Origin: Thermococcus pacificus
GTDB taxonomy: Archaea; Methanobacteriota_B; Thermococci; Thermococcales; Thermococcaceae
Assembly: GCF_002214485.1 (NCBI RefSeq)
Contig: NZ_CP015102.1
Span: 1,116,001-1,180,000, forward strand
Reading direction: 5' to 3'
Length of the DNA stretch: 64,000 nt
Each line of letters begins with the position of its first letter. The first letter of the stretch is position 1. Under the pieces are notes generated by a model, which was not told where the DNA came from, did not search any database, and saw only the letters and a list, made by a program, of their open reading frames with translations. Shown piece by piece: positions 1 through 64,000 of this stretch. Position numbers and translations under genes: made by a program.

Positions 1-1091
1 GTCCCTTCAACAAAGGGGTCGTAGGTTCTAACCTCCGCCACATCTTCTTCTACGGCCTCCACGAAGGCTTTGGCTGGAGAGTTCCTCGTGTCGTCGCTGT
101 CGCCCTTGTATGCCAGTCCAAGAACTGCCACGACCGCCTTTTCCGGCGGCAGGTTGACAGTTTTCAGCGCCTCGAAAAGGAGGTCCTTGGCTAAGAGGGG
201 CATGCCGTCATTTACCTCCCTCGCGAGCCTTATCAGCCCGAAATCGTCTCTTGCGGGCCAGACGAGGAGGTGGGGGTCCTTCGGAAGGCAGTGGCCACCG
301 ACACCGATTCCAGGCACGTGAATCTTAACGCGTGGGTGGGTGTTGGCCAGCTCTATCGCTTCGAAGGCGTCTATGCCGTACTGGTGGGCGAGGTAGGCGA
401 ACTCGTTGGCTAAAGCTATGTTAACATCGCGGAAGGTGTTCTCCATGAGCTTTACGACCTCGCTGACGGTGGAGTTCGTTTTGAACGTCTGACCCTTCAC
501 GAAGGAGCGGTAGAGCTTCTCCGCCAGCTCTGCACTCTCCGGAGTTATGCCCCCAAATATGCGGGAGTTGTAGACCAGTTCCTTGAAAATCCTGCCCGGC
601 ATCACCCTCTCCGGGGCGTGAACCATGTAGAAGTCTTCCCCGGCTTTAAGACCTGTAATCTCCTCAATGAGCTTTGCCATCTTAACGGTGGTGAGCGGTG
701 GAACCGTGCTCTCGATGACTATCAGTGAACCCCTCTTCATGGCCTTTGCAACGGTTTTAACCGCGCTCTCAAGGTAGCTCAAGTTAGGTGTTTTGTCCTC
801 GTTGAGGGGCGTCTGGACGCAGATTATGTAAACGTCTTTGCCCCTTATGTCTTCCGGGTCAGATGTGGCCCTCAACCTTCCACTTTCGACAGCATTTTTG
901 AGAAGCTCGTCTATCTCAGGCTCCACGATGTGGGCCTCTCCGGAGTTTATTTTATCCACTACCTCCTTCCGTATCTCGTAACCTGTGACATTGAAGCCCG
1001 CGTTGGCAAACATTATGGCCGTCGGGAGGCCTATGTATCCAAGTCCGATGACCGCTATCTCCGCAGTCCTCTTTTCTATTCCCCCTTCCAT
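1..1091 (-). CDS. Nucleotide-sugar dehydrogenase (UDP-ManNAc/UDP-sugar type), 3' end cut off
   Basis: NAD-dependent UDP-sugar 6-dehydrogenase that oxidises a UDP-hexose(amine) to its uronic acid for surface polysaccharide or glycan synthesis. I translated it by hand. It starts ATG at 1091 with GGTGG just upstream and is still open at base 1, so the C-terminus lies outside the window. It shows an N-terminal Rossmann motif GLGYIGLPTA (about residues 16-25), the middle-domain segment STVPP, and the signature GVGGHCLPKD with catalytic Cys268. The order matches the WecC/UDP-glucose dehydrogenase superfamily. WecC-like UDP-N-acetylmannosamine dehydrogenase is the best guess, but UDP-glucose specificity cannot be excluded. 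It diverges from the DUF354 gene, whose family is glycosyltransferase-like, so a shared sugar-related role is possible. Confidence 0.88.
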   Translation of the reverse strand, partial: MEGGIEKRTAEIAVIGLGYIGLPTAIMFANAGFNVTGYEIRKEVVDKINSGEAHIVEPEIDELLKNAVESGRLRATSDPEDIRGKDVYIICVQTPLNEDKTPNLSYLESAVKTVAKAMKRGSLIVIESTVPPLTTVKMAKLIEEITGLKAGEDFYMVHAPERVMPGRIFKELVYNSRIFGGITPESAELAEKLYRSFVKGQTFKTNSTVSEVVKLMENTFRDVNIALANEFAYLAHQYGIDAFEAIELANTHPRVKIHVPGIGVGGHCLPKDPHLLVWPARDDFGLIRLAREVNDGMPLLAKDLLFEALKTVNLPPEKAVVAVLGLAYKGDSDDTRNSPAKAFVEAVEEDVAEVRTYDPFVEG

Positions 1092-1330
1092 TCGTTCCAC
1101 CTATCACCGCTCACTCCGGCCCAATAAAAGCCTTTTCCAGAAAACGGTTTCAAATTCGTTTCCTGGAGGGTCACCTTTTCTGGATTTGCCTGTGGAGGGA
1201 TTATCCTTTCAAATAAACTACGCCGGCATATCTTGACCAGTTCATAAAGAGAAAGCGTTGTAAACGTTCTTTCAGTTAAAACACCTTTATTAAAGCTTTA
1301 AAAAGAAGGCTTCACAACCGTTTTTGGGAA

Positions 1331-1340
1331 ACCCTTATAT
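1331..1340 (+). promoter_or_regulatory. TATA-box region of the DUF354 gene
   Basis: ACCCTTATAT sits about 35-40 bases before the ATG at 1374, the usual archaeal TATA spacing for a short leader. It decides between the two in-frame ATG codons in favour of the downstream one. Confidence 0.45.
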
Positions 1341-1373
1341 TGCACAGAGCTGTCCAGTAGTATGGTGGGTATA

Positions 1374-2504
1374 ATGAAGGTATGGGTGGACATCACGAAC
1401 GCGCCTCACGTTCACTTCTTCAAAGGTGTAATAAGGGAACTTGAGAAGGCGGGTCATGAGGTTCTCGTAACCACAAGGGAGTTTGACGGCCTTACCGGAA
1501 TACTCGACATGTACGGCTTCGACTACTACGTCGTCGGTAGGCACGGAGGGGCCACCCTCGAGGGCAAGCTCATAGCCGGAACCGAGAGAATGTACCGGCT
1601 CAGCAAGCTCATCGTGGAGGAAAAACCTGACCTTGCCATTTACAAGCACTCAGCCGAGGCCCCGAGGGTCGCCTTTGGCCTCCAGATTCCTTCCATCGGA
1701 TTCGTTGACAACGAGACGGCCATCGCCCAGAACAAGCTCATCCTCCCCTACACAAAGCTCCTCCTCTTCCCCAAGGCCATAGACGCTTACGACCTCCTCA
1801 AGTGCGGCGCCGATCCGAACGGGATGAGACCTGTCAACGGCTTCTCGGAACTGGCCCATCTCTACGGCTTCAGGCCGGACAGGCGGGTTCTAACGGAGCT
1901 CGGGGTTAAGAGACACGGCTACATAGTGATGCGCACCGAGCCTGTGAAGGCCAACTACTTCAACGGGCCGGAGAAGAGCGTTCTGGAGGACGTCATCCCG
2001 CTCCTGCCCGATGTGCCCATTGTCCTCTTCCCACGCACGGAGGAGCAGAGGGCGCGCTTCGAGAGGTTCGACAACGTGATCATGCCTGAAAGGCCCGTCG
2101 ACAGCCTCAGCCTGCTCCATTACGCTAAGCTGATGATAGGCGCTGGGGGAACGATGAACAGGGAGGCCATAGCCCTTGGAACGCCAACAATCTCCACCTA
2201 TCCCGGAAGGCTCCTCGCGGTAACGAGGTGGCTAGTTGAGAAGGGCGTCAAGTTCCACTCCACCGACCCGGTCAAGGTTGCCGCCATGGCCGAGCGCATG
2301 ATGGAGCTTAATGGGAGCTACCGCTCCTACATCCGCTCCGTCGTGAGCGGCTTTGAGAACCCAATGAACGTCATCCTTGAGGAAATAGAAACCTACGAGG
2401 AATCCGGGATGTTCATGGCAGGTCTTGAGGGTCAGTCAGAGGCCGGCAACCTTGGGGGTTACGTAGGCCTCGACCAGGGCGGCAACGAGGAGAAGCGCCA
2501 CTGA
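1374..2504 (+). CDS. DUF354 family protein (glycosyltransferase-like fold)
   Basis: 376 residues. DUF354 proteins are archaeal/bacterial homologues of the GT-B fold (UDP-GlcNAc epimerase/MurG-like); the function is not established. It opens MKVWVDITNAPHVHFFK, typical of the family, and has a glycine-rich IGAGGTMNREA segment near residue 260 resembling the nucleotide-sugar site of GT-B enzymes. I chose ATG 1374 over ATG 1362 because GGTGGG lies 5-8 bases ahead of it and a TATA-like TTATAT at 1335-1340 would place the transcript start near 1361. The last ~20 residues (Gly/Glu-rich) look unlike the family and overlap the convergent SpoIIM-like gene by 69 bases, suggesting loss of an earlier stop codon. 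Confidence 0.8.
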   Translation: MKVWVDITNAPHVHFFKGVIRELEKAGHEVLVTTREFDGLTGILDMYGFDYYVVGRHGGATLEGKLIAGTERMYRLSKLIVEEKPDLAIYKHSAEAPRVAFGLQIPSIGFVDNETAIAQNKLILPYTKLLLFPKAIDAYDLLKCGADPNGMRPVNGFSELAHLYGFRPDRRVLTELGVKRHGYIVMRTEPVKANYFNGPEKSVLEDVIPLLPDVPIVLFPRTEEQRARFERFDNVIMPERPVDSLSLLHYAKLMIGAGGTMNREAIALGTPTISTYPGRLLAVTRWLVEKGVKFHSTDPVKVAAMAERMMELNGSYRSYIRSVVSGFENPMNVILEEIETYEESGMFMAGLEGQSEAGNLGGYVGLDQGGNEEKRH

Positions 2505-2999
2505 GAGAAGGTAGAGCTTGAATCCCTCCATCATTCCCCTTTTGAACCTCTCCGCCGGCTCGCCTTCTCCTTTTACTAGCTCCCGGTACCACACTATTCC
2601 AGCGACGCCGGCTATCGCTATCGCTGGTATCTCTATGACTCCGTGGGGGACAAGGGCAAGGATTACCTGGGACATCGGCATTCCGGCTGTCCTGTGGACT
2701 GCCAGAACCACCAGCCCAACAACCAGCCCGTTGAAAGCCATTATGAACCACGGCCCGAGGCCGAAGAACAGCCCGGATATGAACATAAACAGCGCCACCA
2801 GGGAGTTGTTCGTGAATATCTTGATGAAGTTCTGGAAGCTGGAATCGGATATGGGTCCGATCTGTGATATCACCTTTTTTACGGCCTCTACGGCGGCCTC
2901 AGGGTTGGCGGCTCCTGCTGCGTAGCCTACGAAGGAGAAGACCATAAACACCATGAGGAGAAGGACGAAGGTTCTCCGTGGTATCTCCGGAAGCCTCAT
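2436..2999 (-). CDS. Stage II sporulation protein M (SpoIIM/DUF95)-like membrane protein
   Basis: 187-residue integral membrane protein with about five hydrophobic segments: an N-terminal one after MRLPEIPRR, a central pair around the glycine-rich GLFFGLGPW, one around PHGVIEIPAIAIAG, and one at the C-terminus. The PHGVIE(I/L)PA motif is characteristic of the SpoIIM/DUF95 family, widespread in archaea with unknown function. ATG 2999 is preferred over the upstream GTG because GGAG lies 8 bases upstream. It starts 5 bases after the stop of the lipoate-ligase-like gene, so the two form an operon. Its 3' end overlaps the convergent DUF354 gene by 69 bases. Confidence 0.82.
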   Translation of the reverse strand: MRLPEIPRRTFVLLLMVFMVFSFVGYAAGAANPEAAVEAVKKVISQIGPISDSSFQNFIKIFTNNSLVALFMFISGLFFGLGPWFIMAFNGLVVGLVVLAVHRTAGMPMSQVILALVPHGVIEIPAIAIAGVAGIVWYRELVKGEGEPAERFKRGMMEGFKLYLLSVALLLVAALVEAYVTPKVAGL

Positions 3000-3004
3000 C
3001 GATA

Positions 3005-3283
3005 TCACTCCTTCAGGGCGTTTTTGAGAGCAATCTTAAAGTCCTCGACGTTAACGTAGGGCGTTTCTATGTCCATCCTCATGGCAAAGAACTCGTCCAT
3101 CAGCCCTTCGAGCTCCTCAAGCCTGTGCCCCTCGAGCTTCTGCTCTAGCTCGTGTACCGCTTCCTCGGGGTGCATGAAGAAGTCGCCCGTTATCCTGACG
3201 TGCTCCGCTATTCCGTTCTCCTCGTCGAACTCTATCCTTATGAGCCCCTTCTTTGCCTTGTGCTCACCAACGCGGTGCTTCAT
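3005..3283 (-). CDS. Lipoate-protein ligase C-terminal domain protein (LplB-like)
   Basis: 92 residues. It resembles the stand-alone C-terminal accessory domain of archaeal bipartite lipoate-protein ligase (LplB), which works with a separate catalytic LplA. Visible family features are the basic start (HRVGEHKAKKGLIRIEF), the central ITGDFFMHPEEAVHELE, and a C-terminal segment of the form F(K/A)IALKNAL. Start ATG 3283 has GGAGGTG six bases upstream. No LplA-type catalytic gene is in the window, so its partner must be elsewhere. It is first in an operon with the SpoIIM-like gene. Confidence 0.75.
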   Translation of the reverse strand: MKHRVGEHKAKKGLIRIEFDEENGIAEHVRITGDFFMHPEEAVHELEQKLEGHRLEELEGLMDEFFAMRMDIETPYVNVEDFKIALKNALKE

Positions 3284-3355
3284 CCTACCCACCTCCTGAG
3301 TAAATTAACGGGAGAAGTTTTTAAAGGTTGGGTCCAAGTGGGAGCGGTGGTGTGA

Positions 3356-5284
<1,929 letters not shown>

Positions 5285-5310
5285 CCCCTTTTCCTTTCTT
5301 TCTTCCTTTG
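5285..5310 (+). terminator. Pyrimidine-rich terminator after argS
   Basis: Immediately after the argS stop is an uninterrupted run of C/T with several T-tracts (CCCCTTTTCCTTTCTTTC and onward). T-rich tracts without a hairpin are typical Thermococcales terminators. Confidence 0.5.
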
Positions 5311-5338
5311 GGTATCGGTACCGATACCTAGTACTAGG
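5311..5338. promoter_or_regulatory. Two abutting perfect palindromes, possible operator
   Basis: GGTATCGGTACCGATACC (5311-5328) is a perfect 18-base palindrome, and CCTAGTACTAGG (5327-5338) is a perfect 12-base palindrome overlapping it by two bases. They lie between the argS terminator and the TATA-like CTAAAATACC (about 5382) of the DapA-family gene. This could be a dimeric or tetrameric regulator site. A structural or terminator role for argS is the alternative. Confidence 0.4.
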
Positions 5339-5418
5339 GGCTGTACTTAAATTCGAATCTACATCCCGTACACCCCAACCCTAAAATACCCCCTTCGCCT
5401 AAACCCTTCGGTGGTTCC

Positions 5419-6300
5419 ATGCGCGGCGTTATAGTCCCTCTGGTTACCCCCTTCAACGAGGACTACTCCATAGACGTTCCAGCGCTTGAGGAGCACGTTG
5501 AGTACCTCCAGAAGGCCGGCGTTCACGGCATATTTATCAACGCGACAACTGGAGAGTTTACGAGCCTGAGCACGGAGGAGAAGAAGTTTCTCGCTGAGAA
5601 AGGCCGTGAGCTGGTCACTTCGGCCTTCTACCTCGTGGGAACGGCATCCTCGAACACCTTCGAGGTCATCGAGCTTACCAGGCACGCTCAGGACATAGGT
5701 GCAGACTACGTGGTCATAGCGCCACCATACTACTGTCCTCTGGGCGAGGAGGCGCTATTCAAGCACTACTCAATGGTGGCTGAGAAAACGGACCTCCCCA
5801 TCATCCTTTACAACATCCCCTCATGCGCCAACTCCCTGAGCGTCCCGCTTATCAAACGCCTCGCCCTTGAGTACTCCAACATCGCGGGCGTTAAGGAGAC
5901 GATAGACAGCGTAAACCACATCAGGGATGTCATCCTCGAGGTTAAAGGCGAGAGGAAGGATTTCAAGGTCTTTACGGGCCTTGACCAGCACTTCCTCAAC
6001 ACGCTAATCCTCGGCGGCGACGGCGGGATAATGGCCTGCGCCAACTTCGCCCCTGAGATACACCTCGCGGTGTGGAAGGCCTTTCAGGAGAAGCGCTTTG
6101 AAGAGGCCTTCGAGGGGGCGAGAAAGCTGGCGAAGCTCTCAAAGGTTTACGACCTCGCTTCGTCCTTCGGCTCGGCTATAAAGCTGGCAATGTCCGTCAG
6201 GGGCTTCTCGATAAAGCCAGTTCTGAGACCGCCATACGTCATGGATGGAGAGGAAACGAAAGAAGAGATAGGGAAGCTGCTGGCAGAGATCCTTGGCTGA
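5419..6300 (+). CDS. DapA/N-acetylneuraminate lyase superfamily aldolase
   Basis: 293-residue class I (Schiff-base) aldolase of the dihydrodipicolinate synthase/NAL family. Visible motifs are NATTGEFTSLS (family GTTGE), the catalytic tyrosine in LYNIPS, and the Schiff-base lysine in GVKET near residue 160. The family condenses or cleaves pyruvate with aldehydes, but the exact substrate cannot be read from the sequence: lysine biosynthesis genes are not adjacent, so DapA itself is not supported. The start has GGTGG eight bases upstream. It stands alone, with a palindromic element upstream that may regulate it. Confidence 0.85.
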   Translation: MRGVIVPLVTPFNEDYSIDVPALEEHVEYLQKAGVHGIFINATTGEFTSLSTEEKKFLAEKGRELVTSAFYLVGTASSNTFEVIELTRHAQDIGADYVVIAPPYYCPLGEEALFKHYSMVAEKTDLPIILYNIPSCANSLSVPLIKRLALEYSNIAGVKETIDSVNHIRDVILEVKGERKDFKVFTGLDQHFLNTLILGGDGGIMACANFAPEIHLAVWKAFQEKRFEEAFEGARKLAKLSKVYDLASSFGSAIKLAMSVRGFSIKPVLRPPYVMDGEETKEEIGKLLAEILG

Positions 6301-6302
6301 CC

Positions 6303-7550
6303 TCACCTTATCTTATACCTCAGGAAGGCACCAATTCCGCCGAAGGCCTTGTAGAACTGCTGGCCCTCCTCAGTATCGAGGGATATGACTTCAACGTTTG
6401 AGCCCGCTTCCTCGGCCATTTTTATGAGCTCTTCCGCCACGTCCCACTTCTCGAAGCTGAGGTTCTGGCTTCCGCACTTTGGGCAGTGGGTGAGCTTCTT
6501 CTTGTAAACATGGAACTCTTGCTCGCTCATGGTCTTCTCCTCTTCCCAGCCGCAGTTGTTGCACTTCGCGTGAACCCTGACGCGGTCGTAGCCCTCACTG
6601 ATGAGGAGCGTGTCTACCGCCCCAAGCTCAAGGGCCTTTCTGACTTCCCTCTCACCGTAGGTTATCATTCCCGTGTCCTTGACGAGGTGTCTGAAGAAGT
6701 TCTGAATGAGGTGGCGCTCCTTGATGGCCTCGTGGTCTTTGAGGATGTCGCTGGCCTTCTCGACGAGCTCCTTGAGGCCGTACTCGCCGCTGTAGCTTAT
6801 GTCAACGACGCCGATGATTTTCTTTCTGAGTTCGTGGTGGAGGTAGTCCTTCTCAATGAACTCCTCCTTTGTGGGGCCAGGGCCGCCTATAATGATGCCC
6901 CTGAGCTCGCCCTTCTCAAGGAGCGGGAGAAAGGCGTTGTTAGCGTGCTCCGCTATGCGCTTCATGAACTCGTGGGTCTCCTGCTCCCTAATCCTCTCGT
7001 AACGCCTGGCCGACTGACCACCCGCCCTCGTCTTTCCGGGGACGTTAGAGGTGAGCTCGTCGATTACCTCTATCCTCTTCCCGCGGAGCAGACCAATGGT
7101 GGCCTCGTTCTTCTCAACGGTTATGAGGCCATAAGCATCTTTAACGCGGAGCATTTCCTCAAGGGGCTCCGTGACGAAGGTCTGGTCGCATCGGTAGAGG
7201 CGGACCTTGAGGGGCTCGGGCGGGACTATTGCCCAGAGCTTTATGTCGCTCACTCCCTCCTGCTCGCTGACGTTTCCAACGAAGAGCGCCAGACCGTTCT
7301 CCGGGGTCTGCCTGTAGAGCTTGAGGTGCTGCATTGCCCTTTCCAGGGCGCCCAGGACGTTCTTTCGGGTTGACTTGCTCTTTATGTTCTGGGCGGTGCC
7401 GTACTCTTCTCTAAGCTGCTGCATGACCTTATTTATGTCATAGCCCGCAGGAATGTAAAGGCTGACCAGCTCGGTTGCTCGACCTCGATAGCTTTTGAGC
7501 TCCTCCACTTTCTTCTTGAGTTCGTACATCTCAGCGGATTTATGAGACAT
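6303..7550 (-). CDS. prf1: Peptide chain release factor aRF1
   Basis: 415-residue archaeal/eukaryotic class I release factor that reads all three stop codons and triggers peptidyl-tRNA hydrolysis. It has an N-terminal decoding domain with the NIKSKSTR (NIKS) motif near residue 65, a middle domain with the catalytic GGQSA ([12 protein letters not shown], near residue 180), and a C-terminal domain with zinc-binding CNNCGWEEE...CPKCGSQN, typical of archaeal aRF1. ATG 7550 ([18 protein letters not shown]) is favoured over in-frame upstream ATGs because GGTGAT lies at the right distance. TATA-like TTTATAAATT lies about 50 bases upstream. Confidence 0.97.
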
Positions 7551-7635
7551 TAGCATCACCCCAAAACTTCTCGCTGTTAGAGGCATAAAAAGGGGAATTT
7601 ATAAAGGTTTGGAGCTTAGATGAGGGACAGCAGAA

Positions 7636-7857
7636 TTAAAATGAAAACCCCAACACGCCTCCAACGGCTATTATAAGAAAGTTTATGGGGGTAAGCTGGA
7701 TGTGGGTGATCCCAAGGAAGTTCAGTATTCCGATGAGCAGAAGCCCGGTTATCGCGTTGACGGCTAACCACTTGAGAACCGCCAGTGTCAGCTTCAGGAT
7801 CATGTAGCCGACTGCTATCAAGAGGATGAGAAAAATCAAGAGTTCCAGCACTTTCAT
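7636..7857 (-). CDS. BofA-like (pro-sigmaK processing inhibitor family) membrane protein
   Basis: 73 residues, almost entirely hydrophobic, with two or three membrane helices and the glycine-rich end FLIIAVGGVLGF typical of archaeal BofA/SpoIVFA-like small membrane proteins. The role in archaea is unknown. Its ATG overlaps the stop of the HEAT-repeat gene (ATGA), so they are translationally coupled. Confidence 0.72.
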   Translation of the reverse strand: MKVLELLIFLILLIAVGYMILKLTLAVLKWLAVNAITGLLLIGILNFLGITHIQLTPINFLIIAVGGVLGFSF

Positions 7858-8423
7858 GCCTCCGATAGTTTCTCAAGGGTTTCGCTGGCTATGTCCCCCA
7901 GCTTCACCCACTTCCTGCCCTCGAAGGGTAGTATGACCTTGTCCTCCACGCCGACTAGGCCCCTGACCCTGGGTTCGAGCTCCTTCAAGCCGAGCTCGCC
8001 TATGAGGATCAGGATGAAGCCCTTCTGGTTTTTGTCGCCGCTTTCAAGGGCCCTTTCGGCCTCTTCTATGATAAGGCCGCGGTACTTTGCCGCCAGGTCA
8101 GGGAGACTCTTTGCGAGACTGTAGAGGAGGATCATTGCGTTTTCCCTGACGTAGGGGTTCCTTGACTCCACGAGGCTCAGAAGCTTTTTGATGGCATCGC
8201 CGTTCAGGTGGGGCCTGATTGCATCGGGGTTAGTGTCCATCAATGTGACCATTGTGAGAAGGGCATCACCGACAACACCGGGGTTATCGTCCTGAAGGAG
8301 CTCAAAGAGGGCCTCTCTCGTCTTTTTGTCCTTTGTTGCTTCTTCCACCACAAGCTGGAGCTGGTCGCTCTCAAACATCTTTTTGACTTTACCCTTTTTG
8401 GAGCCGAAGGATAGGAAGGGCAT
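7854..8423 (-). CDS. HEAT-repeat protein of unknown function
   Basis: 189 residues made of alpha-helical pairs spaced ~35-40 residues apart, e.g. REALFELLQDDNPGVVGDAL, KKLLSLVESRNPYVRENAM and KGFILILIGELGLKELEPRV. This is a HEAT/armadillo-type solenoid, usually a protein-protein scaffold. ATG 8423 (MPFLSFGSKKGK) is preferred with GGTGA six bases upstream. The basic N-terminal tail GSKKGKVKK is notable. It is coupled to the BofA-like gene and divergent from the radical SAM gene. Confidence 0.68.
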   Translation of the reverse strand: MPFLSFGSKKGKVKKMFESDQLQLVVEEATKDKKTREALFELLQDDNPGVVGDALLTMVTLMDTNPDAIRPHLNGDAIKKLLSLVESRNPYVRENAMILLYSLAKSLPDLAAKYRGLIIEEAERALESGDKNQKGFILILIGELGLKELEPRVRGLVGVEDKVILPFEGRKWVKLGDIASETLEKLSEA

Positions 8424-8573
8424 TGTGGTCACCGAGATATATTTCACACATCAGAAATTTAAAGGTTCCTGGTCCTAAAAACTTTTAAATTGAGATTCGG
8501 GATATATTGAATTAGTTGGCTATATATCCTCAACATGGAACTTCCGTTAATAGAGTTAGGAGGAGTGTACAAA

Positions 8574-10004
8574 ATGAAAGTCTTTATGTTCAATCCCCCC
8601 ACTGGCCTTTATATCCGTGGGGAAGATAGATGTCAAGTTCCGGTTAAAGGTCTTACTGCAACGGCTCCAAGGCCTCCCATAGACTTTGCTCAGATTGCAG
8701 GGATACTTAAAGAATGGTACGGAGTTCGAGATATATATATCAAAGATTACCCCGTGGAGGGGGGCACGTTTAAGGATCTATATGCGGACTTTAACCGGAT
8801 ACAGCCTGATTATGTGATCATATCAACTACGACCCCAACGATTTTAAAGGATGCTCAACTTGTAAAACAGCTTAAGGAAGATTTTCCAGAGACCATATTC
8901 GTCCTTAAGGGGGCACATTTCTATACAACTGGGGAAGATATAATCTCCAGATACCAGGTGGATTTTGCTGTTTATGGGGAGACGGATATTGTTGCTTCTG
9001 AGCTAATTGGCAAATTAGAAAATGGCGTATCCCCTTATAATATAAGGGGGATAATATTTTATGATCACAATGCACAACGAGCTGTTAGAACACCACCCAG
9101 AGAGTTCTTTGAGCCGTTAGATGATCTTCCTTTTCCAGATCGATCTCTTTTAAGAAACGAACTGTACATACGTCCAGATACAGGAGAACCTCAAACCACG
9201 ATACAATCTCACAGAGGTTGTCCCTTCAAGTGTACATACTGCCTTTCTCGTGTTGTATATGGGAATAAAGTTAGATTTAGGAGCCCTCAGAATGTTGTAG
9301 ATGAAATAGAACATGTATATGAGAAATTTGGAATTAGGAACTTCTTTTTTAGAGCTGATACATTCACAATTAACAAAAAATGGGTGATTGAGTTATCGAA
9401 GGAGATTATTGAAAGGGGTCTACACGAGAAAATCCAGTGGGTTACGAATTCAAGAGTAGATACTATAGATGAGGAACGTGTTAAATGGATGAAAAAAGCA
9501 GGTTGTTGGTTAGTCTCTCTGGGAATTGAAAGTGGAAACCAGGAGATCCTTAACAGAATTAAAAAAGGAATAACCTTGGATCAAGCAAGAAACGCAGTGA
9601 AAATTTTAAAGGAGCATGGTATAAAAACATACCTGTTTTTTATGCTTGGTTTCCCCTGGGAGTCAAGAAAAGAGGTTGAAGAAACGATTCAGTTTGCAAA
9701 AGAACTGGATGGTGATTTTTACGAGTTCCATGTGTTGGTTCCATTTCCAGGTACAGAAATATACGATGAAATTGTTAAACTCGGTCTTTTAGTAGTTGAT
9801 GATTTGACCGGATACGACCATTCAAAACCAGCAATACGAACACTTCACCTAACCCCTGAGGAGATAGAAGAGCTTAGAGAAAGAGCTATCCGTGAGACCT
9901 ATCTATCGACCAGATATCTCAAGAAAAAAGCTATCGAGATGCTAAAGCAGCCTAGGTTAATATTACCTTATGCAAAATATGGCCTTAGACTACTAAAGCT
10001 CTAA
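8574..10004 (+). CDS. B12-binding-domain radical SAM protein
   Basis: 476 residues. The N-terminal ~150 residues look like a cobalamin-binding Rossmann domain (a strand MKVFMFNPP, then YVIISTTTPT, and DFAVYGETD). Next is the radical SAM core with RGCPFKCTYC: Cys216, Cys220 and Cys223 ligate the 4Fe-4S cluster. IESGNQ and FMLGFPWES follow, then LVPFPGTEIY, typical of the P-methylase/BchE/HpnR-like class. Such enzymes methylate or rearrange unreactive carbons; the substrate is unknown. ATG 8574 has AGGAGG upstream and TATA-like CTATATAT at 8519-8526. Base composition is AT-rich with many ATA, AGA and TTA codons, unlike the flanking genes, consistent with acquisition. It is followed by a Cys-rich micropeptide and a prenyltransferase gene. 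Confidence 0.87.
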   Translation: MKVFMFNPPTGLYIRGEDRCQVPVKGLTATAPRPPIDFAQIAGILKEWYGVRDIYIKDYPVEGGTFKDLYADFNRIQPDYVIISTTTPTILKDAQLVKQLKEDFPETIFVLKGAHFYTTGEDIISRYQVDFAVYGETDIVASELIGKLENGVSPYNIRGIIFYDHNAQRAVRTPPREFFEPLDDLPFPDRSLLRNELYIRPDTGEPQTTIQSHRGCPFKCTYCLSRVVYGNKVRFRSPQNVVDEIEHVYEKFGIRNFFFRADTFTINKKWVIELSKEIIERGLHEKIQWVTNSRVDTIDEERVKWMKKAGCWLVSLGIESGNQEILNRIKKGITLDQARNAVKILKEHGIKTYLFFMLGFPWESRKEVEETIQFAKELDGDFYEFHVLVPFPGTEIYDEIVKLGLLVVDDLTGYDHSKPAIRTLHLTPEEIEELRERAIRETYLSTRYLKKKAIEMLKQPRLILPYAKYGLRLLKL

Positions 10005-10019
10005 TTGGGGGTTAATCTT

Positions 10020-10130
10020 ATGAATGACAAATATTACCCCATTATAAGCCCAGTACTCATTGGCCTTTCAATTGGGGGGTCTTTTTGTCTTTATTGTTTA
10101 AAAACTTGTGAGAAGTGTACCCGGGGGTAG
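10020..10130 (+). CDS. 36-residue cysteine-rich membrane micropeptide
   Basis: A short frame I found by eye between the radical SAM and UbiA-family genes. It starts ATG 10020 with GGGGGTT about eight bases upstream and ends TAG 10128-10130, six bases before the next ATG. The product has one hydrophobic stretch (about residues 7-25) and a C-terminal FCLYCLKTCEKC, i.e. C-x2-C-x3-C-x2-C. Possibilities are a metal or FeS-binding micropeptide, a substrate or partner of the adjacent enzyme, or a chance frame. Spacing and the fact that its stop region carries the ribosome site of the next gene favour translation, but there is no homology evidence here. Confidence 0.4.
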   Translation: MNDKYYPIISPVLIGLSIGGSFCLYCLKTCEKCTRG

Positions 10131-10136
10131 TGGTAT

Positions 10137-11000
10137 ATGTCCCAAAGAAACGCTAAATCCCTACTGAAAGGAACTGTGCTAATTATGAGGCCTGCTCAAT
10201 GGTACAAAAATACCGTGATATTCCTACCCATTTTGTTTTCGGGAAATCTATTTAATTCTAAAGACGTTGCTTTGGTCATTGCAACATTCCTAGCTTTCTG
10301 TTTACTGTCAAGCACGGTGTATATTATAAACGACCTGAGGGATTTTGAAGTAGATAGATTTCATCCAAAAAAAAGAAAAAGACCTCTTCCTTCAGGTATG
10401 ATATCTAGATCCTATGCTAAAGGGCTAGTAATATTATTGGGTGGAGTATCAATGTTTGTCCTTTTTGGACTATCTAGTAACGTAGCTTTAGTTGGTGTGT
10501 TGTATTTACTTTTGAATATAATGTACTCTTATTTTTTAAAAAGGCTTTTCTTGATAGATGTAATAGCTATATCGATTGGGTACCTGCTGAGAACAATAGC
10601 AGGCGCACAAGTTATAGATGTCCCAGTCTCAAACTGGTTGGTCTTCTCGGTTTTTCAAGTTGCATTGATTTTGGCATTCCATAAAAGAAGATGCGAATTA
10701 AACGTACCGAGCTCTATTAAACATAGGAATACTCTAGGAGAGTACACCCCAGGATTGATAATAAACCTAAGTACCATGACCACGGCATCTTTGGTAGTGA
10801 CTTATCTGATATATATCAATGAGGTTAATCCCAAATTGGTTTTTACGATTCCGCTAGTGTTCTATGGTGTATTTCGACTTGAATATCTCCTCATAAAGTG
10901 TGAAACTGATTTTGAACCACAGTACCTCCGAGATATGCCTCTCATTGCGACTTTGATATCTTGGGTTGTACTAGTAGTGATAAGCTTGTATCTACTGTAG
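10137..11000 (+). CDS. UbiA-family prenyltransferase, decaprenyl-phosphate phosphoribosyltransferase-like
   Basis: 287-residue polytopic membrane protein with about eight helices. It has the UbiA Asp-rich motif NDLRDFEVDRFHPKKRKRP (near residues 65-83), RPAQWYKN at the N-terminus, and the second-loop region LIDVIAISIGYLLR. RPxQWxKN...NDxxDxxxD with HPxKxxRP is the pattern of DPPR synthases and related archaeal lipid-phosphate transferases. It probably moves a phosphoribosyl or prenyl group between soluble and membrane substrates; the exact donor is unknown. AT-rich, in the same apparent operon as the radical SAM gene. Confidence 0.8.
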   Translation: MSQRNAKSLLKGTVLIMRPAQWYKNTVIFLPILFSGNLFNSKDVALVIATFLAFCLLSSTVYIINDLRDFEVDRFHPKKRKRPLPSGMISRSYAKGLVILLGGVSMFVLFGLSSNVALVGVLYLLLNIMYSYFLKRLFLIDVIAISIGYLLRTIAGAQVIDVPVSNWLVFSVFQVALILAFHKRRCELNVPSSIKHRNTLGEYTPGLIINLSTMTTASLVVTYLIYINEVNPKLVFTIPLVFYGVFRLEYLLIKCETDFEPQYLRDMPLIATLISWVVLVVISLYLL

Positions 11001-11140
11001 CAGTAGAATTAGAAGTCCAAATACGGGGGCTGATAATATATCCTCAAGTCTACGAATCGTTGTTCCATTTTCATTGTTATCTCCCCTTGACTCCATAAAT
11101 TTTTTATATAACTCCTTTTTGGGTACATGGGAGGTATAAT

Positions 11141-12649
11141 ATGAGGGTAAAAACTACATACTCTGTTTGGGGTCTTATACTCTCATATTCTGTACTTCTA
11201 TCCATTATAGCCGTTAATAGACATTATACTTTCAGAACCAATGCTTATGATCTGGGCATATTTATGCAGGCAATATGGTCCACAGCGAACGGGTTCAGGG
11301 TTTTATATAATACCATTGAAGAATATCAGGTTTGTGTAACAACTCACCTCGGGGTACATTTTTCTCCAATTCTACTTGTTCTGGTTCCGATATATAAGGT
11401 GTTTCCCCATGCTGAGACGCTGTTAATCATCCAAACTTTTGTGATTGCATTATCAGCATACCCCTTATTTTTGTTATCAAAAAAAGTACTACATAGTGAG
11501 AGGTTATCCTTGGCGATTGTAGTTCTATATTTAATGAATTCATTACTGCATGGCATAAATGGTTACGATTTTCATGCGACGCCCTTTGCGCTTCCATTCA
11601 TATTTATGACTGCATTATATTTTGAGAGGGGAGAATATCGCAAGGCATTGGTTTCTTCGTTCTTTGTACTCCTTGTAAAGGAAGATGCTGGGTTATCTAT
11701 CCTGTCCCTCAGCATGTTCTATTTATTGAGAAACTCCAAGCTGTTTTCCCTTCAAACTTACAAGTCACTATTTGAGAAGATACTCACCAACAAACTTCAT
11801 CCTTCCGAGAAGACAGCCCTAATCATGGGTGTTCTTGCAACATCGTGGGTTTTAATCTCATGGAGGGTCATAATCCCTCATATAGCAGGTGTCCATATAA
11901 CTTCCGCAGTCTATTATGCCAGATTTCCATGTGTAGAATACATCCCCATGAAAATACTGTACTTCATTGTTGCAAATTTGACCCTTGGATTGTTAACATT
12001 CTTGCGTCCTAAGTACACGTTTTTATTAACGTTCGCCCCCTGGCTGGAAATTCTGCTATCTTGCGAGAAAAACCTGTTCAGGATTGGATTTCAGTATCCA
12101 TACATGATACTCCCCTTATCTTTGATTTCAGTTATTTACACGATTAGAGAGCTTCAAAGTAATAACCTTAAGAAGGTGTTCGCTGTTAGCGTCCTTGTGG
12201 GTATTTTATTCTCTATTTTAACAACTCCCATTCTTCCTTTGGATAATGAAATTAAAAAGGACCTTCTGGTACCGCCTCATTATTACCAACCTATTACCCA
12301 TCACGATCGATTGTTACTCGATATTATTAAGGTAGTAGACAGCACAAACTTTTCGGTCCTCACCCAAAACGATATTTTTCCACATCTTGCAAATAGGATT
12401 AGCACCTATGTAATTTGGAGTTCATATTGCGGGAACACCTTACCTAAGACAGACATTATACTTTTGGACAATACTCTACTTTACTCGGTGTATAACTACC
12501 GCATAAAAGATCATCTTAGAGCCTACACTAAGGTTTATGAAAACGATGGTATCGAGGTCTGGATAAGAAACGACGTCCTTGAAACATCTCAGGCCACGGA
12601 GCTGGTTAGGAAACTTCAAAGCTTAGAGCGCAATGGAAAAGGTTTTTAA
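11141..12649 (+). CDS. DUF2079 multi-spanning membrane protein
   Basis: 502 residues with about ten membrane helices and DUF2079 hallmarks: NAYDLGIFMQAIW, HFSPILL, GYDFHATPFALP, and VKEDAGLSI. DUF2079 proteins resemble GT-C glycosyltransferases in layout, but no activity is established. The final ~130 residues are an extracytoplasmic-looking domain. TATA-like TTTTATATAA lies about 35-40 bases before ATG 11141. It is the last gene of the AT-rich segment and its position beside UbiA- and GT39-type genes suggests surface glycan or lipid modification. Confidence 0.77.
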   Translation: MRVKTTYSVWGLILSYSVLLSIIAVNRHYTFRTNAYDLGIFMQAIWSTANGFRVLYNTIEEYQVCVTTHLGVHFSPILLVLVPIYKVFPHAETLLIIQTFVIALSAYPLFLLSKKVLHSERLSLAIVVLYLMNSLLHGINGYDFHATPFALPFIFMTALYFERGEYRKALVSSFFVLLVKEDAGLSILSLSMFYLLRNSKLFSLQTYKSLFEKILTNKLHPSEKTALIMGVLATSWVLISWRVIIPHIAGVHITSAVYYARFPCVEYIPMKILYFIVANLTLGLLTFLRPKYTFLLTFAPWLEILLSCEKNLFRIGFQYPYMILPLSLISVIYTIRELQSNNLKKVFAVSVLVGILFSILTTPILPLDNEIKKDLLVPPHYYQPITHHDRLLLDIIKVVDSTNFSVLTQNDIFPHLANRISTYVIWSSYCGNTLPKTDIILLDNTLLYSVYNYRIKDHLRAYTKVYENDGIEVWIRNDVLETSQATELVRKLQSLERNGKGF

Positions 12650-12679
12650 TATTTCTCGTGAAAATTAGTGGGTGTTAAC

Positions 12680-13138
12680 ATGAAAAAAGGGCAGGGTAGC
12701 ATTGAATACCTTGTAATGGTCACCGTAGCGTTGATACTACTTGCACTTGTATTCCACTACGTCTATACGTCCTCGAAGGGCGTCCCTATAACGGGGATTA
12801 CTTACATTGATCCCGAACTTTCCCCTGAGAAACCTGGATACGATCATCCCGTGACTTGGGTGGTCTATAAATATCCTTTAGGGTGTGAGGCGACGAAGAA
12901 CTGTGACTTCTACGTATCCGTTAACCTGCATTACTATCCGGATACGGGGAAATACCGTTTCTGGGTCTATGCAAATGGAGATTCCGCCGACACCAAAAAG
13001 ATAAGAGTGCGCCTGTGCAACGGTGCAACCGGTGAGTGGAACTTTCCAGAGGACAAAGGCAAAAATAAAATAAACGGTGTCTACCTCCATGAGGATGACT
13101 TCCCATGTGCGCTCTCCATCATGGCGTGGAGGAGATGA
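12680..13138 (+). CDS. Class III signal peptide (pilin-like) secreted protein
   Basis: 152 residues beginning MKKGQGSIEYLVMV: a short basic leader, then the Q-G-S-I-E-Y archaeal class III prepilin motif (processed by a FlaK/EppA-type peptidase) and a ~20-residue hydrophobic helix. The mature part has four cysteines (in GCEATKNC, RLCNG and FPCAL) that could form two disulphides. ATG 12680 is chosen rather than the GTG 12 bases upstream because the class III motif must sit near the N-terminus. Its stop is one base from the next start. Confidence 0.75.
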   Translation: MKKGQGSIEYLVMVTVALILLALVFHYVYTSSKGVPITGITYIDPELSPEKPGYDHPVTWVVYKYPLGCEATKNCDFYVSVNLHYYPDTGKYRFWVYANGDSADTKKIRVRLCNGATGEWNFPEDKGKNKINGVYLHEDDFPCALSIMAWRR

Positions 13139-13139
13139 G

Positions 13140-15347
13140 ATGAAGGACAGAAAAAAGAGTGTGATGTTCCTTTCAGTTATCCTGTCCTATTATCTCGTGA
13201 CCCGCCTCTGGGGAATCTCGTCTGCTATGAACGAGTATTTCGACTACGACGAGGGCACATACCTCATGATAGCCAGGTTCATCAACCACGGAGTGCTGCC
13301 TTACCGCGATATTTACGCGGTTCATCCACCTTTTTATTATTACCTTCTCGCCCTCTGGCTCCGCATTTTTGGAGACAGTTACGTCGTTGGAAGGCTCCTC
13401 TCCGTTTTTCTGGGACTTCTGGCTGTTCTAGTTGCTTACCTTGTAGGTAGAGAGCTTCGCGATTGGAAAACTGGAGTTCTCTTCTCGGCCGTTGTTGTTA
13501 TGGATCCCATAATGGTTCACATGAACGGCCTCGTGTTTCACGAGACCACGATTGAGCTTTTCACTATGCTTTCCCTCTACTACTTCGTCAGATACGTAAA
13601 GCATAGAAACAGAAAGGATGCCCTCTGGTCACTCTTCTGGGTGGGAGTTGGAAGCACTTCCAAGTTCACGATACTACCCTATGCAGCTGCCCTTTACGTT
13701 GTTCTCATGCTCCTAATTGATGCCGAGACCGAATCCTACCTCGATGGCCTCGGCAGGGTTCTGCTCAACAGGGTTCAGGTTTTTCTTGTTCTTGTTGCCT
13801 ACGGTATAATGTCCCTCCTCGTCGTGGGCGCGGTAATGCTTTACCCATCAGATGAGCTGAGACGCATCTTTATACTCCCCGGGGTGCATGGAATAGACGT
13901 TGTTGGGCACATCATTCCGGCTGGAATCTTTTTGGTAATCTGGGGCTTTCTGACCCTTTACGTCTTCAGGATATCTTACCTCAGAAAACTTGTGCGCTCT
14001 GTCCATCTGATTCTCAGGAACTTAAGAACAGCCCTTCAGTACCTTTTGGCTTTCCTGCTCCCCAAAGTTGTGATAGAGGGCATCCTGGGATTCGGTGTGA
14101 GTGGGGACTACCTTAACCAGACATATCTTGCCCAGGGTTCCAGGTATATTCCCTTAGCGGGGTTCTTTGACCTTTTCGCGGGTATTATTGAGGACTTCAC
14201 GAACGAAAAGCCGGACTTCATTGTTTTTTACGTTCCCCTAATCTTTATCTTCACGGTTCTGCTCTTTTACTTCGGCAGAGGGGAGAAGCTAGAAAGGCCG
14301 TCTGTTGCAGGCCCTCTCTTAATTGTCTCCTCCGTTATGTACCTTCTCGCTTTCCCCGTAATTCCGAACATGAGGTTCCTCTATCCGATGGTGCTGACGG
14401 TATACCTGGCGTTTTTTGAATCTCTCCCGGACAGGCTTGAGAGGAAGAAGCTCATTGCTCTAGCTTTTGCAATTGCTCTGGTTTTTGGGGTAGCTGATTA
14501 TGGGGTCGCCTACAACTACCGGAATGGAAAACTGCTCATCGCCTGGGCGGGCCACAGTAAAGACCTCAGGGACGATCTTGGCGAGTACATTCGAAACACA
14601 AACCTGCACGGGACGTATCTCTCGATTAACCCCTTTAACGCCTACTACCTACACCTCGGGATCGATCCGTACTGCCTTGACACCTTTGGGATCGTCTATA
14701 TGGGGAACTCCAGCCGGCTTTGGGAGACCGCGAATAAAAGCGATTACATGCTTTTCAGCACGTGGATGTACGCAATAAGCAGGGAATCCAAAGTTTTTGA
14801 GAAAACCTTTGGAAAACTGAAGGAACGCGCAGTCGTGAACGGCTCGCTCCTCTACGCCGAGAGCTACGGCAAAAGAGACGTCATAGAGCTCTTCAGCAAC
14901 TCCGGGGAGAAATCTCACGTGATAGGGTTTTCTTCCTTCCGCGGGAAGCTCCAGCTGTGGGTAAATGGGAGTGAGGTTGCCTACGTCTATCCTTCAGTCG
15001 GCAACGTCTCATACTCGTGGAGGGCAACCATCAAGAGGAACCCCAACGGAGAGTACGACCTCGTTTATTACTCCAAGGATGGGAATTCAATTGCAGTTCG
15101 TCTTTCCCGGGATGGAAATTCTCTAACGCTGTCTTTCCCTGTGGTTGTGAACCTGACTATAGAGTTTAAGGAGAATGCGGTGGCCATTCAGGACGGAAAG
15201 CTCCTCAGGGAAGGCACCCGGGGCAAGTTTGAGATTTTCTATCCCGAAGGGAGCTTTTCAGTGGAAGGCAATGGCACGATAATGGTGGTAACTTCATCAA
15301 AAGTTGTTCTACAATGCAGAGGGGTCAGAATTGAGGCGGAAAATTAA
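13140..15347 (+). CDS. GT39/ArnT-like dolichol-phosphate-sugar glycosyltransferase
   Basis: 735 residues. GT-C fold membrane glycosyltransferase: first helix, then the acidic catalytic-loop motif DYDEG (residues 35-39), HPPFYYYLLALWLRIFG, and roughly eleven helices. A long soluble C-terminal domain (about 460-735) has predicted N-glycosylation sequons (NGS, NVS). The family transfers sugars from lipid phosphate carriers to proteins or lipids on the outer face. ATG 13140 is preceded by GGAGGAGATG and lies two bases after the pilin-like stop, so the transferase may modify the secreted protein encoded upstream. The acceptor is inference only. Confidence 0.8.
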   Translation: MKDRKKSVMFLSVILSYYLVTRLWGISSAMNEYFDYDEGTYLMIARFINHGVLPYRDIYAVHPPFYYYLLALWLRIFGDSYVVGRLLSVFLGLLAVLVAYLVGRELRDWKTGVLFSAVVVMDPIMVHMNGLVFHETTIELFTMLSLYYFVRYVKHRNRKDALWSLFWVGVGSTSKFTILPYAAALYVVLMLLIDAETESYLDGLGRVLLNRVQVFLVLVAYGIMSLLVVGAVMLYPSDELRRIFILPGVHGIDVVGHIIPAGIFLVIWGFLTLYVFRISYLRKLVRSVHLILRNLRTALQYLLAFLLPKVVIEGILGFGVSGDYLNQTYLAQGSRYIPLAGFFDLFAGIIEDFTNEKPDFIVFYVPLIFIFTVLLFYFGRGEKLERPSVAGPLLIVSSVMYLLAFPVIPNMRFLYPMVLTVYLAFFESLPDRLERKKLIALAFAIALVFGVADYGVAYNYRNGKLLIAWAGHSKDLRDDLGEYIRNTNLHGTYLSINPFNAYYLHLGIDPYCLDTFGIVYMGNSSRLWETANKSDYMLFSTWMYAISRESKVFEKTFGKLKERAVVNGSLLYAESYGKRDVIELFSNSGEKSHVIGFSSFRGKLQLWVNGSEVAYVYPSVGNVSYSWRATIKRNPNGEYDLVYYSKDGNSIAVRLSRDGNSLTLSFPVVVNLTIEFKENAVAIQDGKLLREGTRGKFEIFYPEGSFSVEGNGTIMVVTSSKVVLQCRGVRIEAEN

Positions 15348-15548
15348 TCAGCTGGAGTCCAGGCTTGAAGAGATTTCACTCCTTATTTTTTCGTTAAAGC
15401 GGTCTTCAGAAGACGAGAGGAAATCCGCAAGATTTTCGTGTTGCCGCTTAGCTACCCTTAAGTTGTAGATACTCCACGCAAGGATAATCAGAACCAGTGT
15501 CATAATAAGGAGGTATTCCACCGCTCCCTGGGCCCTTAGTCTTCCCAT
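15348..15548 (-). CDS. Small class III signal peptide protein (pilin-like)
   Basis: 66 residues: MGRLRAQGAVEYLLIM carries the class III prepilin signature (QG-x-x-E-Y) followed by a hydrophobic helix and a charged, Ser-rich tail. ATG 15548 with GGGGG upstream is preferred to the longer frame. It is second of two adjacent pilin-like genes on this strand, convergent with the GT39 gene with no gap between the two stops. Confidence 0.68.
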   Translation of the reverse strand: MGRLRAQGAVEYLLIMTLVLIILAWSIYNLRVAKRQHENLADFLSSSEDRFNEKIRSEISSSLDSS

Positions 15549-15595
15549 AACTTTGCCCCCAATACAAGAAAAGAAAAAGCAACTCGAAGTTATCA

Positions 15596-15781
15596 TCAGT
15601 CGCTGAGAGCTTCGCTGAGCTCCTGACTGAGCTTGCTGTTAATTGCGCTCTGGCCCTGGTTGATAGTCGAACCAGTGCTCTCACCTGCGCCCCTGAGGTA
15701 CCTTATGACAATGGCTATTATTATCAGGGCCGCTGCAATCATAAACAGGTACTCAATCGCACCCTGGGCTTTCCTCTTCAT
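15596..15781 (-). CDS. Small class III signal peptide protein (pilin-like)
   Basis: 61 residues starting MKRKAQGAIEYLFMI, again the QG-x-x-E-Y prepilin motif followed by a long hydrophobic helix and a polar Gln/Ser-rich tail. ATG 15781 has GGAGGTGG upstream, and TATA-like AATTATATG lies about 25-30 bases upstream. It is similar to its downstream neighbour in length and design, suggesting a duplicated minor-pilin pair. Confidence 0.7.
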   Translation of the reverse strand: MKRKAQGAIEYLFMIAAALIIIAIVIRYLRGAGESTGSTINQGQSAINSKLSQELSEALSD

Positions 15782-16063
15782 GTTATCCACCTCCAAAGGA
15801 TTACTTCATATAATTTAGCAGTTTTTTGTCTTAAATACCTTTTTCCTTAATTTTGTCGAATTTCCCCTCAAAAATGGGGGTGCTGTGATTTTCATTAACC
15901 CCTCTGTAAAAGTACTGGAGAAAATACAAGCTAACACTAAGGTGGTCGTATTTTATACAATTCAGATTTAAAGCCCCCTGCGGGGTGTATTTTGCCACCG
16001 TCCTGACACCTTTGCCGGACAAGGTTTATATATTTTTAATCCAAAGGCTTTTGAGGAACCGCC

Positions 16064-16630
16064 ATGGGCCTGGTCCATGTTTCCTGCGAGTCCGCCAGCG
16101 TTGAAGACTGCGTAAACGATTTCAGGAAGAAGCTAAAGGAATCTCTCCCCGTTTCTGGCTGTTATATAAAATCCGCGGAACTTAACCTTACGTTCGGTGC
16201 CTTCATGCACCTCTCTGCCATACTCCTCGTCGACACTTCCAGGTCCGGCGGCGGCGTGATCGTTGAGTACTCCACCGGCAGGAACAGAGAGGATGCCATT
16301 CAGAGGGTTCTTGAGAAAATCAACCCGGTTATTGAGGATGCAGAGGTGGTTTCTTTCAAGGTTGAAACCTATACAACGCCGGTCACCAGGAGGACTTACG
16401 CCGTCGGCGTCGCCGTCTACAACCTCTCACCCAGAAGCCACGGCCCCCTTACCGAAACCGCCGACAGGAGGAAGATACTGGCCCACGTTCTTTCTCTCTT
16501 CGACTACAATCCCAAGGTTCTGAACATATCGGAGCTGGCCAGGGTCTTTGGTGTCTCCAGGGATACTATCTACTACGACATCCAGAGGATCCTGGAGGAG
16601 AAGAAAAAGGAAGGGGATCACTTGACGTAG
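16064..16630 (+). CDS. HTH-containing protein of unknown function
   Basis: 188 residues. I do not recognise the N-terminal ~140 residues, an alpha/beta-looking domain. The C-terminal ~45 residues form a helix-turn-helix (ISELARVFGVSRDTIYYDIQRIL), so it is probably a transcription regulator. TATA-like TTTATATATTTTT at about 16025-16037 lies ~35 bases before ATG 16064. The 3' end overlaps the convergent protease gene by 13 bases. Confidence 0.6.
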   Translation: MGLVHVSCESASVEDCVNDFRKKLKESLPVSGCYIKSAELNLTFGAFMHLSAILLVDTSRSGGGVIVEYSTGRNREDAIQRVLEKINPVIEDAEVVSFKVETYTTPVTRRTYAVGVAVYNLSPRSHGPLTETADRRKILAHVLSLFDYNPKVLNISELARVFGVSRDTIYYDIQRILEEKKKEGDHLT

Positions 16631-17874
16631 AGCGGGACCGGCGTTGCACAGAGGATGAATATCAGAACGGCCACTATGGCCAGCAGTTTTCTGCCCGTTG
16701 AAACAGGGGAAACCTCGTCCAGGGCCCCGGGGTTGCCGGCGCTTCCGATGAAGAGAACAAGAAGCCCCCAGATCAGCCACCCGCTCCAAAGGTAGCTCAT
16801 GAGCAGAAGGCCGAAGGCTATCGCGAATGTGAAGTATCTGTGCGCCTTCTCCCCCATAAAGGCCCTCGCTATGTGTCCCCCGTCCAGCTGTGCCGCGGGG
16901 ATCAGGTTCAGGAAAGTCACGAGTATGCCGACCCAGCCGGCTATAGCCACCGGGTGGAGAAAAACCGTGTAGTCCTCCCCCGACCCGATGCCGAGGACTA
17001 GCTTTTCCAGAACGCCAAAGAACAGGTTTGTCCCCATGTAGAGGTCCTCTCCAGTCTGAGGCACCATTGAGCTGGGCACGACAGCTGAAAGTCTTAGGCC
17101 TATCGCTGTGACGGGGATGGCGACGAGGATTCCGGCCAGTGGTCCGCTGACGCCGAGGTCTATGGCCGCGTTTCTAGTTGGAACCGGGGACTTCACCCTT
17201 ATCACGGCGCCGAGGGTTCCGAGCATGCTGGGGAATGGTATGAAGTAAGGCATCGTCGCGCGGACGCCGTGGTATGCGGCGGCTATCTTGTGGCCGAGCT
17301 CGTGGGTTCCGAGGATGGCCATGACGCTTATCGAGAAAGCGAGGGCGTTGACGTAGGGGTTCCTTATTCCGGGCAGGTTGTACCTGTTGATCAGGTCTAT
17401 GTAGCCGAGGGCGAGCCAGTAGCCGGCCAGGAAGGTCGTGATGATCGTGGCCATCAGGAACGCCCAAGGCAGCCAGGGGTTGTCAGGCTTGACCTCACCG
17501 GCCGGAAAGACGTAGAGGAGAACTTTACCCCCGCGCTTCTTCAGCGCCGCCCAGTACCCAAGCTCCTCAAGTTCGCGCAGAACCTTCTCGAAGTCCGGCT
17601 CGAGTATCTCCTTCACCTCGAAGACGAAGACGTTCCCCTCGCTCCCGCGCGGCTCCACGCTGTAGAACGAGTGCACCCTGGCCTCGACCTCCGGAGGGAG
17701 GAACAAACCGATGCGCGCCCATTCCGGTGCTTTCTCCTCCAGCATTTCTGCCTCGAAGCCGACCAGAACCATGTCGCCGCCGCAGGCCGGGCAGGCCCTC
17801 TCAAGGAGCGGCTCGTTGGAGTCGATGACCTCTCTGTGCCCGCAGTTAACGCACTCGTAAATTCCCCTAGGCAT
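16618..17874 (-). CDS. Site-2 protease family (M50) membrane metalloprotease with N-terminal zinc ribbon
   Basis: 418 residues. An intramembrane zinc protease: HELGH (HExxH, near residue 190) and the second metal motif LDGGH (near residue 320), with six or more helices. The N-terminus carries a zinc ribbon CVNCGH...CPACGG (residues 7-35) and then a soluble domain of about 100 residues, an arrangement seen in Thermococcales S2P homologues. It probably cleaves membrane-anchored regulators or signal-peptide remnants. ATG 17874 with GGAGGAGAA is preferred; the extended frame runs into the upstream gene. It lies 40 bases after the PMDh small subunit gene. Confidence 0.86.
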   Translation of the reverse strand: MPRGIYECVNCGHREVIDSNEPLLERACPACGGDMVLVGFEAEMLEEKAPEWARIGLFLPPEVEARVHSFYSVEPRGSEGNVFVFEVKEILEPDFEKVLRELEELGYWAALKKRGGKVLLYVFPAGEVKPDNPWLPWAFLMATIITTFLAGYWLALGYIDLINRYNLPGIRNPYVNALAFSISVMAILGTHELGHKIAAAYHGVRATMPYFIPFPSMLGTLGAVIRVKSPVPTRNAAIDLGVSGPLAGILVAIPVTAIGLRLSAVVPSSMVPQTGEDLYMGTNLFFGVLEKLVLGIGSGEDYTVFLHPVAIAGWVGILVTFLNLIPAAQLDGGHIARAFMGEKAHRYFTFAIAFGLLLMSYLWSGWLIWGLLVLFIGSAGNPGALDEVSPVSTGRKLLAIVAVLIFILCATPVPLYVK

Positions 17875-17914
17875 TTCTCCTCCCAAAGTGAAAGGGAGCA
17901 GGGGGTTAAAAACT

Positions 17915-18316
17915 CTATCCCTCAGATTCAATAACCTCCACTTCTCCCCTGTCGGCATCTACCCTAACTTTGGCCCCGCTCTTCAGCTTCGACACATCTA
18001 CTCCATCGACCATCGGGATGCCCGAGATTATCGCCCCTGTTGCCACTATGGTTTCAGCCTCGCCAACGATTATCGCCTTTGGCGCCTTCCCGTTCTTCTT
18101 GAGGGCGTAGATGACGTAGGAGCCAACCGTTGAGCCCTTGCCCCTTGGGAACGCTAGTATCTTCCCCGCTATGCTCTGCCCCCTTATATCGCTCTCGGCA
18201 TCAGTAATGATTCCGGTTTTCGGGTCAACTCCGCCGAGGAACGAGAGGGGCTTCTGCGAAACTATAAGCTCTCCCTCGGCCTTTCCGCCGACTATCTTTC
18301 TCCCTTTGAGCTTCAT
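17915..18316 (-). CDS. Phosphomevalonate dehydratase small subunit (DUF126)
   Basis: 133 residues. The small swivelling domain of aconitase-X-type phosphomevalonate dehydratase, which with the large subunit converts 5-phosphomevalonate to trans-anhydromevalonate 5-phosphate in the archaeal mevalonate pathway. It shows the typical start MKLKGRKIVGGKAEGELIVS, SFLGGVDP, and the nearly invariant FPRGKGSTVGSYV. GGTGGGAG precedes ATG 18316. The large-subunit gene ends nine bases upstream. Confidence 0.9.
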   Translation of the reverse strand: MKLKGRKIVGGKAEGELIVSQKPLSFLGGVDPKTGIITDAESDIRGQSIAGKILAFPRGKGSTVGSYVIYALKKNGKAPKAIIVGEAETIVATGAIISGIPMVDGVDVSKLKSGAKVRVDADRGEVEVIESEG

Positions 18317-18325
18317 TCTCCCACC

Positions 18326-19486
18326 TCACGGGGCCTCTTTGATCAGGTTTTCAGCGTCGTCCAGCCTCACGTTAAACCCGAAGGAGCGGAAGTAGAAGGC
18401 ACTCTTCCCACTGTTGGTGGCTATTCCGCGGTACCAGCCCTTTATTGGAGAGACAACGAAGCACGAATCTGCCATGATCTTCCCGTTGTAACGCTCTATG
18501 GTTTCAGTGTAGCCAAGTGCGTCCGCTAAAGCCTTAACCGCCCTGCTCGCGGTGATGAAGAGCGGTATCTTCAGAGGCCTCCCGCGCATTGCTAAAAGCT
18601 CCGCTATCTCCTTTATCTCGGGCAACGAGGCGTGGGGGCAGCCGATCAGGATCATGTCTATCCCGCTCCAGTCGTCGCTGAACTGCTCCTTGACAGCTCT
18701 GATATCCTCATCCTCGACCGTTACGGTTTCCAGCTTGTCCACTATCGCCCCCGTGTACTCCGGCGTCTCTCCCTCGACGTGGTAGAGGGCTATCGAGCCG
18801 CTCGCGGCCATGGCTGCGCCCATCTCTTTCAGGAACTCGGTCTTTTCGGGCTTTATCCCGCGCAGATAGGGCACGTCGTTTCCGAGGGTTCTGCCAAGGT
18901 GGTAGCCGAGGGCCGCATAATCGACGAAGGTCTTCACCTTTGCCTGGACGTCAACTATGACAGTGGCTTTTCTGTTCTCCTCCAGATGGAGGCCGTAGTT
19001 TGGGGTCTTACCGACTATAGCCGCTGCCAGGCTCGATGGGCCGCCCTCCCTGTTGGTTCTCGCCCCGATTATGGAGTTTGCAAAGATGACCGCCGAACTC
19101 TCGCTCCAGGCTATGTGGTCGCCGAACTTCGGCAGGTTCGCGCCGTAGTAGGGAGTGCAGGTTGAGGTAACCTCGATGCCCATCTCGCGGTAGAGGTTGA
19201 GAACCTCCGCCTGCTTCTCCATGAACTCCTCATCGCCTATTCCCGCGGGGTTTAGGGTTGTATAGACCGACACCTTCGCCCCGGCGTTTACAAAGTCACG
19301 CAGGAACTCAAGCCCCGCTTCGCCTATGTTCTTGTAGGAAACCCCCGCGACCTGGGCGCTCTTGATGGGTATGAGCCTGTCCGCACCGTAAATATCCCCG
19401 AGGGCTACGAGTATTTCCATCGCCTTCTGCAGTGCGTAGCCGTATTCACCGGCGAGAACAAGTTCCTCTTCCTTCGTGAGGTACAT
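18326..19486 (-). CDS. Phosphomevalonate dehydratase large subunit (aconitase X, DUF521)
   Basis: 386 residues. Catalytic large subunit of the aconitase-X phosphomevalonate dehydratase, a step toward isoprenoid lipids. It shows family features MYLTKEEELVLAGEYG, SAQVAGVSY, CTPYYG and the SNAVIFANS-like segment SSAVIFANSIIGARTNREGGP, with GCPHAS near the C-terminal third; conserved cysteines would hold the FeS cluster. ATG 19486 has GGTGGTAG upstream, and TATA-like CTTTAAAAAA lies ~35 bases upstream. Confidence 0.9.
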   Translation of the reverse strand: MYLTKEEELVLAGEYGYALQKAMEILVALGDIYGADRLIPIKSAQVAGVSYKNIGEAGLEFLRDFVNAGAKVSVYTTLNPAGIGDEEFMEKQAEVLNLYREMGIEVTSTCTPYYGANLPKFGDHIAWSESSAVIFANSIIGARTNREGGPSSLAAAIVGKTPNYGLHLEENRKATVIVDVQAKVKTFVDYAALGYHLGRTLGNDVPYLRGIKPEKTEFLKEMGAAMAASGSIALYHVEGETPEYTGAIVDKLETVTVEDEDIRAVKEQFSDDWSGIDMILIGCPHASLPEIKEIAELLAMRGRPLKIPLFITASRAVKALADALGYTETIERYNGKIMADSCFVVSPIKGWYRGIATNSGKSAFYFRSFGFNVRLDDAENLIKEAP

Positions 19487-19594
19487 TCTACCACCATTGG
19501 GAATGGGTTTCCGGTTTTTTAAAGGTTTCACCAGCCATTAAAATGATACATAAAGTTGATTTTAGGCTGTTAAATGTCCGCATTGGGACAGAAA

Positions 19595-19606
19595 GCTTTA
19601 TATATA
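19595..19606 (+). promoter_or_regulatory. TATA box for the secreted-protein gene pair
   Basis: GCTTTATATATA, a strong archaeal TATA sequence ~45-55 bases before ATG 19651; GGTGAT lies just before that ATG. Confidence 0.5.
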
Positions 19607-19650
19607 GAAGAACAATACTCGAAGATTGACAACTAAATATGGTGATTTAG

Positions 19651-20098
19651 ATGACTACTGCAAAGTTGGTATTGTTTACAGTTTTTTTTTGTTGCCGTGG
19701 CAGTAACTAGCGCGGTTAGCACGGGCCGTGTGGTAGCGTATGCACCAAGTTATGATGTGGTGCTTTCAGACAATGGGCCTGACTTTTATGCAACCACAAC
19801 TGTAGGTATCTGGCCGTTCACATATCATTTCAAGATGGACGGCACATTAATGACGTTCTCGACATCTTGGTATGAGGGATCCGGGTACAGCTCTCTCGTT
19901 ATCCCTTTCTTAGGGACATTCACCTTTGACATAGCTACTGCACACTTGACAAATAGTGCCGGGTTTGATCTCTTTAGAACGTACTCTCAGCCGGGATTTA
20001 CGGATAGCTTTTACTACCCTTACCCGCGTGATAATGAAGGCGGCCCATCCTCGCATTTAACAGTCGGATGGCATTATGTTAACGTACAGGAGGAATGA
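19651..20098 (+). pseudogene. Secreted-protein gene broken by a poly-T frameshift
   Basis: ATG 19651 has a good ribosome site (GGTGAT) and opens a signal peptide MTTAKLVLFTVFF, but after a run of nine T (19682-19690) the frame ends at a TAG six codons later. Removing one T restores an open frame through VAVAVTSAVSTG (signal peptide end) to 20098, about 148 residues. The mature part is rich in Ser, Thr and aromatic residues (FYATTTVGIWPFTYHFKMDG; PGFTDSFYYPYPRD) with no cysteine. I do not recognise the family. The downstream part is still clean and coding-like, so the break is recent, a sequencing or assembly error, or slippage-dependent expression. Confidence 0.65.
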
Positions 20099-20101
20099 TG
20101 C

Positions 20102-20809
20102 ATGAAGACGGTTTTATCGGTCTTTACTGTCCTTGTCGTGCTTGGGGCAGTGCTGGGAATGGCGTACGCGCTGGCGGAACCCCCCTCCACCGCGCAGGTG
20201 ATCCGCTCGATAGACGAAATCCACAGGTACAACTTCACAAGAACCGTAACCTTCAGGCAGTACTATATGAATGCAACCAACACAAACAATACTCGCGAAG
20301 TCAAGAAAACCTTCGCATACACAGGAAAGGTCACCGCGACGGGTCAGGTTGACTTGGATAAAGGCGTGGTTATAGAGGAGGAGAAATTCTACGTAAACGG
20401 CAGTGCGGTCATGAATGGGCATGTGGTTGTTGACCTTAAGACCGGAGAGGTTTCAGGCAGCATCAAGCTGTTAGACGGTAGCGAGGTTGATGTCCTGACC
20501 TTCTGGAGGGAATACTTCGGGCTGTCAAGGGAGCAGGCACTGGCCATGTTCAGGGAAAACTTCCCATTGGTGTCCCTCAGGAGAATTTTGGAGAACTCTG
20601 AGGATGCAAGAATGGTTTCGGAGGGCGTTTCTCTCTCAACCAGGGTGCTTCAGGGGTTAGGTCTTGAAGACAAAACGTACGTGTATAGTGTAAAAACATC
20701 CTCCGGAAGGATGTGGACGCTTACCGTGGACAGTGAGGGGAGGCCTCTGGAGTTCGTCTCGGATGATGAAACTGCGAGGGTCGTGGTGGAAATTCAGCCG
20801 CTTGGCTGA
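20102..20809 (+). CDS. Secreted/membrane-anchored protein of unknown function
   Basis: 235 residues: an N-terminal hydrophobic signal/anchor (MKTVLSVFTVLVVLGAVLGMAYA), then an extracytoplasmic beta-rich domain (alternating strands; NFTRT, NATNTNN and NGSAV sequons). The fold is reminiscent of outer-envelope LolA/DUF-type lipid or peptide carriers, but this is not certain. AGGAGGAATG precedes ATG 20102, three bases after the stop of the broken upstream gene, so the two were an operon. Confidence 0.6.
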   Translation: MKTVLSVFTVLVVLGAVLGMAYALAEPPSTAQVIRSIDEIHRYNFTRTVTFRQYYMNATNTNNTREVKKTFAYTGKVTATGQVDLDKGVVIEEEKFYVNGSAVMNGHVVVDLKTGEVSGSIKLLDGSEVDVLTFWREYFGLSREQALAMFRENFPLVSLRRILENSEDARMVSEGVSLSTRVLQGLGLEDKTYVYSVKTSSGRMWTLTVDSEGRPLEFVSDDETARVVVEIQPLG

Positions 20810-20840
20810 ACTACATTCCCTCCTTTGAGTTTAGGACTTT

Positions 20841-20872
20841 AGTGTGGCTTAGGCCACTATATCTATTTTCTT
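20841..20872 (+). terminator. Hairpin and T-rich tract after the secreted-protein gene
   Basis: TAGTGTGGCTTAGGCCACTA can fold (TAGT/ACTA, GGC/GCC, TTAG loop) and is followed by TCTATTTTCTT. Probable transcription end for the gene stopping at 20809. Confidence 0.35.
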
Positions 20873-20942
20873 CCACACAATCTGGTCACTATGTTGTCAA
20901 TTGCTAAAGAGAATCTTATTAACTTCCAGCAGGGAGTGGCAC

Positions 20943-21032
20943 ATGTTCGTGGACTCCATGGAAAGGCCTGTGAGGTTTGAGATGAAGAACGACGACATGA
21001 ACATCGTGATCAGCATACCCCCCGAGGAGTGA
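20943..21032 (+). other. Short frame, possible gene remnant
   Basis: Within the 320-base gap before the tRNA lies a 29-codon frame from ATG 20943 with GGAGTGG upstream. Its product (MFVDSMERPVRFEMKNDD and a tail IVISIPPEE) has normal protein-like composition. A different frame just upstream (from 20891) reads NLINFQQGVAH into the same spot, so this may be the 3' end of a degraded gene with a frameshift. No function is assigned. Confidence 0.25.
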
Positions 21033-21089
21033 GCCCTTTTCTCCAGTTTTGTTTTTTATTCCCCAGTGGAGCCCACATGCATCCGTAAG

Positions 21090-21098
21090 ATTTATAAA
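21090..21098 (+). promoter_or_regulatory. TATA box of the initiator tRNA gene
   Basis: ATTTATAAA lies ~35 bases before the mature 5' end at 21130, as expected for an archaeal tRNA promoter. Confidence 0.55.
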
Positions 21099-21129
21099 CC
21101 CTCACCAGCTCATTAAGAACGGGTCGAGC

Positions 21130-21207
21130 AGCGGGGTGGGGCAGCTAGGAGTGCCCGCCGGGCTCATAACCCGGAGGTCCGAGGTTCAAATCCTCGCCCC
21201 GCTACCA
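21130..21207 (+). tRNA. Initiator tRNA-Met (CAT)
   Basis: It folds as a full cloverleaf: acceptor AGCGGGG/CCCCGCT, D arm with GGGGCAGCTAGGAGTGCCC, anticodon arm CCGGG-CTCATAA-CCCGG with anticodon CAT, T arm GAGG-TTCAAAT-CCTC, discriminator A and encoded CCA. The A1:U72 pair and three G:C pairs at the base of the anticodon stem mark it as initiator rather than elongator. A LAGLIDADG endonuclease gene and rps15 follow. Confidence 0.95.
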
Positions 21208-21325
21208 GCTTGTTTCTGTGCATTATAGCTCGCATGTGTTCTTCCAAGTCTCTTGTTGTTCATTGGGACGTTTTATATACAGCGAAAACTTTTTTATGCT
21301 TTCTATATTACCTTTCTTGGTAGTC

Positions 21326-22240
21326 ATGAGGAAGATCAAAGACCTTTCGATCGAGGAACTTCAGAGGATAATGGATGAGGTAAAGGTTCTTCGTTCCCAG
21401 GGTCTCAGCTATGGGAAAATAGTTAAGTTCATCTCAGACGAGCATAATCTTAAGCTCTCGAAGGCAACTGTCATTCGGTGGTGCAAGGGAACGCATAATC
21501 CTTTCAACAGGATTCGTAATATTTCGTTGGAGCCATCACCTGAACTCGCGTATGTTATTGGTGTCTACTTGGGCGATGGTAGTGTGCATCTAAAAAGCAA
21601 TGGGAGGTATGTCGTCAAACTTAAAGTCATTGATAAAGAATTCGCCGAAGCCTTTGCGAACGCTTTGAAAAAGCTGGGAATTGGAGTGACTATAGGATTC
21701 GAAAGGGATTCTACCCGCGTGGACAGGCACTACGTTGAGGGAAGTAACAAATCCCTGTTTCAACTCTTAACAGGTTCTCGGAAGAGACTGCTTTCTCTGG
21801 CGAGAAAATATCCGAGGGAATTTCTCAGGGGGTTCTTTGATAGTGAGGGATTCCCCGTGATATCCGCTGGAAAATCTTTCAAAGTGGAGGTTGCTGCAGT
21901 CAACTCGGATTTGGAGGTTTTGGAGTTTGCTCAGGAGGCTCTGGAAGAGTTGGGGATAAACTCTAAGATATCCAAGCTGTACTCAAGGGGACATAGGGTG
22001 GTTATCCGAGGTGAGGAGTACTCGTCAAACGTTGATATGTTCATCCTGCGAATTTTCCATTTTAACGATGTCCAGTTGTTTGCGGAGAAAGTCGGATTTA
22101 CCGCGAGCCGGAAGTCTGAGAAGCTTCAAATGGCCATTGGGCTGAAGGGCAACTACCCGTCTGCCGAAGCTGTCAAGCTGTGGTTGAATGAATATGAGAA
22201 GGTTGGAAGAACCTACGTCAAGCGGGGCAAACCTTTTTAA
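21326..22240 (+). CDS. Free-standing LAGLIDADG homing endonuclease with N-terminal HTH
   Basis: 304 residues. Residues 1-70 form an HTH-like region ([32 protein letters not shown]). Then come two LAGLIDADG repeats: [13 protein letters not shown] (about 75-87) and [13 protein letters not shown] (about 170-182), each with an acidic residue at the catalytic position (GD, DSE). Homing endonucleases of this type cut a specific site and spread by repair. ATG 21326 is chosen with GGTAG upstream; TATA-like TTTTATATA is at 21270-21279. The gene fills the gap between the initiator tRNA and rps15, and its stop codon TAA lies inside the TTTTTAAAT promoter box of rps15. Confidence 0.82.
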
Positions 22241-22241
22241 A
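22229..22241 (+). promoter_or_regulatory. TATA box of the rps15 cluster, within the 3' end of the endonuclease gene
   Basis: CCTTTTTAAATCC would place transcription start near 22262, leaving a ~45-base GC-rich leader (GGGGCGGCTGGCGGGAGC and following) before ATG 22308. The leader can pair on itself and could serve S15 autoregulation, which is inference. Confidence 0.45.
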
Positions 22242-22307
22242 TCCCTCCCCAATTCCCAACGCGAAGGGGCGGCTGGCGGGAGCTGGCCGTCACCGGGAGG
22301 TGTTCGT

Positions 22308-22763
22308 ATGGCAAGGATACACGCGAGAAAGAGGGGTAAGTCTGGCTCAAAGAAGCCACCGAGGACCGCTCCGCCGACCTGGGTGGAGTACACGGCGGAG
22401 GAGGTCGAGGGACTCGTTATCAAGCTCAGGAAGGAAGGCTACAGCGCGGCCATGATAGGGACGATCCTCAGGGACCAGTACGGAATCCCGAGCGTCAAGC
22501 TCATTACCGGCAAGAAGATAACCAAGATCCTCGAGGAGAACGGCCTGGCCCCGGACATTCCGGAGGATCTCATGGCCCTCATCAGGAAGGCGGTCAACCT
22601 GAGAAAGCACCTCGAGCAGCACCCGAAGGACAAGCACTCCATGAGGGGCCTCCAGCTCACCGAGAGCAAGATCCGCAGACTTGTCAAGTACTACAGGAGA
22701 ACCGGAAAGCTGCCGGCTAAGTGGCGCTACGATCCGGAGCAGGCCAAGCTCCTGGTCCGCTGA
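22308..22763 (+). CDS. rps15: Ribosomal protein uS15
   Basis: 151 residues, the archaeal/eukaryotic S15 (S13e-like) length, with an N-terminal extension [17 protein letters not shown] and the conserved [20 protein letters not shown] core that binds the 16S three-way junction. GGGAGGTG lies ahead of ATG 22308. It is first in the conserved archaeal cluster rps15-GAN-pcc1-rps3ae. Confidence 0.97.
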
Positions 22764-22794
22764 TCCCTTTCCTTCTTCTTACCGGTGATGCCCC

Positions 22795-24222
22795 GTGGAT
22801 AAGGGAGCCTTCTTGGAGCGGGCCAGGGAGGGCGCCGAGCTTATCAAGATGCACATCGAGTTAGGGCACACCATAAGGCTCATCTCCCACCGCGACGCGG
22901 ACGGCATCACCGCCGGAGCCATTCTCGCCAAAGCCGTCGCCAGGGAAGGCGGCACTTTTCAGCTCAGCATCGTCAAGCAGGTCAGTGAAGACCTCATCAG
23001 GGAACTCGCGGAGGAACGGAGAGAGATCTACGTCTTCAGCGACCTCGGAAGCGGCTCGATGGAGCTCATAGAGAAGCACCTCGACTTTGCAACGGTTGTG
23101 GTTGCCGACCACCACCCGCCGGAGAAGGAGAGCTTTTCGAACGACTCCCACGTCCTCGTCAATCCCGTTCCCTTTGGGGCAAACAGCGTCCGCGATCTGA
23201 GCGGCTCGGGCGTTGCCTACTTCGTTGCCAAGGAAATGAACGAGAAGAACAGGGATTTAGCTTACATCGCTCTCGTTGGTTCCGTCGGGGACATGCAGGA
23301 GATCGACGGCACCTTCCACGGCATGAACCTTGACATCATCGAGGACGGCAAGGAACTGGGAATACTCGAGGTCAGGAAGGAGCTTCGCCTTTTTGGCAGG
23401 GAGAGCAGGCCGCTCCGGCAGATGTTGGCTTATTCCACCAACCCCGAACTTCCAGGCATAACAGGCGATGAGAGGAATGCCATAGAGTGGTTACGCTCTA
23501 AAGGCTTCGATCCCGACGTTCACTACTGGCAGCTTCGCGAGGAGGAGAAGCGGAAGCTCCATGACGCCCTCGTCATTCACCTCATAAAACACGGCGCCCC
23601 GAAGGAAGCCATTGACAGGCTCATCGGCGACGTTGTGGTGAGCCCGCTATACCCAGAGGGCGACCCGAGGCACGAGGCAAGGGAGTTCGCCACGCTCCTC
23701 AACGCCACCGGGAGACTGAACGCCGGGACGCTCGGCGTTGCAATCTGCCTCGGCGACGAGGATGCCTACAAGAAAGCTAAAAAGATGCTCGACGACTACA
23801 AGAGGGAGCAGATCGAGGCCAGGAAGTTCATAGTCCAGAACTGGAGCATGGCCGATGAAGGTGAGCACGCATACGTCTTCTACGCCGGCAAGAACATCCG
23901 CGATACGCTCGTGGGCATAGCGGCAAACATAGCGATAAACGCCGGCCTCGCCGACCCCGAGAAGCCCGTTGTGGTTATAGCGGACAGTGAGGAGGACGAG
24001 AACCTCGTCAAAGGCTCCGCAAGGACCACCGAGAAGGCCCTCGCCAAAGGCTACCACCTTGGGGAGGCCCTTAAGGAGGTCGCTGAAAAGCTCGGCGGGG
24101 AGGGCGGCGGACACGCCATAGCGGCCGGGATCCGCTTCCCGAAGGGCAGGATAGACGAGTTTATCCGGCTCTTCAACGAGGCTCTGGCAAAGCAGGTTGG
24201 GAGGGAAGGCAGTGAGGATTGA
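22795..24222 (+). CDS. GAN, GINS-associated RecJ-like DHH nuclease
   Basis: 475 residues, GTG start with GGTGATG upstream. A DHH/DHHA1 phosphoesterase: [13 protein letters not shown] (motif I), VVADHHPP (DHH motif, near residue 103), GSVGDMQ, and the C-terminal [13 protein letters not shown] of DHHA1. In Thermococcus, GAN is a 5'-3' single-strand exonuclease bound to GINS in the replisome. Synteny with rps15 and pcc1 is typical. Confidence 0.9.
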
Positions 24223-24469
24223 GGCCAGGGCGGAGATAGTCTGGCACTACGGTGACCCGGTGAAAGCTGAGGCAATAGCCGGGGCAGTACAGGTTGACAA
24301 CGAGGGCATTCCGCCGGGCCTTAAGAAAAGTTTAAATGTGGTGTCCCTATCGGAAGATGGGGACGTCATAACAAAGGTTAAATACTCGGGTGAGATTGAA
24401 ACACTCATCAAAGCGCTGGACGATTTGGTGTTTGCGGTCAAAATCGCTGAAGAAGCGTTGAACGTGTGA
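24212..24469 (+). CDS. KEOPS complex subunit Pcc1
   Basis: 85 residues, starting GTG 24212 inside the end of the GAN gene with GGGAGGGAAGG upstream. A small alpha/beta protein with the Pcc1 pattern: [27 protein letters not shown], and a helix [26 protein letters not shown] makes the t6A modification of tRNA; Pcc1 is its dimerisation subunit. Confidence 0.85.
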
Positions 24470-24484
24470 ACTGGAGGTGTTAAG

Positions 24485-25087
24485 ATGGCGAAAGGTAATC
24501 CGAGAAAGAGGGCTGCCGCTACCAAGGATAAGTGGAAGAGCAAGGAGTGGTACATCGTTTACGCTCCGGACTTCTTCGGGAGCAAGGAGATAGGACTCAC
24601 CCCCGCTGACGAGCCGGAGAAGGTCATAGGAAGGGTCATCGAGACCACCCTCAAGGACCTCACCGGCGACTTCACCAAGGGCCAGGTCAAGCTCTACTTC
24701 CAGATCTACGACGTCAAGGGCCAGAACGCCTACACCAAGTTCAAGGGCCACAACCTCGCGAGAAGCTACATCCGCTCACTCGTCAGGAGGAGGACGACGA
24801 GGGTCGATGGCATATTCAACGTCACCACCAAGGATGGCTACAAGCTCCGCGTCATGGGCATGGTCATCGCCTACAGAAGGATACAGACCAGCCAGGAGAG
24901 GGCCATCCGCGAGATAATCAGGGAGATCATCTACAAGAAGGCTAGCGAACTGAACTTCAAGGACTTCGTCCTCGAGGCCGTCAGCGGCAAGATGGCGGCT
25001 GAGATCGCCAAGGAAGCCCGCAGGATATACCCGATCAAGAGGGCCGAGATCAGGAAGATCAAGGTCCTCGCCGAGCCGGAGGCCTGA
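24485..25087 (+). CDS. rps3ae: Ribosomal protein eS1 (S3Ae)
   Basis: 200 residues; archaeal/eukaryote-specific small subunit protein eS1. It shows [15 protein letters not shown], the [14 protein letters not shown] segment and [20 protein letters not shown] is ahead of ATG 24485. End of the rps15 cluster. Confidence 0.96.
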
Positions 25088-25187
25088 TGGCCTCTCAATT
25101 CCCCTATTCTCTCCCGACAGTTTTATTAAACTCCTCTTCTCGGCAGGCTTTTAAAGCCCCCACCAATTTCCTACCGGAGGTGCGGTC

Positions 25188-26240
25188 ATGAAGTTCATCG
25201 TGAAAACGCAGAGGGGAATGGAAGGAGTCGCCGCTAACTACATCAGGGAGGCTCTCCCCAATTCGAAGGTTCAGGCATCGCCGCTGGGCTACTACGGACT
25301 CGTGATAGTTGAGAGCGACGATGAAAACGCTGTTGAGAAAATCCTTGAGATCCCCGAGGTGGAGCGTGTTATCCCCGTTCTGGTCGAGGTTCCGGCGGAG
25401 ATTGAGGAGATAGTAAACGCCGCTGAGAATGTTGCCCCGTTCATAGGTGAGAACGAGACCTTTGCCGTGAAAACCAAGAGGCGTGGAAAGCACGGCTTTT
25501 CGAGCCTCGACGTCAACAGAAGCCTAGGCGCTAAGGTTCAGGAGCTCACCGGTGCGGATGTGAACCTCAGCTGGCCGGACAAGGTGGTTCAGGTCGAGAT
25601 AATCGGCGATAAAGCTTACATCTCCGTCGTTCCAGGTGAAGAGTTCAGAAAGTTTACCCCCGACAAGATAGACGCCAGGGAGCTCTTCCGCAAGCTCACT
25701 GTAGTCCAGATGCCCTACTGGGGCGACTATAAAGCCTGCCGTTCCTTCGGCGAGAAGATAGGCAGGGCCGCACAGGCCTTTGAGGTCAAGGAGCTCATCA
25801 TAGCACCAAAGGAGAAAATGGACGCCTTTGAACTGGCGGAGTTCATAAAGGGCGTGAAGATCGGCCAGGAGAGCAGGCACCAGATTCAGAGGGAGGCCTA
25901 CCCCTGGAAGGTCGAGAAGGTTCCGGTTTCAGTATGGGACCTCTACCAGGTCGTCCGCGACAAGAGGAGGGCCAAGAGGCTGCTCATAATCACAGACCCC
26001 AAGGGGCCGACGCTGGCCGAGGTTAAGGATAACCTCGCGAGGGACATGTTCCACGCGAAGGAAATCATAGTCTTCGTTGGTTCACGGGAGGGCATCCCGC
26101 GCGGCCTCTTCCGGTTCGCGGACTACGTGGTTGACCTGGCTCCATATATGACGTTCGCAACGGAACACGGCATTCCAGCGGCACTGGTCTCGCTCTGGGA
26201 AGTCTATGAAGAGTATTTGAGGAGCAGGGAGAAGGAGTGA
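25188..26240 (+). CDS. THUMP-domain protein with C-terminal SPOUT-like domain
   Basis: 350 residues. Residues ~60-150 look like a THUMP RNA-binding domain (ETFAVKTKRRGKHGFSSLDV, NLSWPDKVVQVEI). The C-terminal ~110 residues (LLIITDPKGPTLAEV, then IVFVGSREGIPRGLFRFADY and DLAPYMTFATEHGIPAAL) resemble a knotted SPOUT methyltransferase domain. It probably modifies tRNA or rRNA; the target is unknown. TATA-like CTTTTAAAG at about 25148-25156 lies ~35 bases before the ATG, and CGGAGGTG before the start. Confidence 0.75.
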   Translation: MKFIVKTQRGMEGVAANYIREALPNSKVQASPLGYYGLVIVESDDENAVEKILEIPEVERVIPVLVEVPAEIEEIVNAAENVAPFIGENETFAVKTKRRGKHGFSSLDVNRSLGAKVQELTGADVNLSWPDKVVQVEIIGDKAYISVVPGEEFRKFTPDKIDARELFRKLTVVQMPYWGDYKACRSFGEKIGRAAQAFEVKELIIAPKEKMDAFELAEFIKGVKIGQESRHQIQREAYPWKVEKVPVSVWDLYQVVRDKRRAKRLLIITDPKGPTLAEVKDNLARDMFHAKEIIVFVGSREGIPRGLFRFADYVVDLAPYMTFATEHGIPAALVSLWEVYEEYLRSREKE

Positions 26241-26380
26241 TTTTTGGCCTCTTCAGTTTTAATTTTCAGTTCTATGATTGGAGTTTTGAGCCGGCGTCAG
26301 ACCCTAAGGTCGTCCTCACCGCTCGGGAATCCGCCGTAGTCATCATCCGCCGGATAAGGGATCATCTTCGGGGTGGAACA

Positions 26381-27094
26381 TCACACAATCAGATAAAAGA
26401 GGCCGGCGCCTATTATGCCGCCGAGGAGAGAGGCTAGGAAGTTCGTGGAGTTGTTGTCCGTCACCCCCCTGTTCTCCAGGGTCGCACCGATGATGCTGTC
26501 AATGTTGGCTCCGAGGAAGCCGCCTGCCGTAACCGCAAGGAGCATCTGGGTTTTGTAGCAGGTCAGGGGGAGCGCTAAGAGCGCTATCATCAGCGCCCCT
26601 ATTATGGCAAACAGCTCTCCCGCCCAGGAGACTGCCCCATTGGTGCCAGGTCTGGTGGGTCTGAGGTCGGTTATAAGCCTCGGGGTCTTCCCGAAAACCT
26701 TTCCAAGCTCGCTCGCTAGCGTGTCGCCGTTGGCCGTGGCTATGGCCGCGAATGTAGCCGCCCAGAACACATCCCTCTGGGAGATGTACTCAAAGATCAG
26801 GAAAATAACCGCGGCAAGACCGTTTCCGAGGACGTTGCCCCAGCTCCTAACCCCGTTTCCCTCCTGCGCCACACCCAGTCTCGCTTTCTCCCTGAACCTG
26901 TACTTTGTAGCCAGAACTCCTGCTACCACAAAGACCAGCATGGCCAGAAACGGGTACACGCCGCCAAGCTCTATGACGGCGAGCCCAAGAACCGCCGCGG
27001 CCACCGCACCCCTGGCGTCGAGGGCCCTGAGACGGTATGCACTGAGCCCAAGCCCTGCAACCACTGCCACTTCCAAGGCAATCCTCTCGAGCAT
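26381..27094 (-). CDS. DUF92 (TMEM19-like) membrane protein
   Basis: 237 residues with six to seven helices. DUF92 features include an N-terminal cluster ALDARGAVAAAVLGL, ANGDTLASELGKVFG (the NADTxASE-like motif) and TNGAVSWAGELFA. DUF92 relatives include phytyl-phosphate kinase-like CTP-dependent enzymes, so polyprenol-phosphate metabolism is possible but unproven. ATG 27094 is preferred with GGTGACAGG upstream. The frame continues for 28 sense codons beyond its UGA (see findings). Confidence 0.78.
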   Translation of the reverse strand: MLERIALEVAVVAGLGLSAYRLRALDARGAVAAAVLGLAVIELGGVYPFLAMLVFVVAGVLATKYRFREKARLGVAQEGNGVRSWGNVLGNGLAAVIFLIFEYISQRDVFWAATFAAIATANGDTLASELGKVFGKTPRLITDLRPTRPGTNGAVSWAGELFAIIGALMIALLALPLTCYKTQMLLAVTAGGFLGANIDSIIGATLENRGVTDNNSTNFLASLLGGIIGAGLFYLIV

Positions 27095-27170
27095 TCCTGT
27101 CACCTGGGAGAACTCCAGAGGCTCGCTTATTATTCTTTCCCTCGGCGGTTGACGAAGGAGATAAAGGAAA

Positions 27171-27620
27171 TCAAAGAACCTCGAACTTGACTGTGTCCGT
27201 GATGAAGGTAATATCGAGCTTATCTATCTCCGGGATCTTCCTGGTGACCTCAGCTATCATCTTCTCGAGCTCCTTCATGTCCTTGGGGCCGACAACATGA
27301 ATGACGAGGTTATGGGTGCCGAGCGCGCGCTGGACGACCTTGACGTTCTCGTCCTCAACCAGTATATGAATGATTTCGTCTATGTTGACTGTGGGCTTGA
27401 CCGTTATCCCGAGTATCACATGTATGTAGCCGAGTGCGTCGTAGTCCGGGATGACCGTGTATTTCTTTATGACTCCATTCCTTTCGAGGCGGTCCATCCT
27501 CCTCGATATCCTCTGCCTTGTGGTGCCGAGAATCTCGGCGAGCTCTTTGTAAGTAAGCCTGGCGTTCCTCGAGAGGAGCTTCAATATGCGGATATCGATA
27601 CTGGTTATTTTATCCGCCAT
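27171..27620 (-). CDS. Lrp/AsnC family transcription regulator
   Basis: 149 residues: an N-terminal winged HTH (DIRILKLLSRNARLTYKELAEILGTTRQRISRRM, given here in parts: LTYKELAEIL and TTRQRISRRMDRLE) and a C-terminal RAM/AsnC ligand domain (VHVILGITVKP-like IHVILGITVKP; RALGTHNLVIHV). GGGGGTGACAGG lies ahead of ATG 27620, and TATA-like TTTTTATAAC is ~45 bases upstream. These regulators often autoregulate. The gene stands alone in a ~150-base AT-rich gap. Confidence 0.9.
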   Translation of the reverse strand: MADKITSIDIRILKLLSRNARLTYKELAEILGTTRQRISRRMDRLERNGVIKKYTVIPDYDALGYIHVILGITVKPTVNIDEIIHILVEDENVKVVQRALGTHNLVIHVVGPKDMKELEKMIAEVTRKIPEIDKLDITFITDTVKFEVL

Positions 27621-27776
27621 CCTGTCACCCCCACTATTTCTTAACCCAAGTTGAGTGACGAGTTATAAAAATGTTTCTATATTTTGGACTATCTCTAACC
27701 ATTCGGTCACACCAATTGACCCTGCCCCCTTAAAACTTGGCCATACTCCAGAACTAAATGACATAATTGGGGGAAG

Positions 27777-28091
27777 TTATCTCTGGACAACCTGATGTCG
27801 TTCTTCCCATCTATTTTTGTCTCTGATGCGGTACTTCTCCACGCTTTCCGCCAGTGCCTCCAGGATGTCGACCCCGTAGTAGTTAGCGATGCACGTTAGG
27901 GCAAATAGCACGTCCCCAAGCTCTTCCTTCAGGTGCTCAGGGCTTCTCTCCCCCTTTACCCCCTCGACCTTTAAAAGCTCGTCCGCCAGCTCCCCGACTT
28001 CTTCCACCAGCGCGGCAAGCATCTCGAACGGCTTCCAGTAGCCCCCCAGCTCCTTCACCAGCTCGTCAACTTTGGCCTGGTGCTCGTTCAT
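27777..28091 (-). CDS. MazG-like nucleotide pyrophosphohydrolase
   Basis: 104 residues with the MazG/all-alpha NTP-PPase metal motif: EEVGELADELL (ExxE) and, about 25 residues later, KEELGDVLFALTCIAN (EExxD). The family hydrolyses non-canonical or damaged NTPs. It lies four bases after the ArsR gene, in one operon. Confidence 0.85.
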   Translation of the reverse strand: MNEHQAKVDELVKELGGYWKPFEMLAALVEEVGELADELLKVEGVKGERSPEHLKEELGDVLFALTCIANYYGVDILEALAESVEKYRIRDKNRWEERHQVVQR

Positions 28092-28094
28092 AAC

Positions 28095-28472
28095 TCACAC
28101 CAGCTCCGAGGTGACCCTCTGGAGATACCTTTCGAGTACCTCCTTGTTTGTTCTATAGAAGCGCATCTTGCCCTCTTTCCGCACCTCGATCAGGCCAAGG
28201 GAGCGGAGCGTTCTGAGGTGGTGGCTGATGAGGGTCTGGTCCTGATCGAGGGCCGAGGCTATTACACACACGCACAGCCAGTTGTCCTTGAGGAGCTTGA
28301 GTATCTTGAGCCTCAGGGGATTCGATACCGCCTTCAGGAACTTTACAATGTCTTCCTCAACCTCAGCATCGATCTCCTTGTCAATGCAGGGTATGCCGCA
28401 GGTCTCCTTGCACCGCATCACGGTTTTCTTCTGCTTCTCATCAAGTTTTTCAAGGATGTCCCTCACCTTCAT
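28095..28472 (-). CDS. ArsR/SmtB-type metal- or redox-sensing repressor
   Basis: 125 residues. Winged HTH with NPLRLKILKLLKDNWLCVC and DQTLISHHLRTLRSLGLIEV. LCVC in the alpha-3 region is the classic ELCVC thiolate site of ArsR/CadC sensors, and the N-terminus adds CKETCGIPC (C-x3-C-x3-C), so two cysteine sites are present. ATG 28472 has GGGTG upstream. A palindrome TTCATATGAA upstream is the likely operator. It is co-transcribed with the MazG gene. Confidence 0.87.
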   Translation of the reverse strand: MKVRDILEKLDEKQKKTVMRCKETCGIPCIDKEIDAEVEEDIVKFLKAVSNPLRLKILKLLKDNWLCVCVIASALDQDQTLISHHLRTLRSLGLIEVRKEGKMRFYRTNKEVLERYLQRVTSELV

Positions 28473-28515
28473 GCTCAACACCCAAGACCCTATCAACTTT
28501 CACCTTTTAAGAATT

Positions 28516-28525
28516 TTCATATGAA
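28516..28525. promoter_or_regulatory. Probable ArsR operator
   Basis: TTCATATGAA is a perfect 10-base palindrome like the core of SmtB/ArsR operators (TGAAxATATxTTCA-type). It lies directly upstream of the TATA-like CTTAAAAGG (about 28500-28508) of the ArsR gene, where bound repressor would block or modulate TBP/TFB. Confidence 0.5.
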
Positions 28526-28545
28526 CGGTCATTTTTGCCGGCGCA

Positions 28546-28917
28546 CTACTCCACAACCTCTATCCTAACCTCCTCACCGTTGCTGAGGTATGCCCTGACG
28601 TCCTCCTCCGTGAAGGGGTATGCAATTATCAGGTGAACACCGCCGAACTTAGAGAAGAAGTGCAGGTCGGCCCTGGAGGGCCGGGGACTTGGACCCGGGT
28701 GCGAGTGCACGGTTCCCTTTATGCTCTCGTCGTAGGGGAGCATCCATGTGTCAAAGAACGCAGAGCTCCTTCCGAAGTGTGGGTTTGGGGCTATGAGGAT
28801 CTCCTCAAACACACCGTCCTTCTCCCTGAGGAATCCCGCGAACTCGTTCGGATAGAAATCGCGGGCAAGCTCAAGCAGATATTCCAGCAGTTCCCTTCTT
28901 ATTCTCACAACATCCAC
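28546..28917 (-). CDS. JAMM/MPN metalloprotease (desampylase type)
   Basis: 123 residues, GTG start with GGTGAAAG upstream. JAMM zinc motif HSHPGPSPRPSRAD (HxHPx7Sx2D) at about residues 71-84, with an upstream Glu in NEFAGFL completing the site. Archaeal stand-alone JAMM proteins such as PfJAMM1 remove ubiquitin-like SAMP conjugates. No SAMP or E1 gene is adjacent. Confidence 0.88.
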   Translation of the reverse strand: MDVVRIRRELLEYLLELARDFYPNEFAGFLREKDGVFEEILIAPNPHFGRSSAFFDTWMLPYDESIKGTVHSHPGPSPRPSRADLHFFSKFGGVHLIIAYPFTEEDVRAYLSNGEEVRIEVVE

Positions 28918-28962
28918 GCTTTCACCTTCCTCGTTTTGAAAAACAAAATGACAGGTGCAGTA

Positions 28963-29355
28963 TCACAGGGCTGCTATGGCCTCTATCTCCACTTTAACTC
29001 CCTTGGGGAGCTTTGAGACCTCAACCACAGCTCTAGCGGGCTTTGAGTGCCCGAAGTACTCCTCGTAGATTTCGTTGAACTCAGCGTAGTCGTTCATGTC
29101 CGATAGGTAGACTGTAACCTTGACGACGTCGTCCACCGTTGCTCCCGCGGCTTCGAGCACCTCAACGAGGTTGTCTATGGCCTGCCTAGCCTGCTCCCTG
29201 ATGTCACCCTTGACGATCTCGCCGGTCTCGGGGTCGATGGGTATCTGGCCGGAGACGAATATGAGTCTATCTGGGTTGTGAACGGCTATCGCCTGGCTGT
29301 ACGGCCCTATCGGCTTGGGGGCGTTCTCAGTATACACCACAGTTTTCTTCACCAT
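28963..29355 (-). CDS. ridA: RidA (YjgF/YER057c) enamine/imine deaminase
   Basis: 130 residues. It shows the full RidA pattern: [40 protein letters not shown] and the C-terminal [23 protein letters not shown] with the conserved Arg near residue 107. It removes reactive 2-aminoacrylate-type intermediates. ATG 29355 is preferred because GGAGGTG lies six bases upstream, whereas the ATG six bases earlier abuts it. Confidence 0.93.
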
Positions 29356-29495
29356 TGCCATCACCTCCACCAATTAATATACCAAAAGTTATTAAAAATC
29401 TTTCGAGGTGCTGGCAGGAACTCCAGCCGGGAATAAGTAAAGGACGAAAAGAAAGCCCATCCAACCTGCCGTCCGGCCCATGTTGCTTATGCAAA

Positions 29496-29558
29496 TGGGT
29501 CAGCGAAGCGAAGAGTCCTCATCGGTTCCCCTCGGGTGTCCTCGGCCTCATCATCCCA
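29496..29558 (-). ncRNA. Box C/D guide sRNA
   Basis: Found by eye in the 230-base gap between the RidA and DUF2666 genes. On the minus strand: terminal stem TGGG, box C ATGATGA (29554-29548), a guide region, weak D' CCGA, C' CGATGA, a second guide (ACTCTTCGCTTCG) and box D CTGA (29503-29500), then CCCA pairing with TGGG. From C to D it spans ~56 nt, the normal size of Thermococcales C/D sRNAs that direct rRNA/tRNA 2'-O-methylation through L7Ae, Nop5 and fibrillarin. No separate TATA is evident, so it may be processed from the DUF2666 transcript. A hairpin at 29477-29499 (CCCAT-TTGC / GCAA-ATGGG) directly downstream may end it or compete with the terminal stem. Confidence 0.68.
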
Positions 29559-29585
29559 GCTTCATGCACGTTCGTCAGGGCCTTT

Positions 29586-30389
29586 TCACTTCTTCTCAAG
29601 GTACTTCTCAAGGCTCTTGGCCGGAACGTCGAACGGAATACCTACCTTCTCAAGGGCCTTTCTCAGGGCGTAGACCCTTGCGTGCTCGATAAAGTGGTCG
29701 GGCGCGTAGTTCTCGGCAGGGAAGTGCCTGTACTTCTCGACGACTGTGGGGATGTCGGCCTTTGTGACCTTCTTGAACTCGCCGAACCAGGTGTCGATAC
29801 CATCAACATCGATGCCCGCGTAGACCGGCAGCTTGAGCGTGATGCTCTCGTTTATGCTAGCGAGGAGCCTCGCCACGTCGGCCATCGGCGTTTTGTCGTC
29901 GATTATGAGCCTCCTGACTGCCCTCCACGGGCCGTGCTCCGCGCTGAGATGGAAAGCAGTGAAGTTGACGTGGTCCTCGCTGTAGGGGAAGACTATCCTG
30001 ACTTCCGTGAGGGGCCCTTCGGGGTAATCCACAGGAACTTTCCTCGAGAGAACCTCTCTGGCGAGGACGGCCTTGGCAACGTCAGTGAGGAGCTTCTTGA
30101 GCTTCTTATCCTCTTCAAAGACGAGCCCACCGAGTTTCCTCGCGGTTCCCGGAGACTTAAGCGCCACCACAGCGTCGGCGAGGTTCTTCTTGGCGAGTTC
30201 CTCCGCGAGGCTCATTATGCCCGCGACGTTCATGACCTCCGTAAGGTACTCCGGTATCTTCGCGTTCACCGTGTTGGCGACGCTGGCTATAAAGTGGGCA
30301 ACCTTCTCGTCCTCCATGTCGAGGAGCCTGTCAGCCACCTTCCAGCTCCCGTGATGGGCCGTAAACACTATCTGATCCTCAACCTTCAT
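29586..30389 (-). CDS. DUF2666 protein with two internal repeats
   Basis: 267 residues. Two copies of the DUF2666 unit are visible: residues ~5-60 (IVFTAHHGSWKVADRL, then VANTVNAKIPEYL) and ~135-200 (VNFTAFHLSAEHGPWRAVRRL, then LLASINESITLKLPVYAG). The function is unknown; the family is restricted to archaea. ATG 30389 has GGTGGTGG upstream. Confidence 0.72.
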   Translation of the reverse strand: MKVEDQIVFTAHHGSWKVADRLLDMEDEKVAHFIASVANTVNAKIPEYLTEVMNVAGIMSLAEELAKKNLADAVVALKSPGTARKLGGLVFEEDKKLKKLLTDVAKAVLAREVLSRKVPVDYPEGPLTEVRIVFPYSEDHVNFTAFHLSAEHGPWRAVRRLIIDDKTPMADVARLLASINESITLKLPVYAGIDVDGIDTWFGEFKKVTKADIPTVVEKYRHFPAENYAPDHFIEHARVYALRKALEKVGIPFDVPAKSLEKYLEKK

Positions 30390-30504
30390 CGCTTCCACCA
30401 CCAACCATTGATTAACGAACTATTTTAGCTTTTTCTTGGCGTCCTCAAAAAAGTTATAAATCGCCTCGAGCATCCAGACTTAGAGAAAGAAAGAGGGAAG
30501 CAAA

Positions 30505-32409
30505 ATGGGGGACGAAGAAAAGGTTGGAGAGGCACTGGCCCCCAAGGAATACGGTGAGAGCCTGGAGCTGGGCGTTGAGTTCAGCACCACAGAGGAGATA
30601 AAGGTTCCCGAGAAGCTCATAGACCAGGTCATCGGCCAAGAGCACGCTGTAGAGGTCATAAAGACCGCGGCCAATCAGAAGAGACATGTTCTTCTCATCG
30701 GAGAGCCTGGAACGGGCAAGTCGATGCTCGGTCAGGCAATGGCGGAACTCCTTCCAACGGAGAACCTTGAGGACGTGCTCGTCTTCCCCAACCCCGAGGA
30801 CGAGAACATGCCCAAGATAAAGACAGTCCCGGCCTGCCAGGGCAGAAGGATAGTCGAGAGGTATCGCGAGAAGGCAAAGGGGCAGGAGAACATCAAGTCC
30901 TACATCCTGCTCTTTGTCATGTTCATGGTGATGATGGCCATCTTCATGGAACCCAGTGCCACGACCATCCTCCTGGGCATCTTCGTCGTCATCATGACCA
31001 TGGTGGCCCTCTCCAACATGCGCTTCAGGAACTCGGTTCTGATCCCAAAGCTCCTCATCGACAACTGCGGCAGAACCAAGGCACCGTTCATCGACGCAAC
31101 CGGGGCACACGCCGGAGCGCTCCTCGGCGATGTCAGGCACGACCCGTTCCAGAGCGGTGGCCTCGGGACGCCGGCCCACGAGCGCGTTGAGCCCGGCATG
31201 ATACACCGCGCCCACAAGGGCGTCCTCTTCATCGATGAGATAGCGACGCTCAGCCTCAAGATGCAGCAGAGCCTGCTCACAGCGATGCAGGAGAAAAAGT
31301 TCCCGATAACCGGCCAGAGCGAGATGTCGAGCGGTGCCATGGTGAGAACCGAGCCGGTTCCGTGCGACTTCATACTCGTCGCGGCCGGAAACCTCGACAC
31401 GATAGACAAGATGCACCCGGCTTTGCGCTCCCGCATTAGGGGCTACGGTTACGAGGTCTACATGAGAACAACCATGCCCGACACGCTCGAGAACAGGAAG
31501 AAGCTCGTTCAGTTCGTCGCCCAGGAGGTAGTTAGGGACGGCAAGATACCGCACTTTACGAGGGACGCCGTTGAGGAAATCGTGAGGGAAGCACAGAAGA
31601 GGGCCGGAAGAAAGGGCCACCTCACGCTCCGCCTCAGGGACCTCGGCGGAATCGTCAGGGCCGCTGGGGACATAGCCGTCAAAAAGGGCAAGAAGTACGT
31701 TGAGCGCGAGGACGTCCTCGAGGCAATCAGAATGGCAAAGCCGCTCGAAAAGCAGCTCGCCGACTGGTACATCGAGAACAAGAAGGAATACCAGGTCATT
31801 AGGACCGAAGGAAGCCAGGTAGGGCGTGTCAACGGTCTCGCCGTCATAGGTGAGCAGAGCGGTATAGTGTTGCCCATTGAAGCAGTCGTTGCCCCGGCGG
31901 CGAGCAAGGAAGAGGGCAAGATAATAGTAACAGGAAAACTCGGTGAGATAGCGAAGGAGGCAGTGCAGAACGTCTCGGCGATAATCAAGCGCTACAAGGG
32001 CGAGGACATAAGCCGCTACGACATCCACGTTCAGTTCCTCCAGACCTACGAGGGCGTTGAAGGTGACTCGGCGAGCATAAGCGTCGCCACCGCGGTCATC
32101 TCGGCCCTCGAGGGGATACCGATAAGACAGGACGTTGCCATGACCGGTTCGCTGAGCGTTCTCGGCGAGGTACTCCCGATAGGCGGTGCGACGCCGAAGA
32201 TAGAGGCCGCTATCGAGGCGGGCATAAAGACCGTTATAATCCCCAAGGCAAATGAGAAGGATGTCTTCCTCAGCAAGGACAAGGCGGAGAGGATAGAGAT
32301 ATTCCCGGTCGAGACCATCGACCAGGTGCTCGAGATAGCCCTAGAGGACAACGAAAAGAAGAGGGAGCTCCTCAAACGCATAAGGGAGGCCCTTCCACTT
32401 TCTATTTGA
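30505..32409 (+). CDS. Membrane-anchored archaeal Lon protease (LonB)
   Basis: 634 residues. AAA+ domain with Walker A GEPGTGKS and Walker B GVLFIDE; two membrane helices are inserted between them (about residues 130-175, [13 protein letters not shown]), the hallmark of archaeal LonB. The C-terminal protease domain has the Ser-Lys dyad Ser522 (GDSAS) and Lys565 (ATPKIEAA). The length matches Thermococcus LonB, and no intein interrupts it. TATA-like GTTATAAAT at about 30451-30459 precedes a short leader. Confidence 0.97.
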
Positions 32410-32523
32410 AGCTCTTCTATTCTTCTTGGTTTCTTCACTGAGTTTTCCCAGTCATCGAGTTCACATCCGTGTCCAGAAATGCTTAAAAAACGTCCCATCA
32501 ACGCTACCCATGGAGGTGAGCTA

Positions 32524-33264
32524 ATGCTCAAAGTTGAGAACCTTCACGTTTCAGTCGAGGACAAGGGGATACTGAAGGGCGTTAACCTGTCCGTGAATCC
32601 GGGAGAATTTCACGTGGTTATGGGGCCTAACGGTTCCGGCAAGTCAACACTCGCCCTAACGATAGCAGGCCACCCGAAGTACAAGGTCACTGATGGAAAG
32701 ATAACCTTCGGGGGTGAGGAGATTCACGAACTCGGCCCTGATGAGAGGGCCAAAAAGGGAATTCTATTGGCTTTCCAGGTCCCGCCCGAGGTCGAGGGAG
32801 TAAAGATAATCGAGTTCCTTCAACAGGTTTTGGTGGAGCTAAGGGGCATCGACCCGGCTGAGGCCTACAACCTGATCGTCGAGAAGGCCAAGGAGCTCTG
32901 GTTCAAGGAGGAGGATTTACACCGCTACGTCAACGTCGGCTTCTCCGGTGGCGAGAGAAAAAGGCTTGAGCTCCTTCAAGCTTTGCTCATCGAGCCTAAG
33001 CTGCTCATCCTGGATGAGCCGGACAGCGGCGTTGATGTTGACTCGCTCAGCATCATCAGCAGAAAGATAGAGGAGCTTCACAAAAGGGGAACCGCTATAC
33101 TCCTCATAACCCACTACGGCAGGATTCTCGGCCATCTCGACAGGGAGAAGCTCACCGTCCACGTCATGAAGGACGGCAGGATCGTCAAGACCGGAAGCGG
33201 TGACCTCGTCGACAGGATTGACAAAGAAGGATTCGCCAAGCTCTTTGAGGAGGTGGGAGCATGA
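32524..33264 (+). CDS. sufC: SufC, FeS cluster assembly ATPase
   Basis: 246 residues. ABC-type ATPase: Walker A GPNGSGKS, Q-loop LAFQVPPEVEGV (typical of SufC), signature FSGGERKR, Walker B LLILDEPDSGVD and H-loop THYGRIL. It powers SufB-type scaffold assembly of FeS clusters. ATG 32524 with GGAGGTG is the start; an upstream in-frame ATG lies inside the TATA box CTTAAAAAA. It overlaps the SufB gene by four bases. Confidence 0.95.
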   Translation: MLKVENLHVSVEDKGILKGVNLSVNPGEFHVVMGPNGSGKSTLALTIAGHPKYKVTDGKITFGGEEIHELGPDERAKKGILLAFQVPPEVEGVKIIEFLQQVLVELRGIDPAEAYNLIVEKAKELWFKEEDLHRYVNVGFSGGERKRLELLQALLIEPKLLILDEPDSGVDVDSLSIISRKIEELHKRGTAILLITHYGRILGHLDREKLTVHVMKDGRIVKTGSGDLVDRIDKEGFAKLFEEVGA

Positions 33265-34601
33265 CGGAAACGATAACCCTGAGCGATGCCAAGGCCATAA
33301 TCGAGAACCAGATTGAAGAACTCGCAAAGAGGAACAGGGAACCCGAGTGGATGACGAGGATTCGCTACAAAGCTCTGGAAGCCTTTGAGAGGGCACCCCA
33401 CAGGGATCCCGTCATAAGCGAGGAGGAGCTCCTCCACTTCATAGCCAAGCCCGAGATAGAGGGACTCCCTGAGAAGGTCGAGAGCCTTGACGACCTTCCA
33501 CCGGAGATGAAAGCGCTACTCGACAGACTGGGCATAAGTGAGGTCGAGCAGAAGTACATCGCCGGTTTAGCCGTCCAGACCGATACCGGCGTTATCTACA
33601 ACCAGTTCCTCCAGGAGTGGGCGAAGAAGGGCCTCATAGTCCTCCCGACGGAGGAGGCGGTGAGGAAGTATCCAGACATAGTGAAGCAGCACTTCCTAAA
33701 GCTCTTCCGCGCCGATGAGAGCAAGCTAACAGCTTACCACACTGCCGTATGGAACGGCGGGATCTTCCTCTACGTCAAAGAGGGATTAAAGGTTCCCTTC
33801 CCGCTTCACCTATTCTTCCTCATTCAGGAGAGCGCCCTGGCGCAGGCGCCGCACATAATTATCATCGCCGAGAAAAACAGCGAGTTCCACCTCATAGAGG
33901 GCTGTACCGCGCCGATACTCGTTAGGCACTCCCTCCACCTCGACATGACGGAGGCCTACCTCCACGATGGGGCAAGGGCCCAGCTGACGGTTTTGCAAAA
34001 CTGGCCTGAATACGTGCACACGAGGCCCATGACGAGGGCGAGGATAGGCAAGGGTGCGCGCTTTATAAACACCACCGTCGGCCTTGGAAGCGGTAGGAGC
34101 AACGTGGCGAATCCGAAGTACTGGGTGGACGAGAACGGCTACGTGGAACTTAACGGAATCCTCCTCGGTCAGAAGGACTGGTACGTTGACCTCGGCGGTG
34201 AGATGTACCTCCAGGGACCGGGAGCGGCAGGAATAAACGCGAGCAAGGCTGTTATAATGGACGAAAGCAGGGTCATAACGCGCGGAGTCATAAAGGCGGA
34301 GGCACCGAAGACCAAGGGGCACATAAGCTGTGATGCCCTGTTAATGAGCGACAAAGCAGTGATGGAGACATACCCTGGGCTGGTCAGCAGGGTGGACGAT
34401 GCCGAGCTGAGCCACGAAGCTGCCATCGGAAAGATACGCGAGGAGGAACTGTTCTACCTCATGAGCCGCGGCCTGAGAGAGGAGAAGGCGACCCAGCTAA
34501 TCGTCAAGGGCTTCCTCGAACCGATGCTCAAGGACATCCCGATGGAGTTCCTCGTGGAAATACGGAGGATAATCGAGTTGGCAGTAAGCGGGGGCATGTG
34601 A
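33261..34601 (+). CDS. sufB: SufB/SufD-family FeS cluster scaffold
   Basis: 446 residues. Right-handed beta-helix SufBD protein with the core EGCTAP (scaffold cysteine), YLHDGARAQL, MYLQGPGAAG and the C-terminal helical SHEAAIGKI...LFYLMSRGL motif. The EGCTAP cysteine favours SufB over SufD. Together with SufC this minimal SufBC pair feeds the many FeS proteins of the hydrogenase locus that follows. Confidence 0.92.
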   Translation: MTETITLSDAKAIIENQIEELAKRNREPEWMTRIRYKALEAFERAPHRDPVISEEELLHFIAKPEIEGLPEKVESLDDLPPEMKALLDRLGISEVEQKYIAGLAVQTDTGVIYNQFLQEWAKKGLIVLPTEEAVRKYPDIVKQHFLKLFRADESKLTAYHTAVWNGGIFLYVKEGLKVPFPLHLFFLIQESALAQAPHIIIIAEKNSEFHLIEGCTAPILVRHSLHLDMTEAYLHDGARAQLTVLQNWPEYVHTRPMTRARIGKGARFINTTVGLGSGRSNVANPKYWVDENGYVELNGILLGQKDWYVDLGGEMYLQGPGAAGINASKAVIMDESRVITRGVIKAEAPKTKGHISCDALLMSDKAVMETYPGLVSRVDDAELSHEAAIGKIREEELFYLMSRGLREEKATQLIVKGFLEPMLKDIPMEFLVEIRRIIELAVSGGM

Positions 34602-34643
34602 ACCCCGCCTGCCTTTGATCCTTCAGTTCTTTAATTCCAGAAT

Positions 34644-35093
34644 TCAGTTTTTACATAGGCTTTCGACGAGCTCAACGACCCTTGGGAGGGCATTCTCAAC
34701 CTCATCGCTCAGCTCCATACCGAGGTCTATCTCCTTTGCAACAACGCCGATGAAGTGGATATCCACCTTTGCGAGCCTTTCATCGAGCGCCATCAGGAGC
34801 TTGAGCCCGTCTATCGCACCCATGAAGTGGGCGCTCCTTATCTCGGCCTTCAGCTTCTCACATACATCATCGCCCTGCAGGTGGATTATCTCGCCTGGCT
34901 TTAGCTTATCGCTCAAAATCGCGTCAATGATGATAATCCTATCTTCCCCATGGTAGTGGCTTGCGAGCCTGAATATATCGGTGCCGACCTCCAGGACGTT
35001 GTAGCCCTTCTCCGCGAGAATCCTGCCTGCCTTAAGCCCAACGCCGTCGTCCCTCATGAGTTCGTTTCCGAGCGCAAGGATTAAGGTTCGCAA
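34644..35093 (-). CDS. Hydrogenase maturation protease (HycI/HyaD family)
   Basis: 149 residues, TTG start with GGGGTGAG upstream. Family signature GNELMRDDGVG (residues 9-19), nickel-sensing acidic residues including Asp56 region IIIIDAI, and a histidine in SAHFMG. It removes the C-terminal peptide of NiFe-hydrogenase large subunits after Ni insertion. Three candidate substrates are encoded nearby (HyhL, the group 4 large subunit and the FrhA-like subunit). Confidence 0.88.
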   Translation of the reverse strand: MRTLILALGNELMRDDGVGLKAGRILAEKGYNVLEVGTDIFRLASHYHGEDRIIIIDAILSDKLKPGEIIHLQGDDVCEKLKAEIRSAHFMGAIDGLKLLMALDERLAKVDIHFIGVVAKEIDLGMELSDEVENALPRVVELVESLCKN

Positions 35094-35097
35094 GCTC

Positions 35098-35529
35098 TCA
35101 CCCCGTTATGATTGGAACACCTTCTTTCCCGGCGGGAGCCTTGAAGTCCTCATCAAGCGTCGCCAGGGAAAAACCGTGCTCTATGCAAGTGGCAAGAATC
35201 AGGGCGTCGTTCGGAAGCATGGCGTATTTCCGGATGAGGTCTCGGGCTATGCGGGAGGTCTTTTCGCCAAGTTCCACAAAGGCGTATTCCTCAAGTGATT
35301 CAAAAACCAGGTCAAGCTCCCCTGGAAGTTTTTCGGGTTTTCCCTTCAAACTTCTCGGAGATACGCCGGAGTAGAAACCGAGAAGTAAGTAAACGACCTC
35401 GCTGAAGACTATTGGGTTAATGAAGAGGACTACATCGGAGTCCATTAAGCTCAGGAGGACGTTCCTGGCTTTGAGATTTCCCTTGAAGTGCTCAATGAGA
35501 ATCGAGGTGTCGAGCAAGACGCCCTTCAT
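35098..35529 (-). CDS. PIN-domain VapC-like toxin, copy 1
   Basis: 143 residues. PIN nuclease acidic residues: DTSILIEHF, SEVVYLL, and C-terminal NDALILATC...LATLDEDF. VapC toxins cleave tRNA or rRNA. It overlaps the antitoxin-like gene and starts with ATG 35529. Closely similar in sequence and length to the second copy at 35789-36220. Confidence 0.85.
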   Translation of the reverse strand: MKGVLLDTSILIEHFKGNLKARNVLLSLMDSDVVLFINPIVFSEVVYLLLGFYSGVSPRSLKGKPEKLPGELDLVFESLEEYAFVELGEKTSRIARDLIRKYAMLPNDALILATCIEHGFSLATLDEDFKAPAGKEGVPIITG

Positions 35530-35707
35530 ACATCTCCCTCTTCATTTCCTTCCACGTTTGGTCACTCTTGAGCACCCCAAAGAGCTTTTCCATGTTCTTT
35601 CTCAGCTTCTCTTTGTTTCGCAGGTATTTAGCCATCTCCTCGACCTCTTTTTTGAAGGTCTCTTCATAACCATCGGGAACGACGACGTGAATAACAACTT
35701 CTCCCAT
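35492..35707 (-). CDS. VapB-like antitoxin, copy 1
   Basis: 71 residues. Short beta strand EVVIHVVVPDGYEETF followed by Lys/Glu-rich helices and a C-terminal KEMKREMYEG toxin-binding tail. Position and overlap with the PIN gene identify it as the antitoxin, and it is paralogous to 36201-36422. Confidence 0.72.
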   Translation of the reverse strand: MGEVVIHVVVPDGYEETFKKEVEEMAKYLRNKEKLRKNMEKLFGVLKSDQTWKEMKREMYEGRLARHLDSH

Positions 35708-35788
35708 GTTCTCTCCCCTGTTTCAATGGGGTGGAAGGGGCTTAAAAAAGTTGGGGGGTTTAGCACGCAGATGAAACATTCATGTGAA

Positions 35789-36220
35789 TTATCTCGTTAT
35801 TGTCTGGACACCCTCTTTCTCCGAGGGTAGTTTAAAGTCCTCGTCGAGAGTCACCAAGGAAAAGTCGTGCTCTACGCACGTTGCTAGAATTAGAGCATCG
35901 TTCGGGAGCATGGCGTATTTCTGGATTAGAGTCATGGCCTTGAAGACCGTGCTCTGCTCCACGGGGATAAAACCGAAGGCCTTGAGAACCTTAAAGACCT
36001 CCTCGTTTTCTGGAGGGAGCTTCTCTGGATTCCCCTTCATTGCTCTGGGAGACCTCCCGAGATAGTGGCCAAGGAGGATGTAAACAACCTCACTGAATAC
36101 CACGTCGTTTATGTGGAGCACCACGTCGGCATTTTCGAAGGACTCCAGTAACTTCACGGCCCGCTCGTTGCCCTTGAAGTATTCAATGAGCACGGAGCTG
36201 TCAACGAGTAAGTCCTTCAT
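35789..36220 (-). CDS. PIN-domain VapC-like toxin, copy 2
   Basis: 143 residues with the same PIN pattern as copy 1 (DSSVLIEYFKGN, FSEVVYILLGHY, KYAMLPNDALILATC, LVTLDEDFKLPS). The near-identity in length and blocks with copy 1 shows a tandem duplication of a whole toxin-antitoxin unit. Confidence 0.85.
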   Translation of the reverse strand: MKDLLVDSSVLIEYFKGNERAVKLLESFENADVVLHINDVVFSEVVYILLGHYLGRSPRAMKGNPEKLPPENEEVFKVLKAFGFIPVEQSTVFKAMTLIQKYAMLPNDALILATCVEHDFSLVTLDEDFKLPSEKEGVQTITR

Positions 36221-36422
36221 AGTACTCCTCCTTAAGTTCCTTCCACGATTTGTCAGTTTTTAGAATGCCCTTGAGCTTTTTCAGGTTCTTGAACAGCTCT
36301 CCCTTGTGGGAGAGGTACCACGCCCTCGCCTCAACGTCTCTCTTGAATTCCTCGGCGTACTCCCTGGGAACCTTGACATGAATCGTAATATCAACAAGTT
36401 CTTCTGCCACTTCAGCACTCAC
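36201..36422 (-). CDS. VapB-like antitoxin, copy 2
   Basis: 73 residues: DITIHVKVPREYAEEFKRDV strand-helix start and Lys-rich helices ending WKELKEEYYEGL, matching copy 1. It overlaps its toxin gene by 20 bases. Confidence 0.72.
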   Translation of the reverse strand: MSAEVAEELVDITIHVKVPREYAEEFKRDVEARAWYLSHKGELFKNLKKLKGILKTDKSWKELKEEYYEGLTR

Positions 36423-36469
36423 CCAACTTATTTTCTCGGCTAAACCTTAAAAAAGTTGAGAAGTAGAAG

Positions 36470-37762
36470 TCAGAGCCTCGCCACGTGCACAGAACAGGAG
36501 AGGCACGGGTCGTAGGCCCTAACGACCATTTCCGCGAGGAGCTTCAGTCTCTCCGGGTCGTCGTTGTAGTGCTTCTCGGCCATCATCCTGACGTGTTGCT
36601 CCATCATTGCGAGGTTGAACGCTGTCGGCGTTATGATGTCCGCGTAGGAAACCCTTCCGTTCTCAACTTTGAGAGCATACACCAGCACTCCGCGCGGTGC
36701 TTCCGTTGTGGAAACGCCGAAGCCGTCCCTTATCTCGACCTCGTCCCTCGGCTTTACAGGCCACTTCGCGAGGACCTCGTCTATGAGGTCTATCGCCCTT
36801 TCCGTGAAGTAGACGAGCTCGAGGGCCTGGGCGAGGTTGTTGGCGAATGGGTTGGTTGCCCTAAGCAGGTCTTTGTGGGCCTCATAGAGCTCCTTAGCTT
36901 TCCCGTAGAGCGTTCCTGCGTTGTTGACGAGGCGCGATATGGCTCCAACCATGAAGGGCTTCCCGTGGTAGTGGCTGTGCTTGGCGAAGCTGTGCTCCAC
37001 CACGAACTCCTTTATGTGCTCTTTATACTCTTCACTCGGGAACTCGTTGCCGTCGCTCGCCTTGAGGTAGTCGCCGTAGATTCCGTAGACGTCTCCCCTC
37101 GGCTTCACAGCTATGTGAGTTATCAGCCCCTCAACCTCCTCGTACTGCTCCAGCTTGGTGAAGAGCTCGAAGGTGTATTCAGCCTTCGGAAGGGCCTCCT
37201 TAAGGCGCTTCTTCATCGTCTCGAGGACACTTTTGTCCGGGAGCTTTCCGAAACCGCCCATTACCACGTTCTCCTGGTGGATTGCCCTTGAGCCAAGCTC
37301 GTCCATCATCCATGAGCCGAGGTTTTTGAGGTCGAGCGCTATGCCAATCTCTTTCTTGTATTCCTCAATCATGTGGAGCGGCCCGGAGTAGCCGAGGTAG
37401 TCGGGAAGCACTAAGAGGTAGAGATGTAGGGCGTGGCTCTCTATCATGTCTCCTATGTAGAGAACCTCCCTCAAAGCCTGTATCTCCTCGCGCGGGGTGA
37501 AGCCGACGGCCTTTTCGGCAGCTTCGACCGCGGTAAGCTTGTGGGCGGCGGAACAGAAGGAGCATATCCTCGGGTAGATTGCAAGTGCCTCGTCAACTTT
37601 CTTGCCGAGGGATATTGCCTCGAAGAACCTCGGACCTTCGATGATGTTGAGCTTGACCTCCTTAACGCCGTCGTCGCCGACGACTATCTCAACTCCTCCT
37701 TTGCCTTCAATCCTCGCTATGTGGTCAATGGTGATCGGTAGGTAGAGGTTCTTCATGCTCAT
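36470..37762 (-). CDS. hyhL: Cytosolic NiFe-hydrogenase (sulfhydrogenase I) alpha/large subunit
   Basis: 430 residues. Catalytic Ni-Fe subunit of the group 3b NADP(H)-linked hydrogenase. Ni ligands: RICSFC (Cys67, Cys70) and the C-terminal DPCLSC (Cys420, Cys423) with His426. Only four residues (VARL) follow, the peptide removed by the maturation protease. ATG overlaps the small-subunit stop (ATGA) with GGGGGTGAAAG upstream. Last gene of hyhBGSL. Confidence 0.96.
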
Positions 37763-38556
37763 TCTTTCACCCCCTCGAATATCTTGTTAACCATCTCCTC
37801 AAGCTTCGGGTTGTGGGCGTTGAATATCTTCATGCGCTCAAGGATTTCCTCCTTAGTTAGGCCCTTCTCCCTGAAGACCCTCGCGAGTGAGTCGAACCAT
37901 GCAACGTCGTAGCCTATCGCTCCCCTGCAACCGATGCACGCTATTCCGTAGGCGGGACAGCGAGCGTTACAGCCAGCCCTTGTGACCGGGCCCAGGCATG
38001 GCTCGCCCTTCTCAAGGAGCACGCAGGAGTTTCCGTTCAGGCGGCACTCAAGGCAGACGGGATAGTCAATGTCCTCGGGCCACGAGCCTATTAGGAGGGT
38101 TCCAATGGCGTAGACGAAGTCCTTTTTCTCCGGTGGACAGCCGTAGATTTTGTAATCAACCTTGATGTATTTCTCGACCGGCTCGGCCATCTTCGGCTGG
38201 AACTTGACCGTCCCGTCGCCGTAAACTGTTTTCCAGAGCTCATCGAGGCTCTTATCCTTCTCCCAGCTCTGAACTCCACCGTGAACCGCACACGAGCCGA
38301 CCGCAACGACAGTCTTGGCGTTCTCGCGTATCTTCTTCACCAGCTCAACTTCTTCCTCGGTTGAAACACTCCCCTCGATGAAGGCTATGTCAACGGGCTC
38401 GATCTCCTTGCTGTCCCTTTCGAGCATGTACCAGCAGACGATTTCGGCGTTCGGGAGGAGCTGGAGTATCTCGTCCATCATGGCAAACTGGAGCTGACAT
38501 CCGTAGCATGAGGTGAGGGCGTAAAACCCAATGCGAACTTTTCCGTTTTCTTCCAT
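37759..38556 (-). CDS. hyhS: Cytosolic NiFe-hydrogenase delta/small subunit
   Basis: 265 residues. Small subunit carrying three FeS clusters: proximal CYGCQ...GSCAVHGG...YGCPPEKK, and distal cysteines [39 protein letters not shown] 38556 with GGTGGTGGAG is preferred. It passes electrons between HyhL and the FeS/flavin subunits. Confidence 0.95.
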
Positions 38557-38566
38557 CTCCACCACC

Positions 38567-39454
38567 TCAGTCCAGCAGTCCCGGCGTTGATACTATGTCG
38601 AAGTACGTGAAGACCGGGCCGTCCTTGCAGATGTACTTCCAGCTCGTGCTCGTTCCGACGTTGCAGTGGCCGCACTTGCCGATTCCGCACTTCATCTTCC
38701 TCTCCAGCGTCACGAAGATGTTCTCCGGCTTGTAGCCGTAGTTGATGAGCGCCTCGAAGACAGACTTGTACATCCTCGGCGGGCCGCATATGGCTACTGC
38801 CGTGTTCTTCGGGTCGGTGTTCGCCTCCGGAATGAAGTTCTGGGGCCTTCCGTGGAGACCGGGCCAGTCGGGATCGCGCGTGACGCTCTGGATTATCTTG
38901 ACGTTCTCAGCCTCAGCTAGGTCCTTCATCGCCTCAAGTTCCTTGTAGAAGAGGAGGTCTTTTCCATAGCGGGCAGTGTTGATGAAAGTTATATTGCCGT
39001 ACTTCCAGCGGTTGTCCATTGCGTAGAGGAAGACGCTCCTAAGCGGTGCCGTTCCGAGACCTGCAGCTATAAGGAGCAGGTCCATGCCCTCCCACTTGTC
39101 AACCGGGAAGCCGTTTCCATAGGGACCGCGGACGAGGACGGTGTCTCCGGGCTTAAGCCTGTGGATGACTGTTGTGACTCTTCCGGCCTTCCTTATACAC
39201 AGCTCAAAGAACCCCCTCCTCATCGCTGAGGAGCATATGCTTATCGGCACCTCTCCAACTCCGGGGATTGTAAGCTGGACGAACTGTCCGGGCCTAAAAG
39301 TCCACTTCTCGGCCAGTTCGGGATCCCCAAAGCGGAACAGGAAGAGTTTTTCCTTTTCGGTGAGAGGGTAAACCTTAAGCACCTTGGCTTTGTGAAGAGC
39401 GTAGGGGTTCTCTTCGGGCATCATTATCTCCTTCGGGAGAACCAGCTCGCTCAT
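38567..39454 (-). CDS. hyhG: Cytosolic hydrogenase gamma subunit (FAD/NADP(H) binding)
   Basis: 295 residues. Ferredoxin-NADP reductase-like: FAD domain with [23 protein letters not shown](P) domain [12 protein letters not shown] and CGPPRMY; C-terminal [2Fe-2S] cysteines [12 protein letters not shown]...YICKDGP as in the sulfhydrogenase gamma/DHOD PyrK family. It gives NADP(H) access to the hydrogenase. Confidence 0.95.
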
Positions 39455-40554
39455 AGGTCCTCACCCCTTATCTCGGTCGCGTAGGCGAATCCCTTCTTCG
39501 GGATCTCCTCGGTTATCTCAGGTGGACAGGATTTCTCCTCAAGTCCCATTATCGTGCGCAGGTTCCTGACGAAGCTTATGCCGGCCGGACAGAAGTAGGT
39601 GCACCTTCCACAGCCGACGCAGTAGCTTATACCCAGCTTCTCGTTGTAGGAGTTCTTGCAGAGGTAGCGGTTCCTGAAGCGAGCCTTTTTAGTGGGCCTG
39701 AAGTTGTGGTTTCCAGCGACGAGTCCATGGCTCCTGAGCTGGCAGGAGTCCCAGCGCCTCTCGCGGTAGCCGGTGTTTCCGTCGAGGTTCACTATGTCCT
39801 GCACCTCGTAGCAACGGCAGGTCGGGCAGGTGGTGTTGCAGTTGCCGCAGGCGAGGCAGATGGCAGCCTGCTCGTCCCACATCGGGTGCTCCATCTCGAG
39901 CTCAAGGAGGTAGCGGAGGTTGCTCCAGTCCTCGTGGTACTTGAAGGCATTACTCCTTTTGTTCTCGAACTCGCGGAAGTTGCATATGTCCTCCGTCGTT
40001 ACTTCCTTGAAGAGCCTGAGGTTCTTGTCCACTATCCTGTGGCCTATGGGAGTTCCAACCCTTACGAGCCATCCATCTGGAAGCTCGTGGAGGAAGAGGT
40101 CGAAGCCGTCGTCTGCAAAATCTGTCTCCCTGAGGTTGCAGAAGCAGTACTCATCGGGCATGCAGCTTATGCCAATGATGATACCCTTCTCGCGCCTCAC
40201 CTTGTAGTATTTGTCCGGGAGCTCGTCGAGGTAAATCGTGTCCATAATCTTGAGGCCGAAGATGTCGCAGGCGTGGACGCCGAAGAGCACAAAGGGCTCA
40301 ACGTCCTCGATGGTTTCCCTGTATTCCGCTTCCTTTATACTGAACTCGAAGAGCTTCTCCCTCGGCTTGAAGAAGAACTTCTTCGGCGGCATTATCGTCC
40401 TGTTGTAGTGGAACTCGACCTTTCTCACATCGTCTATCTCCCTGAAGTCGTAGAACTTCTCCGAGATCTTAACCGGGGCGTAGAGCTTGCCCCAATCCTT
40501 GAGCCGTTCGAGGAAGGTGTAGGTGTTTTCCTTTGGAAGTTTAACGTATCTCAA
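39451..40554 (-). CDS. hyhB: Cytosolic hydrogenase beta subunit (4Fe-4S)
   Basis: 367 residues. Anaerobic sulfite reductase A-like FeS protein: [16 protein letters not shown] and [14 protein letters not shown] carry two 4Fe-4S clusters. I place the start at TTG 40554 ([13 protein letters not shown] follows), six bases after GGAGGTG; the GTG nine bases upstream is badly spaced. First gene of hyhBGSL. Confidence 0.93.
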
Positions 40555-40635
40555 CCCAACCACCTCCAGTGAACATAAAGATGCATATGTCCATATCTAT
40601 CCCCTCAATTGAGGGTTGGTTTGGACGTAAAAAAG

Positions 40636-40669
40636 CGTTTTTAAACCCAAAGATTCTAAACCAGAGGTT
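40636..40669 (-). promoter_or_regulatory. hyh operon promoter: AACCTCTGGTT box and TATA
   Basis: On the minus strand AACCTCTGGTT (40669-40659), preceded by GTTTT, lies just upstream of the TATA-like GTTTAAAAACG (about 40649-40639). GTT-n2-AAC-n5-GTT is one base short of the published SurR consensus GTTn3AACn5GTT, and its position upstream of TATA suits an activator. Leader ~60 bases. Confidence 0.5.
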
Positions 40670-40774
40670 AAAACGGTTTTGTTTTCGTACCATAAGATCA
40701 TAAAACAAAAGGGCTTGTTCCTTTTTCTGGTCACACCCGAACTTGAGTGCGCATTCGTGATTTTAAGGCTCCAG

Positions 40775-40817
40775 AACCTTTAGTTTTGGAAATACGGTTT
40801 TGGAAAGCCCTTTAAAG
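40775..40817 (+). promoter_or_regulatory. Promoter of the fdh-like/hydrogenase/Mrp operon
   Basis: AACCTTTAGTT (40775-40785) matches the box in the hyh and frh promoters. It overlaps the direct repeat GTTTTGGAAA (40783-40792 and 40797-40806, period 14), which ends just upstream of the TATA-like CTTTAAAG (40810-40817). This leaves a ~50-base leader. Confidence 0.5.
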
Positions 40818-40835
40818 AAGCTCTCGTAATCTCTG

Positions 40836-40873
40836 GATGAACACAAATGAGGATATGATCTGCTGTGTTCATC
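40836..40873 (+). promoter_or_regulatory. Inverted repeat in the leader of the fdh-like operon
   Basis: GATGAACACA (40836-40845) and TGTGTTCATC (40864-40873) are perfect 10-base inverted repeats 18 bases apart, at and just after the expected transcription start and 16 bases before ATG 40890. It could be a roadblock operator or an RNA hairpin that shields the ribosome site GGGAGGG. Confidence 0.5.
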
Positions 40874-40889
40874 ACTGGGAGGGAGCCGG

Positions 40890-42761
40890 ATGCGCACCAT
40901 CGTCACGTGCTTTCACTGCGGCATTGGTTGCCGGGTGGAGGTGAAGAAAAAACGTTCACGTCCTCATGAGATAAACTACCTCAGGGATTTAAACGTCCCC
41001 AACTACTACGGCAAGCTCTGCTCGCGGGGAAATCTGATGTTCGAACCCACTGTTGAGAATAAGCGGATAAAACGCCCCATGAAAGCTCTGGAAGAAGGAA
41101 AGTTTGTCGAAATCAGCTGGGCTGACGCCCTTCGTGAAGTTAGTTTTCAGCTATCCAGATACGCCCGCGATGACCCGAGTATGCTTGGTTTCATAGGAGG
41201 AGAAACTGTATCAAATGAGTCGGCGTACCTATTTCAGAAGCTTGCCAGGTTGCTCGGCACCAACAACATTGATACAACTGCTTCCCTTTCCCAGGGGGTT
41301 TTGATCAGGCCAGTTCTTGATATGGGAGCGTGGGAGCACTGGGCAGACTTTGCAGACATCGACGGAGCGGATCTGATCATAGTTTGGGGAGCGGACCTGG
41401 CGAGAAACTACCCCGTACTTCTCGGAAGGATTGCCAGGGCGAGGGAGCGTGGGGCCAGGGTAGTTCTCGTGGATCCTGTAAATGGAAGGGCATCGAAATT
41501 TGCCGATTTCTACCTTCGCCCTCTGCCGGGTACGGACGTCTTCCTTGCCCTCTCCATTATGAACTATCTGGTAAAAACTGACGAACGCTTCGGGGCAGTC
41601 CTCCCGGAGGACGTCCTAAAACTCGTATCGAGGTCTCCTCCGTCGTATGGTGAGGAACTGACAGGGGTTCAGGAGAGGGATATAAAGGCCGTTGCACACG
41701 AAATCCTCAGATCCTCCGGTGGGATAATCCTCCTGGGTTCGGGGGCCGTAATGAATGAAAACGGTGCCTCCTTCGTGAGGGCAATAATAACGCTTGCGTT
41801 CGTTTCAGGAATGAAGTTTCTTCCCATCTCACGGTACGGAAACTCCCAGGGTGTCCTCGACATGGGGCTCCTCCCTGACCTGCTCCCGGGTTATACGCCC
41901 TACAGTGAGGGGAGGGACTTCCAGAAGGCTTGGCTCGTTGAGGGTTTGAATCCCAACCCAGGAAAATCGCTTGCCGAGATGCTGGACGGGGGTATTAACG
42001 TGTTCTATCTACTCGGGGCAGATTTAATCCGCCATATTCCGGGTGCCCTCGATGCACTTAGAAACGCGGAATTCATTATCATGCAGGACTCGTTTATGAC
42101 TGAGACGGCCAAGTTTGCCGACATAATCTTTCCGAGTGCCCTTCTCTACGAGGAAGGCGGCTCAACGACGAACTCCGAACGAAGGGTTCTTTGGTGTGAA
42201 AAAGCCAAAAGGCCCCCCGGTGAAGCCAGGGGTGCGGTTTCGATTCTTGGGGAGGTTGGAAAGGCCATAAACCTCCCAGGCTTCAATTACACCTTCCCAG
42301 AAGAGGTGCTTAGGGAGATCAGCCTTCTTATTCCTGATTATCCAGGGCCCAGGGAGTTAGTTGGAAGTCCTGAGGGGGCTTTACTCAAAAGACCCAACGG
42401 GGTAAAGCGGAAGTTTGTCCCCCTAATACCAGCCAAGCATCCCGAGGGGGAGGTACTTCTTATTCGGGGGCATTCTGGTCGGTTTATGCCCGAGTTACTT
42501 GCCGGAAAAATGGGGGAGACCGATGTTGTCCTGATAAGCCCCGAAGACGCATCGCGCCTCGGCGTTTCAAACGGCGACAGGATTTCGATTGAAGTGGATG
42601 GCAACAGGATAACCGTGAGAGCCAAGGTTTCAAACCGCACACTCAAAGGAGTTGCTGTGGTGCACTGGGACCTTGTGCGGGCCGCATTGCCGGCGAAGTC
42701 CTCTGAGAACTGTTTGGTGTCCAGGATCTATCCCTGCAGGATTCGGGGGGATGAGATGTGA
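40890..42761 (+). CDS. Formate-dehydrogenase-like molybdo/tungstopterin oxidoreductase, non-canonical active site
   Basis: 623 residues of the DMSO reductase superfamily. 4Fe-4S motif Cys7-x2-Cys10-x3-Cys14...Cys43 (TCFHCGIGC, LCSRGN), then molybdopterin-binding blocks colinear with E. coli FdhF (GTNNID; LDMGLLPDLLPGY; MQDSFMTETAKFADIIFPS) and a C-terminal beta-barrel. At the metal-ligand site, FdhF reads NNVDCCARV-Sec-HG; here it is NNIDTTASLSQG, so Ser134 and Gln135 replace Sec/Cys and His, while the active-site Arg region (SRYGNSQG) is kept. Either a serine-ligated metal enzyme acting on another substrate or a non-catalytic, NuoG-like subunit. First gene of the long operon. Confidence 0.85.
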   Translation: MRTIVTCFHCGIGCRVEVKKKRSRPHEINYLRDLNVPNYYGKLCSRGNLMFEPTVENKRIKRPMKALEEGKFVEISWADALREVSFQLSRYARDDPSMLGFIGGETVSNESAYLFQKLARLLGTNNIDTTASLSQGVLIRPVLDMGAWEHWADFADIDGADLIIVWGADLARNYPVLLGRIARARERGARVVLVDPVNGRASKFADFYLRPLPGTDVFLALSIMNYLVKTDERFGAVLPEDVLKLVSRSPPSYGEELTGVQERDIKAVAHEILRSSGGIILLGSGAVMNENGASFVRAIITLAFVSGMKFLPISRYGNSQGVLDMGLLPDLLPGYTPYSEGRDFQKAWLVEGLNPNPGKSLAEMLDGGINVFYLLGADLIRHIPGALDALRNAEFIIMQDSFMTETAKFADIIFPSALLYEEGGSTTNSERRVLWCEKAKRPPGEARGAVSILGEVGKAINLPGFNYTFPEEVLREISLLIPDYPGPRELVGSPEGALLKRPNGVKRKFVPLIPAKHPEGEVLLIRGHSGRFMPELLAGKMGETDVVLISPEDASRLGVSNGDRISIEVDGNRITVRAKVSNRTLKGVAVVHWDLVRAALPAKSSENCLVSRIYPCRIRGDEM

Positions 42762-43252
42762 AGAAAGTGTTCATTGACTTCAGGAAATGCATAGGTTGTC
42801 ACTCCTGCGAGGCGGCCTGCGCGAGGGAGCACAACGGGAAGCCGAACATATTCATCGTGCAGACGTCCGAACTTATGATGATGTCATTCAACTGCCGCCA
42901 CTGCGAGAATGCGCCCTGCATGCTCGTCTGCCCTGCAAGGGCGCTTTACAGAGACGAGGACGGGGCAGTTCGCGTTAAATACCAAGAATGCATTGGCTGC
43001 ATGCTGTGTTCTATCGCCTGCCCCTTTGGAACACCGCGTTTTGACGAGCGCCTGAAGGTCATGGTGAAGTGCGACCTCTGCGCCAACAGGAGGGCGGAGG
43101 GTAAGCTCCCGGCCTGCGTTGAGACCTGCCCAATGGATGCGCTGATTCTGGCCACCGAGGAGGAGATAGTGGAGATGAAGCTGAAGGAGGCCGCCGTCAG
43201 AAGGGAGGAGTTCATCAGAAAAGTTGGAGGCATAATGGGGTGTGGGCCATGA
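42758..43252 (+). CDS. Poly-4Fe-4S ferredoxin subunit (HycB/HydN-like)
   Basis: 164 residues, GTG start overlapping the upstream stop. Four 4Fe-4S sets: CIGCHSCEAAC, CRHCENAPCMLVCP, CIGCMLCSIACP and CDLC...CVETCP. It acts as the electron wire between the molybdopterin subunit and the membrane hydrogenase. Paralogue of the protein at 55734-56240. Confidence 0.9.
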   Translation: MKKVFIDFRKCIGCHSCEAACAREHNGKPNIFIVQTSELMMMSFNCRHCENAPCMLVCPARALYRDEDGAVRVKYQECIGCMLCSIACPFGTPRFDERLKVMVKCDLCANRRAEGKLPACVETCPMDALILATEEEIVEMKLKEAAVRREEFIRKVGGIMGCGP

Positions 43253-44673
43253 TTGACCTCATAATCTCTTCAATAGTGCTCGCCTACCTCGGTGTTGTGT
43301 GCTTTGTGCTCGATGACAGGAAGTCAGACAGGGTAATGCTCCCCCTGCTCTGGCTGTCTTCCCTGCTCCAGGTCATTGTTGCGGCGATGTTTTACCTATC
43401 TCCGAATCCGATTCACGCGGTGTTCCTTGAAGTGAATGGGCTCGGTGAAGTTTACGGCCTCAGGGTAGATGGCACGAGCGTCTTCACGGCGTTTGTTGTT
43501 TCAACGGCGGGAGCGGTGTTTTTGACCTACGCCGTTCGCTATATGGATGACAAGAACGTCGGCCACCCACACAGGGGGCAGAAGGGCAGGTTCTACGGGT
43601 GGATGATGCTGTTCCTCGGTTCAACCCTGGCTTTCATATACTCATCCACTGTGCTCCAGATGCTGATATTCTTTGAACTTATGAGCGTCGCATGCTGGGG
43701 TGTCGTAGGGTTCTATGGCAGCAAAAGGGCGGAACGGGCGGCGCTCAAGGCGCTCTTAATTCCCAACTTCGGGGCTATAGTCGGCTTCTACACGGCGGTG
43801 GCGTATGGCCTCAAATACGGGAACCTCGGGCTTGACTTCCTGGGGGCACTCCCAGAGATGGAGAAGGTGATACTGTTCCTGTGCCTTATGGTGGCCGCGT
43901 TTACCAAGAGTGCCCAGTTCCCACTCTATTCGTGGATTCCGGACGCAATGGAGGCCCCGACTCCGGCGAGTGCATTTCTCCACGGTGCGGCCATGGTGGA
44001 GATGGGGGTCTACCTTCTGATAAGGGTCGTCCAGTTCATGGAGCCTCCAGTAACCGTTTTCTACCCCATGGCGTTGATTCTGGTGGCAACCCTCATTGTT
44101 GCAATGCTCCAGTATCCGAGGCAGAGCGATGCCAAGAGGTTGCTGGCGTACTCCACGATAGCCGAGTGCGCTATAATGTATACCGGTGTCGCCATTGCCG
44201 TCCTCGGAAACCCCCTCGGAATTAAAGCCGCGCTCTTCCAGCTGATGAACCACGCTTACCTAAAGGGGCTGGCGTTTCTGACGGCCGGAACGTTCACATA
44301 CTACTACGGGACTCTGGACATGAGGCGGATAAAGGGCCTGAAGGAGACCCCCCTCCTTGCGTACTCATGGAGCTTTGCCCTACTTGGACTGGCCGGCCTG
44401 CCCCCGTTCGGAGTCTTCTTCAGCAAGCTCTACATATATCTCAACGCAGGGGAGATGTACAGTGTCCCGCTTGGAGCCCTGTTACTCCTTGTGGTTCTCG
44501 CGGACTCGGTGGTTCTCCTGTACTCAGCGCTGAAAAGCATCAACTCCATGGTGTTCAGTGAAGGAGAGCCAAAAAGGGTGGACGGAATTATAAGCGGGAC
44601 GCTGTGTTCGCTTATCCTCCTCTCCCTTATTTCCGCCTTTATCGGCTACGCCCTCCTGGGGGTGGTACAGTGA
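43249..44673 (+). CDS. Group 4 hydrogenase antiporter-like membrane subunit (NuoL/M/N family)
   Basis: 474 residues with about 14 helices, of the MrpA/D-NuoL/M/N family that couples redox chemistry to ion translocation. It has the conserved glutamate helix IFFELMSVACW and the lysine/proline helix AFTKSAQFPLYSWIPDAMEAPTPASAFLHGAAMV-type block (AFTKSAQFPLYSWIP). ATG 43249 overlaps the upstream stop (ATGA). Confidence 0.9.
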   Translation: MIDLIISSIVLAYLGVVCFVLDDRKSDRVMLPLLWLSSLLQVIVAAMFYLSPNPIHAVFLEVNGLGEVYGLRVDGTSVFTAFVVSTAGAVFLTYAVRYMDDKNVGHPHRGQKGRFYGWMMLFLGSTLAFIYSSTVLQMLIFFELMSVACWGVVGFYGSKRAERAALKALLIPNFGAIVGFYTAVAYGLKYGNLGLDFLGALPEMEKVILFLCLMVAAFTKSAQFPLYSWIPDAMEAPTPASAFLHGAAMVEMGVYLLIRVVQFMEPPVTVFYPMALILVATLIVAMLQYPRQSDAKRLLAYSTIAECAIMYTGVAIAVLGNPLGIKAALFQLMNHAYLKGLAFLTAGTFTYYYGTLDMRRIKGLKETPLLAYSWSFALLGLAGLPPFGVFFSKLYIYLNAGEMYSVPLGALLLLVVLADSVVLLYSALKSINSMVFSEGEPKRVDGIISGTLCSLILLSLISAFIGYALLGVVQ

Positions 44674-46451
44674 TATTCGCACTTGTATTTCTCCTGGCCA
44701 TAATCACAGGACTGGTGCTCAGGAACTCAAAGGTAGTGAGTGCCCTCTCAGCGCTCGCGTCCCTCTCCCTTGTGATCGAGGCCGCCAGAGGGATTACCTT
44801 CCACGCCTCCATCTCAGGAATCACCTTTGCCTTTGCCACCGATGAGCTGTCCAGGTTCTTCGCAATACTTGTGGGTGTGGCTGGCTCGGCGGTCTCCGTG
44901 TACTCGCTCTCCTACATGGGCAGAAGGCACCTTGTGACAGTTGCGTATCCTTTATTCGTGCTTTCTATGGCCTTGATAGTCCTTGCCAGGGATTTCCTTA
45001 CTCTCCTGATTTTCTGGGAGCTGATGACGGCCGCTTCCTACGTCCTCATCGTTTACAACTACGAGAAAGAGGAAACCCGGAGGGCAAGCGTTGTGTACCT
45101 TGTTACAATGCACGCCCTGAACACCGCACCCCTGATTATGGGGCTGGGCTACGTTTGCAGCCACGCGGGAACCCTCGACTATTCGGCGCTGAGCGGTACC
45201 GTGGTTCCTTCATGGGTTATATGGGCACTGACCATCGGGTTCCTGGCAAAGGCGGGCATTTTCCCCATGCATTTCTGGCTCCCAGAGGCCCATCCCGTTG
45301 CACCGAGCAATGTTTCGGCACTCCTCAGTGGAGTTATGCTCAAAATGGCGGTTTACGGGATGTTAAGAACCTTGGAAACGTTTGGTGGGGTGGATTCAAT
45401 AGCAGTCCCGATTGTGGTGCTTTCAATCATCACAATTGCCCTCGGCTCGTTGCTGGCACTCAACCAGAAGGACATTAAGAGGATGATGGCTTACTCAAGC
45501 ATCGACAACATGGGTTACATATTCCTCGCCATTGGGGCCTATCTGCTCCTTCCGGGGGAGCTCAAGGAGGTGGCCCTGACAGCAGTCCTGCTACACTCCT
45601 TCAACCACATGCTGTTCAAGAACCTCCTTTTCATGCTCTCCGGCAACATCCTCCACGCAACGGGGAGGAGGGACACCGGCATCAGGGGGCTCGCAAAGGA
45701 GATGCCAATCACGTTCGGGCTGTCCATCGTTGGAATCCTTGCAGTGTCGGGCGTGCCCCCTCTGAATGGTTTCGCGAGCAAGTGGCTGATTTACAGGGCA
45801 ACATTCCTGTCGAAAGATCCCCTCCTGGTTGTCGGAGGTGCAGTCGCACTCCTTGGGAGCGCGCTCACGCTGGCGGCTTACCTCAAGCTTTACCGGGTGT
45901 TCACCGGTGAGCCGAACGTTGAGGCCGAAGAGGCGCCCTTACCGATGCTCCTTGGCGAGGGGATTCTTGCGGCCCTCTGTGTTGTGGGTGGCGTTGTTCC
46001 AGGCCTGTTCCTTCATCCAGTGGGCCTTTCATATCCTGCCGAACTTAACCTCCCACTCTTAGCCCTGGTAATCGCTGTGCTCATTGCGTCCCTGCTCGTG
46101 GCACTGCCTCCAAGGGCGAGAAAAGGTGGAATCTGGACCAACGGAGAACCGGTAGAGGAGTTTGAGATAAAGCCGGAGCACATGTACACTGGCGTTTCGG
46201 AGGCAGTGCAGAGTATCTCGGCGGCTGGAGGCAGAATTCAGCTACTGGCGCTATCCATGGGCAGGCTCTACCGTTCGACTGAAGTGGGTTACATTGACGA
46301 AGCACTGTTCATGCCGCTGATCAGGCTCTCCTACGGGTTCGGTGCATACCTCAGAGAACTGTCGAAAGGGCTGAACGGTATGCTGGCGACAGCTTTCCTC
46401 GTGCTCGTGGCGATGGTAATCGCGTTCCTGGCCTTCGCGGGGGTGATATGA
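44670..46451 (+). CDS. Group 4 hydrogenase antiporter-like membrane subunit (HyfB/NuoL-like)
   Basis: 593 residues, GTG 44670 start overlapping the upstream stop, GGGGGTGG upstream. About 14-16 helices, with LIFWELMTAASYVLI (conserved Glu), GFLAKAGIFPMHFWLPEAHPV (conserved Lys and Pro), HSFNHMLFKNLLFM and a C-terminal lateral extension (residues ~480-593) like HyfB/HycC. Ion-pumping subunit of the membrane hydrogenase. Confidence 0.9.
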   Translation: MIFALVFLLAIITGLVLRNSKVVSALSALASLSLVIEAARGITFHASISGITFAFATDELSRFFAILVGVAGSAVSVYSLSYMGRRHLVTVAYPLFVLSMALIVLARDFLTLLIFWELMTAASYVLIVYNYEKEETRRASVVYLVTMHALNTAPLIMGLGYVCSHAGTLDYSALSGTVVPSWVIWALTIGFLAKAGIFPMHFWLPEAHPVAPSNVSALLSGVMLKMAVYGMLRTLETFGGVDSIAVPIVVLSIITIALGSLLALNQKDIKRMMAYSSIDNMGYIFLAIGAYLLLPGELKEVALTAVLLHSFNHMLFKNLLFMLSGNILHATGRRDTGIRGLAKEMPITFGLSIVGILAVSGVPPLNGFASKWLIYRATFLSKDPLLVVGGAVALLGSALTLAAYLKLYRVFTGEPNVEAEEAPLPMLLGEGILAALCVVGGVVPGLFLHPVGLSYPAELNLPLLALVIAVLIASLLVALPPRARKGGIWTNGEPVEEFEIKPEHMYTGVSEAVQSISAAGGRIQLLALSMGRLYRSTEVGYIDEALFMPLIRLSYGFGAYLRELSKGLNGMLATAFLVLVAMVIAFLAFAGVI

Positions 46452-47329
46452 TGAACGTTCATGATGCCGCTCCAATCATCGTGCCTTTACTGGTCCCCTT
46501 CCTTGATGGAGTTGCGAGAAAGGTTCGAGCAGTGATTCAGAAGCGCGTCGGCCCGTCAATTGCCCAGAGCTGGTACGACCTGCTGAGCTTTTTAAGGGTA
46601 GAATGCAACTCCCCCGTGGATTCCCTGGCGTTCAGGCTTGCCCCTTACATCGCCTTTGCGAGTGCAATAGGAATGCTTCTGTTCCTGCCCTTCGGAGAAA
46701 AGGCTCCATTAGGATTCAAAGGGGACATCATAGCCTTTATCTACGTATTCACGATGTTCTCAGCCGCCGTCGTGATGGGGGCTCTGAGCGTCCCCAGCTC
46801 ATACACATCCGCCGGTGCCAGCAGGGAAGTCACGATATCCATAGTGTTCAAACCCCTTTTTGCGGTTGTTATTGGAATATTTGCAATAAAAACCGGTGCT
46901 TTAACCATAGAGGGCATGGCATCTGCGTTAAAACCCTCAATATCAGTACTGGGCGCATACCTTCTGCTGGTTTACCTTACGTACGTTGAGGCCGGTTTTG
47001 TGCCGTACGACATAGCCGAGGCTGAAACGGAGCTCCTCGGGGGCCCCCTTGCAGAGTACAGCGGGAGACTGTTTGCAATTATGCTGTGGGCGTTCCAGAT
47101 AAAGCGGTTCGCCATGATATGGCTGCTGGCGTCAATGCTCGTCCTTCCATTCGTGGGAGGCATTACTGCGTTGCTCTTCCAGTGCGCTGCGTTTGCACTC
47201 ATCTTCCTTGGGATGGTTGTGTATGAGGCGATGAATGCCCGCTACCGTATAGACCACGCCGTTAGGAACGGGGCTATCGCCCTGACCCTCGGAGTTTTCA
47301 TTCTGGTTATTGCATGGACGGGGTGGTAA
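46451..47329 (+). CDS. Group 4 hydrogenase membrane anchor (HycD/HyfC/NuoH-like)
   Basis: 292 residues with eight helices. NuoH-family motifs: KRVGPSIAQSWYDLLSFL (RxGPxxAQ-type) and the acidic loop FVPYDIAEAETELLGGPLAEYSG, which links the FeS arm to the ion channel. ATG 46451 is better spaced from GGGGGTG than the adjacent ATG 46448. Confidence 0.92.
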   Translation: MNVHDAAPIIVPLLVPFLDGVARKVRAVIQKRVGPSIAQSWYDLLSFLRVECNSPVDSLAFRLAPYIAFASAIGMLLFLPFGEKAPLGFKGDIIAFIYVFTMFSAAVVMGALSVPSSYTSAGASREVTISIVFKPLFAVVIGIFAIKTGALTIEGMASALKPSISVLGAYLLLVYLTYVEAGFVPYDIAEAETELLGGPLAEYSGRLFAIMLWAFQIKRFAMIWLLASMLVLPFVGGITALLFQCAAFALIFLGMVVYEAMNARYRIDHAVRNGAIALTLGVFILVIAWTGW

Positions 47330-47330
47330 T

Positions 47331-48965
47331 ATGATAAAAGAATTTGAGGCTCGGTTTGGCCCAATCCTTGAAAAGAAAACCCTTGGCGAGAAAAAAGTGC
47401 TGTACACGATAATGGCAAGGCCAGAAGACTTTCCGGATATGGTCAGGTTCCTTCTCGCTGGGGAGAATGTAAGGCTCTTTACCATGGTTGGGACTGACGA
47501 GAGGACGGTCGAAGATGCGTTCAGCATAACGTACTGGTTCGCGGACACATCCAAGGGGGAAATTCTGGGTTTGAGGCTATACGTCCCGGAGGACAGGCCG
47601 GTGTTCCCGAGCGTGGCCCAGTTCCACAAGGGTGCACTCTGGTTCGAGAGGGAAGTTCAGGACCTCCTCGGCGTTGAGGCGGAGGGCCTGCCTGACCGGA
47701 GAAGGTTAGTACTGCCCGACGACTGGCCGGAGGGGGTCTATCCCCTCAGGGAGGACTTCAAGTACTCGGAAAGTCCGCCGGGCGAGAAGAAGTATCCTTA
47801 CGTCCGGCCTCCAGAGGGCTCGAGTGTCCACGCTATAGGGCCTTACCACATCGCCCTTGATGAGCCCGCACACTTCAGGCTCTTTGTCAAAGGGGAGGAA
47901 ATCGTAGGCGTCGATTACAGAGGCTTCTACTCCCACAGGGGGATTGAAAAGCTCGCGAGGGGCAGGCTGAACTACAACCAGATATGTTTCATCGCCGAGA
48001 GAATCTGCGGAATATGTGGCTTCTCCCATTCAACGGTCTATGCTCAAGCGATAGAGGAGGCCGCAGGAATAGAAGTCCCTGAGAGGGCGGAGTACATCAG
48101 AACGCTGCTTCTCGAACTCGAACGGCTTCACTCCCACCTCCTCTGGATCGGTGTCGCAGCACACCTCGTCGGCTTTGACACGGCCTTCATGGATGTATGG
48201 CGTATAAGGGAAAGGGTCATGTGGCTGGCCGAGAGGTTAACCGGGAACAGAAAGACCTACGGGCTCGTTGTCGTTGGAGGCGTAAGGAGAGACCTCCTTG
48301 ACTACAGGAGAGAGCTCGTAGAGCGGGAACTCGCTGTGCTGAAGAAGGAATTCGACAATGTTGTGGAGTTCCTATTGTCCTCCAGGGGGTTCATCAAAAG
48401 ATGCGAAGGGGTTGGAGTGCTGCCAAAAGAAAAGGCAAGGGCCTGGGACGTGTGCGGACCGGTTGCAAGGGCTTCCGGCGTGGACTACGACGTCAGGAGG
48501 GACTTTCCCTACGCGGCATACGGAGATTTGAGCTTTGAAGTTCCCCTCGAGAAGGAAGGGGACGTTCTGGCGAGGGCCAAGGTTAGGATAGAGGAGGTAA
48601 AACAGAGTATTTCACTAATCGAGCAGGTTCTCGACGCGATGCCCGGTGGGAGCATCTTAGCGGACTTCGGAGACATCCCGGAGGGGGCAGAAGGAATCTC
48701 CGCCGTGGAGGCCCCCAGAGGTGAGAACGTGCACTACGTCCTGACAGGAGACAGGAACACCCTCTACCGCTGGCGTGTGAAGGCCGCCACATACAACAAC
48801 CTGCAGGCCGTGCCGGACATGCTCGTCGGGTATACTATAGCGGACGCACCTTTGATTATAGCCAGTATCGACCCGTGCTACTCCTGCACCGAGAGGGTTC
48901 AGGTGGTCGATATCGAGAGCGGAAAGTCAAGGGTGGTGAGACTGGGGGTGGGAATTTGCCTGTGA
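47331..48965 (+). CDS. Group 4 NiFe-hydrogenase large subunit (NuoC-NuoD fusion, HycE/HyfG-like)
   Basis: 544 residues. Residues ~1-150 are the NuoC-like domain (FHKGALWFEREVQDLLGVEAEG); the rest is NuoD-like. All four Ni-ligating cysteines are present: Cys226 and Cys229 (RICGIC) and Cys516 and Cys519 (DPCYSC), so it is a true hydrogenase, not an Mbx/Nuo relative. As in E. coli HycE, Arg522 replaces the usual His (DPCYSCTER), followed by a C-terminal extension of 22 residues. ATG 47331 has GGGGTGGT upstream. Confidence 0.94.
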   Translation: MIKEFEARFGPILEKKTLGEKKVLYTIMARPEDFPDMVRFLLAGENVRLFTMVGTDERTVEDAFSITYWFADTSKGEILGLRLYVPEDRPVFPSVAQFHKGALWFEREVQDLLGVEAEGLPDRRRLVLPDDWPEGVYPLREDFKYSESPPGEKKYPYVRPPEGSSVHAIGPYHIALDEPAHFRLFVKGEEIVGVDYRGFYSHRGIEKLARGRLNYNQICFIAERICGICGFSHSTVYAQAIEEAAGIEVPERAEYIRTLLLELERLHSHLLWIGVAAHLVGFDTAFMDVWRIRERVMWLAERLTGNRKTYGLVVVGGVRRDLLDYRRELVERELAVLKKEFDNVVEFLLSSRGFIKRCEGVGVLPKEKARAWDVCGPVARASGVDYDVRRDFPYAAYGDLSFEVPLEKEGDVLARAKVRIEEVKQSISLIEQVLDAMPGGSILADFGDIPEGAEGISAVEAPRGENVHYVLTGDRNTLYRWRVKAATYNNLQAVPDMLVGYTIADAPLIIASIDPCYSCTERVQVVDIESGKSRVVRLGVGICL

Positions 48966-49447
48966 CCAAGATGTACCCATTCGAGCCTGCCGAGGCTCCC
49001 CCAGAGTACAGGGGTATTCCCCGCATTGACCCAGTGCTCTGCATAGGCTGCGGCGCCTGCGCCAACGCCTGCCCGCCGAACGCGATACTGAGGATAGACG
49101 ACCCGGAAAGCGGGATGAGGAGGATAGTTCTCGACGTGGGCAGGTGCATAAGGTGCGCCCGCTGCGAGGAAGTCTGCCCGACGGGTGCGGCCAGACTAAC
49201 CGCGGAGTTTGAGGCCGCCACAGATGACAGGCGTGATCACGTGGAGGTCGTTGAGCTGAAGCTCGCCAGGTGCAGGAACTGCGGGAGGTATACCCACTAC
49301 ACTGAAAGACAGGTGGCGAAGGTTCTGTCTCTGATTCCCAGGGGAATCCTCGACTTTGACAGGGTGAGGGAAAAACTCCCCCTCTGTTCAGAGTGCAAGC
49401 TGAAACTAACGGTACTCAACGCCACCAAGTTCGGGGAGGGTGAGTAG
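48956..49447 (+). CDS. 2x4Fe-4S ferredoxin-type subunit (NuoI/HyfH-like)
   Basis: 163 residues. CIGCGACANACP and CIRCARCEEVCP form two 4Fe-4S clusters; a further C-terminal group CRNCGR...CSECK may bind metal. Start uncertain: TTG 48956 is five bases from GGGGGTG; GTG 48962 and ATG 48971 are alternatives. It relays electrons to the NuoB-like small subunit. Confidence 0.88.
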   Translation: MPVTKMYPFEPAEAPPEYRGIPRIDPVLCIGCGACANACPPNAILRIDDPESGMRRIVLDVGRCIRCARCEEVCPTGAARLTAEFEAATDDRRDHVEVVELKLARCRNCGRYTHYTERQVAKVLSLIPRGILDFDRVREKLPLCSECKLKLTVLNATKFGEGE

Positions 49448-49449
49448 TG

Positions 49450-50211
49450 ATGAAATCCCTCTGGGTCTTTCACGTGAATACCGGGGCCTGCAACGGCTGC
49501 GATATAGAGATACTGGACGTTCTCACTCCCTACTATGATGTGGAAAGACTTGGGGTAAAGCTCGTCCCAACGCCGAGGCATGCTCACGCTCTCCTCGTCA
49601 CAGGGCCCTTAACGAGGCAGGCGTACCACGCGGCCAGGATGGCCTATGAAGCCATGCCGCCAAAGCCGAGGCTCGTCATAGCCGTGGGAACCTGTGCCTG
49701 TTCCGGCGGAATATTCCACGACAGCTACGCCCTGAGGCGCGAGCACAGAGAGTCCTTTGAGTACCCTCTGAGGGGTGGAGCCTCGGAGTTCCTGCCGGTG
49801 CACCTTTACATCCCCGGATGCCCCCCGAGGCCGGAAGAAATCCTCTACGGCATTGCACTCCTCAAAAACATCGTGGAGAAAAAAGTTCGGGGAAGCTGGT
49901 TTAGTGAGAGTGCCTTCGTTCTTCCGAGGGAGAGCTTCAACGCGTGGGTGGAGGTTCTTCTCCGGGCCAGGATAAGGAAGGAGCTGGGCTATTTTGACGG
50001 TTACCCGCTGCTCAGACGCTTTATGGAACTCGTTGAAAGCTCAGAGAGCAAAGAAGAGCTGGAAAAGCTTGTTCAGAAGGCCATAAGTGAAGAGAGTGAT
50101 TCCAGACTTAGATACGGCCTTGAGAAGCTTTATTCCTACTACCTTGAGGTGGTGAGAACCTATGAGAGCATACTTGCTGCGAAGAGGGCGCTCGTTAGGC
50201 TTCCAAAATGA
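49450..50211 (+). CDS. Group 4 hydrogenase small subunit (NuoB/HycG/HyfI-like)
   Basis: 253 residues. Proximal 4Fe-4S cysteines: GACNGCDIE, GTCACSGG and PGCPPRPEEIL. The ~100-residue C-terminal helical extension after PRPEEILYGIALLKN is typical of HycG/HyfI-type partners. ATG 49450 with GGGTGAG upstream is preferred to the GTG before it. Confidence 0.93.
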   Translation: MKSLWVFHVNTGACNGCDIEILDVLTPYYDVERLGVKLVPTPRHAHALLVTGPLTRQAYHAARMAYEAMPPKPRLVIAVGTCACSGGIFHDSYALRREHRESFEYPLRGGASEFLPVHLYIPGCPPRPEEILYGIALLKNIVEKKVRGSWFSESAFVLPRESFNAWVEVLLRARIRKELGYFDGYPLLRRFMELVESSESKEELEKLVQKAISEESDSRLRYGLEKLYSYYLEVVRTYESILAAKRALVRLPK

Positions 50212-50416
50212 AGTTTCCAGGGTGCTGGACCACTTCGAGTCCAGCGCACTGGTCGAGGAGGTAATCTGCGAGATAAGCCCCGAAACCGCGAGTCTGCTGG
50301 AGAAAGGGGTCTTTGACATCGTAGCGTTTCCCAGGGAGGACAGGGAGGTAGTAAAAAAACACCTGGAGACCATCAAGAAAGGAGAAATCACGGTGGGGTG
50401 GGTTCCCGATGTTTGA
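50162..50416 (+). CDS. Small conserved-looking protein between hydrogenase and Mrp modules
   Basis: 84 residues, unknown. Soluble, acidic alpha/beta composition (SLGFQNEVSRVLDHFESSAL; GVFDIVAFPREDREVVKKHL; ending WVPDV). It overlaps the NuoB-like gene by 50 bases and the MnhF gene by eight, with GAGGTGGTGAG before ATG 50162. The tight overlap at both ends implies co-translation with the complex, perhaps as an assembly or coupling factor. Confidence 0.6.
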   Translation: MRAYLLRRGRSLGFQNEVSRVLDHFESSALVEEVICEISPETASLLEKGVFDIVAFPREDREVVKKHLETIKKGEITVGWVPDV

Positions 50417-50678
50417 GAATACAATCCTCCTCCTGATGGTGCTCTACGGGGTCGCTGGGGTAATCTATTTCATAAGGGTGCTACTGGGCCCCACGGTTCT
50501 CGATTCAATACTCGCAGGGGACTGTGTAAGCCTTGACGTCGCACTGATTGCACTCCTCATAGCGGTGTACTACGAAAACAACCTGCTCGCGGGGGGAGCC
50601 TTCTTCCTCGTTCTCTGGGCGTTCGTGCTTGACATCTTCGCGTCGAAGTACCTCGTTAAAGGGGAGGTGGGGGTATGA
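50409..50678 (+). CDS. Mrp-type Na+/H+ antiporter subunit F
   Basis: 89 residues with three helices and the MrpF loop GPTVLDSILAGDCVSLD. Start of the Mrp module that couples the hydrogenase to sodium transport. Confidence 0.9.
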   Translation: MFENTILLLMVLYGVAGVIYFIRVLLGPTVLDSILAGDCVSLDVALIALLIAVYYENNLLAGGAFFLVLWAFVLDIFASKYLVKGEVGV

Positions 50679-51007
50679 TACTCTCACTCATCGGGACTCT
50701 ACTGCTCATCGTGGGGGCGGTCTGCGACATATTCGGGGCCATCGGGATGCATCGCTTTGGAAACTTCTACCTGAGGCTCCACGCCGCAACCGTTGGCACG
50801 GTAGGGGGGAAGTTCTACCCCCTCATAGGGGTGGGTCTGATAGCTCTCGACAGAGGACTGCTCCCCATAGCAGGGGTGGCTTTCCTGAGTGCATTCACCC
50901 TGTTGATAACAACATCCGTTGGGAGCCACGCACTTGCATACGCCGCCGAGAGGGCTGGGGTTGTGAAGATTGAGCACGACGAGCTCGGGGGGGATGAGGA
51001 TGATTGA
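50675..51007 (+). CDS. Mrp-type Na+/H+ antiporter subunit G
   Basis: 110 residues with three helices and the MrpG pattern GAIGMHRFGNFYLRLHAATVG, and TTSVGSHALAYAA. Overlaps MrpF by four bases. Confidence 0.92.
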   Translation: MILSLIGTLLLIVGAVCDIFGAIGMHRFGNFYLRLHAATVGTVGGKFYPLIGVGLIALDRGLLPIAGVAFLSAFTLLITTSVGSHALAYAAERAGVVKIEHDELGGDEDD

Positions 51008-51242
51008 GCTAACGGCCCTTGCCCTGCTCGGCTGCCTTGGACTCGCATACCTCGTGGTCACTGAAAGGGATCTGCTGAAAGCAGTCCTGTACACGGGGAT
51101 CTTTGGTGGTCTCGTAATCATCGCAACGTACACCCTCATGGCACCCGACATAATACTCGCCTACGTTGCAGTTTCCGTCGCTCTATCCACAGGCCTAATG
51201 GTGTTCCTAGTCAGTAAAACAACCCGGGAAGAGGTGGTGTGA
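51000..51242 (+). CDS. MbhD-like / DUF4040 hydrogenase-antiporter subunit
   Basis: 80 residues with three helices: LAYLVVTERDLLKAV, FGGLVIIATYTLMAPDIILAYVAV. Equivalent to MbhD or the C-terminal MrpA portion. ATG 51000, inside the MrpG end, has GGGGGATGAGG upstream. Confidence 0.82.
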   Translation: MIELTALALLGCLGLAYLVVTERDLLKAVLYTGIFGGLVIIATYTLMAPDIILAYVAVSVALSTGLMVFLVSKTTREEVV

Positions 51243-51959
51243 TTGAGGATCGCTGGAATTCTTGTGATCATGCTGATTACACTCTCCGCCGCATACCTGC
51301 TGCAGTCCCACGTCGAGGACATCGTTGGCGTCGGAACACTCGGTGAGTTCTACCTTGAGAACAGCTACCTCGGCGAACGTTCTGCTGGCTCACCTGAGGT
51401 CGTTACGTCGATCCTCTGGGACTACCGCGGCATTGACACGTACTTCGAGACGGCAGTGCTCTTTCTCGCCATAATAAGTGCGGTCTCCGTGTTCCGGAGC
51501 TTTAAAGGGCGGGAATTCCGGGGAGACGGGTTCACAGAGATAGTCAAGATGGGAGTCAAGCTCGTGGCTTTTACCACCTTCGTGGCGTCTGCTTCGGTGG
51601 CGTTCCACGGACACATCACTCCCGGCGGCGGCTTCCAGGGGGGCTCCATGCTGGCGGTAAGTGCCCTGCTCATAATAGCCGGCTTCTCCAAGAAGGCCCT
51701 TGAGAGGAACGGAATAACAAAGACGCGGGCACTCGGGATAAGAACCTTGGGACTCTTGATCATAGTGTGCGTCGCGGTGTACCCCCTACTTAGGGGATTC
51801 CACTTTATGCAGAACCTGCCAGTGTATCCAGCCAAGGTGGGAGAACTCCTCGTTAGCGGGAGCCTGCTTCCCTATAATCTGGCCGAGTTCCTGGCAGTAG
51901 GGGCAGGATTTACGATAATCTTTCTCCTCCTTGCAAATCCGGAGGAGGGATGGCAATGA
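51243..51959 (+). CDS. MbhE-MrpB fusion subunit
   Basis: 238 residues, TTG start with GGTGTG upstream. Residues ~1-85 match MbhE/MrpA C-terminal segments (ILWDYRGIDTYFETAVLFLAIISAV); residues ~95-238 are MrpB with the hallmark HGHITPGGGFQGG. In Mbh-type clusters these are usually two genes, so this is a fused form. Confidence 0.87.
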   Translation: MRIAGILVIMLITLSAAYLLQSHVEDIVGVGTLGEFYLENSYLGERSAGSPEVVTSILWDYRGIDTYFETAVLFLAIISAVSVFRSFKGREFRGDGFTEIVKMGVKLVAFTTFVASASVAFHGHITPGGGFQGGSMLAVSALLIIAGFSKKALERNGITKTRALGIRTLGLLIIVCVAVYPLLRGFHFMQNLPVYPAKVGELLVSGSLLPYNLAEFLAVGAGFTIIFLLLANPEEGWQ

Positions 51960-52333
51960 GCTTCGCAACATCTCTTGTGATAACGGCGGCAGTTGCTACC
52001 ATGCTAATAGCGCTCTACGGAGTGGCAGTTAGGCCGAACCTCGTCAAGAAGGTGCTCTGCCTTTCCCTGTTTTCAGATATGGTGAACGTCCTTGTCATAT
52101 TCCTTGGCTACAGGGACGTCGAAAACCCCCTTCCTCCGGTTTTAACCGAGTACTCGAGCGAAGGTGTGACAAAGCTCGTGGAGAGAAGCGTTGATCCGCT
52201 TCCTCAGGCACTGACGATAACCGCGATAGTCATCGGCCTCGCCGTTACAGTCCTCATGGCCTATGGTGTGATACACATTCAGAGGAAATATGGGACGGTT
52301 GATGTCCGGAAGCTTGCGGGGTGGGATGAATGA
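51950..52333 (+). CDS. Mrp-type Na+/H+ antiporter subunit C (NuoK-like)
   Basis: 127 residues with three helices: LIALYGVAVRPNLVKKVLCLSLF, DPLPQALTITAIVIGLAVT (the conserved DPLPQALxLTAIVI of MrpC). GGAGGAGGG precedes ATG 51950. Confidence 0.92.
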   Translation: MAMSFATSLVITAAVATMLIALYGVAVRPNLVKKVLCLSLFSDMVNVLVIFLGYRDVENPLPPVLTEYSSEGVTKLVERSVDPLPQALTITAIVIGLAVTVLMAYGVIHIQRKYGTVDVRKLAGWDE

Positions 52334-52824
52334 GGTCTGTCCCCGTGATGATTTTGGCGTTCATAATTTACATCATCGTAACAGGTTCGATAACAGCTTA
52401 CGACGTAATCACCGGTGCAGTAACTGCCCTTGCGGCGGGACTGCTCTTCGGAAGGCATCTCGTTAGCAACCCGCGCAAGGCCCTCAACCCAGTTAGATGG
52501 GGGCGCTTTGCACTCTACTTTCTCAAGTACATCACGGTAATCGAGGCGAAAGCTCATGCCGACGTAATCAGGAGGATAATTAGCGGGGACGTCAGGCCGG
52601 GTATCGTTAAAGTGCCGCTCGACCTGAGGGACGAATACGCCCGTTTCCTTGTTGCCGCTTCAATTACCAACACCCCCGGAACCGTAACGGTTCACATGGA
52701 TGACCGCTATGCCTACGTGAACTGGATAAACGTCTCCACATCCGATCCCGAAAAACGCAGGAAGGAGATCCTTGAAGAGTTCGAGGAAAACGCGAAGAAA
52801 ATTTTCGAGGGGGGAGGAGCATGA
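52330..52824 (+). CDS. Mrp-type Na+/H+ antiporter subunit E
   Basis: 164 residues with an N-terminal membrane pair and a soluble C-terminal domain with SITNTPGTVTVHM, the MrpE signature. Overlaps its neighbours by four bases on both sides. Confidence 0.9.
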   Translation: MRSVPVMILAFIIYIIVTGSITAYDVITGAVTALAAGLLFGRHLVSNPRKALNPVRWGRFALYFLKYITVIEAKAHADVIRRIISGDVRPGIVKVPLDLRDEYARFLVAASITNTPGTVTVHMDDRYAYVNWINVSTSDPEKRRKEILEEFEENAKKIFEGGGA

Positions 52825-54353
52825 ATCTTCTAATACTGCCCGTCATTCCAATGGCCTTTGCCTTTGTACTCCCGTTGCTCTCCACTGTAATCAGGAACAG
52901 GCGCTTTATCTTTGGCTACGCCCTGTTTGTTACCGGAATAACGCTCTTGATGGGGGGTGAGCTCTTCAGGCAGGTCTATTCCTCCGAGCTCCCGCTGACC
53001 TATTCCTTCGGGGGCTGGAAGGCACCGGTGGGCATAATCTATGAAGTGGACAGATTTGGAGCCGTTATGGTGCTCGTAACGGCCGCACTTATGTTCCTCA
53101 CGGCTGTCTACTCGGTCCGCTACCTTGAGCGCGAGGACGGTGTGGAGTGGTTCTACACCCTTTACCTTGGCCTTGAGGCGGGACTCCTAGGCATATTCAT
53201 GACGGGCGACGCGTTCAATCTGTTCGTGATGCTCGAAGTGACGGCGATATCCTCCTACGGCCTCGTTATGTTCTACACGGAGGAAGGCTATCCTGCCTAT
53301 TCCGGCCTCAGGTACGCGATAATAAGCTCCATAGGGACGACCCTCTACTTCCTTGCCCTCGTGCTGATCTACCGTGGACTCGGCACGGTGAACTTTGCGG
53401 ACATCTCTGCGAAGTTGCACGGAATTGAATTCCCGATATCGACACCCTTAAACAGCATTGTGCCCATCCTCGCCATTTCAATGGCGCTGATAACGTGGGC
53501 CTTCACGATAAAGGCCGCAATAATGCCGAACCACTTCTGGCTTCCGGGGGCCCATTCCGCGGCCCCAAGTCCCGTCTCAGCGGTGCTGTCGGGTCTGGTT
53601 GTCAACGCAGGAAGCTATGGATTTATGAGATTCCTCAGCTTGATTTACGTCCCGGAAGTTTCCCGTATCGGCGATATCATCTGCACACTGCTGCTCATTC
53701 TCGGGGCAATCTCCGCCCTCCTATCCTCCATCGCGATGACCGTCCAGGACGATGTCAAGAGAATAGTCGCTTACTCAACAATACTCAACATGGGCTATCT
53801 GGCGATGGCAGTAGGAGTGAACAGCGAGGCCGGAACTGCCGGCGCAGTGTTTCACATGGTAAACCACGCGATAGCGAAAGCCCTCCTCTTCCTCGCCGTG
53901 GGTGTCTTCATCCACGCCGCAGGAAGCAGAAAACTGGATGAGCTAAAGGGGCTTGGAAAGAACATGCCCTTCACCACGGTGAGCCTGGCGATAGCCACGA
54001 TGAGCCTTGTAGGGTTGCCCCCTACAAACGTTTTCTTCAGCAAACTTTTGCTTTACAGGGCCTACATAGAGAAAAGCCCAGTCCTCGTTGCAGTACTTCT
54101 GTTATCGAGTCTATTTGCTCTGGTAAGCTATATGAGGGTGCTTTACTGGCTATGGGTTAAAAAGCCAGATGAAAAGAGAGAGGCTCACGAACCACGTTCG
54201 ATGGTGGCAGTGCTTGTGATACTGGCCATTGCGTGTCTGGTCATTGGAGTACTCTCCCCAATTCTGGTAGACCGGGTTGTGAACCCTGCCGTGGCCCAGC
54301 TGAAGGACGTGGAGGGCTACATACGGGCTGCACTCACCACGGGGGTGAAGTAG
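52821..54353 (+). CDS. Mrp-type Na+/H+ antiporter subunit D (NuoM/N-like)
   Basis: 510 residues with about 14 helices. Family features: LFVMLEVTAISSYGLV (conserved Glu), TWAFTIKAAIMPNHFWLPGAHSAAPSP (conserved Lys, Pro), FHMVNHAIAKALLFL. It is the main proton/sodium-conducting subunit and has its best relatives in Mrp and Mbh. Confidence 0.93.
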   Translation: MNLLILPVIPMAFAFVLPLLSTVIRNRRFIFGYALFVTGITLLMGGELFRQVYSSELPLTYSFGGWKAPVGIIYEVDRFGAVMVLVTAALMFLTAVYSVRYLEREDGVEWFYTLYLGLEAGLLGIFMTGDAFNLFVMLEVTAISSYGLVMFYTEEGYPAYSGLRYAIISSIGTTLYFLALVLIYRGLGTVNFADISAKLHGIEFPISTPLNSIVPILAISMALITWAFTIKAAIMPNHFWLPGAHSAAPSPVSAVLSGLVVNAGSYGFMRFLSLIYVPEVSRIGDIICTLLLILGAISALLSSIAMTVQDDVKRIVAYSTILNMGYLAMAVGVNSEAGTAGAVFHMVNHAIAKALLFLAVGVFIHAAGSRKLDELKGLGKNMPFTTVSLAIATMSLVGLPPTNVFFSKLLLYRAYIEKSPVLVAVLLLSSLFALVSYMRVLYWLWVKKPDEKREAHEPRSMVAVLVILAIACLVIGVLSPILVDRVVNPAVAQLKDVEGYIRAALTTGVK

Positions 54354-54677
54354 ATGATTGAAGAGTTCAGAAAACACTACGGCGAAAACCTGCTCGGGAT
54401 TGCACTCCTGGGCGAGACATGGCTTGTGGTCTTGAAGGAGGGGGACAAAGTGGAGTTGCTCGCCGATGCGGCCGAAACGTGGGAAGGGCTGGACGTGATT
54501 GCGGTGCCGGTGAGTTCCATCCACAACATCCATCCCGAGGTATTCGGCGACTTTCAAGTTCTTTACGACCCGGAGGGGATTGTTTCCAGGTCACTCGAGA
54601 GGATTATGGAACTGAGAGGCGCCTACCCAACGTTGTGGAACCTGAAGCTCATTGAGGTTACGGAGGTGAAAAGATGA
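54354..54677 (+). CDS. Small protein of unknown function in the hydrogenase operon
   Basis: 107 residues. The stretch LLGIALLGETWLVVLKEGDKVELLA resembles the strand pattern of nucleotidyltransferase-like small domains but lacks a clear catalytic GSx10DxD. ATG follows the MrpD stop directly, and the 3' end overlaps the flavoprotein gene by four bases, so it belongs to the complex or its assembly. Confidence 0.55.
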   Translation: MIEEFRKHYGENLLGIALLGETWLVVLKEGDKVELLADAAETWEGLDVIAVPVSSIHNIHPEVFGDFQVLYDPEGIVSRSLERIMELRGAYPTLWNLKLIEVTEVKR

Positions 54678-55732
54678 GTGGGATGCGGTTTGCATTTCTG
54701 TGTAAGTCCAGGCCAGAGCCCACCGGGAAGAAGGTGGCCATAGTGGGGGCCGGGCCTGCAGGATTGAGTGCCGCTGGCTACCTCGTCTGTCAGGGACACG
54801 AGGTGCACGTCTACGACAAGCTCCCCGAGCCGGGAGGGCTGATGCTCTTCGGAATTCCCGAGTTCAGGATTCCGATATACCGCGTTAGAGAGGGCTGTGG
54901 TGAGCTCAAGGACCTCTTCGAGGTCAAGTTTTTCCCCAGAACCAAGGTGGTCTGCGGAGAGTGTGAAAGTGAGGCAGGGGACGAATTCGTTGAGAGAACG
55001 GTGCACCTGGCGGAGCTTAAGGAGAATTATGACGCGGTGTTGATAGCCACCGGAGCATGGGAACCCTGGAAACCCGAAGTTGAAGGCTCTGAACTTCAGG
55101 GTGTGTATCCCGCGCTGGAATACCTGTTCAGGATAAAGAGCGCCAAGCTCGGACACATGAAGTGGACAGACATAATACACCCGGAGGGCAAGAAAATCCT
55201 AGTTGTCGGTGCGGGGCACACTGCTGTGGACGCGGCCCTTGAGAGCCTCCTCCTCGGGGCCGATGAGGTATACCTCAGCTACAGGAGAAGCATAAAGGAA
55301 GCCCCCGCCGGCCCGTATGAGATACACCAGCTCATCCAGAGGGGAGTCAAGTGGCTCGAAAAAACCATGCCCGTCAGGATCATAGGTGATGGAAAAGTAA
55401 AGGCCGTCGAGATGGTCAGGATGGAGCTCGGTGAGCCCGATGCGAGCGGGAGAAGAAGGCCAGTACCCGTCGAAGGCTCGGAGTTCACGCTGGAGGTTGA
55501 CTACGTTATATTTGCCGTAGGCCAGACTCCCACGCCGCCGGCCGGGGATGGCTTGGAGATAGCCAGGGACAAAAAGGGCAGAGTGGTCGTGGATGAGAGA
55601 CACATGACGAGCGTTGAGGGCATATTTGCCGCGGGAGACGTCGTCACGGGCCCGTCGAAGGTAGGGCTGGCTGTTAAAGATGGCCTCTACGCCGCGAGAA
55701 GCATGCACATGTGGATGATGGGGGGTGAGTGA
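54674..55732 (+). CDS. GltD-like FAD/NAD(P)H oxidoreductase
   Basis: 352 residues. Two dinucleotide folds: FAD motif VAIVGAGPAGLSAAGYL (about residues 22-38) with YDKLPEPGGLMLFGIPEFR, and NAD(P) motif ILVVGAGHTAVDAALE, then SVEGIFAAGDVVTGPS near the C-terminus. Homologous to the glutamate synthase small subunit/NfnL family. It lacks the N-terminal FeS domain, which the next gene could supply. It is likely the NAD(P)H port of the complex. Confidence 0.88.
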   Translation: MSGMRFAFLCKSRPEPTGKKVAIVGAGPAGLSAAGYLVCQGHEVHVYDKLPEPGGLMLFGIPEFRIPIYRVREGCGELKDLFEVKFFPRTKVVCGECESEAGDEFVERTVHLAELKENYDAVLIATGAWEPWKPEVEGSELQGVYPALEYLFRIKSAKLGHMKWTDIIHPEGKKILVVGAGHTAVDAALESLLLGADEVYLSYRRSIKEAPAGPYEIHQLIQRGVKWLEKTMPVRIIGDGKVKAVEMVRMELGEPDASGRRRPVPVEGSEFTLEVDYVIFAVGQTPTPPAGDGLEIARDKKGRVVVDERHMTSVEGIFAAGDVVTGPSKVGLAVKDGLYAARSMHMWMMGGE

Positions 55733-55733
55733 G

Positions 55734-56240
55734 TTGACAAAGAAGATACTCCACGTTGATTACAGCCTCTGCATTGGCTGTGAAACCTGCCAGGGGGTTT
55801 GTGATTTTATCCACGATGGAAAGCCCAACATAAGGATATACTACACCGTTTCGGGCCTTCCGGTGCCCATAAACTGCCGCCACTGTGAAAGGGCACCCTG
55901 CCTTGAGATATGCCCCGTTGGAGCGATATACAAGGATCACGAGGGGGCGGTGATAATAGATCCCGGGAAGTGCATAGGCTGCCTGATGTGCCTTGCCGTC
56001 TGCCCGTTTGGAGTTCCGAGCTTCGACGTCAGAATCCGTGTGGTGACAAAGTGCGACATGTGTGCCGAGAGAAGGGCAGAGGGCATGGAGCCAGCGTGCG
56101 GGGAAATGTGCCCGGCAGAGGCAATATTCTTCGGTGAATCCGAGGAAATTGAGGACAGGATAATGAGAAGAACTGCGGAGAAGATAGCGAGGGAAAGGAT
56201 ATCCTCCATGAATTTGGAGGGGGTGGGGAGAATGCTTTAA
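55734..56240 (+). CDS. Poly-4Fe-4S ferredoxin subunit
   Basis: 168 residues. Four 4Fe-4S sets: CIGCETCQGVC, CRHCERAPCLEICP, CIGCLMCLAVCP, CDMC...CGEMCP. Paralogue of 42758-43252. TTG 55734 with GGGGGTGAGTGAG upstream is preferred; GTG 55725 is possible. Probably pairs with the flavoprotein encoded just upstream. Last gene of the long operon. Confidence 0.87.
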   Translation: MTKKILHVDYSLCIGCETCQGVCDFIHDGKPNIRIYYTVSGLPVPINCRHCERAPCLEICPVGAIYKDHEGAVIIDPGKCIGCLMCLAVCPFGVPSFDVRIRVVTKCDMCAERRAEGMEPACGEMCPAEAIFFGESEEIEDRIMRRTAEKIARERISSMNLEGVGRML

Positions 56241-56419
56241 TGGCCCATTTTTTAATTTGTTAAATAACATGATTTACCAATTGTGTACCAAGAAAACAAA
56301 ACATCTTTCTGACAACCTTGTCGTAACATTTATAAGCATTTATTCTGTTATGCATTACTGATATTGCGATTGTGGGCCCACATGTTACACCTTAAGTTAC
56401 AAACTTATGGTTGTACATA

Positions 56420-56442
56420 TTTGGTCCAAAAAAACCTTTTAT
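56420..56442 (+). promoter_or_regulatory. Promoter of the iron alcohol dehydrogenase gene
   Basis: TTTGGTCCAAA (56420-56430) is a perfect odd palindrome, followed by CCTTTTATG with TTTTAT at 56437. The same box and 17-base spacing occur in front of the frh genes. The surrounding 56241-56486 gap is AT-rich and also holds the direct repeat GTTACA-n6-GTTACA near 56383-56401; no gene seen in it. Confidence 0.45.
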
Positions 56443-56486
56443 GTGGCCTTTACTAGAGATGAATGAGCACATTTGGAGGGTTCATT

Positions 56487-57707
56487 ATGGTGTGGGAATC
56501 CCACGTTTCGATAAACCGGGTCTTTGAGCTGAGGTGCAGGACAACAGACTACTTCGGCCTATGCGCCATACACAAGTTTAACGATATTGTCCGGGAGCTT
56601 AAGGAGAAAGGTGTTGACAAGGTTATCCTCGTTACTGGAAGGAGTTCCTACAAGAAGTGCGGTGCATGGGACGTTGTCAGGCCTGCCCTTGAGGAAAATG
56701 GAGTCGAGTATGTCCACTACGACAAGGTGGGGGCCAACCCAACGGTTGATATGATCGATGAGGCCGCCGAGATGGGGAGAGAGTTTGGGGCCCAGGCTGT
56801 AGTGGGCATAGGTGGTGGCAGCCCTATCGATAGTGCCAAGAGTGTTGCGATTCTGCTGGAGTACCCGGACAAGACCGCCAGGGACCTCTACGAGTTCAGA
56901 TTTACCCCCACAAAGGCCAAGCCGATAATAGCGATAAACACAACCCATGGAACCGGAACTGAAGTTGACAGGTTCGCAGTGGCGACGATTCCTGAGAAAG
57001 AGTACAAGCCGGCCATAGCTTACGACTGCATCTACCCGCTTTACGCAATTGATGACCCAGCACTGACAGTAAAGCTTTCCAGGGAGCAGACCCTGTACGT
57101 GACTATCGATGCACTCAACCACATCACAGAAGCCGCTACAACCAGGCTGGCCAATCCATATTCAATACTCCTCGCTAAAGAGGCCGCGAGGCTGATATTT
57201 GACTACCTCCCGGAGGCCCTCAAACACCCCGACAACCTGCAGGCAAGGTATGCCCTGCTCTACGCCTCTGCCATAGCCGGAATAAGCTTTGACAACGGTC
57301 TGCTCCACTTTACGCACGCCCTTGAGCACCCACTGAGTGCAGTCAAGCCAGACCTCCCCCACGGCCTTGGCCTCGCAATGCTCCTTCCGGCGGTAATCAG
57401 GCACATATACCCAGCCACCGCAAAGATACTCGCCGAGGTGTACCGGCCGCTCGTTCCCGAGGCCAAAGGTGTTCCGGGAGAGGTGGAACTCGTTGCCAGG
57501 AGGGTAGAGGAGTGGCTTTTCAGCATCGGTATAACTGAAAAGCTTGCGGATGTCGGATTCACTGAGACGGATGTGGACAGGCTAACTGAACTGGCCATGA
57601 AAACACCAAGCCTTGACCTGCTCCTCTCCATGGCTCCAGTGGAGGCTACCCGGGAGAGAATAGCGGCCATATACCGTGATTCGCTTTATCCTATTAGCAG
57701 AAAGTGA
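56487..57707 (+). CDS. adh: Iron-containing NADP(H) alcohol dehydrogenase
   Basis: 406 residues, the length of the Thermococcus Fe-ADH family. NAD(P) site GIGGGSPIDSAKS (near residue 95), iron ligands in TEVDRFA-D and the histidines of DALNHITEA, LLHFTHALEHPL and PDLPHGLGLAMLLP. It reduces aldehydes to alcohols with NADPH, disposing of excess reductant. ATG 56487 has GGAGGG upstream. Confidence 0.95.
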   Translation: MVWESHVSINRVFELRCRTTDYFGLCAIHKFNDIVRELKEKGVDKVILVTGRSSYKKCGAWDVVRPALEENGVEYVHYDKVGANPTVDMIDEAAEMGREFGAQAVVGIGGGSPIDSAKSVAILLEYPDKTARDLYEFRFTPTKAKPIIAINTTHGTGTEVDRFAVATIPEKEYKPAIAYDCIYPLYAIDDPALTVKLSREQTLYVTIDALNHITEAATTRLANPYSILLAKEAARLIFDYLPEALKHPDNLQARYALLYASAIAGISFDNGLLHFTHALEHPLSAVKPDLPHGLGLAMLLPAVIRHIYPATAKILAEVYRPLVPEAKGVPGEVELVARRVEEWLFSIGITEKLADVGFTETDVDRLTELAMKTPSLDLLLSMAPVEATRERIAAIYRDSLYPISRK

Positions 57708-57770
57708 GTGGACGCTTTCTTCTACCTTTTGATTTAATCATTTTATATTCTGTCTGCTTTGTGGGTATTT

Positions 57771-57803
57771 ATTTTAAACCTTTGGTTCAAAAAATCTTTT
57801 TAT
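57771..57803 (+). promoter_or_regulatory. Promoter of the frh hydrogenase genes with SurR-like site
   Basis: ATTTTAAACCTTTGGTT (57771-57787) matches GTTn3AACn5GTT in eight of nine fixed positions and contains AACCTTTGGTT (57777-57787), the box shared with hyh and fdh promoters. TTTGGTTCAAA (57781-57791) overlaps it and lies 17 bases before TTTTAT (57798), as in the adh promoter. Confidence 0.55.
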
Positions 57804-57849
57804 TGGCCTATTTTAAGGTCGGATTGAGAAGAACCCGGGGGAGGTTAAT

Positions 57850-59028
57850 TTGGGGGAAATCGAGCTCGGTAAAGTCTGTCGCATATCGGGGGATGCAAAA
57901 CTCATAATGTACGAAGAGGGGGGAGAAGTCCAGGATGCTCTTTTCATATCCACCGCCCCCGTTAGGGGATTTGAAAAGATGGTAATCGGGAAAAGCCCAT
58001 TCTTTGTTGTGGAGGCTGTTATGAGAATATGCGGCTTGTGCCACGCCTCCCATGGCATAGCCGCGGCGGAGGCCATAGAAAATGCAATTGGGGTAACTCC
58101 CCCCAGAAACGGAGTGCTCCTGAGGGAGGCACTTGGTCTCATCAACAGGATTCAGAGTCATCTACTCGAGTTCCTCATGGTCGTCCCCGACTTGGTGGTG
58201 CCCGAAGAGCGGGAGAAGTTAATCCTCGAGCTGATTGATTTTCACACAAAAATCGGTGACTTTCTGCTGAAACTCGGGGGGGCCATGACCCATCCACCCA
58301 ATATCACGGTTGGAGGCATAAACCCCGTTCCCAAGTGGAGCGTGTTCAATAACCTCAAGGCCAGACTACCCAAGATGCTCCGCTCATGGAATGAGCTGGC
58401 ACACCTGCTAGTTGACGAAGACATTCAAACTGATGTTGCAAGTGAACTGAGAGAAAAGAAACACGATAACAGGTATCTATCCAGTGGCCTCTTCTATGGC
58501 GATAGGTTCAACATCGATGTTGGCAAGATAAAGCTGATTCCATACTACGAATTCCGGAAAGATGACCCCAGTTCCAAGGAATCGACTACGATGATAGCGA
58601 TGTACAAGGGAAAACCCGTTGAAGTCGGTCCCAGGGCCAGGCTCAGTACCTATCGGGAAAAGAGCTATTCGACGCTCTACGACCTCCACACTGCGAGGGT
58701 TGATGACGTCAGCATTGCGCTCCACAGGTTGAGCAGTATCCTGGATTCCCTTGATATGAAGGAACCCTTCAGGAACCAGAACATTGTTTTTGGACCGGGT
58801 AAGGGCGTTGGCGTCTATGAGGCCCCGCGGGGAACTTTGGTGCATATTGTTGAACTTGGAGAGGAAGGAAGGACACTCTATTCGAGGATAGTTGTTCCTA
58901 CGATGTTCAATATCCCAGTCATTGAAGAAGCCGTAAAAGGGTTGAGTGTTAAGGCCGCTGAAGCTGTTGTGAGGCTTTATGATCCGTGCATCCCATGTAC
59001 AACACACGTTGTCAGGCTAAGGCGGTGA
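57850..59028 (+). CDS. frhA: FrhA-like group 3 NiFe-hydrogenase large subunit
   Basis: 392 residues, TTG start with GGGGGAGG upstream. Ni ligands Cys61 and Cys64 (RICGLC), Cys380 and Cys383 (DPCIPC) with His386; the six residues VVRLRR after it are the cleavable tail. Closest in layout to the F420-reducing hydrogenase alpha subunit. Confidence 0.92.
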   Translation: MGEIELGKVCRISGDAKLIMYEEGGEVQDALFISTAPVRGFEKMVIGKSPFFVVEAVMRICGLCHASHGIAAAEAIENAIGVTPPRNGVLLREALGLINRIQSHLLEFLMVVPDLVVPEEREKLILELIDFHTKIGDFLLKLGGAMTHPPNITVGGINPVPKWSVFNNLKARLPKMLRSWNELAHLLVDEDIQTDVASELREKKHDNRYLSSGLFYGDRFNIDVGKIKLIPYYEFRKDDPSSKESTTMIAMYKGKPVEVGPRARLSTYREKSYSTLYDLHTARVDDVSIALHRLSSILDSLDMKEPFRNQNIVFGPGKGVGVYEAPRGTLVHIVELGEEGRTLYSRIVVPTMFNIPVIEEAVKGLSVKAAEAVVRLYDPCIPCTTHVVRLRR

Positions 59029-59032
59029 GACC

Positions 59033-59725
59033 ATGGGGAGGATTACTGTTCTCCACGCCGATTTTGGCGGGTGTGCAGGGTGCAGTGTGAGCATCTTGCG
59101 TTCGTATCCTGAAATAAAGGATACAGTCAAACTGGAAACTCCATACCTGGTGGACAAGTACTTCCAATCGGAGGGCTACGACGTTGCAATCATAACAGGG
59201 GGCATATGTGTTAACGAAGGGTGGATGCTTGATAAACTTAAATATATCCGGGAAATTTCCGATGTTGTTGTTGCCTACGGTTCGTGCGCCGCGTTCGGTG
59301 GAATCCTGCGATTCTGTCGTGGGGGTCAAGAACCTCGACCAGACCACAGGAGCTTTCAGCCAATAAACAGCGTTATAAAGGTGGATTACTCCATCCCGGG
59401 CTGTCCCCCAGCGCCGCTGATGCTCCAATCCTTTTTCAGATTTTATCTCGATGAAGACGAACGAAGACTGGAGCTTTTTAGGATTTGCGGGAGTATAAAG
59501 AAACTAAGCGGTTTTGACCTTTTGGATGATGTAGTGCTTACTGGCCTCTGCATCGGTTGTGGGGCATGTGAACTGTCCTGTCCCACCCATGCCCTCCAGG
59601 TTGTGGATAAACGGCCAAATCTCGTTCAGGAAAGGTGCATACGGTGTGGGACGTGCTATATTAGGTGCCCCCGGGCCACTCAGATTTTAACGCTTGGAGG
59701 TGGTTCCCGTGATCAGCGTCTCTAA
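59033..59725 (+). CDS. frhG: FrhG-like hydrogenase small subunit with ferredoxin domain
   Basis: 230 residues. Proximal cluster: GGCAGC (Cys14, Cys17), YGSCAAFGG, PGCPPAP; C-terminal ferredoxin domain CIGCGACELSCP and CIRCGTCYIRCP for two more 4Fe-4S clusters. GGTGAGACC is ahead of ATG 59033. Links FrhA and FrhB. Confidence 0.93.
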   Translation: MGRITVLHADFGGCAGCSVSILRSYPEIKDTVKLETPYLVDKYFQSEGYDVAIITGGICVNEGWMLDKLKYIREISDVVVAYGSCAAFGGILRFCRGGQEPRPDHRSFQPINSVIKVDYSIPGCPPAPLMLQSFFRFYLDEDERRLELFRICGSIKKLSGFDLLDDVVLTGLCIGCGACELSCPTHALQVVDKRPNLVQERCIRCGTCYIRCPRATQILTLGGGSRDQRL

Positions 59726-60539
59726 CTCCTTTGTGGGTCATGTATTCAGTATTTACCTTGCCAGGAGTACCGATGAGGAAGTCATCAACACAAAAGTGGC
59801 AAGCGGAGGTGCCGTGACTGCAATCCTGAGCTATGCCCTTGACACGGGCCTTATAGACGGTGTTGTCACCGCAAAAAGAACCAGCGGACTTGAGGGCGAA
59901 GCCGTGGTCGCAAGGAGCAGGAAAGAACTCCTGGCAACGGTGGGTAATAAATGGAGCATCGTGCCCCTTGCATCCAGGATAAGGGCAAAAATAGAAGAAA
60001 ACGACCTCAATCAAGTCTCCGTGGTCTGTTTGCCCTGCCAGGCACAGTTCTTCGGTCAGATGAGGGACTTTCCGATGCTGGAGACGGACTTCGGGGAGAG
60101 GATTGAATACATAATAAGCCTGTTCTGTATGGGTACTTTTGCCTTTGAGACGTTCACAAACTACCTGTATCGGAATCACGGCATAAGGGGACGGGACGTG
60201 AAGGATATAATTCTCAGGGGGGATGTTATAGAGGTCCACCATCCAGGAGGCGTTCTGAGGCTCTCGATCAGGGATATTTACCAGCATCTCCAAGTTGGCT
60301 GTTTGGTATGCTCGGATTACACAGGCAACTGGAGTGATATCTCCGCCGGAATCGTTGAGACAAAACCTGGCTGGACGATGCTCATTGCCCGGAACAAAAA
60401 GGCTGATGAGCTTATAAAAAATGCCAAAAAACACGGGTATATAGAGGTTACAGACGGTTCCCCGTTTATTGGGGACGTAATAACCAGGGCCAGAGAAAAG
60501 CTCACCAGATCCCAGAAGAACATGATGTACCTGTTCTAA
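59709..60539 (+). CDS. frhB: FrhB-like flavin/FeS subunit
   Basis: 276 residues; GTG 59709 with GGAGGTGG five bases upstream, overlapping the FrhG-like end. FrhB/FdhB family: KVASGGAVTAIL, VVCLPCQAQ, LFCMGTFAFE and GCLVCSDYTG with ISAG, i.e. FAD and 4Fe-4S sites. In methanogens this subunit reduces F420. Thermococcales are not known to make F420, so another acceptor (ferredoxin, NAD(P) via a partner, or a redoxin) is likely here. Confidence 0.9.
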   Translation: MISVSNSFVGHVFSIYLARSTDEEVINTKVASGGAVTAILSYALDTGLIDGVVTAKRTSGLEGEAVVARSRKELLATVGNKWSIVPLASRIRAKIEENDLNQVSVVCLPCQAQFFGQMRDFPMLETDFGERIEYIISLFCMGTFAFETFTNYLYRNHGIRGRDVKDIILRGDVIEVHHPGGVLRLSIRDIYQHLQVGCLVCSDYTGNWSDISAGIVETKPGWTMLIARNKKADELIKNAKKHGYIEVTDGSPFIGDVITRAREKLTRSQKNMMYLF

Positions 60540-60770
60540 TGCCCGTTTTCTTTCTTAGAAGTCTGCCGCCGGTCTGTCGTGCATTGGGTTATCTCTTCGA
60601 CTTATCGGCTCCACTTCGGCGTGTATTTGATCCGTTTATCCCCCGCAGAGGGGCCTCTCGTTTGAATCTTCTCACTTACCGAAGAGCAGGACTTCCTCAA
60701 GTTATTGTGCGCAGGTTCTTGAACCACTAACCATTTAAGCGGAGTGGAGATACCTCCCGCGGTGTGAGAG

Positions 60771-61003
60771 ATGAAGCGCAGGTTGCTCGCCCTCATGGCT
60801 CTGGATGCGCTCATGATATACTCCTATCCTGTATTCTCTGAACCCACTGGAATCGGCACTGCCACGACGACTGCGTAGTGTTCTCCGTTGCCTTCAACGA
60901 GGAGTGTGATTTGGGCCTCGGCTTCGGCTACTACGATGAAGTCCCGCCGCTCTACTCGCTGCCGTTGCTCTTCCCGGTCAGGGCGCTCAGGAGGGCGTAT
61001 TAG
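60771..61003 (+). pseudogene. Frameshifted small secreted-protein gene
   Basis: ATG 60771 has GGTGTGAG upstream and TATA-like CATTTAAGC ~35 bases before it. The frame reads MKRRLLALMALDALMIYSYP and then stops at TAG after ~35 codons. Another frame continues as HWNRHCHDDCVVFSVAFN and ends LPLLFPVRALRRAY at 61003. The total, 233 bases, is one short of a multiple of three, so a single-base loss near 60838-60850 explains it. The intact product would be a ~77-residue, Cys-containing exported protein. Confidence 0.6.
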
Positions 61004-61176
61004 GGTTCCCCTCTGGACATTTTATCGAGCTTGAGGTAGAAGAACAGGACTATCATGAAGATTGTAATGTAGTAGCTCCACTGGAACGGTATGGCTCCCA
61101 TTATTCCAAGGGTGTAGACCACCGTGAGGACGAGTACTATCGCCAGCAGAACTCTGTAGAGGGTTTTCTTCTCCAT
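61000..61176 (-). CDS. 58-residue two-helix membrane protein
   Basis: Start ATG 61176 with GGTGGGAGC upstream, stop TAA at 61000. Sequence is two hydrophobic segments (YRVLLAIVLVLTVVYTLGIM and YYITIFMIVLFFYL) with a basic start MEKKTL and tail KLDKMSRGEP. Function unknown. Convergent with, and overlapping by four bases, the frameshifted gene. Confidence 0.6.
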   Translation of the reverse strand: MEKKTLYRVLLAIVLVLTVVYTLGIMGAIPFQWSYYITIFMIVLFFYLKLDKMSRGEP

Positions 61177-61233
61177 GCTCCCACCGGAAAAAATTGGAAA
61201 GGGGCTTTTTAACGGTTGCCCGGAAATAGGAAA

Positions 61234-63102
61234 TCAGCCGGAGGCTGATGAAGTCGCGTTGCAGACCAGCGGCTGAGGCTGGTAGTTAAAGGCCTCCGGG
61301 TGCAGCAGGTATTCAGCTATCTCCTCGAGGCCGTGCACTATCCTCGGTCCGGGTCTTACAACGAGGTTCTCATCGCTGATGATGTAAACCCTGCCGTTCT
61401 TCACTGCATCGACGTTTGAGAGAGGTCCGGAGCACAGGTCTTCAGGCTTGATGCCTGCGTTTGGTGAGATTATTATGACCTCAGGGTTCCTCTTGATTAT
61501 CTGTTCTGCATTCGCGGCCCCCCATCCCGAGATGTCAGCGAAGATGTTCTCACCGCCGGCTAGGCTTATGAGGTCGTTGATGAACGTGCCGTTTCCTGCG
61601 GTCCAGTAGCCGTTGTAATAGCTCAGAAGGAAGAAGGTCCTCACCTTCTGCTTTCCAGCGACCATGGAGGTTACGTAGCTCACCCTTGCCTTCATGTCGG
61701 CAACGACTGCCCTGGCTCCCTCCTCGCGGTTGGTGACCTTCCCAAGGAGCTCCACTTTCCTGTAGACGTCGTCGATGCTCTTGGGACTCAGTATGATAAC
61801 CGGTGCTATCTTCTCAAGGCTGTCCAGTATGCCCATCGAGAAGTCGTCCGCCACGATGAGGTCCGGGTTGAGGGATGCTATGATCTCGAGGTTGGCATAC
61901 TTGCCGTATCCACCGACGCGGGTGATGTTCTTCACCGCAGGTGGGAAGTCGTCGTAGTCGGTGACGCCAACAACCTTGCCACCGGCGCCTATGTAGAACA
62001 GGGTTTCGGTTATGCTCGGCGCGAGGCTGACTATACGCTGGGGCTCCTTGTCTATGGTTACAGTCCTGCCCTCGAAATCTGTAACCGTCAGCGGGTAGCT
62101 TACTTTGAACGCCTCGGGGTGGAGGAGTCCGGCGATGGTCTTGAGCCCCTCTAAAACCCTCGGGCTTGGGTGTATCAGGTCGTTCTCATTTTCGATGACG
62201 TAGACCTTCCCATCTCTGGCGGCCTTGGTGTTCGCCAGCGGGCCGTTGTAAACGTCCTGGACGGTCATACCGCAGTGGGGGGTGAGGATTATGACCTCCG
62301 GGTTCCTTTCAATCACCTGCTCCTGGCTTACTGTGGGCCACCCGGTTGTGTCGTTGAATACGTTCCTTCCGCCGGCGAGCTCGATGACGTCGCTTATGAA
62401 AGTACCCCCACCGGCGGTCATGAGCGGATTGTTCCAGACAACGTAGAAGACGCTGAGTTTTGGATAGCCCTTAACGGTGGAGTTTATCGCTTCAATGTTG
62501 GATTTAAACTCACTGATAACTTTTCTGGCGTTGTTCTCCGCGTTGAACACCTTGCCGAGAAGCTCGAGAGCCAGAGGTATGTCGTCCATGCTGTGAGGAT
62601 CAACGACGACAACCGGCGCTATCTTCTCCAGCTCGTCGAGAATAGCCATTGAATAGCTGTCCACGAGTATTATGTCCGGGTTGAGTGAGGCTATGATCTC
62701 GAGGTTGGCGTACTTGCCGTAGCCGCCGACACGGGTGACGTTGCTGACCTCAGGCGGGAAGTCGTCGAACTGCGTGACACCGACGACCCTGTCGAAGAGC
62801 CCCAGATAATAGAGGTCTTCCGTTATGCTGGGGGCCAGCGTGACAACCCTGCGGGGCTCTTTCTCTATCGTAACGGTTCTGTTGGAAAAGTCAGTGATAG
62901 TCAGGGGATAGTATGGCTTCTCAGTCTCCGTTGCCGTGGGGCTGCTTGTAGTTGTGGTCTCAGTTGGTGTAAAGCTGGAAGTCGTCTCCGGGACGGATGT
63001 AGTCGGTGATGGGGTCTTAGTAGTGGTTTCGCCGCTTATGCAGCCGCTGGCCACGACGGCCCCGAGAAACAGTACAATGAGCAAGAGTGCGGTCCTTTTC
63101 AT
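61234..63102 (-). CDS. ABC-type metal/corrinoid substrate-binding lipoprotein with two tandem binding domains
   Basis: 622 residues. Signal peptide with lipobox VASGC (anchor Cys ~21), a Ser/Thr/Pro-rich linker (~25-70, likely glycosylated), then two copies of a BtuF/FepB-type class III binding domain: residues ~70-345 and ~345-610. Each has PLTxTDFxxRTVTIxKEPxR, TLAPSIT/SLAPSIT and RVGGYGKYANLEIIASLNPD. Single-domain proteins are the norm. No permease or ATPase gene is next to it. ATG 63102 has GGTGGTTG upstream. Confidence 0.85.
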   Translation of the reverse strand: MKRTALLLIVLFLGAVVASGCISGETTTKTPSPTTSVPETTSSFTPTETTTTSSPTATETEKPYYPLTITDFSNRTVTIEKEPRRVVTLAPSITEDLYYLGLFDRVVGVTQFDDFPPEVSNVTRVGGYGKYANLEIIASLNPDIILVDSYSMAILDELEKIAPVVVVDPHSMDDIPLALELLGKVFNAENNARKVISEFKSNIEAINSTVKGYPKLSVFYVVWNNPLMTAGGGTFISDVIELAGGRNVFNDTTGWPTVSQEQVIERNPEVIILTPHCGMTVQDVYNGPLANTKAARDGKVYVIENENDLIHPSPRVLEGLKTIAGLLHPEAFKVSYPLTVTDFEGRTVTIDKEPQRIVSLAPSITETLFYIGAGGKVVGVTDYDDFPPAVKNITRVGGYGKYANLEIIASLNPDLIVADDFSMGILDSLEKIAPVIILSPKSIDDVYRKVELLGKVTNREEGARAVVADMKARVSYVTSMVAGKQKVRTFFLLSYYNGYWTAGNGTFINDLISLAGGENIFADISGWGAANAEQIIKRNPEVIIISPNAGIKPEDLCSGPLSNVDAVKNGRVYIISDENLVVRPGPRIVHGLEEIAEYLLHPEAFNYQPQPLVCNATSSASG

Positions 63103-63212
63103 TTCAACCACCTGGATTATTTGTCCACTAGTGATTGGGGTGGGGGTATATAAGCTTGTTGGATATTTTGGCCATAGAGGCATAATGAGAGAAAAGGTTG
63201 AATGCCGGGATT

Positions 63213-63785
63213 TCAGTCCCTGCCCCTTCCAATCCTGAATATATCCACGCGGGTTATGATTCCCACTATCCTCCCTTCCCGATCCTGGACAAGAACTGCC
63301 GGGTGTTCCTCTAGCAGGTACTTGACTACCTCAAGGTCCTCGTCCTCACTGACTATTGGGAACGGCTCCTCCATGACTTCCATGACCTTGTGATCGTAGA
63401 TGTCCTCGTACTCGAGGCTCTGCCTTACAAGGGTCTTCTCGGTGACTGAGCCGACAACCTTGTTGCCCGCTATCACGGGGATCTGGGAGATGTTGTGTTT
63501 GTTCATGAGCTTAATAACGTTTTCAATGGTCTCGTATGGTTTAACTGACAGAACAGGAGATGACATGACGTCTCTTGCCGTGAGCTGGGTCTTTTTGCAT
63601 TCCAGAAGGGCCTGAAGAATTCGGTTGAACGTGGAGAGCCTTGGGTCGACTTTACCCGTCTCAAGCTTGGCTATATACGCCTGCGTTACCCCCGCCCTCT
63701 CCGCGAGCTCCTCTTGGGTTATCCCCAGCTCCTTTCGAATTCGGCGTATCTCTCTGGGGTCTATCGGCCGGGGTATTGCTACCAT
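63213..63785 (-). CDS. HTH-CBS transcriptional regulator
   Basis: 190 residues: XRE-type HTH (REIRRIRKELGITQEELAE, then AERAGVTQAYIAKLE) at ~8-65, and a pair of CBS domains (ARDVMSSPVLSVKPYETI; VMEVMEEPFPIVSEDEDL) at ~70-185 that may sense an adenosyl ligand. A common archaeal regulator architecture. ATG 63785 has GGTGGTTATGT upstream. Confidence 0.87.
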   Translation of the reverse strand: MVAIPRPIDPREIRRIRKELGITQEELAERAGVTQAYIAKLETGKVDPRLSTFNRILQALLECKKTQLTARDVMSSPVLSVKPYETIENVIKLMNKHNISQIPVIAGNKVVGSVTEKTLVRQSLEYEDIYDHKVMEVMEEPFPIVSEDEDLEVVKYLLEEHPAVLVQDREGRIVGIITRVDIFRIGRGRD

Positions 63786-63819
63786 ACATAACCACCGGTT
63801 ATTGACTCCAGTATTGGGG

Positions 63820-63828
63820 GGATATAAG
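63820..63828 (-). promoter_or_regulatory. TATA box of the HTH-CBS gene
   Basis: On the minus strand AGCTTATATC lies ~38 bases before ATG 63785. Confidence 0.45.
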
Positions 63829-63848
63829 CTTTCCGTAGAAACACGTCG

Positions 63849-63978
63849 AAATGTGGGCCGGGCACAGAGGCCCGCGGTCATCGCTCGCGCGGGTGGATGC
63901 TCCCGGCCCTGTGGGCTCGGCGTGAGCACGCTCCGCTCACGGAACCCGATACCTCGCGGAGGCGGGTTAACCGAGCCC
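63849..63978 (-). ncRNA. Two-hairpin H/ACA guide sRNA
   Basis: On the minus strand, hairpin 1 (63909-63855): stem GGGCCGGG/CCCGGCCC, pocket AGCATCCA and CCTCTGTG, upper stem CCCGCG/CGCGGG closed by CGAGCGATGAC, a GA/UGA kink-loop that L7Ae binds. The stem is followed directly by ACA (63854-63852), 16 bases from the pocket edge. Hairpin 2 (63978-63913): stem GGGCTCGG/CCGAGCCC, upper stem CTCCGC/GCGGAG with GA and UGA flanking the loop, again followed by ACA (63912-63910). This is the Thermococcales H/ACA design guiding rRNA pseudouridylation. The 5' boundary and promoter lie at or beyond the window edge. Confidence 0.65.
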
Positions 63979-64000
63979 GTGCGAGGAGACTTATTGTCCC

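Follow-up and report, generated by a model that had tools for sequence, protein, structure and literature searches.

Background

Two described arrangements in Thermococci resemble the operon analyzed here in gene order, in the divergent sulfhydrogenase operon and in having no transporter gene: the 'Group 3 fhl' arrangement, defined in a comparative study that noted the missing formate transporter (PMC10025317), and the fdhAB-mhyCDEFGH operon of T. litoralis (PMC2432063). In the accessible parts of both papers, FdhA is treated as catalytic. According to the accessible text of the first, 19 transporter-less strains neither grew on formate nor secreted it, T. litoralis and T. eurythermalis were negative for H2/formate interconversion, and transporter absence is the explanation offered for this physiology (PMC10025317). 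Takacs et al. reported that membranes of T. litoralis evolved H2 in a formate-dependent manner, described in the available portion of their paper as 'not fully reproducible' (PMC2432063).

Two systems of T. onnurineus share individual modules with this operon. Fdh2-Mfh2-Mnh2 (Group 1A) also combines FdhA-like, HycB-like, [NiFe] hydrogenase and Mrp modules, and the NADP-dependent formate dehydrogenase (FDH) Fdh3 (Nfd) contains similar flavoprotein and ferredoxin-type subunits. A Cys-His-Arg triad is assigned in active Fdh3 (PMC8965080). In E. coli FDH-H, the substitution K44R leaves approximately 7% of the activity and five other substitutions leave less than 0.23% (PMC12176258). Nqo3 provides the precedent for an FDH-derived subunit without Mo/W-bisPGD, and no archaeal matches are listed for it; the MopB lineages listed without a Mo/W cofactor (Nqo3, ActB and FhcB) belong to aerobic respiration or aerobic methylotrophy (PMC10100899).

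Results

Organization of the operon and conservation of its redox sites

The window, that is the whole stretch of 64,000 nucleotides that we analyzed (G000:C1:1116001-1180000), comes from a single-contig Thermococcaceae genome of 1,785,673 bp. It contains the following features:

36470..40563, minus strand: sulfhydrogenase operon (alpha, delta, gamma, beta), the divergent neighbor
40890..42761, plus strand: FdhA-like subunit (FdhX), 623 amino acids; N-terminal [4Fe-4S] cysteines kept, catalytic triad lost (HMMER/MAFFT alignment)
41289..41294, plus strand: Ser134-Gln135 (TCC CAG), at the Sec140-His141 position of E. coli FDH-H (alignment)
41829..41840, plus strand: Ser314-Arg315-Tyr316-Gly317, with Ser at the catalytic Arg333 position and a new conserved RYG motif (alignment; coordinates are 40890 + 3 x (residue - 1))
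42758..43252, plus strand: HycB/FdhB-like ferredoxin subunit with cysteines for four [4Fe-4S] clusters (domain match, motifs)
43240..44673, plus strand: antiporter-like membrane subunit, MhyC type (named by homology to the T. litoralis operon, PMC2432063)
44604..46451, plus strand: antiporter-like membrane subunit, MhyD type (PF00361)
46448..47329, plus strand: NuoH-like membrane subunit, MhyE type (named by homology to PMC2432063)
47310..48965, plus strand: large subunit of the [NiFe] hydrogenase, with the two Ni-Fe CxxC motifs (RICGIC, DPCYSC) intact
48875..49447, plus strand: NuoI/HycF-like two-cluster ferredoxin subunit (named by homology to PMC2432063)
49447..50211, plus strand: [NiFe] hydrogenase small subunit, NuoB-like (PF01058)
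50409..54353, plus strand: Mrp-type Na+/H+ antiporter genes (domain matches)
54354..54677, plus strand: 107-amino acid protein between the Mrp genes and the flavoprotein, conserved in Group 3 operons (locus comparison)
54674..55732, plus strand: NfnB/GltD-type flavoprotein, the proposed electron-input subunit; FAD motif GAGPAG and NADP(H) Arg204-Arg205 kept
55725..56240, plus strand: second ferredoxin subunit, 16 cysteines, partner of the flavoprotein (domain match, motifs)

As expected of a formate hydrogenlyase, the operon encodes a [NiFe] hydrogenase with intact Ni-Fe ligands and a membrane arm. The divergent sulfhydrogenase operon and the lack of a transporter gene within the operon agree with the Group 3 definition in the accessible text of PMC10025317. 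The sulfhydrogenase operon adjoins every Group 3 locus whose contig reaches far enough. We found no exact SurR site (GTTn3AAC) in the divergent promoter, and Groups 2-4 are likewise described as having none in the part of the source available (PMC10025317). The 107-amino acid protein returned no Pfam or NCBIfam match. Directly 3' of the operon (window 56463-60539) lie an iron-type alcohol dehydrogenase and then a Frh-type hydrogenase (FrhA, FrhG and FrhB homologues).

The redox sites outside FdhX are conserved. Wherever the Group 3 loci cover them, the RxCGIC and DPCYSC ligands are intact, each of the two ferredoxin-like subunits has 16 or 17 cysteines, and the flavoprotein retains its FAD motif and its Arg-Arg pair, Arg204-Arg205, which carries the same residue numbers in the Fdh3 flavoprotein (PMC8965080). 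Identity of the flavoprotein to its counterparts in Nfd operons is 66-76%, the value for T. onnurineus Fdh3B being 76%. All complete Group 3 operons that we checked contain this module, and in the loci of this group that we examined its block has remained contiguous with the other operon genes despite the divergence of FdhX to approximately 40% identity. Searches of 20 kb regions at three Group 1A operons and one Group 4 operon did not recover the flavoprotein.

FdhX has lost the catalytic triad

The FdhX reading frame runs without interruption across 40890-42761, and the protein matches Pfam Molybdopterin. Its metal-site loop reads NNIDTTASLSQG. We aligned it with E. coli FDH-H, one methanogen FdhA and Thermococcus FDHs; HMMER and MAFFT agree in placing Ser134 on Sec/Cys140 and Gln135 on His141, and no Cys-His pair was found elsewhere in the loop. 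The first-pass annotation, made from the window's letters, had described an FdhA homologue with Ser-Gln in place of Cys/Sec-His, and this description stands: the codons are TCC CAG, and Ser is found in all eight related proteins described below. Three trivial causes can be discarded, namely a sequencing error, as Ser recurs in eight separate genomes; an alternative alignment, as the two methods are concordant; and selenocysteine or recoding, as the codon is TCC and not TGA.

Further claims of that annotation fared differently. The [4Fe-4S] cysteines that it reported are present in 8/8 proteins, in FdhX as C7, C10, C14 and C44. The arginine-bearing loop, which it considered retained, is altered: FDHs read P-[VM]-R333-G-Q-N-N-V-Q-G and FdhX reads P-I-S314-R315-Y-G-N-S-Q-G, the Arg333 position being Ser or Gly in all eight (Gly in two) with Arg shifted one residue later. 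Colinearity with FdhF-type FDHs holds in part, with the loops equivalent to FDH-H 239-252 and 323-328 absent or shortened and the C-terminal domain poorly conserved. At FDH-H positions 140, 141, 138, 136, 44, 179, 301, 333 and 335, FdhX has Ser, Gln, Ser, Thr, Arg, Arg, Met, Ser and Tyr, respectively, and has hence lost the equivalents of Lys44, Asp/Glu179, Arg138, Gln301 and Gln335. Across the eight proteins, Lys44, the relay residue between cluster and pterin, is replaced by Arg in seven and Trp in one, and Asp179, its hydrogen-bond neighbor in FDH-H, by Gly or Arg. An AlphaFold model of FdhX built on a 12-row alignment had a mean pLDDT of 57.

The best NCBIfam model for FdhX is FDH-alpha TIGR01591, at 327 bits and below the curated equivalog cut-off of 666. 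Other proteins with Ser scored 336-346 bits, two of their Cys-containing sisters 493 and 504, one Group 4 protein 654 and four canonical Thermococcaceae FDHs 806-814. FdhX has the cluster cysteines of FDH-alpha, and lacks Cys/Sec-His-Arg, Lys44 and an equivalog-level score. Low scores against the Ser-ligand families (DmsA/YnfE 91 bits, BisC family 64 bits) rule out membership there, and membership of the NuoG family is ruled out by 120 bits against a cut-off of 470 (TIGR01973).

A Ser clade within Thermococcaceae

A homologue search in 94 genomes of this one archaeal family, which are unevenly sampled, identified eight proteins with Ser at the metal site: the window's FdhX, five at 81-83% identity and two at 48%. 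They are followed in the ranking by five Cys-His proteins at approximately 42% identity and then by canonical FDHs. A phylum-wide search outside Thermococcaceae returned no further members at E below 1e-90. The metagenome-assembled genomes (MAGs) of this group include T. paralvinellae SZUA-1476 and Thermococcus HyVt-34. In a tree built by a quick method, with long branches flagged, the Ser proteins form a single clade (SH-aLRT 100) that is sister to the Cys-His clade. The sister clade has Ala at Arg333 and His at Arg138, and includes the FdhA of the T. litoralis 'formate hydrogenlyase'. We take genomes G077, G018 and G026 to be T. litoralis, T. eurythermalis and T. onnurineus, respectively; in G077, the Cys-sister form adjoins the sulfhydrogenase operon.

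The residue after Ser is His in five and Gln in three of the eight proteins, and differs even among proteins more than 80% identical. S134, R315-Y316-G317, E105 and W148 are invariant and specific to the Ser clade across two subclades that are 48% identical. Canonical FDHs (41 proteins) share 167 near-invariant columns; of these, the Ser clade keeps 85-94, the Cys-His sister 113-117 and Group 4 119-134. Among the 46 invariant residues lost jointly in the Ser clade, 24 were replaced identically in the two subclades and 22 differently, which suggests that these proteins have been partly relaxed and partly re-fixed.

The Group 4 FdhA proteins, including T. onnurineus fdh1, keep Cys and have Gln for His and Pro for Arg333 (L052, L054, L071-L074, L086, L087, L091 and other loci). 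Judged by these residues, both transporter-less groups (3 and 4) are without the full triad, and the transporter-linked groups keep it. Group 4 FdhA is probably likewise not an FDH, or else an uncharacterized Cys-ligated enzyme.

Two Ser-clade loci depart from the general layout. In L035 (G023:C1:1081000-1100900), whose FdhX has the Trp at Lys44, apparent frame breaks interrupt several genes of the operon, likely through assembly errors and possibly through decay. In L039 (G054:C54:125500-145400), the first antiporter gene and the downstream Mrp genes are seemingly lost or disrupted, and FdhX, the hydrogenase, the 107-amino acid gene and the flavoprotein pair are kept.

FdhX is under purifying selection and co-occurs with its hydrogenase

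The FdhX frame is open in all eight members of the Ser clade, and dN/dS (Nei-Gojobori) is 0.18-0.19 between G000 and both G039 and G033 and approximately 0.1-0.3 overall, rough estimates that lie far below 1. FdhX is therefore under purifying selection. In the same pairs, the hydrogenase large subunit is at approximately 0.07 and other operon genes at 0.05-0.175, one antiporter gene and one Mrp gene nearly matching FdhX. The first-pass annotation had proposed that a conserved S-Q with intact pterin-binding residues would indicate a distinct enzyme and scattered substitutions decay. Neither pattern applies: Gln varies (3/8) and the pterin-domain residues are not intact, while the frames are open with dN/dS well below 1.

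FdhX has diverged further than any other operon gene in the comparison, with 49% identity for the FdhA-like subunit against 76% for the hydrogenase large subunit. Genuine formate hydrogenlyase operons show the reverse, 84% for FdhA against 70% for the large subunit, in the one genome pair with both values. All hydrogenase large subunits with at least 72% identity come from genomes that also encode FdhX. At synonymous sites, the FdhX-hydrogenase operon has diverged less than the sulfhydrogenase operon beside it (0.03 versus approximately 0.12 for G039-G016; approximately 0.4-0.5 versus 0.65-0.85 for G000-G039), which suggests exchange of the operon between species or an effect of codon bias.

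Formate metabolism in the carrier genomes

The formate transporter PF01226 was not found in G000 and is present in six canonical-FDH genomes searched alongside. It was also not found in 12 of the 13 genomes carrying the FdhX-type operon; the only one with it is a partial MAG, which encodes a second, more distant hydrogenase as well. The altered triad, the 327 bits against a cut-off of 666 and the absence of a transporter from the genome bear out the first-pass warning that 'formate hydrogenlyase' may be the wrong name. MobA-like proteins are present in every genome searched.

The only canonical-type FdhA of G000 (L002:1435-3480; G000:C1, approximately 586559-588604) belongs to Group 5 and reads NNIDNCARLCH. 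Its codon 562 is followed by an in-frame TAG, which corresponds to Trp in a relative; the frame is open beyond the stop. If FdhX is inactive, G000 may have no intact formate dehydrogenase at all. A third, distant molybdopterin oxidoreductase of 639 amino acids (L003:1387-3306; G000:C1:1444920) has no NCBIfam model above cut-off and an apparent sliding-clamp gene upstream. Our literature search, whose coverage was incomplete, found no earlier report of the missing triad, which is not noted in the accessible parts of PMC10025317 or PMC2432063.

Discussion

The explanation that we favor, with a confidence slightly above even, is that the product of the operon is an Mrp-coupled, complex-I-like [NiFe] hydrogenase rather than a formate hydrogenlyase, with a non-catalytic, Fe-S-carrying FdhX and an NADPH-flavoprotein electron route. 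From its residues, FdhX very probably performs no formate chemistry, and it probably also lacks a functional Mo/W-bisMGD. It would have been retained as a structural and, putatively, electron-relay subunit, in the manner of Nqo3/NuoG in complex I. Electrons would be fed in by the NADPH-binding flavoprotein and the ferredoxin encoded with it at the operon's 3' end, and pass via ferredoxin-type clusters, possibly including that of FdhX, to the hydrogenase; with H2 as the donor, they would leave through the flavoprotein instead. The Mrp part would couple electron flow to ion movement. Since key residues for formate are lost and yet FdhX is selected, the machine probably works on another electron source, of which NADPH is a tentative candidate. 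Three points speak against this explanation: pure scaffolding needs no invariant new residues such as S134, R315-Y316-G317 and E105; formate-dependent H2 evolution was reported for T. litoralis, though not as fully reproducible and with the Cys-His sister (PMC2432063); and the literature already accounts for the formate physiology by the missing transporter.

The flavoprotein genes at the 3' end may encode a complex of their own. In an overlapping variant, FdhX would still be a relay, electrons would come from free ferredoxin or the neighboring sulfhydrogenase, and the flavoprotein pair would be a separate enzyme. In these archaea, Mbh receives its electrons from ferredoxin, and the flavoprotein genes lie approximately 12 kb from FdhX, after the Mrp block. 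We consider this variant rather unlikely, as the block stays contiguous even where FdhX is approximately 40% identical, and in Fdh3 the flavoprotein that works together with FdhA has 76% identity (PMC8965080).

FdhX could also be catalytically active, with a Mo/W-bisMGD cofactor ligated by Ser134, and convert not formate but another compound, such as an oxyanion, an S/N-oxide or an aldehyde. Ser is the metal ligand in DMSO/TMAO reductases. Ser134 in 8/8 proteins, the other clade-specific residues that are invariant across the 48% split (R315-Y316-G317, E105, W148) and purifying selection all favor such an enzyme, and the partly re-fixed residues keep a new active site standing as a reading. 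We nevertheless regard it as improbable. The Lys44 relay, Glu/Asp179, Gln301, Gln335 and many conserved C-terminal residues are lost, some differently in the two subclades; FdhX scores far better as an FDH than against the Ser-ligand families; the ligand-adjacent residue varies among close relatives; and no dedicated substrate genes were seen adjoining FdhX. The first-pass annotation had offered either a Ser-ligated enzyme for another substrate or a dead subunit that only carries electrons. The latter fits better, because the Lys44 relay and many invariant pterin-domain residues are lost and FdhA is the least conserved subunit compared.

It is very unlikely that the gene is decaying, an incipient pseudogene carried by the operon. 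Its divergence, the variability of formerly invariant sites and the in-frame stop in the other FdhA of G000 would fit decay, but a pseudogene is rejected on the open frames and dN/dS; in addition, all Fe-S cysteines are kept, no genome lacking FdhX was found to carry the orthologous hydrogenase, and the 48% split means long retention. Least probable of all is that FdhX remains an FDH, with Ser for Cys and the shifted Arg315 for Arg333, in a true formate hydrogenlyase: its overall FDH homology and an operon type shared with T. litoralis, where the accessible text reports some formate-dependent H2 evolution (PMC2432063), are outweighed by the altered catalytic positions and Lys44, a genome without a transporter, and the H2/formate-negative T. 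litoralis and T. eurythermalis, which have an apparently less altered Cys-His form (PMC10025317, accessible part).

The operon also differs from the known systems. The T. litoralis type keeps Cys-His with Ala for Arg333, whereas the window's clade has Ser and has lost far more. Unlike FdhX, T. onnurineus Fdh2 keeps Cys-His-Arg and has a formate transporter nearby, with no flavoprotein found within 20 kb, and Fdh3 is soluble, with an intact triad and an operon without hydrogenase or Mrp genes. Nqo3/NuoG is similar in its FDH origin, its missing Cys ligand and its place in a complex-I-type machine with an NAD(P)H-oxidizing flavoprotein. FdhX differs in scoring 327 bits as FDH-alpha against 120 as TIGR01973, in having no extra N-terminal clusters and in its partner, a hydrogenase rather than a quinone site. 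More speculatively, and short of an even chance, the operon may represent a second Nqo3-type event, in anaerobic archaea and independent of complex I. The product would be an NAD(P)H-linked, ion-translocating hydrogenase with a former FDH as cofactor-free Fe-S scaffold; the Cys-His-Ala sister would be an intermediate and Group 3 would be misnamed.

A graded series in living archaea, from intact FDH through Cys-His-Ala to Ser-X-Ser/Gly and set within a complex-I-like hydrogenase, would show an FDH turning into a structural subunit. The missing triad would be a second reason, beside the transporter, why many 'fhl' Thermococci do not use formate, and it advises caution in vent ecology, where Group 3 and Group 4 operons should not be counted as formate metabolism.
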